From positions 24,225 through 62,205 of the forward strand of contig NZ_ANAX01000202.1 in NCBI RefSeq assembly GCF_000341065.1: a stretch of 37,981 nt of DNA, given 5' to 3'. A program made the translations under genes and the position numbers. The DNA is from Nocardiopsis halotolerans DSM 44410. Its GTDB lineage: Bacteria > Actinomycetota > Actinomycetes > Streptosporangiales > Streptosporangiaceae. Below the pieces are notes generated by a model, which saw only the letters and a list, made by a program, of their open reading frames with translations, did not search any database and was not told where the DNA came from. Shown in pieces: positions 1 through 37,981 of the stretch (its first letter is position 1; each line of letters opens with the position of its first letter).

Positions 1-696
1 GGGCGCGGCGTCGGGGTCCTCGCGCAGCAGCTCCAGCAGGTGCATGCACCGCTCGACGGTCTCCAGCGCGTAGTCGCCGCCGGAGGAGATGAACCTGCTG
101 GCCGGGATGTCCAGGTCCTTGAGCCGGTGGCGGCCGGAGACCGCCCACAGGTGGAACCCGTGCGCGTCCAGGCCGGGCTCCACCGCGCTCCGGTGCAGCA
201 GCAGGTCGAAGACGTCGTCCAGGCAGTAGGTGGGGATCCCCGAGTGCATGAGGATCGGGTCCACGTAGGGGAAGGTCATGCCGGGGAAGGTGTCCACGCC
301 CAGGACCTCCAGGGACCGCAGGAAGCGGGTGCCCCAGACGTCGGCCTTCTGACGCGGGGTTGGTACCCCGGTGGTCTCCCACAGCGCGGGCCAGAAGGTG
401 CCGTGGGCGTAGCGCCTGGTGGCCACGCCCACGGTGACCGCGGCCGTGCAGGCGGGCCAGCGGTGCAGGTCGGAGCGCCCGTACACGCCGAGTTCCTCGG
501 TGAAGACCGCTCCCAGCGCCCGCGCGGCCTGGTCGAGCTGCTTCTGGTTGAAGGGGGACTCGGAGATGAGGGAGACCGACTCCAGGTGCGGGCGCCACTC
601 GGCCTCGCGGACGCCGAGCAGCTGGCGCGGGGTGACCTTCTGGGGGGTGGCCCGGGGTTCCTCCTGCTCGAAGGGCAGCGGAAGGGGCATGGACAT
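1..696 (-). CDS. Large protein of unknown function, N-terminal 232 residues only
   Basis: The minus strand is open from an ATG at 696 to the window edge, so only the N-terminus is visible. I chose this start because GGAG lies six bases upstream; in-frame ATGs at 747 and 753 overlap the likely -10 box. The visible part is soluble-looking with no signal peptide or membrane segment. It is rich in Trp, Tyr and His and contains segments such as RWPACTAAV, GTFWPALWE and YVDPILMHSGIPTYC. I recognise no catalytic motif and do not assign a function. It is divergent from an HTH-methylase fusion and shares its promoter region, which suggests the two genes work together, perhaps as the effector and modification halves of a defence or restriction module. 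That is inference from context only. Coding direction is supported by third-position GC on this strand; the plus-strand frames here give low-complexity shadow protein. Confidence 0.75.
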   Translation of the reverse strand, partial: MSMPLPLPFEQEEPRATPQKVTPRQLLGVREAEWRPHLESVSLISESPFNQKQLDQAARALGAVFTEELGVYGRSDLHRWPACTAAVTVGVATRRYAHGTFWPALWETTGVPTPRQKADVWGTRFLRSLEVLGVDTFPGMTFPYVDPILMHSGIPTYCLDDVFDLLLHRSAVEPGLDAHGFHLWAVSGRHRLKDLDIPASRFISSGGDYALETVERCMHLLELLREDPDAAP

Positions 697-748
697 GGCC
701 GACTCCAGGGGTGCGTCGTTGGTGCGGAGCGGTAACGCCGATGTCATC

Positions 749-778
749 AACATAGGGACAGGGTGAAAACATTGTCAA
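749..778 (-). promoter_or_regulatory. Sigma-70-like promoter for the minus-strand unknown gene
   Basis: On the minus strand a perfect TTGACA (plus-strand 773-778) is followed after 18 bases by TATGTT (749-754). Transcription would start near 742, leaving a leader of about 45 bases before the ATG at 696. The -35 box overlaps that of the opposite promoter, so the two polymerases would compete. Confidence 0.55.
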
Positions 779-801
779 CCTGCCATTGGCTGTGGTGTAC
801 T
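772..801 (+). promoter_or_regulatory. Possible divergent promoter for the HTH-methylase gene
   Basis: TTGTCA at 772-777 and TGTACT at 796-801 are separated by 18 bases and lie just upstream of a strong ribosome site (AAAGGAGG, before the ATG at 830). The -10 box is a weak match. The -35 box overlaps the TTGACA of the opposite promoter almost completely, so one bound regulator could control both. The HTH domain of the downstream protein is an obvious candidate regulator, but no operator was proven. Confidence 0.4.
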
Positions 802-829
802 GTTCTCGATCGAGGAAAGGAGGGCTTCG

Positions 830-2938
830 ATGGCGGAGAACACGAGCGTCACCGCGGCCGACATCGCGCGTATCGCGCAGGTGAGCCGGACCACGGTCAG
901 TAACTGGCGCCGACGCCACGGGGACTTTCCGCACCCCGTCGGAGGCAGCGGAAACCGGGCGCTGTTCGACCTGGGCCAGGTCGAACAGTGGCTGGCGCGC
1001 AGCGACCGCATGCCCGAGCGCGAACCCCACGAGCGCGTCTGGGAGCGGATCCGGGCCGTGGCCGCCGAGAGCGGTGAGAGCGCAGATCTGGGAGAGGTGG
1101 TCGCCGACGTCCAGGAGCTCCTGCTCCACCTGTCCCGGGACGACGTCCCGGCCGTGGGCGCGGCGACGGATCGGGTGGCGGCCCACCCCGGCGGGACCGA
1201 CCTGGTCGGCGCCGTACGCGAGGAGGCGGGGACTCCGGGGCTGGCCCGCGAACTCTCCGACCGCCTCCACGACGCCCACCTCGGCGCCCTGGGCGGCAAG
1301 GCGCACATCACCCCGGGCCCACTGGCCCGCCTGATGGCCGACCTGGCCGACGTCCGGGGCGCCGAGGTGCTCGACCCCGCCTGCGGTACGGGAACCCTGC
1401 TGCGGACCGCCTCGGAGGACGGCGCGGTGGGCCTGTACGGACAGGAGGTCGAGGAGGCCACGGCGCGCCTGGCCCAGGCACTGGTGGGTCTGGTGCCCAG
1501 CGGTGCCCCCGGCCGGGTCGCCGGGGGCGACTCCCTCACCGCCGACGCCTTCCCCGGCCGCCTCTTCGACGCGGTGCTGTGCAACCCGCCCTTCAATCAG
1601 CGCGACTGGGGGGCCGACGAACTCGCCTACGACGAGCGCTGGGCCTACGGGGTGCCGCCCCGGTCCGAGTCCGAACTGGCCTGGATCCAGCACTGCCTGG
1701 CCCACACCCGCCCCGGCGGCCGGATCGTCGTGCTCATGCCCCCGGCCGCCGCCTCCCGCCCCTCGGGCCGCCGCATCCGCAGGGAACTGCTGCGCCGGGG
1801 CGCGCTGGCGGCCGTCATCGGCCTGCCCGCGGGCGCGGCGGCCCCCCTGCACGTGGGGCTGCACCTGTGGGTGCTGCGCCAGCCCGGGGTGGGGATCGTC
1901 TCCGAACCGCGCGTGCTCTTCGTCGACGCCGGGAGCGACCAGGAGGGCGAGGAGCAGCGTCGGGCGATCGACTGGGAGGAGCTGCGCGGCGGCGTGGACG
2001 AGGCCTGGCGGACGTTCCTCGATTCTCCCGCCGAGACGGCGGACGTGCCCGGGTTCCGCCGGGTCGTGTCCGTGGTCGAGCTGCTGGACGACACCGTCGA
2101 CCTGACCCCGCAGCGCCACCTGCCGGTGGCCGCCCCCGAGGCCAGCGCCGACGAGGCGCACCGGTGGGCGGGGAAGGTGCGCCGAAGACTCCTGCGCACG
2201 CTGGAGCGCACCCGCGCCAGCGTGCCGGGGGAGAGATGGGCCTCCCGGGAGGCGGGGGAGTGGCGGATGGCGACCGTCGCCGACCTCGCCCGCTCCGGCG
2301 CCCTGGTCCTGCACCGCGCGCCCTCCACGGCCTCGGGCCTGTCACCGGCGGCGGAGGAGGGCGCGGGGCGCGGCCCCCGGGTGCTCACCCTGGCCGACGT
2401 CCTCGGCGGGCGGGAACCGAGCGGGTGCCTGACCGCACCAGCCGACTCCGAGGAGGCACGGGGCCGGGTGGAGGTGCGCGCCGGTGACGTCATCGTTCCC
2501 TCCGCGCTCGCCAGGAGGGAGGCCTCCCGGGCCAGGGTCGCGACGGACGCTGACGCCGGGGCTCTGCTGGGGCTGAACCTGCATCTGCTCCGGCCGGACC
2601 CGGCCCACATCGATGCGTGGTTCCTGGCCGGTTTCCTGGAGGACGAGGACAACCTGCGCCGGGCCGGGCAGGGCTCGACCGTCATCCGGGTGGACCTGCG
2701 GCGGCTGCGTGTTCCGCTGTTGTCCCTGGCGGAGCAGCGGCGTTACGGTGCGGCGTTCCGGGAACTCCACGGGTTCCGCACCGAACTCGACCGCGCCCGC
2801 GCGGCCGCCGACGACCTGGACCAGCGCCTGTCCAGCGGACTGCGCTCCGGATTGTTGGCTCCGCCGCCTCCGACCGTGTCCGAGGCGCCCGGAGGGACGG
2901 AAGTCCCCGAACCTCCGAACACGGACGCGAACGTCTGA
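830..2938 (+). CDS. HTH - N6-adenine DNA methylase - specificity-like fusion protein
   Basis: This 702-residue protein has three parts. Residues about 8-57 form a helix-turn-helix of the excisionase/MerR type (AADIARIAQVSRTTVSNWRR, then a winged segment ending VEQWL). Residues about 150-400 are an N6_Mtase domain with SAM-binding motif I DPACGTGTLL at 182-191 and catalytic motif IV NPPF at 252-255. Residues about 450-680 resemble one half of a type I specificity subunit, including VRAGDVIVPSAL and a helical tail following LSLAEQRRYG. A single polypeptide could therefore recognise and methylate an adenine site, and also bind DNA through its HTH to regulate transcription. It starts at an ATG preceded by a consensus AAAGGAGG site. 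It lies 92 bases upstream of hsdM in the same direction but is not a second HsdM: it is longer, has the HTH, and pairs by divergent promoter with the unknown gene to its left. The exact role (regulatory methylase, modification arm of a defence pair, or type IIG-like enzyme without nuclease) is unresolved. Confidence 0.85.
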   Translation: MAENTSVTAADIARIAQVSRTTVSNWRRRHGDFPHPVGGSGNRALFDLGQVEQWLARSDRMPEREPHERVWERIRAVAAESGESADLGEVVADVQELLLHLSRDDVPAVGAATDRVAAHPGGTDLVGAVREEAGTPGLARELSDRLHDAHLGALGGKAHITPGPLARLMADLADVRGAEVLDPACGTGTLLRTASEDGAVGLYGQEVEEATARLAQALVGLVPSGAPGRVAGGDSLTADAFPGRLFDAVLCNPPFNQRDWGADELAYDERWAYGVPPRSESELAWIQHCLAHTRPGGRIVVLMPPAAASRPSGRRIRRELLRRGALAAVIGLPAGAAAPLHVGLHLWVLRQPGVGIVSEPRVLFVDAGSDQEGEEQRRAIDWEELRGGVDEAWRTFLDSPAETADVPGFRRVVSVVELLDDTVDLTPQRHLPVAAPEASADEAHRWAGKVRRRLLRTLERTRASVPGERWASREAGEWRMATVADLARSGALVLHRAPSTASGLSPAAEEGAGRGPRVLTLADVLGGREPSGCLTAPADSEEARGRVEVRAGDVIVPSALARREASRARVATDADAGALLGLNLHLLRPDPAHIDAWFLAGFLEDEDNLRRAGQGSTVIRVDLRRLRVPLLSLAEQRRYGAAFRELHGFRTELDRARAAADDLDQRLSSGLRSGLLAPPPPTVSEAPGGTEVPEPPNTDANV

Positions 2939-3030
2939 CGGATCAGCCAGACTTGACCCACACCCCGCTCAGAACCTTCAGCAGTACCCCTCAGCGCCCC
3001 TCAGCGGCACACCCCTTCGGAAGGACCCCG

Positions 3031-5040
3031 GTGAATTCGAGTACCCACCAGGAGATGGTGAGTTTCATCTGGTCGGTCGCGGACCTGCTCCGCGGCGACT
3101 ACAAGCAGTCCGAGTACGGCAAGGCCATCCTGCCGTTCGTCGTGCTGCGGCGGCTGGACTGCGTCCTGGAGCCGACCAAGCAGAAGGTCTTGGAGGCTCA
3201 CGAGAAGTTCCGGGACAAGCCCGTCCACAACGAGTTCGTGCTGCGGGCCTCGGGGCACAGCTTCTACAACACCAGCCCGCTCACCTTCGAGCGCATCGCC
3301 GCCGACCCCTCCCAGGCGGCCAACAACCTCACCCACTTCATCAACGCCTTCTCCGACAACGCCCGCGAGGTGCTGGAGAAGTACGAGTTCCCCCGCCAGA
3401 TCCAGCGGCTGGACAACGCCGGGCTGCTCTACCAGGTGGTGGGCAGGTTCGCCGACCTGAAGCTGTATCCGGAGCGCGTCTCCAACGTGCAGATGGGCTA
3501 TATCTTCGAGGAGCTCATCCGCCGTTTCTCCGAGATCTCCAACGAGACGGCCGGTGAGCACTTCACCCCCAGGGAGGTCATCAAGTTGATGGCCAACCTG
3601 CTGTTGGCCCCCGACGAGGATTCCCTGCGCGGTCCCGGTGTCATCAAGGAGATCCTGGACCCGGCCTGCGGTACCGGCGGCATGCTCACCGAGATGCACG
3701 ACCACATCACCGGCCTGAACCCCGACGCCACCGCGGTCGTGTTCGGCCAGGAGCTCAACCCCGAGTCGTGGGCGATCTGCCGGTCCGACCTGATGATCAA
3801 GGGCCAGGACCCCAAGAACATCCGGTTCGGCAACTCCTTCAGCGACGACCGGCACCGGTACGCCAAGTTCGACTACATGCTGGCCAACCCGCCGTTCGGC
3901 GTGGAGTGGAAGAAGGCCAAGGAGGAGGTCGAGGCCGAGCACGAGCTGGGCTCCTCGGGCCGGTTCGAGGCGGGGCTGCCGCGCATCAACGATGGGTCGC
4001 TGCTGTTCCTCCAGCACATGATCTCCAAGATGAAGCCGGTCAAGCTCGACGAGGATGGAGAGAGGCGGGGTGGTAGCCGGATCGCCATCGTCTTCAACGG
4101 CTCGCCGCTCTTCACCGGGGCGGCCGGGTCGGGTGAGTCCGAGATCCGCCGGTGGATCCTGGAGAACGACTGGCTGGAGGCGATCGTCGCCCTGCCGGAC
4201 CAGTTGTTCTACAACACCGGCATCTCCACCTACTTCTGGGTGCTGAGCAACCGCAAGGACCGTGCCCATGAGGGTCGCGTGATGCTCATCGACGCTCGCG
4301 AACACTGGACCAAGATGCGCAAGTCCCTGGGGGAGAAGCGCAAGGAGATCAGCGCTGAGCAGATCACCGAGCTGACGCGGTTGTACGCGGACGCGTTGGG
4401 TGTGGCTGACGATTCCGAGCATCCGCTGCGCGGCAAGGTGAAGGTCTTCCGCAACGAGGACTTCGGTTACCAGCGCATCACTGTGGAACGGCCGCTGAAG
4501 CTGCGCTTCGAGGTCACTGAGGACACCTTGGTGGAGTTGACCGCCGCACTGGACAAGGGCAAGACCACTGCCAAGTACGAGCAGAAGGCGGAGCTGGTTG
4601 AGGCTCTGCGGTCGCTGGTGGGCGGTGAGCCGTGCTTCAAGAAGACCGAGTTCGCAGACCGTATTCAGCAGGCGCTTGCCGAGGGCGGGGTGTCCAAGCC
4701 GTCGACGGCTGTGATGAAGGCCATGTGGAACGCGGTGTCGGTGCGTGACCCCGAGGGCGAGGTACAGAAGAAGAAGGGCGAGCCGGAGCCCGACGTGGAC
4801 CTGCGCGACTTCGAGAACATCCCGCTAGGTGAGGACATCGACGTCTATATGGAGCGGGAAGTACTGCCGCACGTGCCCGATGCCTGGGTGGACCATTTGA
4901 AGACGAAGATCGGCTACGAGATTCCCTTCACACGGTATTTCTACGTGTACACGCCGCCACGGCCGCTTGAGGAGATCGACGCGGAGCTCAAGGAGCTTGA
5001 GTACGAGATCCAGCGACTCCTGGGAGAGGTGACGAATTGA
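3031..5040 (+). CDS. hsdM: Type I restriction-modification system methyltransferase subunit HsdM
   Basis: The M subunit of a type I restriction-modification enzyme transfers a methyl group from SAM to adenine and forms the M2S core of the complex. The GTG start at 3031 follows GGAAGGA by five bases and gives 669 residues; an ATG eight codons later is an alternative. The N-terminal helical HsdM_N domain (residues about 9-170, including SFIWSVADLLRGDYKQSEY) precedes the N6_Mtase domain, with motif I DPACGTGGM from residue 210 and motif IV NPPFG from residue 286. The C-terminal third carries the extra helical tail of the longer HsdM family. The stop codon overlaps the TTG start of hsdS, so expression is coupled. 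All key catalytic residues are present and the gene looks intact. Confidence 0.95.
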   Translation: MNSSTHQEMVSFIWSVADLLRGDYKQSEYGKAILPFVVLRRLDCVLEPTKQKVLEAHEKFRDKPVHNEFVLRASGHSFYNTSPLTFERIAADPSQAANNLTHFINAFSDNAREVLEKYEFPRQIQRLDNAGLLYQVVGRFADLKLYPERVSNVQMGYIFEELIRRFSEISNETAGEHFTPREVIKLMANLLLAPDEDSLRGPGVIKEILDPACGTGGMLTEMHDHITGLNPDATAVVFGQELNPESWAICRSDLMIKGQDPKNIRFGNSFSDDRHRYAKFDYMLANPPFGVEWKKAKEEVEAEHELGSSGRFEAGLPRINDGSLLFLQHMISKMKPVKLDEDGERRGGSRIAIVFNGSPLFTGAAGSGESEIRRWILENDWLEAIVALPDQLFYNTGISTYFWVLSNRKDRAHEGRVMLIDAREHWTKMRKSLGEKRKEISAEQITELTRLYADALGVADDSEHPLRGKVKVFRNEDFGYQRITVERPLKLRFEVTEDTLVELTAALDKGKTTAKYEQKAELVEALRSLVGGEPCFKKTEFADRIQQALAEGGVSKPSTAVMKAMWNAVSVRDPEGEVQKKKGEPEPDVDLRDFENIPLGEDIDVYMEREVLPHVPDAWVDHLKTKIGYEIPFTRYFYVYTPPRPLEEIDAELKELEYEIQRLLGEVTN

Positions 5041-6287
5041 GTAGGTATGGGGGATTTTTGGATGTTGCCATCAAGTATGTCTGTCGAGTCAGGTATGGTC
5101 TTGGCCAGCCGCCGAAGCTGAGTGATTCTGGTGTGCCAATTATTCGAGCCACAAATATTAGTCGGGGGAAAATTGATTCCCGGGGTATGATTTATGCAGA
5201 CGTTGCAGATATTCCCCTGGATCGAGCTCCTTTGCTTCATGCTGGAGAAGTGCTGGTTGTTCGAAGCGGGGCATATACTGGCGACTCTGCAATCGTGACG
5301 GAAGAATGGTCTGGGAGCGCCCCTGGGTACGATCTAAGACTTACTCCAGAAGGGGTTGACTCCAGATATTTGTCCTATTCTATGTTGAGTGCTGGAGTGC
5401 TTCAGCAAATTGACGTAGACAAGAGTCGGGCGGCGCAACCTCATTTGAATGCCGAAGATGTAGGGAATGTTGTAATAAAACTCCCTGGGCGCGAAGAACA
5501 GCAGCGCATAGCTGATTTTCTTGATGCCAGAACTGCTGAAATAGATCTCATTCAGTGTCTTCGAAAGAAGGAGATGAGCCTTCTTCAAGAGCGTATGTCC
5601 GCGTCTCTGGTTGAAAAAGTGCTTCCTGGTTCCGACCTGCCTGGTTGGCGCAGGACTGTGGTCAAGCGCATGTTCGATACCTGCCGCTCCGGGTTTTGGG
5701 GTGAAGAGCCATCTGGTTATGAATCGGACGTTGTCTGCGTTCGTGTCGCTGATTTCAGAAGGAATAGTTATCGCGCTGGTTTGGACGCGGAGACCATGAG
5801 GTCGGTTTCGCCGGATCAGCTTCGTTTGCGGCGCCTTTCTCCGGGGGATGTACTGCTGGAAAAATCAGGTGGCGGTGAGAAGTCGCCGGTCGGTTTTGCG
5901 GTAAGCTTCGACGGTGATCGGGTTGCGGTCTGTTCTAACTTCTTGCAATTTCTGCGACCAGCGAAGGGGGTCGACTCTCGCTTTGCTGCCCTGGTGATGT
6001 CTGCCCTTTATCGGTCCTCGCGGAACATTCCTTTCATTAAGCAGACGACGGGAATTCAGAATATCGATCTCGGCGGATATCTTTCTCAGCAACTGTCGAT
6101 TCCAGATCTCCGGAGGCAGCAGGAAATCTCAATAACCCTTGACCGGGAAATTGAACTGACATCGTCGCTTGGCTCTTCAGTATCGCTCCAGATGGAGCGG
6201 ACAGAAGAACGTAAGCGCGCCCTGATCACTGCCGCTGTCACCGGTCAGATCGACGTCACCACCGCGCGAGGAGCCGACCTGCCATGA
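5037..6287 (+). CDS. hsdS: Type I restriction-modification specificity subunit HsdS
   Basis: HsdS supplies two target recognition domains that read the bipartite DNA site for the M and R subunits. This 416-residue protein shows the usual layout: first recognition domain (about 1-150), a conserved helical spacer (EEQQRIADFLDARTAEIDLI, about 155-175), second recognition domain (about 200-345), and a C-terminal helix with the conserved ending RKRALITAAVTGQIDV. The TTG start overlaps the hsdM stop and sits seven bases after GAGAGG. Base composition is strikingly lower in G+C than the genes on both sides from about 5040 to 6230, with many A/T-ending codons that are rare elsewhere in the window; it returns to high GC in the last 50 bases. 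This is what recombinational replacement of recognition domains within a conserved hsd frame would leave. The last four bases overlap the hsdR ATG. Confidence 0.93.
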   Translation: MSRYGGFLDVAIKYVCRVRYGLGQPPKLSDSGVPIIRATNISRGKIDSRGMIYADVADIPLDRAPLLHAGEVLVVRSGAYTGDSAIVTEEWSGSAPGYDLRLTPEGVDSRYLSYSMLSAGVLQQIDVDKSRAAQPHLNAEDVGNVVIKLPGREEQQRIADFLDARTAEIDLIQCLRKKEMSLLQERMSASLVEKVLPGSDLPGWRRTVVKRMFDTCRSGFWGEEPSGYESDVVCVRVADFRRNSYRAGLDAETMRSVSPDQLRLRRLSPGDVLLEKSGGGEKSPVGFAVSFDGDRVAVCSNFLQFLRPAKGVDSRFAALVMSALYRSSRNIPFIKQTTGIQNIDLGGYLSQQLSIPDLRRQQEISITLDREIELTSSLGSSVSLQMERTEERKRALITAAVTGQIDVTTARGADLP

Positions 6288-9200
6288 GTCCGGTCTACGA
6301 CGAGAGAACCTTCGAGGACCACATCGTCGCCTCGATGCTGGAGCGCGGCTGGTCCCAGGGCGCCAACCACCACTACGCCCCCGAACTCGCCCTGGACACG
6401 GCGGAGCTCACCGCCTTCCTCGGCGCCACTCAGGCCGACGCCTTCGAGGAGCTCGTCACCCGCTGCGGCGGCTCCCGGGAGCAGGCCCAGGCCACCTTCG
6501 CCAAGACCCTCGCCAAGCGCATCGACACCGAGGGCACCCTCCATGTCCTCCGTCAAGGCGTCACCGTCGAGGGCCTGAAGTTCCGGCTCGCCTACTTCAA
6601 GCCCTCGCACACCATCGCCGAGAACGCCCTCGCCGACTACGAGGCCAACCGGCTCACCGTCACCCGGCAGCTCCGCTACGCGGCCAAGGACGGCGACCAG
6701 GGCCGCGCCCTGGACCTGGTGCTGTTCGTCAACGGCCTGCCCGTGGCCACCGCCGAGCTCAAGAACCCCCTCACCGGGCAGAACGTCAACCACGCCAAGC
6801 ACCAGTACGCCCACGACCGCGACCCCCGCGAACTCCTCTTCACCAAGCGCACCCTCGTCCACTTCGCCGTCGACCCGGACCTGGTGTTCATCACCACCAG
6901 GCTCGCCGGGAAGGACACCCGCTTCCTGCCCTTCAACACCGGCTCCGAAGGTCCCGGGCACACCGGCGGCGCGGGCAACCCGCTCCCGGCCTCGGACGCC
7001 TCCGGCTACCGCACCGCCTACCTGTGGGAGACGGTCTGGAACGTCGACAACTGGCTGGACCTGCTGGAGCGGTTCGTCCACGTCAAGCGTGACAAGGACG
7101 ACAAGGGGCGCAGGCGCGAGACCGTCATCTTCCCCCGCTTCCACCAGTGGCACGCCGTGCGCGGCCTGGTCGACCACGCCGCCCGGCACGGAGCCGGAAA
7201 CAACTACCTGATTCAGCACTCGGCCGGTTCGGGCAAGTCCAACACCATCGCCTGGCTCGCGCACCGGCTCTCCTCGCTGCACACCCCCGCAGACCCCGAC
7301 CTGATGGACCCGGCCGCCGTCGCCAAGGGCTTGGAGCCCAACACCCCCGTCTTCGACAAGACCGTCATCATCACCGACCGGTCGGTCCTGGACCGCCAGC
7401 TCCAGGACACCGTCGGCGACTTCTCCCAGGTGGAGGGCCTGGTCGGGCGGATCGGCGGCAAGGGCGGCTCCAAGTCCGCCCAGCTCGCCGAGGCACTGTC
7501 CACCTCCTCCAAGCGCATCATCGTCGTCACCCTCCAGACCTTCCCCGCGCTGCTGGACTACCTCAAGCGCGAGCCCACCGAGATCCGCGGCAGCCGGTTC
7601 GCCATCGTCGTCGACGAGGCGCACTCCTCCCAGAGCGGCGAGGCAGCCAAGGACGTCAAGAAGGCCCTGCGGGACCTGGGCCTGGACGCCGACGACGACA
7701 CCGACGGGACCGAAGGCACCGAGAGTGAAGGCAACGCGGCCGAGGGCGCCTCCGTCCCCAAGTCGACGGAGGACGCCCTGTTGGAGTCGGCCTCTTACCG
7801 GGGCCGCAGCGCCAACCTGTCCTACTTCGCCTTCACCGCGACCCCCAAGCACAAGACCCTCAACCTGTTCGGTGTGCGAAGCGAGGCCACCGGCCTCTAC
7901 GAGCCCTTCCACACGTACTCGATGCGTCAGGCCATCGAGGAGGGGTTCATCCTCGACCCCCTGCGCAGCTACATCACCTACGCCACCCAGTACCGGCTGC
8001 TCAACGGCAACACCGACGATCCCGAGGTCGACGCCACCAAGGCCAAATCCCAGCTGGCCAGGTTCGCGCTGCTGCACGACTCCACGCTCGCCCAGCACGC
8101 CGAGACCATCATCGAGAACTTCAACGCCGTCACCCGGCGGCAGATGGGCGGCCGGGCCAAGGCCATGGTCGTCACCCGTTCCCGCGAGGCGGCCCTGCGG
8201 ATGTACCGGGCGGTCGAGAGTTACCTGAAGGACAGCGGAGTTCCCGACCCCGGTGTCCTGGTCGCCTTCTCCGGAACGCTCAAGGACCCCAGGAGCGGTG
8301 AGGAGGTCTCCGAGCCCGCCGTCAACGGGTTCCCCGAGACCGAGCTGCCCAAGCGCTTCGCCGCCACCCGAGCCGACGATCCCGCGGCCGTCACGCGCAA
8401 CGGCAAGGAGTACCGCCTGCTCATCGTCGCCGACAAGTACCAGACCGGCTTCGATCAGCCGCTGCTGACCACGATGTTCGTGGAGAAGTCGCTCAAGGGC
8501 GTGGCGGCCGTACAGACCCTGTCCCGGCTCAACCGCACGCATCCGCTCAAGTCCCAGAGCGATCTGCGGGTGCTGGACTTCGCCAACGACGCCCAGGAGA
8601 TCAGGGAGGCCTTCCGGCCCTACTACGAGCAGGCCGTCACCGCCGAGGCTGATCCCGACATCCTCCACACCATCGCCCACCGGGTCATGAGTGAGGCCAA
8701 CGTGCTGGTCAGGGACGAACTCCAGGGGTTCGCCGACGCCTTCCACGAGCTGGAGGTCCAGCCCGGAACCGACAACCTCAAGAACCACCCCGAGCTCAAC
8801 CGGTTCACGGCCCCGGCCGTCGAGCGCTTCGCCGCGCTGATGGAGAGCGAGGAGGAGGACGAGCGCACCGACGCCGACCGCTTCCGCGCCGACCTGAACG
8901 ACTACGTCACCAAGTACGCGTTCCTCTCTCAGATCATGCGTTACCCGGACGCCGACCTGGAACGGCTCTACCTGTACGGACGCTTCCTGCTGCGGGTGCT
9001 GCCCGCGCGTAAGGACGGCGGGGTGGACGTCGGCGAGGTCGACCTCAGTCACCTGAAGCTGTTCCGCAAGGCCGAGGACGATCTGAAGCTCAGCCCCGAG
9101 GGCGACCAGGAGCTCCCCGGGTTCTCGGACGGGACCGGCAGCGCCTACGACCCCAAGAAGGAGCTTCTGTCGGAGATCATCGAGATCTTCAACGAGCACT

Positions 9201-9487
9201 TCGGCCATGACCTCAGCGAGGCCGACCGGCTCATGATGGAGGAACGCCTCCAGACGGTCATGGACAACCCCGAGGTCGAGATGGCCGCCGTCAACAACGA
9301 CGAGGGCGCCTTCCGGCACAAGTTCGACCCGGCGATGAAGGAAGCGGTCATGGACCGCTACGAGAGCGGCGTGGAGTTCACCGAGCGCTACATCGGTGAG
9401 CAGGACTTCCAGGACTCCATCAACCGGGCCATGAGCCGGGCCGCCTACCGGCTCCTGCGCCAGCGCAACGGCCTCAGCGGCACCTGA
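6284..9487 (+). CDS. hsdR: Type I restriction endonuclease subunit HsdR
   Basis: HsdR is the ATP-dependent translocase and nuclease of the type I enzyme and cuts unmodified DNA away from the recognition site. The 1067-residue protein has a PD-(D/E)xK nuclease domain with D144, E158 and K160 (LDLVLFVNGL then TAELKNP), a Walker A loop GSGKS with K318, a DEAH box at 444-447, further SF2 helicase motifs (FAFTATPKHKT; DKYQTGFDQPLL; LSRLNRTHP) and a helical C-terminus that contacts M and S. Its ATG lies within the hsdS stop (ATGA), so M, S and R are translated as one unit. No frameshift or missing motif was seen, so the system is probably active. A strong hairpin follows 25 bases after the stop. 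Confidence 0.95.
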   Translation: MSPVYDERTFEDHIVASMLERGWSQGANHHYAPELALDTAELTAFLGATQADAFEELVTRCGGSREQAQATFAKTLAKRIDTEGTLHVLRQGVTVEGLKFRLAYFKPSHTIAENALADYEANRLTVTRQLRYAAKDGDQGRALDLVLFVNGLPVATAELKNPLTGQNVNHAKHQYAHDRDPRELLFTKRTLVHFAVDPDLVFITTRLAGKDTRFLPFNTGSEGPGHTGGAGNPLPASDASGYRTAYLWETVWNVDNWLDLLERFVHVKRDKDDKGRRRETVIFPRFHQWHAVRGLVDHAARHGAGNNYLIQHSAGSGKSNTIAWLAHRLSSLHTPADPDLMDPAAVAKGLEPNTPVFDKTVIITDRSVLDRQLQDTVGDFSQVEGLVGRIGGKGGSKSAQLAEALSTSSKRIIVVTLQTFPALLDYLKREPTEIRGSRFAIVVDEAHSSQSGEAAKDVKKALRDLGLDADDDTDGTEGTESEGNAAEGASVPKSTEDALLESASYRGRSANLSYFAFTATPKHKTLNLFGVRSEATGLYEPFHTYSMRQAIEEGFILDPLRSYITYATQYRLLNGNTDDPEVDATKAKSQLARFALLHDSTLAQHAETIIENFNAVTRRQMGGRAKAMVVTRSREAALRMYRAVESYLKDSGVPDPGVLVAFSGTLKDPRSGEEVSEPAVNGFPETELPKRFAATRADDPAAVTRNGKEYRLLIVADKYQTGFDQPLLTTMFVEKSLKGVAAVQTLSRLNRTHPLKSQSDLRVLDFANDAQEIREAFRPYYEQAVTAEADPDILHTIAHRVMSEANVLVRDELQGFADAFHELEVQPGTDNLKNHPELNRFTAPAVERFAALMESEEEDERTDADRFRADLNDYVTKYAFLSQIMRYPDADLERLYLYGRFLLRVLPARKDGGVDVGEVDLSHLKLFRKAEDDLKLSPEGDQELPGFSDGTGSAYDPKKELLSEIIEIFNEHFGHDLSEADRLMMEERLQTVMDNPEVEMAAVNNDEGAFRHKFDPAMKEAVMDRYESGVEFTERYIGEQDFQDSINRAMSRAAYRLLRQRNGLSGT

Positions 9488-9511
9488 GGCACGCCTGAGC
9501 CCCCAAAGCAC

Positions 9512-9548
9512 TCGGCCCCGCCCGCTGGTTCGCAGCGGTCGGGGCCGA
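9512..9548 (+). terminator. GC-rich hairpin terminator after hsdR
   Basis: TCGGCCCCG at 9512-9520 pairs with CGGGGCCGA at 9540-9548, and the inner CCGCTG/CAGCGG pair extends the stem around a GTTCG loop. It lacks a long T-tract, as is common for actinobacterial terminators. It likely ends the hsd transcript and may work in both directions, since the next gene runs towards it. Confidence 0.7.
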
Positions 9549-9555
9549 ACGTTGT

Positions 9556-9612
9556 TGATCTTGTACTTATAGCTACTCTCGGTGGTCGAACCTCGCTATA
9601 AGTACAAGATCA
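9556..9612. repeat. Perfect 18-bp inverted repeat between convergent genes
   Basis: TGATCTTGTACTTATAGC at 9556-9573 is repeated in perfect inverted orientation at 9595-9612, around a 21-base centre. The arms are AT-rich in a GC-rich genome, which makes the match stand out. The centre holds the T-loop-like string GGTTCGA on the minus strand. The octamer TAGCTACT that begins inside the left arm (9570-9577) also occurs in the promoter of the XRE gene at 10741-10748. It could be a second terminator, a regulator binding site, or a recombination site; the sequence alone does not decide. Confidence 0.8.
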
Positions 9613-9640
9613 TTCGCGTATGGGCTGGCTGAGAAGGGAA

Positions 9641-9841
9641 TCAGATGCCCTTGGCGCTGTCGATGAAGGCGCGCCACTCGTCAGCACCGAAGAAGAGCGC
9701 GCCCAGCTCGCGGTGCTTGGTGTCCCGCATAGCGGCGCCGTTGTCCAGGTCAGCGACCTCGACGCAGGCTGCCTCGCTCTGGGAGTAGCTGGATTTCCGG
9801 AAGATGCATGCACGGGTGGTCGGGATGTTCGGGGCGTTCAT
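9641..9841 (-). CDS. DUF397 domain protein, partner of the XRE regulator
   Basis: The 66-residue product fits DUF397: an Arg-Lys-Ser-Ser-Tyr-Ser motif (RKSSYSQSEAACVEVADL), then MRDTKH, and the ending EWRAFIDSAKGI. DUF397 proteins are small actinobacterial partners of Scr1/WhiJ-type XRE regulators and are thought to bind or antagonise them during development and antibiotic control. I chose the ATG at 9841 because AAGGAA lies eight bases upstream, within the last codons of the XRE gene; an earlier in-frame ATG at 9871 would overlap that gene by 26 bases. The stop of the XRE gene is four bases before this start, so the two are co-translated. Confidence 0.88.
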   Translation of the reverse strand: MNAPNIPTTRACIFRKSSYSQSEAACVEVADLDNGAAMRDTKHRELGALFFGADEWRAFIDSAKGI

Positions 9842-9845
9842 GCCG

Positions 9846-10700
9846 TCATTCCTTGTCTTGGTGGTGTTCACCGGCGATGCGCTTGAGCATCGCCATCGTA
9901 GGTTTTCCTTCGTCCAGTGCTGCTGCCCGGAGCCGATTGAAGACGTCTGTGTAGTGTTCGATGTTCTCGTCGCTGGACATGAACATGTGCGAGGACGGTC
10001 CTTGCAGGTAGACAGTCAGCAACCCGTGGTGCTCCACGCGCAGGATCGATAGGGAGGCGAGTGTCAGTGCGGCGTGGGCACCGGCACTGTAAGGAAGCAC
10101 TTGGAGCGTAACGGTGGGGGCTCCCGCAAGATCGATGAGGTGATCGATCTGTTCCGCCATGAGTTCCGCGCTGCCGATGCGTTGGCGTAGGGCAGCCTCG
10201 GCGATGATGATCCATACGTTGGGCGGGGATTCCTTGGTGAGGATCTCCTGGCGGGTGAGCCGTACCTGTACTTCGCGGTCCAGATCGCTGTTGGGGCGCA
10301 TGGTCGCCTCGATCACCGCTCGGGCGTAGTCCTCGGTCTGAGCCACCCCTGGGACGAGTTGCGACTGGTAAATCTCGATCGAGGTGGCTTGAGCTTCGAT
10401 GTTGGCGTAGGAGCGGTAGCTTCTCTCCAGCTCGTAGGGCTGCCACTTGTCCGGCTCCCTTGCTTGCTTGCGCAACGCCAGCAAGCGGTCAAGCTCATGA
10501 GGGACCTCGTAGATGCTGAGAAGTCGCTCGATCGCCGCAGCCCCCGGTACCGCTCCGCCATCCCCGGGCGTCTCCCAACGAGCCAGGCTGCTGGCAGCGG
10601 TGCGCATGGCCTTGACTACGTCTCCGAACTTGCGTTCGCCACGGAGTCGACGCAGTTCCTGAGCGAGCTGCCACTGGGCCAGTGTCGGGTTGCCTGCCAT
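9846..10700 (-). CDS. XRE-family transcriptional regulator with DUF5753 domain (Scr1/WhiJ type)
   Basis: This 284-residue regulator has an N-terminal helix-turn-helix (about 8-65, LAQELRRLRGERKFGDVVKAMRTAASSLARWE) and a DUF5753 sensor domain (about 100-275) containing YQSQLVPGVAQTEDYARAVIEA and the conserved VLPYSAGAHAAL. Family members control sporulation or secondary metabolism in actinobacteria together with DUF397 and RsbW-like ATPase proteins, and all three types are present here. The DUF397 gene follows directly. The promoter region carries two direct AGCTACTT repeats overlapping a good sigma-70-like promoter, which suggests autoregulation. The ATG has only a distant GAAAGG upstream. 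It is intact. Confidence 0.92.
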   Translation of the reverse strand: MAGNPTLAQWQLAQELRRLRGERKFGDVVKAMRTAASSLARWETPGDGGAVPGAAAIERLLSIYEVPHELDRLLALRKQAREPDKWQPYELERSYRSYANIEAQATSIEIYQSQLVPGVAQTEDYARAVIEATMRPNSDLDREVQVRLTRQEILTKESPPNVWIIIAEAALRQRIGSAELMAEQIDHLIDLAGAPTVTLQVLPYSAGAHAALTLASLSILRVEHHGLLTVYLQGPSSHMFMSSDENIEHYTDVFNRLRAAALDEGKPTMAMLKRIAGEHHQDKE

Positions 10701-10736
10701 ATCTGTTGATGATGCCTTTCTTCGCGAGTCCGGACA

Positions 10737-10766
10737 AAATTAGCTACTTTCAGAAGCTACTTGCAA
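10737..10766 (-). promoter_or_regulatory. XRE gene promoter with paired AGCTACTT operator-like repeats
   Basis: On the minus strand TTGCAA (10761-10766) and TAATTT (10737-10742) are 18 bases apart, placing the start of transcription about 30 bases before the XRE ATG. Two direct AGCTACTT repeats at 10742-10749 and 10755-10762 fill the spacer, 13 bases apart. This is the position expected for an autorepressor site. TTGCAA is its own reverse complement, so it could also serve a rightward promoter, though no clear -10 box was found that way. Confidence 0.5.
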
Positions 10767-11029
10767 ATGCTCGTGGCATTGAGTTTACTAGAGATGTACG
10801 CAGCGAAGGCACGTAGAGGTTGCCGTCGCTGCTGACCAGGGCGGACGTAAGCACAGCAGCAGCTCTCAGTCCAGAAGGGCATGAGGCGGTTCGCAGCGCC
10901 ACGGACGTCCGATGTCGAGCGGAAGAAGATCTGGCTGGGGGAGGACGCATCCCGACCCGGCTGGACGCGGTGATGGGCTCACGGGCCGACACCGTGGGAG
11001 TCGCCTGGTTCGGGCGGCTGCATGAAAAC

Positions 11030-11064
11030 GGGCTCTGGGGGCGATTGCGGCGCCTCCAGAGCCC
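11030..11064 (+). terminator. Hairpin in the leader of the ATPase gene
   Basis: GGGCTCTGG (11030-11038) pairs with CCAGAGCCC (11056-11064), and inner GGC/GCC bases can extend the stem. It ends 47 bases before the ATG at 11112. It may be a terminator for transcripts from further left or a leader structure that attenuates the ATPase operon. Confidence 0.45.
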
Positions 11065-11111
11065 AAGCCGACAACCAACCCACCCCTGTGAGAAGCAAGG
11101 AGCTTGCCGAC

Positions 11112-11648
11112 ATGTCCATCATGCCGCGTCCCCGTGCGCCGTTCCACACCCCCACCCCGGGTTTCGCCGGGCGCCGCTGGGCTTCCCGTGTCTACCCCGG
11201 TCACCTGTCCCAGGCCGCGTGGGTGCGTGAGGACCTGCGCGCCGATCTGTTCCGCTTGGAGGGCCTGTGCCCGGACTTGGCCGACACGATCGTGCTGTGC
11301 GCGAGCGAGATGTTCGCGAACGGGGTCGACCACTCCCGTTCCGGCGAGTCGGACGGCCGGGTCATCCGCATCCTGTCCATGCCCACCGCCACCACGCTGC
11401 ACTTGGGCATTGTCGACGACGGCGTGCGGGAGCCCGCTCCCACCCTTCCGGAGATCCCGTACCAGCGCACGGCGAAAGAGTGGGAGGAGGCCGAGCGCGG
11501 CCGGGGTCTGCTGCTCATCAACTCCCTGGCCACCCGCTGGGGCACCCGGGCCGTGGTGGACTTCCCGTTCTGCGCAGGGCTGGGCACGATCGTGTGGGCT
11601 GAATTCACCCTCACCACCAACACCACCACCGCCGGGGCCGACCGATGA
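11112..11648 (+). CDS. RsbW-like ATP-binding protein (HATPase_c_2)
   Basis: This 178-residue protein matches the small GHKL ATPases that act as anti-sigma or regulatory kinases in actinobacteria. The N box is degenerate (EMFANGVDHS in place of the usual ELVTNAVRHS, keeping E, N and H). The G1 region is IVDDGV and the later glycine segment is ERGRGLLLINSLATRWG. I chose the ATG at 11112, nine bases after AAGGAG, over an earlier in-frame ATG at 11022 that lies before the hairpin. It is divergent from the XRE/DUF397 pair, the usual WhiJ-type arrangement, and overlaps the next gene by ATGA. The likely role is signalling together with the XRE regulator. Confidence 0.88.
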   Translation: MSIMPRPRAPFHTPTPGFAGRRWASRVYPGHLSQAAWVREDLRADLFRLEGLCPDLADTIVLCASEMFANGVDHSRSGESDGRVIRILSMPTATTLHLGIVDDGVREPAPTLPEIPYQRTAKEWEEAERGRGLLLINSLATRWGTRAVVDFPFCAGLGTIVWAEFTLTTNTTTAGADR

Positions 11649-12172
11649 CCGCCGAACCGGTCTCCTCCGGGGTGCGTGCGGTGCTGGACGCGCCCCGGGG
11701 TCGCCGTTTCTCCAAGCCCAGCTACCCGACCCCGCTCACCCGGGAACAGCGCCTGCTCGCCCAGATGGAGGGCAACCCCCGGGTGGCCTACCGGCAGGCG
11801 CACGGGGTTCTGCCCGAGTGGATGCGCGTTCACGCCGCCCGGCTGGACGCGCGCGCTTCCCGGACCACCGAACGCCCCGAGGAGCGCCCGCGCAGGCCTG
11901 CCACACAGCCGGAACGCCCGCCTGAACCCGTGGTTCCGCGTCCGCGTCCGGCCCCGGATGACGGCCCGTTCCCGCCTGGCCGGGAGCGCCCGCCGTTGCC
12001 GCGTCGCCGTTCGAAGCGTCCGCACGGCCGCCGCCGCAAACCCGGCCGTCTGGGCTACCTCCGCCGCCTCGGCGGCACCGCCCGCACCGGCCCGGCCCGC
12101 ATGCTGGCCGCCTACACCCTCGCGAGCAGCGCCGGAGCCCTGGCCCACCACCTGGCCACGGTCCTGCTGTAG
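11645..12172 (+). CDS. Small basic Pro/Arg-rich protein coupled to the ATPase gene
   Basis: The 175-residue product has a short ordered N-terminus (residues about 18-65, including YPTPLTREQRLLAQMEGNPRV), a long Pro/Arg-rich, probably disordered middle, and a C-terminal stretch (about 150-175, Ala/Leu rich, AYTLASSAGALAHHLATVLL) that could be an amphipathic or membrane-contacting helix. No catalytic motif is visible and I do not know the family. The start overlaps the ATPase stop by four bases, so the two are made together. The last 50 or so codons and the following terminator are present a second time as a degraded copy at about 19165-19400. That shows this small gene belongs to a duplicated cassette. 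Confidence 0.75.
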   Translation: MTAEPVSSGVRAVLDAPRGRRFSKPSYPTPLTREQRLLAQMEGNPRVAYRQAHGVLPEWMRVHAARLDARASRTTERPEERPRRPATQPERPPEPVVPRPRPAPDDGPFPPGRERPPLPRRRSKRPHGRRRKPGRLGYLRRLGGTARTGPARMLAAYTLASSAGALAHHLATVLL

Positions 12173-12199
12173 CGACCCGCCCCGGCCTGCGCACACCGC

Positions 12200-12239
12200 G
12201 ACGGCCGCGCCGGACCCTCCAGTCCCCGGCGCGGCCGTC
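12200..12239. terminator. Bidirectional terminator between convergent genes
   Basis: GACGGCCGCGCCGG at 12200-12213 pairs perfectly with CCGGCGCGGCCGTC at 12226-12239 around a 12-base loop. It sits between the rightward ATPase operon and the leftward GNAT gene and followed in the plus direction by a pyrimidine-rich run. It should stop transcription from both sides. Confidence 0.8.
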
Positions 12240-12253
12240 ACCTTCTTCCCGTC

Positions 12254-12835
12254 TCAGTCGTCCGCGTTCACGAGCACCGACGGCCAGGGAAAGTCCTCAG
12301 GGATGGCGTCCATGACCACCTCGCCGCAGCGGCGTCCCCGCCACTGCCCGGCGCTGCGCATGGTGCCCACCTCACGGAAACCCGCCTTGGCGTAGGCGTT
12401 GCGGCCTGCGGTGTTGGGTTCCAGTACCTTGAGCCAGACCATCTCCAGCCCGATGACGTGGAAGGCGTAGTCCAGCGTCAGCCGCGTCGCGATGGTTCCC
12501 ACGCCCTTCCCACGGGCCTCGGGCGCCACGACCAGGATGAACTCGCCCGTGCGCACCTGGTGGTCGATGAGCACACTGGCCAGCCCGCACGGCACCGCCT
12601 CACCCCCGCGCACGTCGTAGACGGTGAAGCGGGCCTGGTCGGGCGCGCCGCGCAGCTGGTGTTCCAGCCCTTCGGCGCGGGACTCGGCGCTTTCCGGCAC
12701 CTGCCGCCCGTAGCCCAGCACCGCACCGGGATCGCTCTCCCACCGCCAGTACTCGCGGGCCAGGTCGGCGCGCAACGCTCCCAGGGCGATGCCCTCGGCC
12801 TCGGCCCACAGGACCGGTTCGGCGATGTCACTCAC
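12254..12835 (-). CDS. GNAT-family N-acetyltransferase
   Basis: The 193-residue protein has the GNAT fold pattern, with the acetyl-CoA pyrophosphate-binding loop in VVAPEARGKGVGT (about residues 103-115) and the later NTAGRNAYAKAGFREVG segment. The RimJ/RimL-like ending suggests an amine or N-terminal acceptor, but the substrate cannot be read from sequence. The GTG start overlaps the end of the upstream B2-peptidase-like frame by eight bases, so translation is coupled. This places it as a possible tailoring or self-protection enzyme of a small RiPP-type operon. Motifs are complete. Confidence 0.88.
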   Translation of the reverse strand: MSDIAEPVLWAEAEGIALGALRADLAREYWRWESDPGAVLGYGRQVPESAESRAEGLEHQLRGAPDQARFTVYDVRGGEAVPCGLASVLIDHQVRTGEFILVVAPEARGKGVGTIATRLTLDYAFHVIGLEMVWLKVLEPNTAGRNAYAKAGFREVGTMRSAGQWRGRRCGEVVMDAIPEDFPWPSVLVNADD

Positions 12836-13091
12836 AGGACTCCTCGAAGAGTCGGTGATGTCGTCGGACTCGGCCGCCGACGTCGACCCAGGCGTGCAAC
12901 CGCACCGGGTCGGTAGCCACCCCGTGCCGGAAGGCGGCCCGGTAGCCCGCCCAGCGCAGGGGGACGGTGGTCGCCGCGGCCTCCTCCCAACATGCCACGC
13001 GCAGTGGTAGCAGGCGGCCCGCTTTCCTCACCGCATAGGTCGCCTGCACCGCCGCGGCATAGTCGGCGATGCCTGTTTCCGCTCGCTGCAC
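12828..13091 (-). pseudogene. Lasso-peptide B2-type leader peptidase domain, split from its N-terminal half
   Basis: The frame encodes the catalytic half of a lasso peptide biosynthesis B2 (transglutaminase-like) protease. B2 enzymes remove the leader peptide from RiPP precursors. Visible are VRKAGRLLPLRVACWEEAA, with the catalytic Cys (residue 34 counted from the GTG at 13091), and RLHAWVDVGG, with His 66 and Asp 70 completing the triad. No ribosome site precedes this GTG, and the frame stays open upstream only to a TGA at 13140-13142. Immediately upstream, in the next frame, lies a PqqD-like segment with a strong ribosome site. Removing one G from the G5-T-G5 run at 13126-13136 would join the two into one protein of about 231 residues. 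I therefore read this as the C-terminal half of a broken or frameshifted B1-B2 fusion. A sequencing error in the G run is an alternative. Confidence 0.65.
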
Positions 13092-13119
13092 CAGGTGCCG
13101 GGTACGGGCGAACGCACTC

Positions 13120-13524
13120 CTACGTCCCCCACCCCCTGGTCAGTACGACGAGGAGGGCAACGATTCCCAGGGCGTACCAGTGCAGGGAAGCCCGTGGAAT
13201 CGGCGCGAGCGCGGCAGGGCTGTCCCGTGTCCCCCAGCTGGGAGAGGAGGGATTTCCCCGCCTGACCCTCTCCCATGAACGCGGTTCCTCTCGTTGGATG
13301 AGCACACCCGTGTCCACCAGCGCCACCAGAACCCGCTCCTGGACCGGGTCCAGGGAGAGAACTGGAGTCGCACCCCCTGTACTCCACATGCGGGAGATGA
13401 CCCGGCTGGCCTCCTCGGACAGCAGCAGCACGGACCCCTTCTCCACGTCCAGGGCGACGCATGCCGACGGGAAACAGACCAGCCGCAGGTGTGGGGCGGG
13501 GGAGAGCAAGGAAGGGAGGGTCAC
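13120..13524 (-). CDS. PqqD-like (RiPP recognition element) N-terminal half of a B1-B2 protein
   Basis: The GTG at 13524 follows AGGAGG by seven bases, one of the best ribosome sites in the window. The 134-residue product begins with a PqqD-like winged-helix pattern (CVALDVEKGSVLLLSEEASR, then VLVALVDTGVLIQRE, residues about 20-85), the fold that grips RiPP leader peptides. It ends in a hydrophobic helix (LHWYALGIVALLVVLTRG), which is typical of the start of B2 proteins. The frame then runs into TAG just after a G5-T-G5 run, while the B2 catalytic domain continues in the adjacent frame. No asparagine-synthase-like cyclase or convincing precursor peptide was found beside it, so the pathway looks incomplete here. 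Family assignment is by motif pattern only. Confidence 0.6.
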   Translation of the reverse strand: MTLPSLLSPAPHLRLVCFPSACVALDVEKGSVLLLSEEASRVISRMWSTGGATPVLSLDPVQERVLVALVDTGVLIQREEPRSWERVRRGNPSSPSWGTRDSPAALAPIPRASLHWYALGIVALLVVLTRGWGT

Positions 13525-13715
13525 CTTCCGGCCTCCTGACCCAGCGACTGCGTGTGGAACACGCATTGGGGAGCGGTGAGCCGTATCCCGGGTAAGTGGC
13601 CGGGGCTGGAACCGGACGGCCTACACCTTGGCTGCCCTGCGGGGCGCTGGCCCACCGGCGCACCCGCACCATGGCATCGAGACGGTGGGGCCGGTTGTTC
13701 GACGGAAGGCGGAAC

Positions 13716-14168
13716 TCACCACCACGGGGTGCGGCTGCCCGCCTCCGAGCACGTGTTCTCGAAGAGGTCCAGGACGCAGGCGCGAAAGGCGCGTGCGCTG
13801 CTGGAGGAGGTGGGGTACCCCGCAGTCCAGTTGAACCCGTCGGTCCCCAGGTTGAAGTGCGCGGAGTCATCGGGGATCCGGTTGCCGTCCGTGTCCACTT
13901 CGAATCGCAGGTAGAGCCCTCCGGACGGTGGCGGCACGTTCATGGCACGCCCCCATCCGTACTGCCGTCCCTGGTAGGTGCCGTAGCGGATCTGCACGGT
14001 TCCGAGTGATGTGTTCACGGAAGAGGCGGTTCTTGGGTTGCTGATGTCCAAGACCTGAGAATGGTTGATCCAGGGGTCGGCGGACGCGGGTGAGGCGGTC
14101 ACTGCGCTCAGACCCACCATCAGTCCGGATGCCGCTATCACCGCTGCCGTCTTCCTGACGATGCCCAT
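13716..14168 (-). CDS. Small secreted protein
   Basis: The 150-residue product starts with a classic Sec signal peptide (basic MGIVRK, hydrophobic core, cleavage likely after ASPASA at about residue 31). The mature part is compact and includes TVQIRYGTYQGRQYGWGRAMN, which resembles the DUF2690-like pattern of short secreted actinobacterial proteins, and SSSSARAFRACVLDLFENTCS with two Cys that could form a disulphide. No enzyme motif is visible. GAAGGAA lies four bases before the ATG. It runs in the same direction as the B1/B2/GNAT genes but is separated from them by 190 bases, so it is probably an independent unit. Confidence 0.8.
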   Translation of the reverse strand: MGIVRKTAAVIAASGLMVGLSAVTASPASADPWINHSQVLDISNPRTASSVNTSLGTVQIRYGTYQGRQYGWGRAMNVPPPSGGLYLRFEVDTDGNRIPDDSAHFNLGTDGFNWTAGYPTSSSSARAFRACVLDLFENTCSEAGSRTPWW

Positions 14169-14432
14169 CGTGTTCCTTCACGGTCGGGGACGCCTCGTTC
14201 CGGGAGCGCCGCACGTGCATTGACCGGAACACGACATCACGTAGCGCTTACGGGGGGCTTAACGTGTCCTTTCGCCCCTCGGACCCAACGCGGCCGGATC
14301 ATCCCCGCACGCTGTCGGCCCCGGTGCCAGCACTCTGCGGCTCCCGCACCGGCGACAACGACGGCGTTCCGCTCCGGCTTGACACGTTCCGCGCCCGATC
14401 GCGGCGTCGCGCCCTTGGCCAGCCGTTCAGCC

Positions 14433-14666
14433 TCACCATCTCGAAGAGCCGAGCCTGCCCTCGATCGGTGCGCCGCTGATGTCCGCGACACATGCAGCGA
14501 CTACCTCGCGTGTCATCTCGATCCCGAGGAACACGTGCGTGAGAAAGGCCCCCGGTCCGTCGTGGTGGAAGTCGATGCTCTCCCCGAGTGATGGGAAACT
14601 CTCGACCGGAGCGAGAGCACTCCTCGGTCCGTGGCATCCGCGACCACCGGCGCTTCCGTATCGCAC
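14433..14666 (-). CDS. Possible small hypothetical protein or gene remnant
   Basis: A 77-residue frame starts with GTG at 14666 shortly after AGGGG. The C-terminal half (ESIDFHHDGPGAFLTHVFLG, then TREVVAACVADI) reads like folded protein, while the N-terminal 25 residues are low-complexity. It lies 18 bases downstream of the membrane protein gene and may be co-transcribed with it. It could also be the tail of a larger decayed gene. No family is recognised. Confidence 0.35.
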   Translation of the reverse strand: MRYGSAGGRGCHGPRSALAPVESFPSLGESIDFHHDGPGAFLTHVFLGIEMTREVVAACVADISGAPIEGRLGSSRW

Positions 14667-14684
14667 CGCCCCTGCGCATGAACC

Positions 14685-15242
14685 TCAGCGTGGTTCGGTC
14701 GGGGGCGCCTGTCCGAGACTCCGTTCGTCCACAACGGGGGTGTCCGGTGCGAACCGGGCGACTCCTGAGGCCAGTTCGGAACCACAACGGTATGAGAGCC
14801 GGACGCTCGCGACTTGTCGGAAGCCCTCGGTCCGGGAGGCGGCCGGCACGATGCCGACCTGCGGTTCCCAGCCGGGGATGAACCCGAACCGCCGGACCCT
14901 CCGGCGCCACAACACGATTCGGTCTACCTCGCTCCAGCGCGCGAAGACCTTGGATTTTCCGCGGAGCTGAATCCGCTCGGCGTCCAGGCACACCGCCGGG
15001 CCACGGAGGAACAGACTGATCGTCAGCAGGAGTGGACAACCGAGCGCAGTGACGACCAGCGTCAACGGGGCCGCCCAGGCGTAGGCCTGCGTTTCGTGCC
15101 ACGTGACCGGATCGCGGACCGTCACTTCACCGGTGCCGGCGACGGTCAGGAGCCACGGAGCGGCGAGCACCACGAGGAGGCCGAGAGCCGGTTCGACGCG
15201 GTCCTTGATGGTGATCTCAGGAAACCGACCATTGCCAGACAT
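14685..15242 (-). CDS. Membrane protein with PH-like domain
   Basis: The 185-residue product has two clear membrane segments (about residues 19-38, LGLLVVLAAPWLLTVAGTG, and about 54-78, WAAPLTLVVTALGCPLLLTI). A soluble domain follows that begins with LDAERIQLRGKSKVFARWSEVDRIVLWRR, the strand pattern of bacterial PH-like domains found in many actinobacterial membrane proteins. The last 20 residues are low-complexity. Function is unknown; such proteins are often cell-envelope components. There is no clear link to its neighbours. Confidence 0.75.
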   Translation of the reverse strand: MSGNGRFPEITIKDRVEPALGLLVVLAAPWLLTVAGTGEVTVRDPVTWHETQAYAWAAPLTLVVTALGCPLLLTISLFLRGPAVCLDAERIQLRGKSKVFARWSEVDRIVLWRRRVRRFGFIPGWEPQVGIVPAASRTEGFRQVASVRLSYRCGSELASGVARFAPDTPVVDERSLGQAPPTEPR

Positions 15243-15340
15243 GCGCAGACCTTTTGTTCGGGCGAAGTCTCATCATGCCGACACGGTGTCAGCCTGAGAC
15301 CGAACCCGTTCGGCCTTGACCCCGGGTCTTGGGCGCGGGG

Positions 15341-15616
15341 ATGACCGGAAGGGGACACCAGGTCCAGGTGCGGGACCCGTCGCCGGTGGCGTACACGAAG
15401 TGGTGCCGCGGCTCAGCCCGGGGCGCGAGCCATGATCTGAACCGGGCCAGGCGTCGCAAGCAGTACGCCGCGCTCAAGGAGCGTTACCGGGCGCGGTTGA
15501 CCGACAGAGGCCGCGTCGAATCCGACCCCGGCGTGGGGGAGGCCCTTCTCGCTGAGATGGCCGAATCCGCCGAGGCCCGCCGTCGGGCGACCACGAAGGC
15601 ACCGGGTGAGGGGTGA
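15341..15616 (+). CDS. Likely antitoxin or partner gene of the broken PemK/MazF toxin
   Basis: The 91-residue protein, counted from the ATG at 15341, is basic and mostly helical (LNRARRRKQYAALKERYRAR, then LLAEMAESAEARRRAT). It has no known DNA-binding motif that I can name. Its stop overlaps the GTG start of the downstream toxin gene (GTGA), the normal coupling of a toxin-antitoxin pair, which is the main argument for its role. The ribosome site is weak (GCGGGG). Codon usage matches the genome, so it may still be expressed although the toxin gene is damaged. Confidence 0.5.
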   Translation: MTGRGHQVQVRDPSPVAYTKWCRGSARGASHDLNRARRRKQYAALKERYRARLTDRGRVESDPGVGEALLAEMAESAEARRRATTKAPGEG

Positions 15617-15979
15617 AGCCCCCGATCAAACGCGGCGGAATCTACCGGGTTCCCGACCGCCTTCTCGCCCTGCCCCCTGACTACGACCGGGCCCCATCCC
15701 CGACGTGCCGTCGTGGTGATCAGTGGCGACGCCGAGCACGAGAACCAGGACTGGCCGATCGTCCTGGTAGCCCCGTGTTCGAGCCAGCCCTCGCACAGGA
15801 CCCGGTACTGAGTGAAGCTCAGCCGGGGTACGGCCAACGTGCGGAAGAAGTGCTGGGCCCGCGTCGCCGCCGTGCAACCGATCGCCAAGGAGGACATCGG
15901 CGGCTACGTCGGCCAACTCGCCGCCCACCTGTTGGAGGACGTCTACGTCAATCTCGCCGAGTACACCGGCCAGGTCTGA
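15613..15979 (+). pseudogene. PemK/MazF-family mRNA endonuclease toxin, frameshifted and with an internal stop
   Basis: The first 28 codons give KRGGIYRVPDRLLALPPDYD, the typical N-terminus of actinobacterial PemK/MazF toxins, which cut RNA at short sites. The frame then shifts by one base in a CCCC run near 15695. In the new frame the protein continues with HPRRAVVVISGDAEHENQDW and PIVLVAPCSS, meets an in-frame TGA at 15809-15811, and resumes directly with VKLSRGTANVRKKCWARVAA and VQPIAKEDIG to a final TGA at 15977-15979. Restored, the protein would be about 120 residues, a normal length for the family. Two independent lesions make a true pseudogene more likely than sequencing error. Confidence 0.82.
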
Positions 15980-16223
15980 GCGGAGCGAACGGCGGACAGC
16001 CCTGGGCAGGTCGAGCCGGGCCGGGGAGGCGCCGTCGGCTTCCGCCACCTTGGAACGCTGACTGTGCACACACGACGGGCAGAGGTCGGCCTGCCTTCCG
16101 CGGACCCAGACCGGGGGGAGAAAGTGAGGGCCGGACGGTTGTCCCTACCCGTCTCACCAAACACGGGGATGTTCCATCTCAATCTGACAGAAAGGGGATC
16201 GTCTGCTTCCCTACGCATGAGCC

Positions 16224-16943
16224 TCAGTAGTCTCCGCTCGCGAACCACACGAGCGAGAACACGGACAACATGCCGAAGGCGAACGGGATGCTCAGTACCG
16301 CCGCCCACACCAGGGCCACACCCCGGGCGGCCCATCCACGGCACAGTGCCAGGAGGAGCAGTGCCAGGACTCCTTCGAGGAGAAGCACGCCCAGGTGGAC
16401 CTCCTCCCCGCCGGACCTCACGTACGCCCTGACGCTCACCCACAGGAAGACCGCTATCAGTCCGAGGGGAACCCCCGCGGCGAAGGCCCTGACGCCCGTG
16501 GCGTGCGACCGGAACCTGTTGCCGAGGAATCCCAGGAGCGCCCCCGTGACGACCCCGACGAGCAGCCAGACCCAGTACTCCCGCATGGTGTGGTCGTCGG
16601 CTGTCAGGTGGGTGGTGGTCAGGTGTCCGAGAACGGCGGACAGGTACGTGACCGAACCGGAGATGGTCGCCGACCGGGAACGGATCGCCATCCAGCCGAT
16701 CAGGAACGGTGGCGTGACATAGAGGCCGACGGACCATTCCAGGAACGGGAGCCCCTCGGAACTGAGGCCGTCGACGAACACCGCAAGCGCTCCGCAGCCG
16801 AAGCCCGCTCCCACGGACAGCGCCAGGAACAGCCACAGGCGCCGATCCAGGAAGTCCCGGACGGTGGAGGGAGGCTCTCGCTGAGACCTATCCTCTTCTC
16901 CTACCTGTCTGTTCCGAGGAGAAGGGGTGGAGTCCGTGCTCAC
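16224..16943 (-). CDS. DUF6518-like integral membrane protein
   Basis: The 239-residue protein has a charged N-terminal tail of about 30 residues and six predicted membrane segments (for example LWLFLALSVGAGFGCGALAV, YWVWLLVGVVTGALLGFLG, GVLLLEGVLALLLLALC and VWAAVLSIPFAFGMLSVFSL). Topology and length fit the DUF6518 group of actinobacterial membrane proteins, whose function is unknown. The GTG start overlaps the stop of the hydrolase gene upstream (GTGA), so it belongs to the operon of the ESX-like protein and DUF1023 hydrolase. It might help export or anchor them, but this is context only. Confidence 0.75.
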   Translation of the reverse strand: MSTDSTPSPRNRQVGEEDRSQREPPSTVRDFLDRRLWLFLALSVGAGFGCGALAVFVDGLSSEGLPFLEWSVGLYVTPPFLIGWMAIRSRSATISGSVTYLSAVLGHLTTTHLTADDHTMREYWVWLLVGVVTGALLGFLGNRFRSHATGVRAFAAGVPLGLIAVFLWVSVRAYVRSGGEEVHLGVLLLEGVLALLLLALCRGWAARGVALVWAAVLSIPFAFGMLSVFSLVWFASGDY

Positions 16944-18541
16944 TGGGGGGTGCCTCCTGTCAGGACATCGCCCAGATAGCTGAGTGTCTCCTCGTCCGTG
17001 AAGTACCCGCTGTGGCTGGTGTCCGCTTCGGGGTCGAGTCGGTTGCCCAGTTCCTCGCTGGGATTATTGGGATCCTCAAAGAACTCATCGTGGTGCAGCG
17101 GGGTTCCGAAACCGTCGATGAGGAGCCCGAAATCGTCTCTGGCATCCTCGATCCAGTCGTCGTCTCCCTGGATGACGTGCACGTTCTCCTCGTCGACGGT
17201 GAGGTCGCTGATGTGGTCGACACTCGCACCCGCCCCGCCGACGAGAACGAGCGAGTCGACGTCAAGACCGCCACCGATGTGGGGGTTGGCCGCGGCACCG
17301 GCGATGTAGGCACCGTAGCTGTGCCCCAGCACGGTGTTGTGCGAGGGTTCATCGCCCTGGTGCGTGGCACGCAGCCCTTCCTGGAAGGAGGCGAGGGCTG
17401 TGGCACCGTCCTTCGAATCCCAGTGGGTGGGGGGTGCGTTGTATCCCATCCAGGTGATCGAGGCGTGCTCACCGTTCGGATCGTTCTCCACCATCTGGGC
17501 GTGGAGTGCTTCGGAGCGTTCGATCGGGCTCGTGAGGGTCCCCATGTCGTTGAACATCCCGGGGACCATGGTGGAGACATGGTCCGCCAAGTCGGGGTTG
17601 CCGGTGGAGATAGCTGCCTGCCCTCCTCCAGGGGCGAAGGGGTCGAAGTACATGAGGAACTTGTTGTCATCCCCCTTGGTCGCCTCCTGGATTTCCCGCA
17701 ACTGCTCGAGAGTGAAGGGATTGCTTCCGACACCGGGAGAGGAGAAGTGGTCGATCGCCTCCTCGAGTTCCGCGCGGTTCAGTTCGTCCCTGACGACGAC
17801 GGGCACACCGTCCAGGTTGCGCAGGTCGTCCGGGTACTCCTCCATCGCGTGTTCCCGCTGGTTCGGTGCGAGGGTGGACCACCAGTCCGCCACCTCCCCA
17901 GGAGTCCAGTCGTCCTGGGGTTCGAAGTCGACCACGGGATCGGGTACGCCGCCGAAGAGGTGGATCTCCCTGCCGGTCATGAGGCCCGCGTTCTCGATGC
18001 GCTCCCAGGACGCGGCACTCGGACCGTTGGTCAGTGCGTCCTTGGCCTCGTCGGTCGCGTCGTCCAGGTCCGATCGGGCCTGGGTGTGCTCGCCCAGGAG
18101 CCCCTCGCGAACCCCGTTCAGGTACTCCACCTCGGCCTGTTCCTGGGAGACGCCGCTGAACGTCATGGTGTCGGCGCCGAATTCCTCGATCCGTGCCAGA
18201 GCCTCGCGCTTGCACTCACTCCAGCGGACATGGAGGTCGACGCGCACGCCCCGGTACTTCTCGATGGCATCGGCGTACAGGGTGAAGGTGCCCGACCCGT
18301 GGGTCAGAATCTCCGCCGCGTCCTCCCAGGTCTGGATCTCCTGTTCGGTCGCGTCCTTGATGTCCCAGGCGATCGTGTCGCTGAACTCGTTCGCGGTCGC
18401 CCAGAAGCCGGTCTCCAGGTCGGCCGACTGCCCGAGCATCGTGTTCCTGGTGATGAGGAGGTCCGCGGCGCCGTCACGTATCGCGCCCTCGTCCGCATCG
18501 ACGTCCTCGGGAAGTCCGAGCACCATGGATTCGGGTGACAT
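16940..18541 (-). CDS. DUF1023 alpha/beta hydrolase with N-terminal ESX-like helical domain
   Basis: This 533-residue protein joins a helical N-terminal half (about 1-230, acidic and coiled-coil prone, like WXG100-superfamily proteins) to a C-terminal alpha/beta hydrolase of the DUF1023 type (about 300-500). The nucleophile elbow is GHSYG with Ser 408, in NTVLGHSYGAYIAG. A likely acid lies in VHVIQGDDDWIED, and the His may be in SGYFTDEETL or an adjacent loop. DUF1023 hydrolases are probable esterases found next to ESX-like substrates in actinobacteria. The gene lies 11 bases after the small ESX-like gene and overlaps the membrane protein gene downstream. The substrate is unknown. Confidence 0.85.
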   Translation of the reverse strand: MSPESMVLGLPEDVDADEGAIRDGAADLLITRNTMLGQSADLETGFWATANEFSDTIAWDIKDATEQEIQTWEDAAEILTHGSGTFTLYADAIEKYRGVRVDLHVRWSECKREALARIEEFGADTMTFSGVSQEQAEVEYLNGVREGLLGEHTQARSDLDDATDEAKDALTNGPSAASWERIENAGLMTGREIHLFGGVPDPVVDFEPQDDWTPGEVADWWSTLAPNQREHAMEEYPDDLRNLDGVPVVVRDELNRAELEEAIDHFSSPGVGSNPFTLEQLREIQEATKGDDNKFLMYFDPFAPGGGQAAISTGNPDLADHVSTMVPGMFNDMGTLTSPIERSEALHAQMVENDPNGEHASITWMGYNAPPTHWDSKDGATALASFQEGLRATHQGDEPSHNTVLGHSYGAYIAGAAANPHIGGGLDVDSLVLVGGAGASVDHISDLTVDEENVHVIQGDDDWIEDARDDFGLLIDGFGTPLHHDEFFEDPNNPSEELGNRLDPEADTSHSGYFTDEETLSYLGDVLTGGTPQ

Positions 18542-18552
18542 GTGAACTTCCC

Positions 18553-18873
18553 TCAGAAGTTGACCGGTCGGGGAATGGACGGAACGGCGCCCCCGAAGTC
18601 GGAGGAGGACTGGTGGTCCGTCTCCGAGAACTCACCACCGGCGTGTCCGCTCTTCTCGGCGAGACTTCTGCTGCTCATCACGGCGAGACGAATGCGTTCG
18701 TTGCCTTCGATGTCGTAGTCCACCAGGGAACCGCCGAGCTCCGGCGCTCCGGAGTAGAGCGGAGAGATGTCGTTGCCGAAGTCCCGGGCGAGTGTGGCCA
18801 TGCTGTCGGCCATGTCCGCCGCGCTGCCAGCGGAATTGACGGCATCGCCCGGGTTCGCGCCTGCATCGGCCAT
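18553..18873 (-). CDS. Small ESX/WXG100-like helical protein
   Basis: The 106-residue product, from the ATG at 18873 with AGGAG six bases upstream, is a helical protein with no signal peptide (SAADMADSMATLARDFGNDI, then a second helical stretch). Its size and position before a DUF1023 hydrolase fit the ESX-like partner proteins of actinobacteria, which pair with the helical N-terminus of the hydrolase and may leave the cell through a type VII route. No clear WXG motif is present, so the assignment rests on length, helical character and neighbours. Confidence 0.65.
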   Translation of the reverse strand: MADAGANPGDAVNSAGSAADMADSMATLARDFGNDISPLYSGAPELGGSLVDYDIEGNERIRLAVMSSRSLAEKSGHAGGEFSETDHQSSSDFGGAVPSIPRPVNF

Positions 18874-19419
18874 GTGTTTCTCCTGGGGGAAAGGGGGTTT
18901 TGCGCTGACCCTAGCCAAGGAGGAGCGTCTTCGAGGACGATGGGAGCGGACCGGAGCGCACGTTTGGCCAGAAAATCCGGTCCGTCCCTGGTGAGCGCGC
19001 CAGTTCAGGGGCTTTCCCGTTCCCCTCCGTGTGCAATGGGAGAGAAGGGGTAGATCCTTTTTCTCACGAGTAGGATGCTCTGGCCTGCGAGTTTCTGGTA
19101 TCCGACGCTGTGAACGGTGCCTTGGGATATGGCCACATTCGGCCATCCCGCGCCTCGCGGCTGATCGAATCGTCCACACGGTCGCCGACGCAAGCCCAGC
19201 CGCTTCGGTCGCCCCAGCCGCCTCGGCGGTACCGCCCGCACCGGGTCGACACGGTTGCTGGCCGCCCACGCCCTCGCGAGCAGCCCCGGAGCCCCGGCCC
19301 GCCACCTGGTCACGGTCCTGCCGTAGCGACCCGTCCAGCCCCGTACACACCACGGCGACCGTGTCAGCCCTCGGAGGACCGGCACGGCCGTGTCGCGGAG
19401 GGTTTCTCCTGGAGACCGC
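18874..19419. other. Intergenic region with a decayed gene fragment
   Basis: This 546-base stretch has no intact gene. Its right half carries the degraded duplicate of the end of the ATPase-linked small gene (19165-19326) and of that gene's terminator (to about 19400). The left half holds only the leader of the ESX-like operon and sequence without convincing coding character. Confidence 0.6.
19165..19326 (+). pseudogene. Degraded copy of the C-terminus of the small Pro/Arg-rich gene at 11645
   Basis: Reading from 19168 to the TAG at 19324-19326 gives NRPHGRRRKPSRFGRPSRLG, then GTARTGSTRLLAAHALASS and HLVTVLP. This aligns codon for codon with the last 53 or so residues of the intact gene (KRPHGRRRKPGRLGYLRRLG, GTARTGPARMLAAYTLASS, HLATVLL), and both end in a TAG followed by CGACCCG. 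The DNA match continues into a decayed version of the terminator hairpin. An in-frame TGA lies two codons before the match and no start is present, so only the 3' end was kept. It shows that the WhiJ-type cassette was duplicated, or was exchanged and partly deleted. Confidence 0.8.
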
Positions 19420-20382
19420 TCAAGCCTGGCGCCAGCGGAACCTGCTGTCTTCAGCCGTGGTCGTGCACTGCATGAGGGTGCCCTTGGACGTGTACCCGTA
19501 CTGCCAGTGCTCGGAGCAGAACGCCCCGGGGTGTACTCCTTGCGCGTGGGACGGAGCCTCCGGCTCGGGTTCGGGCTCTGGTTCGGGTTCCGGGGCAGGC
19601 TCGGGCGCAGGCTCCGGGGCGGGTTCAGGTTCAGCTTCCCACTCGGGCTCGGGCTCGGGTTCTGGTTCAGGTTCCGGCTCGAAGCGCGGATCACCGATCT
19701 CGTCGGGGCACTTCTCGTCGGAGCCGACGACATGTACCTTCACCACGAACCTGTCCCGATAGGGTGCCGCGCTCTCGGCCTCCCCGGGGTGCTGCGCGCA
19801 CACCAGGTAGTCGTCGGCCTCGTCGAGGTCCGGGGAGTCAACGTCGCCGAACGCGGACGACACCTCAATACCGGAGATCCCCGCGCTCTCGGTCCACTTT
19901 CGCGCCTCGGAGACCGTGCCGCCGACGAAACCGGGCAGGGTCGGCCACTCTTCCGACGCATGAGGGTCGTCGGGGCAGTCGGTGCCCGTGGGGGCGATAT
20001 TCAGGTGGACCACGGTGCCGTCGACGTCCTGGGAACACACCAGCATCGCCGAACGATTCCACGCCGAGCCGTCCTCAGCGGCGGCGAGGTCGCGCTCGCC
20101 CAGGCTGAAGTAGGCGTCGGCGACCGCCTCCTCCGCGTCCGGCAGGCTCAGGCCGACCACGTCAGGCGCGGTGGGGGTCGGTGACTCGCTGGGGGACGGC
20201 GACGGCATGGCCGCCACCGATTCGGCTTCCGGTGCCGGTGTTTCGAAGGGAACCAGGGACAGCAGCAACAGAAAACCGATCCCGACAATGAACGCGGATC
20301 CTCCGCAACCGGTTCCTTCTTTTGTGCCGATCGGCAAGCCCGCCTTCAGTCTCGGCGGGCGGGCTGGGTGGGGGATGGTCAT
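19420..20382 (-). CDS. Membrane-anchored PASTA-domain protein with Pro-Glu stalk
   Basis: From the ATG at 20382 (GGAG five bases upstream) the protein has 320 residues. In order: a basic cytoplasmic tail, one membrane helix (about 29-46, [18 protein letters not shown]), a Ser/Pro/Thr linker, one clear PASTA domain (from about 71, [20 protein letters not shown]) and a second PASTA-like unit (from about 147, [20 protein letters not shown]), a stalk of about 45 residues made almost only of Pro-Glu pairs, and a C-terminal Cys motif ([21 protein letters not shown]) seen at the end of many actinobacterial surface proteins. PASTA domains bind peptidoglycan fragments, so a cell-wall sensing or structural role is likely. 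There is no kinase domain in this gene. Confidence 0.85.
19559..19680. repeat. Tandem hexamer repeat encoding the Pro-Glu stalk
   Basis: Degenerate hexamers of the form GGCTCG / GGTTCG / GGCTCT / GGTTCC run in tandem on the plus strand. They encode alternating Glu-Pro on the minus strand, broken by short [12 protein letters not shown] and EWEAEPEP variants. Such arrays change length by slippage, so the stalk length probably varies between strains. Confidence 0.8.
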
Positions 20383-20795
20383 GGATACTCCAGAATCCAC
20401 GTGCGGCAGGGCCGGCAGGCACCAGGAGAACTGGAGCGCGGGCTGGTGCGGCTGACCTGCGCGAAGCTATACCAATCGGCTGCCCGATTTTCGGGAAAAG
20501 CCCAATCCCATGCTGATCGTCATGTGAAGGTTATGAGGGATTGTTGGAGTATGGGCCGAGGGAGAGCCTCCGTGAAGAACCCCTTCTCGCCCGTAACCGT
20601 CACGGGCGCTACCTGGTCGGCATGTGCCTGCGACGCATGGACCTGTGCCAGCCCGTCTAGGACACTTCCTCCACGCCCCTCGTCAAGGACGAGATCCTCC
20701 GTTTCCACCGGACCGACCGTGACAGGCGGGAAGCCGCCCACCGCGTCCCGCTCCTTTTCCACCACGGCCCACAGCACCGAAGGAAACCCGACACC
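20383..20795. other. Intergenic region, no gene recognised
   Basis: This 413-base stretch lies between the start of the PASTA gene and the CYTH-like remnant. Frames here are short and lack ribosome sites or consistent codon bias, and no clear promoter, hairpin or repeat was seen apart from the leader of the PASTA gene. Confidence 0.5.
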
Positions 20796-21227
20796 ATGGG
20801 CGTGATCGAGTACGGGGCCGAGATCCCGGACATCGACGTCGACCAGGTGGCCCAGCGCGTCCTCGACAAGGGCGGCGCGGACCTGGGTGAGGTGCTCCAG
20901 CGGAGCTGGGTCCACGACCTCGAACCCGGCGAACCCTCCCGTTGGGTGCGCCTGCGCGGCACCGGCGACCAGATGACCCTCAGGGGCAGGAAGATCGACA
21001 CCTGGCCGCACATCCCCGCCTACCTGGAGATCGAGGCCGACGGCCGCGCCGAGGTCGTGCGAGTCGCGGTGTACCCGCACCACCACCGGCGGCGTGGGAT
21101 GTGCGTCAAGGGACCAAGGTCCCTGCGCCACCCCGGTTCCGGCCCCGTAGGATCTCCCCGCAGAGAAGAGGACCACCATCCGTGCGGGCCGGGCCGACCC
21201 GCCACCGCCCGTCCGCACCCGACCTAA
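20796..21227 (+). pseudogene. CYTH-domain (class IV adenylate cyclase-like) remnant with internal deletion
   Basis: The N-terminus DIDVDQVAQRVLDKGGADLG, then EPGEPSRWVRLRGTGDQMTL, follows the pattern of CyaB/CYTH proteins, which process triphosphates. The frame then jumps straight to KIDTWPHIPAYLEIEADGRA, a segment that lies near the C-terminus in the family. About 60-70 residues, including the central strands, are missing at around 20980-20995. The metal-binding ExExK motif at the N-terminus is also degraded (IEYGAEIPDID). The last 45 residues are unrelated readthrough rich in Pro, His and Arg. The gene is therefore very unlikely to encode an active enzyme. Confidence 0.7.
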
Positions 21228-21235
21228 GGGGCCTG

Positions 21236-22837
21236 GTGCACGCCACACCCGAGCGGATCGCCGACCGGTACGAACTCGTCGACACCATCAGCACCGGTGG
21301 CATGGGCCGGGTCTGGCGCGGCTACGACACCGTGCTCGACCGGCCGGTCGCGGTCAAGGTGATCCGCCCCGACCTGGTGGCTGACCCCAGGCTCTACGAC
21401 GAGTACGCCGACCGGTTCAGGCGCGAGGCCCGCGTCACCGCCCGTATCGAGAGCCCGGGCGTACCGGCCGTCTACGACGCCGCCGTGGACAAGGACAAGG
21501 GCTCGCTGTACCTGGTGATGCAGCTGGTGCGCGGCGTCTCCCTCGCCGACACCATCGACGAGAGCGCCCCGATGCCGGTGCCCGCGGCCGCGGCGGTCGC
21601 CGCCCAGGTGTGCGCGGCCCTGGCCGAGGCCCACGCGGTCCCCGTCGTCCACCGCGACCTCAAGCCGGGCAACATCATGGTGGCCGACGACGGCACGGTG
21701 AAGGTCCTGGACTTCGGGATCGCCGCCGTGCTGCGCACCGACGTCACCCGCCTCACCCACACCGGCAGCATGCTGGGGACCTACGCCTACATGCCTCCCG
21801 AACAGGTGCGCGGTGCGCCCGCCACCCCCGGCAGCGACCTGTACTCCCTGGGCTGCGTCCTCTACCAGATGCTCACCGGCCGGACCGTGTTCCCCGCCGA
21901 CTACACGCACTTCCAACTCCAGGTCGCGCACGTGGAGGAGACTCCCTCACCACCCTCGGCCCACGTGGACGGTCTTCCCGAGGACCTGGAACGGCTCGTG
22001 CTGGACCTGCTCGCCAAGGACCCCGAGGACCGGCCCGCCACCGCGCAGGACGTCCACGACCGGCTCGTTCCCCACCTGCCCCGACCCGACCCCCTCGCGC
22101 CGGACAAGCCCCTGCCGCCCGGCGCCCTGCCCGACCCCACCCGCCCCTACCGGCGTCCCGTTCCACTCCGCCCCCGGGCGACCGTGCCCTCGCCAACCAA
22201 GCCGCTGCCCTCCACGCTGGTGGATGCCACCGCGGCCACGCCCCCGATCGCCGGTCTGGCCCCCGGAGAGCTGACCGAGGCCGACGGGCACGCCCAGGCC
22301 CTCATCGGCGAGGGGCGCTTCGCCCAGGCCATCGGGGTCCTCGACGACGTGATCGACCCGGCCGTGTCCGTGCTGGGAGAGGAGTCAGCCCAGGTCGTGG
22401 AACTGCGCCTGCTGCGGGCCAACGCCCTGGCCATCAGCGGGGACGCGCGCCGCGCCCTGCCCGAGTTCACCACCCTGGCCGACATCCTCCAGCGCCAGGC
22501 CGGGCCGCAGGACGAACGCGCCCTCATCTGCCGGCAGCAGGCCGTCTACTGCATGGCGCAGCTGGGGGAGACCACCCGAGCCCTGCACGAGGCGGAGGGG
22601 CTCCTGGAGCGGTTCCGCCGGGTGAGCGGGGACCGCTCCGAGGACGTGTTGGACCTGCGCCGGGAGATGGTCCTGTGGCGGCTGCGTTCGGGAGACACCG
22701 AACGCGCCTCGTCCGAGCTGCCCGCGCTGTACTCTGACCTGCGCGCGGCCTACGGCCCCGGCGCCCCCGAGACCCGTCAGGTCGCCGACCTCCTGGACCG
22801 GCTGGGACGGGGTCGGCTGGGGCGGAGCCGGAGCTGA
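21236..22837 (+). CDS. Serine/threonine protein kinase with C-terminal TPR-like region
   Basis: The kinase domain spans about residues 9-270 of a 533-residue protein. It has a glycine loop ISTGGMGRVW, catalytic Lys 41 in VAVKVI, the HRDLKPGN loop with Asp 141, DFG at 159-161, and MPPEQVR in place of the common APE. No membrane segment follows. Instead there is a Pro-rich linker (about 285-340) and a helical repeat region (about 345-520, for example GRFAQAIGVLDDVIDPAVSV and LGETTRALHEAEGLLERF) resembling TPRs. It is thus a soluble Hanks-type kinase with a protein-interaction tail. The GTG at 21236 has AAGGGG close upstream; a GTG at 21182 after AGAGGA would add 18 residues. It is followed 48 bases later by the helicase gene, so the two may form an operon. 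Confidence 0.9.
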   Translation: MHATPERIADRYELVDTISTGGMGRVWRGYDTVLDRPVAVKVIRPDLVADPRLYDEYADRFRREARVTARIESPGVPAVYDAAVDKDKGSLYLVMQLVRGVSLADTIDESAPMPVPAAAAVAAQVCAALAEAHAVPVVHRDLKPGNIMVADDGTVKVLDFGIAAVLRTDVTRLTHTGSMLGTYAYMPPEQVRGAPATPGSDLYSLGCVLYQMLTGRTVFPADYTHFQLQVAHVEETPSPPSAHVDGLPEDLERLVLDLLAKDPEDRPATAQDVHDRLVPHLPRPDPLAPDKPLPPGALPDPTRPYRRPVPLRPRATVPSPTKPLPSTLVDATAATPPIAGLAPGELTEADGHAQALIGEGRFAQAIGVLDDVIDPAVSVLGEESAQVVELRLLRANALAISGDARRALPEFTTLADILQRQAGPQDERALICRQQAVYCMAQLGETTRALHEAEGLLERFRRVSGDRSEDVLDLRREMVLWRLRSGDTERASSELPALYSDLRAAYGPGAPETRQVADLLDRLGRGRLGRSRS

Positions 22838-22885
22838 GCCGGACGGTCGCCCGAGTCGCCCCAGCAGGAACGGAGCCCTGACCCC

Positions 22886-25024
22886 ATGCCCCAACTCGCC
22901 CTGGGAAAGCAGTTCTTCGCGAGCGGTGAGTACGACGAACTCCCCCCGTCGGCCCGGAAGAACATCCGGACCGCCATGGAGAAGTTCAGCCTGCTCACCC
23001 CCGCCGAACTCAAGGCCGACAAGGGACTCAACTTCAAGCCTCCCCAGGGGCGGCGCAACCGCAGCATCTTCACCTTCAGGGTGGACAACTTCTACCGGGG
23101 CGTGGTCCTGGCCCCCGAGAGCGGCGACAGCTACACGCTGCTCAAGGTCATGGCGCACGACGACGCCTACGACTGGGCCAACAAGCAGGACGCGGGCGTC
23201 AACCAGCTCACCGGAGCGGTGGAGATCTGGGACGCCGAGGCGTTGGAACGGGCCACCACGGACCTGGAGGGGAGGGCGGTACCGTCCGACCCGGAGCGGC
23301 AGCTGTTCGCCGAGGTCTCCGACGGCGACCTGAGGACCCTGGGCGTCACCGACAGGGTGCTGCGCGCGGCCCGTACCATCGCGGACACCGACGAACTCGC
23401 CGGTATCGTCCCGCTCCTGCCCGAGGACCAGGCCGAGGTCCTCCAGTACCTCGCCGCCGGGTTCTCCGTGGAGGAGATCTGGAGGGACATCGTCGCCCAC
23501 CGGCCCTCCGGGCCCGTCAGCGGCGACCTGGACACCGCCATCCGCAACACCCCCACCCGGATCAAGCTCGTCTCCGGACTCGACGAACTGGAGGAGATCC
23601 TCTCCCAGCCCTTCACCGTCTGGCGGACCTTCCTGCACCCGGCCCAGCGCAAGGTCGCCTACAAGGCCAGCTATCCCGGCAGCTACCAGGTCACCGGAGG
23701 CCCCGGCACAGGCAAGACGGTGGTGGCCATGCACCGAGTCCACCACCTGCTGTCCTACCTGCGCTCCGACGAGCGGATCCTGCTGACCACCTTCACCAAC
23801 ACGCTCGCCTCCGCGCTGAGGGAGGGTGTGCGACAGCTGACGGACGACCCCGCACGGCTGGAGCGGCTCGACGTCACCACGGTCAACGCCCAGGCCGCCG
23901 AGGTCCTCACCGAGGTCGCCGGGGGCGCAAAACCCTCCTACGTCAACGACACCCAGGAGTTGGAGCGCTGGCGCGCGCTGGTGGAGGAACGCCAGCTGCC
24001 GTGGACGGCCGAGTTCCTGCTCCAGGAGTACCGCCACGTCGTCCTCGCCCAGCGCATCGACACCCTCCCCGAGTACCTGTCCGCCACCCGCCGCGGACGA
24101 GGACGACCCCTGAACGAGGACCAGCGCACCCGGGTGTGGGAGGTGGTGTCCGCCTTCACCGACCGGCTGGCCGCCGACGGCCTGCGCACGCAGTTGCAGG
24201 CGTGCGACGAGGCCGCGCGTGCCCTGGAGGAGAAGGGGCCCCGCTACCGGCACGTGGTGGTCGACGAGGCCCAGGACCTGCACCCCGCGCAGTGGCGGCT
24301 CCTGCGCGCCCTGGTCGCTCCGCGCCCGGACGACCTGTTCATCGCGGGCGACCCCCACCAGCGCATCTACGACTCGAAGGTCTCCCTCAAAACGCTCGGC
24401 GTCAACGTCGTGGGGCGTTCGCAGCGCCTGCGTCGCAACTACCGCAGCACCCAGCAGATCCTCACCTGGGCCGGACCGCTGCTGGCGGGGGAGAGGGTGG
24501 AGGCCCTCGCGGACGGGGGCACCGAGTCCCTGTCCGGGTACCGCTCGGCCCTCCAGGGCCCCAGGCCCACCACGCACGCGGCCACCGGCCAGAGCGAGGA
24601 ACTCGACGTGCTCGTGGACACGGTGCGCTCCTGGATCGACGGGGGAGTGGAGCCGGCGTCCATCGCCGTCGCGGCCCGCTTCAACTCGGCCGCGCGGCGG
24701 GCGGTCAACGCCCTGACCGAGGCGGGCGTCCACGCCCGCGAGCTGCGCACGGCGGGCCCGGACGATCCGGGCGTACGCGCGGGGACGATGCACTCCCTCA
24801 AGGGACTGGAGTTCCGGTGCGTGGCCGTCATCGGCGTCAACGACGGCGCCGTGCCCTACGCCCGGGGCGTCACCCCCGAGGAGGTGGACCCCCTCCAGCA
24901 CGAAGCCGACCTGATGGCCGAACGCTGTCTGCTCTTCGTGGCCTGCACCCGGGCGCGGGACCACCTGCACGTGTCGTGGTCGGGGCGGCCGAGCCCCTTC
25001 CTCGCCGAGGCGGACATCGCCTGA
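22886..25024 (+). CDS. UvrD-like SF1 helicase with N-terminal RelE/ParE-like domain
   Basis: The C-terminal part of this 712-residue protein is an SF1 helicase. It has Walker A GGPGTGKT with Lys 277, a DEAQD motif II from Asp 460, RLRRNYRST as motif IV, the late motif TMHSLKGLEFRCV and the ending LLFVACTRARDHLHV. The first 95 or so residues are different: they look like a RelE/ParE toxin fold (a Q-F-F helix start, SARKNIRTAMEKF, IFTFRVDNFYRGVVLAPE, LLKVMAHDDAYDWA). Such fusions occur in bacteria and may pair a nucleic-acid binding or ribosome-binding module with the motor. The kinase gene upstream could regulate it. All helicase motifs are intact; a role in DNA repair or phage defence is inferred. 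Confidence 0.9.
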   Translation: MPQLALGKQFFASGEYDELPPSARKNIRTAMEKFSLLTPAELKADKGLNFKPPQGRRNRSIFTFRVDNFYRGVVLAPESGDSYTLLKVMAHDDAYDWANKQDAGVNQLTGAVEIWDAEALERATTDLEGRAVPSDPERQLFAEVSDGDLRTLGVTDRVLRAARTIADTDELAGIVPLLPEDQAEVLQYLAAGFSVEEIWRDIVAHRPSGPVSGDLDTAIRNTPTRIKLVSGLDELEEILSQPFTVWRTFLHPAQRKVAYKASYPGSYQVTGGPGTGKTVVAMHRVHHLLSYLRSDERILLTTFTNTLASALREGVRQLTDDPARLERLDVTTVNAQAAEVLTEVAGGAKPSYVNDTQELERWRALVEERQLPWTAEFLLQEYRHVVLAQRIDTLPEYLSATRRGRGRPLNEDQRTRVWEVVSAFTDRLAADGLRTQLQACDEAARALEEKGPRYRHVVVDEAQDLHPAQWRLLRALVAPRPDDLFIAGDPHQRIYDSKVSLKTLGVNVVGRSQRLRRNYRSTQQILTWAGPLLAGERVEALADGGTESLSGYRSALQGPRPTTHAATGQSEELDVLVDTVRSWIDGGVEPASIAVAARFNSAARRAVNALTEAGVHARELRTAGPDDPGVRAGTMHSLKGLEFRCVAVIGVNDGAVPYARGVTPEEVDPLQHEADLMAERCLLFVACTRARDHLHVSWSGRPSPFLAEADIA

Positions 25025-25069
25025 CCCGGCCGAGGGGAGGAACCGTGTATCGGATGAGCGCGAGCACGT

Positions 25070-25468
25070 GTGCAACGAGGTCGACGGCGGGCGCACGGTA
25101 CGGTCGTCGTCATCGCGGTCACCAGCGGCGACAGGGCCGCCGAGGTGCGCGCCGCCGGTCCGCTGGTCTCCCGGCTCATGCCGCTGACCCGTGACGACGG
25201 GCGGTGGGTCATCGCCGGGGCCGTCGCCGGAGCGGTCGTCGAGTTCGACCTGCGTCGGCTGTACCTGCACGACATCAGCCTCATCGGCTCCCCGATGCAC
25301 ACGCGCAAGCACTTCGCCGCGCTGTTGCGTACGGCGCGCAGAGGCGCGGTCCGGCCCGTGATCGAGGCCCGGTACGCGCGGGAGGACCTCGCCGCGGCCC
25401 AGGAGCGGTTCGGGCGTCAGCGGCACGTCGGGAAGATCGTCGTCGCGGTCGAGGGACACCAATGGTGA
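25070..25468 (+). pseudogene. C-terminal remnant of a zinc-type (MDR) dehydrogenase or reductase
   Basis: The frame from about 25130 encodes GRWVIAGAVAGAVVEFDLRR, LYLHDISLIGSPMHTRKHFA and, at the end, AAQERFGRQRHVGKIVV. This is the distal end of the medium-chain dehydrogenase/quinone oxidoreductase fold, where the nucleotide domain closes. The whole N-terminal catalytic domain and the Rossmann GxGxxG are absent, and the 40 codons before the match do not look like this family. A truncated, probably inactive gene is the best reading. Confidence 0.7.
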
Positions 25469-25473
25469 CAGGA

Positions 25474-25525
25474 CGGGTGTCCCCGACCATCGCGCACGCG
25501 GTCGCCAGCCGGGGCGGGGCACCCG
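25474..25525. terminator. Possible bidirectional hairpin terminator
   Basis: CGGGTG followed by CCCC (25474-25484, with one bulged T) pairs with GGGGCACCCG at 25516-25525. It lies between the rightward dehydrogenase remnant and the leftward membrane protein gene, where a shared terminator is expected. Confidence 0.4.
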
Positions 25526-25550
25526 ACGTGCGTGGGCGCCGCCGCCCGGG

Positions 25551-26234
25551 CTACCGCGCGTGGAGCAGCGCGTTGACGTCGTGGGGATCGGTGTGCATCC
25601 CGGTCGCGGGGTCGAAGACCCTGCCGTCGCGGGAGCAGTAGAACAGGCGCGACCACACCTCGTACAGGTGCTCCCGCAGGGGCGCGCGCCGACGGTAGCC
25701 GATCCAGGCCCAGGCCCAGCTCCCCAGGGCGAGCACGGCCACGATCGGGCCGACCACGACCGTGCCCTGGTAGACGGCGTCGAGCCGCCCCGGTTCGGTG
25801 ACCAGGAGGGCGGTGGCCCCGAAGGTGGCGAGCCCGGCGAGCATCCCGAACCGGGGCCCGTACCTCCGGACGACCAGGGTGGGCACCGCGATCCACAGGA
25901 GGCACAGGAACATCAGCATCGACGTCATGGAATCCGTGCCGACCAGGGCCAGGACGGTGAAAAACAGGGCGAAGACCCCCAGCTGGAACCGGGAGCGGTT
26001 CGGCGGCTGTTCCAGCCACAGGTCCAGGGTCTGGGCCAGCTGGGTCTGGCTGTGCGAGTGGAAGTGGTGGTGGGCGGTGGAGCTCCCCACGTGTACCGGG
26101 GTGGAGCCCGCGTAGCCGGTCGCCCCCGGGACGTACGACGTGCCCGTGAACGAGGTCTGCGAGCTTCCCGCGCTCACGATCGCCGGGACACTCGCGATCT
26201 GGTCCGACTGACGGCAGACAGGGCAGGAGGTCAT
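25551..26234 (-). CDS. Membrane protein with N-terminal zinc ribbon
   Basis: The 227-residue product, from the ATG at 26234, begins with CPVC near the N-terminus and has a second Cys much later in LFYCSRDGRVFDP. The N-terminal 75 residues are Ser/Thr/His rich (STAHHHFHSHSQTQ) and probably flexible. Three to four membrane segments follow (QLGVFALFFTVLALV, MLMFLCLLWIAVPTLV, VVVGPIVAVLALGSWAWAWI). The C-terminal tail is soluble and ends shortly after a conserved YCSRDGRVF-type motif. It resembles uncharacterised actinobacterial zinc-ribbon membrane proteins; no function can be given. Confidence 0.75.
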   Translation of the reverse strand: MTSCPVCRQSDQIASVPAIVSAGSSQTSFTGTSYVPGATGYAGSTPVHVGSSTAHHHFHSHSQTQLAQTLDLWLEQPPNRSRFQLGVFALFFTVLALVGTDSMTSMLMFLCLLWIAVPTLVVRRYGPRFGMLAGLATFGATALLVTEPGRLDAVYQGTVVVGPIVAVLALGSWAWAWIGYRRRAPLREHLYEVWSRLFYCSRDGRVFDPATGMHTDPHDVNALLHAR

Positions 26235-26563
26235 GAACACGTCCCGGAAGCAGAGGGAAACGGACAGCCGCCAGCGTAGCGCGAGGCGTCCGACGGTCTC
26301 TGGCCGATACCGGCCACCCCGCCCCCCGGGACGCCGTGGTGAACACCCGTGGTCCGGGTCTTCGGATGCCAGCCGGGGCCCTGACCTGCTTGGAGCCGTT
26401 CGGCCAACACGACCCCGCCCGCGTACACACGTCTCCTCCGCCCGTGGAGGGGACGCGATCGCCGGTACCCCCGGCCGCGACCGGCAGTGAGCGCGTACCG
26501 GAGAGCCGTGGGGTTCTGGAGCGGCACATGCCGCTCCCTCGGCTGCCCGTTCTCCGAGAGCTC
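26235..26563. other. Intergenic region between two leftward genes, nothing recognised
   Basis: This 329-base stretch lies upstream of the zinc-ribbon membrane protein gene and must hold its promoter. No clear -35/-10 pair, repeat or small gene could be identified; open frames look like random GC-rich readthrough. Confidence 0.5.
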
Positions 26564-27781
26564 TCAGAAGAGGGTGAGCGGGGTGTCGGCCGCCGTCCAG
26601 TACCAGTTCTCGGGGCGGTGTTCCTTCTTCAGCCGCGTCCGTTCCCCGCGGAAGCGCGTGAGCGCGTCGACGACGGTACCGGGCAGGTCGGCGAGGTCGT
26701 CGGGCACGGGAACGGTCAGCACGAGGTGCTGCTTCTCGTGGGTGAGCACCAGGTGCCCGGACGGGTCGAACTCGTGCAACCGGAAGTGCGCGAGCGGCTT
26801 GTACCCCTTGTCCTCGGTGGACAGGTGCAGCGTCCTGGTCCCGGAGTCGTCGAACACGTACAGGCCGAAGGTGTTGAGGTGGAAGATGCGGCGTCGCCGC
26901 TGGTCCACGACCACGTCGTAGCGCATGCCGCGGGCCGCCGAGTCCCGGTAGGTGTCGAGGTCCAGGTGTCCCACCACCTTGCCGTCGGTGTTGACCAGCG
27001 CGAACAGGAAGTCGCCGCCGCGCTGTCCCGCGTGCTTGTGCCAGCCGACCGCCAGGGCGACGAAGGTGGAGTCGTCGACGGGTACGGCGTCGCGCACCGT
27101 CTCGGCACGTATGCCGAACCGACCGCCGCTCTCCGCGTCGAGTTGCCCGACCAGCTCGGTACGGGGAGTCCCCTCACCCGAAGCGCCGGTCGGCGGGCAG
27201 TACCGGGGGGCATGGCCCGCGGGCGGCCGCTCACACATCAGCGCGGTCACCGCGGTGAGCGCGGGCAGCTCGGTTCCGACCGGCTCGTGTGAGAGTGCCA
27301 CCGTGTTGTCGCCGAGCAGGCACAGCGCACGTCCGGACGGGGTCAGCCGCGTCCTGAACGCCCACCGCTTCGCCTTGGGCGCCGTGACCTCCGCCGTCGA
27401 GTCCAGGTCCGGAGTGAAGGCGAACGCCCGGTTGTTCCCCGTGGAGTACAGGACCCTCCCGTCCGGGAGGAGGCTCAGCGAACCCGGGTGGTAGCCCCCG
27501 TCGCCGACGATCGAGCCGGGGCGTCCCCAGTCAAGGAAGACCTGGGCGAGAGGTGTCCCGTCCGGGGCGTACCGGGACAGCACGTGCCCGAAGGTCTCCT
27601 CCTCGTCATAGTCGGAGTCGTCGTAGCGATAGGGGTTGTAACCGACCTCGGAGAGCACGTAGCGCTCCCCGTCGGGCCGTGTGCACACCGCGCGGTGCCT
27701 CCACGTGAACGTGTTGGCCGGATCGACTCCCCGGTCGCGGACGAACGCCTCCGGGAGCCGGATCGGATGTACGCGGATCAT
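26564..27781 (-). CDS. Hypothetical protein, probable beta-propeller
   Basis: The 405-residue protein has no signal peptide or membrane helix. It consists of repeating short strands with turn motifs such as DGERYVLSEVGYNP, APDGTPLAQVFLDWG, LLPDGRVLYSTGNN, TPSGRALCLLGDN, VVVDQRRRRIFHLN and DPSGHLVLTHEKQH, spaced as expected for blades of a beta-propeller. No catalytic motif is visible. GGGGAA precedes the ATG at a short distance. It stands alone between intergenic regions. The fold call is from the repeat rhythm only. Confidence 0.75.
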   Translation of the reverse strand: MIRVHPIRLPEAFVRDRGVDPANTFTWRHRAVCTRPDGERYVLSEVGYNPYRYDDSDYDEEETFGHVLSRYAPDGTPLAQVFLDWGRPGSIVGDGGYHPGSLSLLPDGRVLYSTGNNRAFAFTPDLDSTAEVTAPKAKRWAFRTRLTPSGRALCLLGDNTVALSHEPVGTELPALTAVTALMCERPPAGHAPRYCPPTGASGEGTPRTELVGQLDAESGGRFGIRAETVRDAVPVDDSTFVALAVGWHKHAGQRGGDFLFALVNTDGKVVGHLDLDTYRDSAARGMRYDVVVDQRRRRIFHLNTFGLYVFDDSGTRTLHLSTEDKGYKPLAHFRLHEFDPSGHLVLTHEKQHLVLTVPVPDDLADLPGTVVDALTRFRGERTRLKKEHRPENWYWTAADTPLTLF

Positions 27782-28315
27782 GCGTCTCTTCCCCCTCTTC
27801 GTCTGCTGGTGGCCATGACCCTAGGGACACGGGGTGACGATTCGTCGATCCTCACCATGCTCCAGCGGACACATGGTCCCGGGTACGGGACCGGACCGCG
27901 TTGGCCGATCCCGGTCGACTCGGGGCTGCTCCTCGCGCCGGAGGCACCCCACGCCCGCGTGCCCGGCCCGGTCGGGCTCGAACGGGCGGCCAGCGCGGTG
28001 CCGTGGGCGGTGCCGGTCGAGGAGCATGATCCGGACGCTGTGGCGGTACCGCGCCTTCGCCCACTCCGGGCGGCGGGAGGCGCGGAACTCGACTGACTGT
28101 GGGGTGTTCGGGCGGTACTCCGACGACCGAAACCCGATTGTTAACAAGGTTCACAGCATTGCCGTGTATCCTTGTTTCAGCGACGCAGAAGCACGCTTTC
28201 GGTGTTATGACGGCGGCGCAGGCCTTCGGGTTGACCGGCTCGGAGGCCCACCCTCCAGACAGGGCTTTGGTCCCGAAAGGGATGTGGCCCCTGTCGCTGC
28301 TGATCGGAGGACGCG
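27782..28315. other. Intergenic region with a TTGTTAACAA palindrome
   Basis: This 534-base region separates the leftward propeller gene from the rightward repeat-protein gene and so should hold both promoters. The 10-bp perfect palindrome TTGTTAACAA at 28138-28147 and a nearby ACAAGG/CCTTGT pair (28144-28176 area) form the only AT-rich patch and mark a likely regulatory site. Open frames on both strands have no ribosome site or recognisable domain, so I call no gene here. Confidence 0.5.
28138..28147. promoter_or_regulatory. Perfect 10-bp palindrome TTGTTAACAA, possible operator
   Basis: The sequence is self-complementary and AT-rich against a GC-rich background. It is about 170 bases upstream of the GTG at 28316 and 360 bases upstream of the leftward gene at 27781. 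No matching second copy was noticed in the window. Confidence 0.35.
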
Positions 28316-29203
28316 GTGGCGAAGGAGAAGTCCGGCCCGGAGAACGGCCGGGCGCCCCGTCTGGTCGGTCTCGGCCATACCGGGGTGCTCTGTGGATACC
28401 CGGGGTGTGAGGACCGCGACGCGAGCGAGTCCGTGATCCGGGGGCGCGGCGACATCGACCACGACTTCGGTGGAACCTCGATGGAACCCCGCTGCACGAA
28501 GCACCGGGGTATGGAGGCGCCGCGCGCTCCCCGCCCGCGCACGCCCCTGCCGGTCGACTCGGGGTGGAGGGCGAACCGACCCACACGGGGACCGTCGAAC
28601 AAGGCGAGGAGGAAGGCGCAGCCCTCGTCGGACGGCTCCAGGTCTCGTACGGAGAGGTTCACCCCCGCCCCCAGAGCCATCGACGTCCCCGAACTGAACA
28701 GGATGCGCACGCGCGCGAAGGCGCTCCTGCCCAAAGAACCGGAGCGGACACTGGAGATCTGCGCCCGTGCCCTGAAGGAGGAACGGCGGCTCCTCGCTCA
28801 GGTGGGGCAGCGGGTCAGGACGACGATGGACGACTTCCGCCAGCTCCGTCGTGAGGCGAAGGCCAGGGTCGAGGGCCGCGGCCAAGGCGCGAGGGTCCCG
28901 AAGCCCCGGCGGGTTCCGCCCCCGACCGAGCGGAGGACGCGCGGCGTCCCGCGGCCCCGGGGCGGTGAAACCGCCGGGCCCGTGAAGGCACCAGGGCTCA
29001 CGACGCAGGAGCACACGCGGCTCGTCAGGATGTCACACAGGGCCATGGCGGAAGTCGAACGGCACCCCGAGCTGGCGCTGGACGTCTGCGACGAGGCTCT
29101 GGCGCTCCTGAAACACAGGAGCGGCAGCGCGACGCTGCGGAAGAAGTTCCGCCGCGTCCGTGTGGAGGCCCTGATCCAGCAGCGCAAGCGCCCGCGCCGG
29201 TAA
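28316..29203 (+). CDS. Hypothetical basic protein with a duplicated helical unit
   Basis: The 295-residue protein starts with GTG after GGAGGA. The first 120 residues are Pro/Arg-rich and probably disordered, except for a small CGYPGCEDRDASE segment. Two related helical units follow: LNRMRTRAKALLPKEPERTL..EICARALKEE at about 127-160, and HTRLVRMSHRAMAEVERHPE..LALDVCDEALALL at about 233-265. They share the spacing of basic residues and a [E/D][I/V]C[A/D].AL core. An internal duplication is likely. The charge suggests nucleic-acid binding, but no known domain is recognised. It precedes the exonuclease fusion gene by 96 bases in the same direction. Confidence 0.7.
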   Translation: MAKEKSGPENGRAPRLVGLGHTGVLCGYPGCEDRDASESVIRGRGDIDHDFGGTSMEPRCTKHRGMEAPRAPRPRTPLPVDSGWRANRPTRGPSNKARRKAQPSSDGSRSRTERFTPAPRAIDVPELNRMRTRAKALLPKEPERTLEICARALKEERRLLAQVGQRVRTTMDDFRQLRREAKARVEGRGQGARVPKPRRVPPPTERRTRGVPRPRGGETAGPVKAPGLTTQEHTRLVRMSHRAMAEVERHPELALDVCDEALALLKHRSGSATLRKKFRRVRVEALIQQRKRPRR

Positions 29204-29299
29204 GCGCGCTTCCCCGCCCCCACCTGACGGCCGTCGCCGCCGCCCCCTGACCCCGGACGCGCACGGCCCTCCCCTCGAAATCCCGTACCGGAGGCGCGT

Positions 29300-30883
29300 A
29301 TGTTCACCCAGGGCCGCCTGACCCGAGGCCAGGGAACCGATCCGCGACGGATGCCGTTCGCCGTCCTGGACGTGGAGACCACCGGGCTCGACCCGCGCGG
29401 GGGCCACCGGATCTGTGAGGTCGCGGTGGTGCGCATGCGCGGCGACGGCACGGTCGTCGACGAGTACGCGACCCTGGTCGACCCCGGACGTCCCCTCACG
29501 GGGGAGGAGTTCCACGGCATCACCGCCGCCCAGGCGGCCGACGCGCCCGCCTTCGCCGACATCGCCGGTGACCTGATCGCCTACCTGTCCGACGCGGTGG
29601 TCGTCGCGCACAACCTGCCCTTCGAGGAGGGGTTCCTCGAAGCCGGGTTCGGTGCCCTGGGCATGCGCCCCTCCGGACTGCCGGGGCTGTGCACGCTCCA
29701 GGCCTTCCGCACCCACCTGGACCGGTACGCCTACCGCCAGCACCAGCTCTACCAGCTGATGACCGGCGAGTGGATGCAGGGACAGCACCACGCGCTGGCC
29801 GACGCCCGTCACCTCGCCCGCATGCTGTCGGTACTGGTGAACGAGAGCCCCCAACCGCTCGCCTGGGTCGGGCCCGGGCCGGTGCCCGCGCCGCCGGTGC
29901 CCCGCAGCGGGCGGATCGCTCCGCGTACCACCGGTCTCCGCAAGGGACGGGAGGGCTGGCTGGCCAACCTGGCCGCCGGACTGCCCGACATGAACCCCTC
30001 GCCCCACCCCAACCTCCAGGGCGTGGCCGCCTACCGTTCCATGCTGGGGCACGCCCTCACGGACGGGAGGATCGTCGGAGACGAGGCTCAGCAGCTCGCC
30101 CTGCTCGCCACCCGGGCGGGGTTCACGCAGGCCACGGTGCGCCGGGTGCACGAGGAGGTCCTGCTGGAGGCCCGCGCCCGCGCCGAGGCCGACGGGCGGG
30201 TGACCTCCACCGAACTCCGGGAGCTGGAGAAGGCCGCGAGGAACCTGGGAGCGGGGCACGTCATCCAGGACCTGCTCTACGTCGCCGACCAGGAGAAGGC
30301 GCGCAGGAACGGCCCGCTCCGAGGCTGGCGCGTCGTGCCGGTGGGGGAGAGCGGGCCGGTGAGCGCGGTCGTGGACTTCGCGGTGTCCCACGGCGCGACC
30401 GTCGGGGTGAACGTCACCAAGACCGTTCGGCTGGTCATCGCCGAACCGGCGGCGGACGACGTGAAGGTCCACAGGGCCCGCGAGGCGGATATCCGGGTGG
30501 TGACCCCGGCCGAGGCCTGGGACCTGCTGAAGGCGGCCGTCGACGGGGCGGAGCGCGGTCTGTTCGACGACGGAACCGGCGCGGTGGTCGCCGCCCAGCT
30601 CCGGGCCGAGCACCAGGAGGAGAGGGACGGCAGGGCCTGGCAGACGTTCTGGCGGCCCCGGGAACTGACCGATCGGCAGTACCACGAGCAGTTCGTCGCA
30701 CCCTTCGAGCGCCGCGACCATACGGCGGCGTACGCGCGCCGACCGGATCGGGGACCCCGGAAGATCAACGCCAGCATCCCGGTGGAGGCGCGGAAGGAGG
30801 GCGGCGGCTGCGCGGGCGCGGTGCTGCTGTTCATGGCAACGGGCACGGCGGTCGCGGCCCTCACCCAGCTCTGGCCCCTCTAG
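29300..30883 (+). CDS. DnaQ-like 3'-5' exonuclease fused to TerB-like, BRCT and C-terminal membrane segments
   Basis: The 527-residue protein starts with a DEDDh exonuclease domain (about 19-180): Exo I LDVETTGLD with Asp 24 and Glu 26, Exo II around VVVAHNLPFEEGFL, and Exo III H163/H164 with Asp 168 in HHALADARHLA. Next comes an acidic helical region resembling TerB/TerB-N (about 235-320, LGHALTDGRIVGDEAQQLAL and ARAEADGRVTSTELRELE, two EF-hand-like turns). A BRCT-like segment follows (about 338-412, PVSAVVDFAVSHGATVGVNV then TKTVRLVIAE). The last 20 residues form a hydrophobic helix (GAVLLFMATGTAVAALTQLW) that could anchor it to the membrane. Stand-alone exonucleases with TerB/BRCT parts are common in actinobacteria and linked to DNA damage or stress responses. 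The gene looks intact. Confidence 0.88.
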   Translation: MFTQGRLTRGQGTDPRRMPFAVLDVETTGLDPRGGHRICEVAVVRMRGDGTVVDEYATLVDPGRPLTGEEFHGITAAQAADAPAFADIAGDLIAYLSDAVVVAHNLPFEEGFLEAGFGALGMRPSGLPGLCTLQAFRTHLDRYAYRQHQLYQLMTGEWMQGQHHALADARHLARMLSVLVNESPQPLAWVGPGPVPAPPVPRSGRIAPRTTGLRKGREGWLANLAAGLPDMNPSPHPNLQGVAAYRSMLGHALTDGRIVGDEAQQLALLATRAGFTQATVRRVHEEVLLEARARAEADGRVTSTELRELEKAARNLGAGHVIQDLLYVADQEKARRNGPLRGWRVVPVGESGPVSAVVDFAVSHGATVGVNVTKTVRLVIAEPAADDVKVHRAREADIRVVTPAEAWDLLKAAVDGAERGLFDDGTGAVVAAQLRAEHQEERDGRAWQTFWRPRELTDRQYHEQFVAPFERRDHTAAYARRPDRGPRKINASIPVEARKEGGGCAGAVLLFMATGTAVAALTQLWPL

Positions 30884-30911
30884 CGAATCTCACGTCCCCT
30901 TTCGGGGCCAG
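30871..30911 (+). terminator. Hairpin across the stop of the exonuclease gene
   Basis: CTGGCCCC at 30871-30878 pairs with GGGGCCAG at 30904-30911; a competing small hairpin CCCC-TTTC-GGGG lies inside. It overlaps the ribosome site area of the next gene, so it may limit readthrough or translation into that gene. Confidence 0.4.
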
Positions 30912-30922
30912 AAAGGTTTCCC

Positions 30923-31428
30923 ATGTCAAAGAACGCCGTGTCACCCAGGCTCAGTATCGATCCCACGTTCCCGGAGCGTCCCCTTTCCGCTCTTCGAAGG
31001 ACCGCGGAGGACCGGGAGAAACAACGCCGAGAGGACCGGTACTCCAGCAGTGTGTTTGGTTGGATGGGTGCGGGTGCGTCACTCTTCCTCTCCATGATGG
31101 TCGGCGCCGTGGCATCGAAGGGGTTCCGACCACGGGGGAACGTAGTCGGCAGGCCGCCGAACGTGCCCTGGACACCCTGGACGCGGAACAGGAGAAGACC
31201 GCGCACCAGGTGGACACCATCGTTCATATGGCTGGTCAGGTCATCGAGGCGGAGCGTGACCTGATCGACCGGGTCAACGCCCTGCGCCTGGAGAGCATGC
31301 GGGTCGATGACCCCTGGGTCCACGCCGCGGCCGAGGTCGACTCCGAGTCGCTGGACTCGCTGTCGCGTGCCCGCGACACCGGGCGGCGGATCGCGGAGCT
31401 CGCCACTTCCGAGAGGAGGCCATCCTGA
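30923..31428 (+). pseudogene. Small membrane protein with coiled coil, split by a -1 frameshift at a G5 run
   Basis: The first frame starts with ATG at 30923 (AAAGG upstream) and gives a basic N-terminus and one membrane helix (SVFGWMGAGASLFLSMMVGA). From the GGGGG at 31134-31138 this frame turns into low-complexity Arg/Pro sequence. The -1 frame there continues with a good helical, acidic sequence (RSRQAAERALDTLDAEQEKT, VIEAERDLIDRVNALRLESM, SLDSLSRARDTGRRIAELAT) to a TGA at 31426-31428. One added G would restore a protein of about 168 residues with a membrane anchor and a long coiled coil. Either the gene is broken, or the G run is a sequencing error, or the ribosome slips there. Its function is unknown; it follows the exonuclease gene closely. 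Confidence 0.65.
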
Positions 31429-31901
31429 ACCGCGGCGGCAGCCCCGTCGAGTGAGCGCGATCCCCGGCCCGGTGGCACACGTGTTCGCCCAGGGTCTTCG
31501 TGGCCGGTTCGTGATGTGCTCTTTTCCCGGGGATGCCAACGTGGGAATGCGGACTCGCGTCCACCTGGTGTGGTTCGTCTTCCGGCCACGGAACCGAGGG
31601 CGGACGGGCCCACGCCGAAGGAGACGGTGGGAAAGGGGCGGTTCCACACCAGAAGTGCACGGCCTGGTGGCCCGGTAACGGCGCCGGGACCAGGTTTCCG
31701 TCCGGAGAGGTGCCACGCGAGGTCAACGGGATCCCGCCGGGCGAGCGGCAGGAGGCCCCGTGCCCGCTGTTCGGGGAGGCGGGCGCCGTCGGAATGGCCG
31801 AAAATCTCCGGTGCGTCGTTATAACGAATGTGTTGACCGGTGGATGTCGGTCTTTATCCCTTGCTAGGGTTCCCTGACCGGGTTGCCGTAGAAGGGCCGT
31901 T
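31429..31901. other. Intergenic region upstream of the R-like nuclease gene
   Basis: No gene is recognised in these 473 bases. The last 100 bases are the most AT-rich part and contain TTGACC at about 31834 and an extended -10-like TTGCTAGGGT at about 31862, candidates for the nuclease promoter although their spacing to each other is too long to form one promoter. Confidence 0.45.
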
Positions 31902-32984
31902 ATGGAATTCGACGAGAAGGTTTCCGCGCTCAGCGCCAAGGTGCAGAAGCAGCGCGAGATGACCCAGACCGAGGAAGCGGCGAAGAACGCATTCGTCATG
32001 CCATTCATCGCGACGGTCCTCGGGTACGACGTCTTCGATCCGCGCGAGGTGGTTCCCGAGTTCACCGCCGACGTCGGGATGAAGAAGGGGGAGAAGGTCG
32101 ACTATGCCATCATGCACGACAACGAAGTGCAGATGCTCATCGAATGCAAGAAGTCGAACGGTGGGTTGAAGGTCGAGCACGCCTCCCAGCTCTACCGGTA
32201 CTTCTCCGTCACCAACGCACGGATCGCGGTTCTCACCAACGGCGTGGAGTACCGCTTCTACACCGACCTCGAAGCACCGAACCGCATGGATTCCCGCCCG
32301 TTCATGGTGCTCGACCTGGGCGACGTCGACGAGAGCCTCCTGCCCGAGCTGTACAAGCTGACCAAGGCCTCCTTCGACCTGAACTCGGTGATCGACGCCG
32401 CTGAGAAACTCAAGTACATCGGCGCGATCAAGCGCACACTGGCGGAGCAGTTCCAGGAGCCGGAGGCCGACTGGGTGAAGTTCTTCGCCGGCCGCGTCTA
32501 CGACAAGGCCTTCACCAAGAAGGCGCGCGAGCAGCTCACGCCGCTCGTCCGGGAGGCCGCCTCCGCCTTCCTGGACGACCAGGTCAACGTCCGGTTGAAG
32601 AAAGCGTTGGAGACGACCCGTCCGCAGACCGAGGTGGAGCCGGCCAGCAGTGAGGACGTCGCGGAGGAGGACCTGGAACGCGGCACGGGAATCGAGACCA
32701 CCCTTGAGGAGCTGGAGGGCTACCAGGTCGTCAAGGCGATCGCGTGCAGCGAGGTCAAGCCCCAGCGGATCACGCAGCGGGACTCCAAGAGCTACTTCGC
32801 CATCCTGTTGGACGACAACAACCGGAAGCCGATCGCGCGCCTGCACTTCAACGCCAGGTCGAAGAAGTACCTCGGCACCTTCGACGCCGCGAAGAACGAG
32901 ACCCGTCACCGGCTGGGGTCGATCGACGAGATCTACCTCCACGCCGAGAAGATCCGCGAGGCGGTGCGGAACTACCTCGGCTGA
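31902..32984 (+). CDS. Stand-alone type I restriction R-subunit-like nuclease (HsdR_N type)
   Basis: The 360-residue protein begins with a helical stretch and then a PD-(D/E)xK nuclease core: PEFTADVGMKKGEKVDYAI with Asp 67, and LIECKKSNG with Glu 81 and Lys 83. The region LTNGVEYRFYTDLE and the rest of the first half match the N-terminal nuclease domain of HsdR. There is no helicase domain, no Walker A and no linked M or S gene, so it is not a classical restriction subunit. The last 85 residues (VVKAIACSEVKPQRI, then a strand-rich module ending AVRNYLG) form a separate C-terminal domain. Stand-alone proteins of this type are often found in mobile elements and defence islands. Here it converges on a QatC-like gene. 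The ATG at 31902 gives the full length; intact. Confidence 0.85.
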   Translation: MEFDEKVSALSAKVQKQREMTQTEEAAKNAFVMPFIATVLGYDVFDPREVVPEFTADVGMKKGEKVDYAIMHDNEVQMLIECKKSNGGLKVEHASQLYRYFSVTNARIAVLTNGVEYRFYTDLEAPNRMDSRPFMVLDLGDVDESLLPELYKLTKASFDLNSVIDAAEKLKYIGAIKRTLAEQFQEPEADWVKFFAGRVYDKAFTKKAREQLTPLVREAASAFLDDQVNVRLKKALETTRPQTEVEPASSEDVAEEDLERGTGIETTLEELEGYQVVKAIACSEVKPQRITQRDSKSYFAILLDDNNRKPIARLHFNARSKKYLGTFDAAKNETRHRLGSIDEIYLHAEKIREAVRNYLG

Positions 32985-33012
32985 TGTCCGGTCGGGTCCG
33001 GTGGCTCGGTGC

Positions 33013-34350
33013 TCAGGGGAGCGGCGCGGTCTCCTGAACACCGAGCTCCGCGGCGACGGCGGGTAGGTCCCACTCGGCGGCGTAGCGGCTGAACAGGTCC
33101 AGCAGCTCTCCCCGCCGCTCGGGCCGGAACGAGTCGGGGTCGCACACCAGGTCGGGGAACTCCCGCACCATCCGCCTCCACGACAGGCCCTCGCTCATCG
33201 CGTGACGCAGTCGTGCCACCTGCCAGGTCATGAGGTTGTGGTGTTCGAGTTTGCGCTGGGGGGTGCGCCGCCGGGGAGTGGGGACATCGCGTCCGGCCGC
33301 GGCCAGCGCCTGTCGGCGCAGCAGACACGAGGTGCAGCCGCCGCAGTGCGGATGCGTGCTGCCGCCGCTGCCGTGATGGGCGAACCCGGTGTCGCAGGAG
33401 ATCGTCTCCGCCAGGAGCTTGTCGTACTCGTGCTCGGCGGGCACCCGCCGCACCATCTCGGCCTTGGTGAGGTGGAAGCAGCGGTTCTCGATGCTGAAGG
33501 GCGCCCTGGTGATGCCCTCGGCGAGGCGCTCCATGTACCGGAGCGTCTTGGGGTGGACGGCCCGCGCCGTCTGCGCACCGACCTGGCCACGGGAGAGCGC
33601 GAGGTTGAGGGCGCCGGGACCGTTCTCGTACAGGCGCAGCGAGTCCTTTCCCAGGGCGATGGCCGAGACGACCCCTGCCGCCAGGAACACGAACCCGCGT
33701 GTGCGCACGGTGTCCTCGGTGTTGTTCATGTGTACCTGGAGGGTGAAGGAGAGCAGACCGCGCAGCCGCGGGAGGGAGGAGCGCAGTCCGTGGAAGACAC
33801 GTGACTGGAGATGGTGCATCCGGTTGTTGGTGCTGACCGACACCGCCGACAGTTGGTCTCCGGAGGAGCGGAGGTCATCGATCATGCCGCTGACCGAGTC
33901 CAGTCCGCCGGAGAAGAGCGCGGCCTCCCCGATCAGCTCCGACATCTCCAGATCCAGACTCTGCTTTCGGTAACTGAGGACTTCTCCCCGGAGGAACTCC
34001 AGCTTCCAGGCATCCGCCGTCAACCATTCCAGCAGGTCCTCGACATGGTCGGCGTGCGCGGACCACCATTCGGGGTTCTGTACGGGTACGGAGGCCCTGA
34101 TCGTGCGCGACCACTCCTGGCCGCTGCGCCATTTGTGGCGAGCGGGTCGTCTGAGGTTACGGTCGACGGCCATGCACGAGGCTGCGATCCACCACAGGTC
34201 GGCGGCGAGGCTCCTCTCGTCCAGGAGGGAACCGAAGAGATCGGGGATCGTCGCGGTGAGGGCGCCGCTCTGGTCGAACACCCCGGCCTCTCCTGGTCCG
34301 GGCCCGCCGTCGGAGCGGAAGGTGACGGACGTGGTCCTCTCGTCGGACAC
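33013..34350 (-). CDS. QueC/QatC-like PP-loop enzyme of a probable defence system
   Basis: The 445-residue protein has an N-terminal extension of about 140 residues rich in Trp, then a PP-loop ATPase core with SGGLDS at 147-152 (LFSGGLDSVSGMIDDL). It also has a C-terminal Cys cluster C319, C336, C339 and C342 (ISCDTG, then HCGGCTSCLLRRQAL), the zinc site of the QueC family. QueC makes 7-cyano-7-deazaguanine; QatC of the Qat anti-phage system and Cap9 of type IV CBASS are longer relatives used in defence. The N-terminal extension and about 70-residue helical tail fit the defence-type proteins better than housekeeping QueC, and no QueD/QueE/QueF genes are nearby. The GTG start follows GAGGAG by five bases and lies 16 bases after the stop of the partner gene, so the two form an operon. 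The exact reaction is not known from sequence. Confidence 0.82.
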   Translation of the reverse strand: MSDERTTSVTFRSDGGPGPGEAGVFDQSGALTATIPDLFGSLLDERSLAADLWWIAASCMAVDRNLRRPARHKWRSGQEWSRTIRASVPVQNPEWWSAHADHVEDLLEWLTADAWKLEFLRGEVLSYRKQSLDLEMSELIGEAALFSGGLDSVSGMIDDLRSSGDQLSAVSVSTNNRMHHLQSRVFHGLRSSLPRLRGLLSFTLQVHMNNTEDTVRTRGFVFLAAGVVSAIALGKDSLRLYENGPGALNLALSRGQVGAQTARAVHPKTLRYMERLAEGITRAPFSIENRCFHLTKAEMVRRVPAEHEYDKLLAETISCDTGFAHHGSGGSTHPHCGGCTSCLLRRQALAAAGRDVPTPRRRTPQRKLEHHNLMTWQVARLRHAMSEGLSWRRMVREFPDLVCDPDSFRPERRGELLDLFSRYAAEWDLPAVAAELGVQETAPLP

Positions 34351-34366
34351 GGAAACTCCTCGGGGG

Positions 34367-34930
34367 TCAGCGGAGGAAGGGCTGGATCAGGGCACGGAGG
34401 ATCGCTGTACCGAAGGTGAGGTCGGCGAGTTCGAGAAAGTCCAGGGCGTCCTCGACGCCGGGGGCGTCCCCCTCTCCGAAGGGGGCGATACGGTCCAGGC
34501 CGTAGCGCCGCAGTGCTCCGAGAACGAAGTGCTCACCGACCAGTTCGGCGAGCTCCTCGGCCTCCATCCCCACCAGATCGGCGGGGTCCTCACTGGACAG
34601 AACGACACTGACGGCCTGGTTGAGCAGCGCCTGCATTCCCGAGGCCCGTGTGCCCGCGCACAGGTCCACGGAACGCGGCCCCTTGTCCCGTATGCGTTCG
34701 GCCAGCGCCCTGGTCTGATAAGCGGCTTTCCACAGGTCGGGCTTGCCGAGTTTGTCGGTGATCTGTTCGAGGGCCCTCTCGGCCCTGTCCTTGGCGGTGT
34801 TGAGGGGGAGTTCCGCCTGCCGGGGCTCTCGGCCTTCCTCCCGGGTGCGGGCGGCCAGGTCCCTGAGCTCACCGCACAGGGGATCGAGGGTACGTACGCG
34901 GTCGCGGGTGTGTCGGTCGTCGTCGGGCAC
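34367..34930 (-). CDS. Unrecognised helical partner of the QatC-like enzyme
   Basis: From the GTG at 34930 (GAAGG seven bases upstream) the protein has 187 residues; the frame is open further up to an ATG at 35059, but that part is low-complexity and lacks a ribosome site. The product is helical and acidic at the C-terminus (DKLGKPDLWKAAYQTRALAE, SSEDPADLVGMEAEELAELV, DALDFLELADLTFGTAILRA). It has no membrane helix and no motif I know. It directly precedes the QatC-like gene, the slot taken by qatB in Qat operons, and QatB is also a helical protein of unknown fold. I could not align it with QatB by eye. No QatA-like ATPase or QatD-like nuclease is present in the window. Confidence 0.65.
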   Translation of the reverse strand: MPDDDRHTRDRVRTLDPLCGELRDLAARTREEGREPRQAELPLNTAKDRAERALEQITDKLGKPDLWKAAYQTRALAERIRDKGPRSVDLCAGTRASGMQALLNQAVSVVLSSEDPADLVGMEAEELAELVGEHFVLGALRRYGLDRIAPFGEGDAPGVEDALDFLELADLTFGTAILRALIQPFLR

Positions 34931-35227
34931 GCGGTCGCCTTCGCCTGTCGGGGGAGGGTTCCCCTGAGATTCCCCGGACAGTTGCCCTCGGCACCGGTTT
35001 CGACCGGATTGGCGAATACCGGCCATGTGGTGCGTGTGCGTTAGTTGCCCCTGTTCCATGGGAAAGAGGCGCTTTTCCAGTCTCCGTGCCCGGGAGTGCG
35101 CGACACGGTGAGGACCCGTCGGGCATGGACGTCAGGAAGAGTCGGACACTCATGTGCGGCGACAGAGGCGAGGCCGGGGCTCACCCCACCGCATCCCAGG
35201 GAGCCCCCGTGCCGGATACTGGTGCCC
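34931..35227. other. Divergent region between the QatC-like operon and the N-cap gene
   Basis: About 300 bases that must hold promoters for both directions. No convincing sigma-70 boxes were found. The leftward frame extends through part of it without coding character, and nothing else was recognised. Confidence 0.4.
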
Positions 35228-35791
35228 ATGGCGATCATTTACCAGGCCACCCTCACACCGAGTAAACCGACGCTGCTTGGCACCTGGCTGGACGGCCAGC
35301 CGTGGGCGGGTCGGGGGACCGACGAGATCCTCGGCGCGTACAGGTTCGACGACCCGGAGGGGCAGGTCGGGGTGGAGGTGTTCCTGCTCCGGCGCGGGGA
35401 CCGCCTGCTCCACGTGCCGCTGGCCTACCGGGGCGCGCCCGTGCCAGGTCAGGAGGACCACCTGGTCGGGACCACGGAGCACTCCGTCCTGGGAACGCGC
35501 TGGGTCTACGACGGCACCCGGGACGAGGTGGCCCTCGCGTGCTTCCGGCGGGCCCTGGCGGGCGAGCAGGAACAGGCGGAGCTGGAGATCTGGGAGGGCG
35601 ACCGCCGTGTGGACAGCAGGCCGCAGCAGGTGCTGGTCTCCAGGGAACCCGGCAGCGGCGACGGCGGCACCGCGCCGGGACGGGACGGACGGGTGCTGAT
35701 CCCGCACGTCCTGGACGGTGAGCCCGAGGGCGGGCCGCGGCTTCTGGCCCGGTGGGGCGACGAACAGGCGGTGGTCGCGGCGCTGGTCTAG
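35228..35791 (+). CDS. Maltokinase N-terminal cap-like domain protein
   Basis: The 187-residue product follows the pattern of the N-terminal cap of actinobacterial maltokinase as a free-standing protein: ATLTPSKPTLLGTWLDGQPW at the start, DDPEGQVGVEVFLLRRGDRL, then VPLAYRGAPVPGQEDHLVGT and EHSVLGTRWVYDGTRDEV. In maltokinase the cap precedes the kinase lobes and helps in maltose-1-phosphate and glycogen metabolism. Here no kinase domain follows, so the protein may regulate or bind, not catalyse. Free-standing caps are common in related genomes. The ATG at 35228 was chosen because the family motif begins there. Confidence 0.85.
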   Translation: MAIIYQATLTPSKPTLLGTWLDGQPWAGRGTDEILGAYRFDDPEGQVGVEVFLLRRGDRLLHVPLAYRGAPVPGQEDHLVGTTEHSVLGTRWVYDGTRDEVALACFRRALAGEQEQAELEIWEGDRRVDSRPQQVLVSREPGSGDGGTAPGRDGRVLIPHVLDGEPEGGPRLLARWGDEQAVVAALV

Positions 35792-35849
35792 CCGGTGTCC
35801 CCACCTCCCCAGGGTCCACAGCACCTCTCACGGACCTCCCGGGAATCCG

Positions 35850-35889
35850 CCGGCGGGGGAGCGGGCGTAGCCCTCCCGCCCCCTGCCGG
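35850..35889. terminator. GC-rich hairpin between convergent genes
   Basis: CCGGC at 35850-35854 pairs with GCCGG at 35885-35889, and the inner G-rich and C-rich runs (GGGGGAG.GGG around CGTAG to CCCTCCCGCCCCC) lengthen the stem imperfectly. It lies between the N-cap gene and the VOC gene, which run towards each other. Confidence 0.45.
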
Positions 35890-35931
35890 TGTCGGCCGGG
35901 CCCCGGGACGGGACCCGCTCGGAGCGGACGG

Positions 35932-36873
35932 TCACCGGGCCAGGAGTTCGTCCGTGCTGGTGCCGGGAAGGGCGACCGTGACCTGTGTGCCCCACGGGTC
36001 GCGGAGGACCACCGACCGTCCGGTGTCGGCGTGGTCCAGCCCGTGTGCCTTCAGGCGGGCGATGAGCGCGTCGAGGTCCTGCCGCGCGGGCACGGTGATC
36101 GCCACGTCGCCGAGCCCCAGAGTCGACGCGCGCGGGCCCGCGCCCGCACTGTTCCAGGTGTTCATCGCGACGTGGTGGTGGTAGCCGCCCGCCGAGGCGA
36201 ACAGCGCGCCCGGGTAGGTGTCGACCGTGGTCTCGAACCCGATCGCGTCGACGTAGAAGGCCCTGGCGGTCCCGATGTCGCCGACCTGGAGGTGGACGTG
36301 TCCGACGCCGCCCGCCCTGCGCGGCCCCTCGGCGACGACGGCCTCGTCGAGATGGGTGCGCAGGTAGGCGTTGGGGTCGAGGTAGAGGGTGTCCATCCGC
36401 AACCGGCCGCTGGCGTACGTCCACTCCGAGCGGTCACGGTCGGCGTAGAGCTCGATGCCGTTGCCCTCGGGGTCGGTGAAGTAGAAGGCCTCGCTGACCA
36501 GGTGGTCGGAGGAACCGACGAACCGGCTGCGCGGGTCCCGGGCCGCGCGGTAGACGGTCGCGGCGAGGCTGGCCGGATCCTCGAACAGGAACGCGGTGTG
36601 GAACAGCCCCGCCTGACGCGGGTCGACCCCGGGCAGGTCCGGGGTGGAGACCAGCCGCACCATCGGGGTCCGGCCGCGGCCGAGCACGCGGTGCACCTCG
36701 CGGCCGCGTGACCGTTCCTCGATGGGTTCCAGGGCGAGCGCGTCCGAGTAGTACGAGCTCATCGACTCCAGGTCGCCCACGTGCAGGGTCACGGCGTCCA
36801 TGCCCGTGGCGTCGTTCAGGTTGCGCTCGTCCACGGACGAGGCCCGCGGTGTGGGGTCGACGGAGTCGGACAT
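35932..36873 (-). CDS. VOC-family protein with two glyoxalase/extradiol dioxygenase domains (CatE-like)
   Basis: The 313-residue protein contains two vicinal-oxygen-chelate modules. The first (about 25-145) has VTLHVGDLESMSSYYSDALA, then LFHTAFLFED and GIELYADRDR, which supply the His/His/Glu-type metal ligands. The second (about 168-305) has VGHVHLQVGDIGTARAFYVD, YHHHVAMNTWNS and the ending VVLRDPWGTQVTVAL. This is the layout of CatE-like catechol-2,3-dioxygenase relatives, which open aromatic rings or bind related small molecules using a divalent metal. The substrate is unknown. The start is the ATG at 36873, with GGGAGA close upstream. Intact, with no clear operon partner. Confidence 0.88.
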   Translation of the reverse strand: MSDSVDPTPRASSVDERNLNDATGMDAVTLHVGDLESMSSYYSDALALEPIEERSRGREVHRVLGRGRTPMVRLVSTPDLPGVDPRQAGLFHTAFLFEDPASLAATVYRAARDPRSRFVGSSDHLVSEAFYFTDPEGNGIELYADRDRSEWTYASGRLRMDTLYLDPNAYLRTHLDEAVVAEGPRRAGGVGHVHLQVGDIGTARAFYVDAIGFETTVDTYPGALFASAGGYHHHVAMNTWNSAGAGPRASTLGLGDVAITVPARQDLDALIARLKAHGLDHADTGRSVVLRDPWGTQVTVALPGTSTDELLAR

Positions 36874-37083
36874 GGTGCTCTCCCAGGGTCAGTCGGTCCG
36901 AGGTCTCCTCGGAGGAGGCCGGGTGCCTCTGCTCGGACCAACGTTATCCGTAGGAACTTTCTTCCTGGTTAACTAAATGGGGTTGGTGGTGTGGACCGCT
37001 CGGGCTCCCACCGCCGCCGGAACGACCGTGCCATGGGGGCCCGCGGTGTCCGCCCTGTCGGTGGTGTGTGGTTGTCTCCTCCC

Positions 37084-37443
37084 ATGGGTGTGGAGATCGA
37101 GCGGTTCGAGCGGTTGGTGAGGGCGCTGCCGGAGTGCACGCGCAAGGAGTCGGAGCGGTACACGACCTTCCGTGTGCGCGGCAGGCCCTTCGGTTACCTG
37201 TGGCCGGACACCGCCACCGTGGGGCTGAAGCAGACCCTCCTGGAGCAGGCCGCGCTCGTGGCCGAGCGGCCGGAGGTGTTCGAGGTGCAGTTCACCGCGG
37301 GCGGGTTCGGCTGGGTGGTCGTCCACCTCGACGGGATCGACCTGGACGAGCTCAGCGAGCTCACCCTGGAGGCCTGGTACCTGACCGCGCCCGAGGAACT
37401 GATCGCCTCCCCGCCGACCCCGACGTCGCTGGTGCGGGCCTGA
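37084..37443 (+). CDS. MmcQ/YjbR family protein
   Basis: From the ATG at 37084 the 119-residue product fits the MmcQ/YjbR (CyaY-like fold) family: FERLVRALPECTRKESERYT at the start, FRVRGRPFGYLWPDTATVGL, and the ending WVVVHLDGIDLDELSELTLEAWYLTAP. These small proteins are thought to bind DNA or act as accessory proteins; no enzyme activity is established. An upstream in-frame start at 36991 would add 31 low-complexity residues and is unlikely. No strong ribosome site precedes the ATG. Confidence 0.82.
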   Translation: MGVEIERFERLVRALPECTRKESERYTTFRVRGRPFGYLWPDTATVGLKQTLLEQAALVAERPEVFEVQFTAGGFGWVVVHLDGIDLDELSELTLEAWYLTAPEELIASPPTPTSLVRA

Positions 37444-37532
37444 CCCGGTGCGCCGCCGGTGGGACTGCCTGGCAGCGATGCCCCGACCTCGGCCCGCAGG
37501 GCTGGTGACCAGCACGGAGTAAACGCCCCGCA

Positions 37533-37589
37533 TCCCATGTTGGGACGTTCATCGCCACAACGACCGGGAACCGGTTGGACCGCGGTCCA
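37533..37589. promoter_or_regulatory. Operator-like palindromes upstream of the LysR gene
   Basis: Three dyads lie in the 80 bases before the LysR start: TCCCATGTTGGGA at 37533-37545, which has the T-N11-A form of LysR sites; AACCGGTT at 37569-37576; and the perfect 14-bp TGGACCGCGGTCCA at 37576-37589. Spacing of one to two helical turns suits autoregulation by a LysR tetramer. Confidence 0.45.
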
Positions 37590-37612
37590 CCGTGGGGAGG
37601 GGACGCAAGCCG

Positions 37613-37981
37613 ATGAGCCTTCGTCAGTACGAGTACGCCCTGGCCGTCGCCGAGGAGGGGTCGGTGACGGCGGCGGCGGAGCGGCTGCGCGTCGCCCAAC
37701 CCTCGATGTCCCAGCAGATCCGCGCCCTGGAACGGGACCTCGGCGTGGAACTGTTCGCCCGCACGCCGACCGGACTGGTGCCCACCGCGGTCGGCCGAGC
37801 GTTCCTGCGTGAGGCGGAGATCGCGGTGAGCGCGTCGCGGCGGGCGAGGGCGACGGCGCGGGCCGGTGCCGACGAGCTGGCGGGCGAGTTGGTGGTCGTG
37901 GCGCAGATGGGCTTCGGCACGCGACAGCTGCCGGGTGCGCTGGAGGCGCTGCGCCGCCGCTTCCCGCGGCTGGGGGGCACC
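37613..37981 (+). CDS. LysR-family transcriptional regulator, N-terminal part
   Basis: The frame begins with ATG at 37613 after GGAGGGG and runs off the window edge after 123 residues. The first 60 residues are a textbook LysR winged helix-turn-helix (SLRQYEYALAVAEEGSVTAA, ERLRVAQPSMSQQIRALERD, LGVELFARTPTGLVPTAVGR). A linker helix follows and the effector-binding domain begins with GELVVVAQMGFGTRQLPGAL. Its target cannot be told; palindromes just upstream suggest autoregulation. Confidence 0.92.
   Translation, partial: MSLRQYEYALAVAEEGSVTAAAERLRVAQPSMSQQIRALERDLGVELFARTPTGLVPTAVGRAFLREAEIAVSASRRARATARAGADELAGELVVVAQMGFGTRQLPGALEALRRRFPRLGGT

What the first reader, a model, noticed from the sequence alone, without database searches (positions are those of the whole stretch)
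33013..34930. Two-gene QatC-like operon with an unrecognised partner
Seen: a PP-loop protein with SGGLDS and a four-Cys zinc site, carrying a long N-terminal extension and a helical tail, 16 bases downstream of a helical 187-residue gene. Known: QueC relatives with such extensions occur in the Qat anti-phage system (QatABCD) and in type IV CBASS (Cap9). Here no QatA ATPase, QatD nuclease, CBASS cyclase or queuosine pathway gene is present. Inference: a minimal or alternative deazaguanine-type defence module whose second component is undescribed.
Basis: partly seen in the sequence, partly recalled or inferred. Interest (0 to 1): 0.75.

Follow-up and report, generated by a model that had tools for sequence, protein, structure and literature searches.

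The report
Two-gene relative of Qat phage defence
A pair of neighbouring bacterial genes is a distant, stripped-down relative of the Qat anti-phage pair QatB and QatC, with a different conserved protein start and an altered enzyme pocket; most relatives in the sample also carry a protease and a nuclease-like gene, a combination for which no description was found.

Summary
Window 33013-34350(-) encodes a 445-aa QatC relative (PADLOC QatC E=1.1e-52). 16 bases upstream, 34367-34930(-) encodes a helical 187-aa partner without a trusted family match. No KAP ATPase (QatA) was found in the genome; its only TatD match is on another contig.

The partner is probably not a new fold: for a better-modelled relative, QatB takes the top two structural ranks (Z 7.9, 7.8 over 162-167 residues). 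But it is not plain QatB. QatB's MGTS start and long tail are replaced by a short tail starting MPD-x-D (22 of 24 in one enzyme clade, Pro2 in 23). In 19 of 24 a HTH-M78 protease gene follows, in 18 also a PIN-like gene. The window sits in the subclade (5 of 5) that lacks both and has lost the two pocket hydroxyls (Thr278/Thr280 of QatC; Ala/Ala here).

Deazaguanine chemistry is not supported: the window genome has no QueE match and no TGT.

Best reading: a minimal QatB/QatC-type pair in a defence island, the enzyme engaging, perhaps modifying, the partner's N-terminal proline with an unknown donor. Defence and chemistry are untested.

The parts
34367..34930 (-). partner gene, 187 aa, helical, starts MPDDDRHT; probably a remote QatB-type protein with a short N-terminal tail
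34916..34930 (-). codons 1-5 of the partner (M-P-D-D-D), the most conserved stretch of the family; P at position 2 instead of the Gly of QatB MGTS
34351..34366 (-). 16-base gap between partner and QatC-like gene (same strand, likely one transcript: inference)
33013..34350 (-). QatC-like PP-loop enzyme, 445 aa
   Evidence: PADLOC QatC E=1.1e-52, NCBIfam QatC 189.9 bits, below its cut-off of 280, Pfam QueC 30.5 bits, cut-off 22, solved QatC chains
33895..33912 (-). SGGLDS ATP pyrophosphate loop, residues 147-152
33550..33579 (-). GAQTARAVHP, residues 258-267: QatC loop whose Thr278/Thr280 positions are Ala262/Ala264 here
   Evidence: function of the Thr pair from PMC13279940
33325..33396 (-). 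zinc-site cysteines C319, C336, C339, C342
31902..32984 (+). convergent neighbour with HSDR_N domain, 360 aa; not shown to belong to the pair
   Evidence: E=9.9e-12
29300..30883 (+). DEDDh exonuclease protein, PADLOC candidate PDC-S48; not shown to belong to the pair
   Evidence: E=3.7e-240

Best explanation
The two genes encode a minimal QatB/QatC-type pair. Shown or well supported: the enzyme is a QatC relative that keeps the ATP- and zinc-binding residues; the partner belongs to a family whose extreme N-terminus (MPD-x-D) is its most conserved part; in a relative it probably has the QatB fold; the pair sits among restriction and other defence-type genes without QatA. Inferred: as proposed for QatBC and shown for Cap9-CdnD in the literature, the two proteins form a complex in which the partner's N-terminus, with Met removed because the next residue is Pro (known rule of methionine aminopeptidase, recalled), lies in the enzyme's active site, where a carboxylate is activated with ATP and joined to the N-terminal residue, switching the partner into an anti-phage state. 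The donor is probably not 7-carboxy-7-deazaguanine. In most relatives a HTH-M78 protease and a PIN-like protein form an output or control arm, perhaps tied in through a conserved C-terminal tail of the partner; the window's subclade has dropped that arm and the tail and works, if at all, with the core pair alone, as QatBC can.
For: QatC identity. Pair in 9 of 297 genomes of the order, window's own included, partner start MPD[DQ]D in 9 of 9; invariant partner columns M1, P2, D3, D5 and four others; in a 16-row set M1 and D3 are invariant, P2 and D5 in 15 of 16, at 26% mean column identity. Tree of 116 QatC-like sequences (quick method): the 24 with an MPD-type partner form one side of one branch (SH-aLRT 94), the window in a 5-row subclade (100). 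For the L049 partner model QatB is rank 1 and 2 of 709 aligned chains (Z 7.9, 162 residues, rmsd 4.6; Z 7.8, 167 residues, rmsd 4.9); ranks 3 to 11 cover 75-86 residues. For the window model QatB is rank 2 and 5 of 784 (Z 4.0 and 3.9, 125 and 122 residues). ATP and Zn residues kept. QatBC alone defends against lambda-vir, and the N-terminal Gly motif and the QatC active site are needed (PMC13279940, parts 1-3 read). Surroundings: type I RM genes, PDC-S48, BREX-type genes beside the pair in G055, a Schlafen-type helicase gene beside it in G224.
Against: No experiment was done. The window partner's model is middling (pLDDT 75, residues 1-19 under 50) and its QatB match (Z 4.0, behind an unrelated chain at 4.1) would mean little alone. 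VIA warns that Z under about 13 for helical proteins may be a common arrangement. Foldseek gave no match with E<=0.001 for either model. Profile comparison with QatB found nothing (prob 0.4%) and only prob 73.5% with the MGH class. The window enzyme has Ala/Ala where QatC has Thr/Thr, a change that abolished defence in P. aeruginosa qatABCD (PMC13279940), so it could be altered or dead. N-terminal proline is a secondary amine and a less usual acceptor than glycine (general chemistry, recalled). The short tail may not reach the active site in the QatBC arrangement; no complex could be modelled.
Confidence: 0.6

Rival explanations
1. Deazaguanylation as in type IV CBASS: the enzyme joins 7-carboxy-7-deazaguanine to the partner's N-terminus.
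For: QueC-family fold; Cap9 does this (text of PMC13279940; start of the abstract of PMC11996544 in the listing). Three of the nine MPD hosts tested (G046, G243, G296) carry neighbouring PTPS and QueE matches. The window genome has a PTPS (QueD-type) match.
Against: TGT in 0 of 15 host genomes, control 14 of 14. QueE profile TIGR03365: no match in G000, G224, G264, G118 and only weak partial ones (E about 3.5e-4) in G055 and G211, i.e. 6 of 9 MPD hosts without a credible QueE (only one QueE profile was used; none of the 15 and only 1 of 14 controls passes its curated cut-off, so E-values were used, control 10 of 14). Tyr/Asp that bind the base are absent; the two positions are Ala/Ala in the window.
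Confidence: 0.12
2. The conserved N-terminus is not modified; it plugs the QatC-like active site or forms the interface as an inhibitor or sensor, and the enzyme acts on another, free substrate or not at all.
For: Pro2 and acidic D3/D5 could act as a plug; both pocket hydroxyls are lost in the 5 two-gene rows; what QatC catalyses is unresolved even for QatBC (PMC13279940).
Against: QatB G2D abolishes defence (PMC13279940), which favours a chemical role there, though bulk alone could explain it; SGGxDS, the Zn site and Arg216/Arg218 are kept in all five rows, so ATP chemistry is likely.
Confidence: 0.2
3. A decaying remnant of a larger Qat-type operon without function: M78/PIN arm and pocket residues are lost.
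For: Absence of two genes, of the partner's C-terminal tail and of two pocket hydroxyls in one subclade.
Against: Five genomes of two genera keep both frames open, the MPD start and the ATP and Zn residues; end branches of the subclade (0.26-0.48) are ordinary.
Confidence: 0.1
4. A metabolic amide ligase pair unrelated to defence (for example antibiotic biosynthesis).
For: Actinomycetes use QueC-like enzymes in nucleoside antibiotics (recalled).
Against: Rare and patchy (9 of 297 genomes), beside restriction, BREX-type or M78/PIN genes, PADLOC QatC.
Confidence: 0.05

Closest known systems
QatB-QatC core of the qatABCD anti-phage system
   Same: QatC-type enzyme with N- and C-terminal extensions, ATP loop, Zn site; helical partner gene directly upstream; conserved partner N-terminus with a small second residue; probable QatB fold in a relative
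   Different: no QatA or QatD; MPD-x-D instead of MGTS; QatB residues 64-287 align to 9-198 of the relative's model, so the tail is short; Thr278/Thr280 are Ala/Ala; NCBIfam QatC cut-off not reached
Type IV CBASS Cap9 with CD-NTase
   Same: QueC-family enzyme thought to act on a partner's N-terminus
   Different: Cap9 is short (median about 185 aa, PMC13329287) and keeps Tyr/Asp for the deazaguanine; partner here is no CD-NTase by Pfam
RosmerTA (RmrA M78/ImmA antitoxin with diverse toxins)
   Same: the HTH-M78 proteins of two four-gene relatives score as RmrA (E=4e-24 and 7.5e-25)
   Different: not found beside the window pair; in relatives it follows a QatB/QatC-like pair and precedes a PIN-like gene
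Canonical QueC (preQ0 synthase)
   Same: PF06508 core
   Different: TIGR00364 16.5 bits against a cut-off of 150.3; host has no TGT match

Membership tests
qatABCD system | QatC-family enzyme | tested here: met
   PADLOC QatC E=1.1e-52, solved QatC chains
qatABCD system | NCBIfam QatC equivalog cut-off (280 bits) | tested here: not met
   189.9 bits
qatABCD system | QatA KAP NTPase | tested here: not met
   0 matches in the window genome and in 4 of 4 two-gene relatives (G224, G046, G055, G211); found beside qatB in canonical host G196, and on other contigs in four-gene host G118
qatABCD system | QatD TatD nuclease beside qatC | tested here: not met
   one TatD match, on contig C174, not C202; next gene is a convergent HSDR_N protein
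qatABCD system | QatB sequence profile | tested here: not met
   no PADLOC QatB match for the window partner at E<=1 or the L047 partner at 0.01; a MGTS partner (L070) scores 1.5e-33
qatABCD system | QatB N-terminal MGTS | tested here: not met
   MPDDD in the window; MPD-x-D in 22 of 24 clade members, variants MSDGD (L054) and MPTDGAD (L122)
qatABCD system | QatB fold of the partner | tested here: inconclusive
   relative L049: QatB first and second, Z 7.9/7.8, 162-167 residues, rank 3 unrelated at Z 7.0 over 75 residues; window model Z 4.0, 125 residues; no Foldseek match at 0.001
qatABCD system | QatC Thr278 and Thr280 | tested here: not met
   Ala262/Ala264
Type IV CBASS (Cap9) | Tyr/Asp nucleobase-binding pair | tested here: not met
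   Ala/Ala at these positions (equivalence of positions from PMC13279940)
Type IV CBASS (Cap9) | CD-NTase gene nearby | tested here: inconclusive
   none among the 14 window genes scanned in Pfam; not all window genes scanned, not sought genome-wide
Canonical QueC | TIGR00364 equivalog score | tested here: not met
   16.5 bits, cut-off 150.3
Canonical QueC | preQ0/queuosine pathway in host | tested here: not met
   no TGT match, no QueE (TIGR03365) match; one PTPS (QueD-type) match on another contig
any of these as anti-phage defence | protection against phage | not testable with these tools
   needs plaque assays

The most novel reading that the evidence does not exclude
The window belongs to an undescribed branch of QueC-family immunity, a 'MPD-Qat' system found in Actinomycetota, Cyanobacteriota, Chloroflexota and Acidobacteriota: a short-tailed QatB-like protein whose N-terminal proline is the acceptor of an ATP-driven conjugation by a re-tooled QatC that uses a donor other than a deazaguanine, normally coupled to an M78 protease and PIN nuclease arm through the partner's C-terminal tail. 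The window's subclade is a secondary two-gene form that has shed that arm and rebuilt its pocket.
Probability: 0.35. Interest if true: 0.8.

Novelty: new variant of a known kind. Interest (0 to 1): 0.62.

Why it matters
What reaction QatC catalyses is stated as an open question in PMC13279940 (2026). A natural branch with a different acceptor residue (Pro instead of Gly), changed pocket positions, and actinobacterial hosts of which 6 of 9 lack a credible QueE makes it testable: it argues that the donor is not a deazaguanine and gives a simple genetic test. It also suggests that the QueC-type immune core has been joined to different outputs (QatA/QatD, M78 protease/PIN, none), and that the partner's first residues track the enzyme clade.

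Tried and rejected
Direct profile comparison of MPD partners with QatB-type partners (prob 0.4%, E 0.14) failed; MPD with the MGH class gave prob 73.5%, MGH with QatB 94.7%. Foldseek against PDB gave no match with E<=0.001 for either model. A weak NACHT-N-terminal Pfam match of the partner (E=0.029, below cut-off) and an adenosine deaminase one (E=0.13) were set aside as chance. A partner-profile search over 396 genomes of the phylum found only the window genome. In the order-wide search with P0002 (7 of 297) the matches G243:C154 and G262 had no QatC-like gene in the roughly 3.4 kb read around them and were dropped. Of the 17 genomes matched by the enzyme, G030 (short fragment) and G077 (frame with stops) were not read, nor was the window genome's second, weak match (C307, E=5.4e-4). 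Plasmid records: 113 with QatC relatives, none covering 80% of the query; phage records: none; L049 partner in plasmids: none. The 9 matches besides the window genome in a class-wide search with the L049 enzyme (10 of 394) were not classified.

Limits of the sample. The MPD label came in part from a pattern search, which leans towards the motif; the nine order-level partners were read from gene context, and the tree was built from enzymes only. Of 110 loci with an enzyme match (L153-L155 gave none), 85 got a partner by pattern and 25 did not; three of those (L054 MSDGD; L055 MPDGD with a broken frame; L092 partner and enzyme in one frame at a contig end) were labelled MPD by hand. L036 and L037 were labelled MGT by hand, L037 without its partner having been seen. 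G211 and G264 were left out of the tree as duplicates of L043 and L044. Rows L053 and L092 are partial enzymes. Absence of M78/PIN, of the C-terminal tail and of the pocket hydroxyls falls in one subclade, so their correlation rests on one event; L053 has Ala at position 262 while keeping M78 and PIN.

Statements that the branch was not found in print rest in an open-licence library; it holds no bioRxiv preprints of its own and most subscription papers are missing, and supplementary tables were not searched.

Full report
The observation. The downstream one (445 aa) is a QatC relative: PADLOC QatC E=1.1e-52, NCBIfam QatC 189.9 bits against a cut-off of 280, Pfam QueC 30.5 bits, and two solved QatC sequences at E=3.9e-28 and 1.4e-26. 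The upstream 187-aa protein has no trusted family match and no solved relative by sequence (best E 0.45).

Where the partner starts. In G224 and G046 (52-53% identical) similarity begins at the GTG at 34930, giving MPDDDRHT; only the Arg codon just before is shared as well. GAAGG lies upstream.

Relatives. An order-wide search with the enzyme matched 17 of 297 genomes. Nine of these, the window genome included, carry the pair with a partner starting MPD[DQ]D; six others were read and have no such partner in view; two (G030, G077) were not read. In the nine-row alignment the partner's invariant columns are M1, P2, D3, D5, R13, G62, L119, R147.

Three partner types. Of 110 loci with an enzyme match, a pattern search of the upstream gene gave 25 with MGTS-like starts, 46 with MGH starts (partner about 260 aa, enzyme mostly 600-700 aa), 14 with MPD-type starts and 25 with none. 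Three of the last (L054, L055, L092) proved MPD-like on inspection. In a tree of 116 enzyme sequences the 24 MPD rows lie on one side of a single branch, support 94; the window groups with G046 and G224 and then with G055 and L043 (support 100 each). The MPD rows come from Actinomycetota, Cyanobacteriota, Chloroflexota, Acidobacteriota and one viral contig. Of the 24 partners 22 start MPD-x-D; L054 is MSDGD and L122 MPTDGAD.

Operon. In 19 of the 24 a HTH-Peptidase_M78 gene follows (blastp E<=1e-6, 60% coverage), in 18 also a PIN-like gene; L051's contig ends first. None of the five rows of the window's subclade has either in the stretches held. No MGT- or MGH-labelled locus has them at that threshold; the only other one is L065, a Lysobacter sister row whose partner starts MAENEY. 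Pfam, on two operons, finds HTH_3 and Peptidase_M78 at E=1e-13 to 3e-22, but PIN only at 0.0093 (below cut-off) in one and not in the other, so 'PIN-like' is tentative. PADLOC scores the M78 proteins as RmrA, the protease antitoxin of RosmerTA (passages of PMC10440598). Partners of M78-bearing loci end in a tail that mostly holds a basic, Leu-rich motif; the five two-gene partners lack it. This correlation rests on one evolutionary event.

Active site. PMC13279940 (parts 1-3 of 6 read) reports that QatC has Thr278/Thr280 where QueC and Cap9 have the Tyr/Asp that bind the deazaguanine, and that T278A/T280A abolishes defence. By the alignment (chain 9zee_B, whose numbering agrees with the residues the paper names) these are residues 262 and 264 of the window enzyme. 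Counts: MGT class 262 T 27 of 27, 264 T15 S11 H1; MGH class 262 T29 S14, 264 T 43 of 43; MPD class 262 S10 T8 A6, 264 S13 A8 P2 G1, T in 0 of 24. All five two-gene rows have Ala at 262 and Ala or Pro at 264. G148, G149, D151, Arg216, Arg218, Glu242, Thr295, Lys296 and the four Cys are kept in 24 of 24; S147 in 23 and S152 in 16 (the window has both). Some QatC-cluster motifs of PMC13329287 are looser in this clade (W80 in 13 of 24, D113 in 16 of 24; the window has both).

Fold of the partner. The window model is middling (pLDDT 75), the L049 model good (84.7). For L049 the QatB chains 9y02_A and 9y01_A rank first and second (Z 7.9 and 7.8 over 162 and 167 residues, rmsd 4.6 and 4.9). Rank 3 is unrelated at Z 7.0 over 75 residues, formally tied; ranks 3-11 cover 75-86 residues, and two lower rows 121 and 132 at Z 5.2 and 4.7. 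For the window they rank second and fifth (Z 4.0, 3.9) in a list without Z over 5. QatB residues 64-287 correspond to 9-198 of the L049 model, so the long disordered QatB tail would be reduced to about ten residues. Foldseek alone saw nothing significant. I take a QatB fold as likely, because the expected protein came first with about twice the coverage, but not as proven.

Donor. TGT: 0 of 15 host genomes (control 14 of 14). QueE profile TIGR03365 at E<=0.001 (control 10 of 14; over its curated cut-off 0 of 15 and 1 of 14): of nine MPD hosts, credible in G046, G243 and G296, weak partial in G055 and G211, none in G000, G224, G264, G118. PTPS (QueD-type): absent in G224, G055, G211, G264, G118, present in G000, G046, G243, G296. 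So 6 of 9, the window's host included, seem unable to make 7-carboxy-7-deazaguanine by the known route. Of the six other QatC hosts tested, G278, G274, G065 and G210 have no QueE match, G196 a weak partial one (8e-4) and G172 two partial ones (best 1.6e-8), one of them beside its PTPS match. The point may thus extend to QatC at large.

Absent Qat genes. No KAP NTPase match in G000, G224, G046, G055, G211; the one TatD match of G000 is on another contig.

Surroundings. The window holds type I restriction genes at 2617-9487 and a further N6 methylase gene at 830-2938, a PADLOC candidate exonuclease and a HSDR_N protein. In G055 the pair follows a BrxHI helicase and a PglZ-domain protein; in G224 a Schlafen-type helicase gene lies beside it.

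Reading. A minimal QatB/QatC-type pair, nested inside an M78/PIN-bearing clade. Complex formation, N-terminal engagement and defence are inferred from QatBC; modification of an N-terminal proline is the bold part. PMC13329287 (parts 1-3 of 5 read) finds qatA and qatD beside only about a third of its QatC cluster, which leaves room for branches such as this. I found no description of the four-gene operon in the searches listed under Tried and rejected.

Noticed in passing
L050, L056, L058, L066, L125, L128, L138, L142 and others (46 loci): A third QatC class: partner about 260 aa starting MGHxRxGxLPxT, enzyme mostly 600-700 aa, no PADLOC QatB match in the one partner tested (L050). 25 of the 46 are IMG/VR contigs; by a rough pattern of my own 15 of 43 carry a serine recombinase gene (MPD 0 of 17, MGT 0 of 25), so these may be mobile two-gene cassettes.
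   Followed up: partly
L038 7942-10094 and L039 8790-10789: QatC-like genes with a Gly-rich upstream protein (MGSSGAGAGGG, MGTGSLGGGG) preceded by a gene of about 1050 aa; a possible further Qat branch.
   Followed up: no
L065 5336-9073: Lysobacter enzymogenes relative with M78 and PIN-like genes and a partner starting MAENEY, sister to the MPD clade on a long branch.
   Followed up: partly
L092 1-1311: MPDGD partner start and enzyme core read in one open frame of 436 aa at a contig end: fusion, deletion or assembly artefact.
   Followed up: no
L055 5372-5918: MPDGD partner whose reading frame is broken while the enzyme, M78 and PIN-like frames are open (read error or decay).
   Followed up: no
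L053 5848-7230: Enzyme read in two pieces (107 and 313 aa), so its frame is interrupted, with partner, M78 and PIN-like frames open.
   Followed up: no
L122 3310-7259: Four-gene MPD-type operon on an IMG/VR viral contig, partner start MPTDGAD.
   Followed up: no
L029 9243-17453: Two-gene pair downstream of BrxHI and PglZ-domain genes in G055.
   Followed up: partly
window 2617-9487: Type I restriction-modification genes (HsdM, HsdS, HsdR).
   Followed up: no
window 22819-22901: tRNA-Arg (CCT) on the minus strand at the edge of a UvrD-like helicase gene; possible attachment site of an island.
   Followed up: no
QatC MGT class, position 264 of window numbering: The second of the two threonines called invariant in QatC is serine in 11 of 27 MGT-class rows in this sample, among them Streptomyces, Nocardia and Micromonospora loci.
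   Followed up: partly
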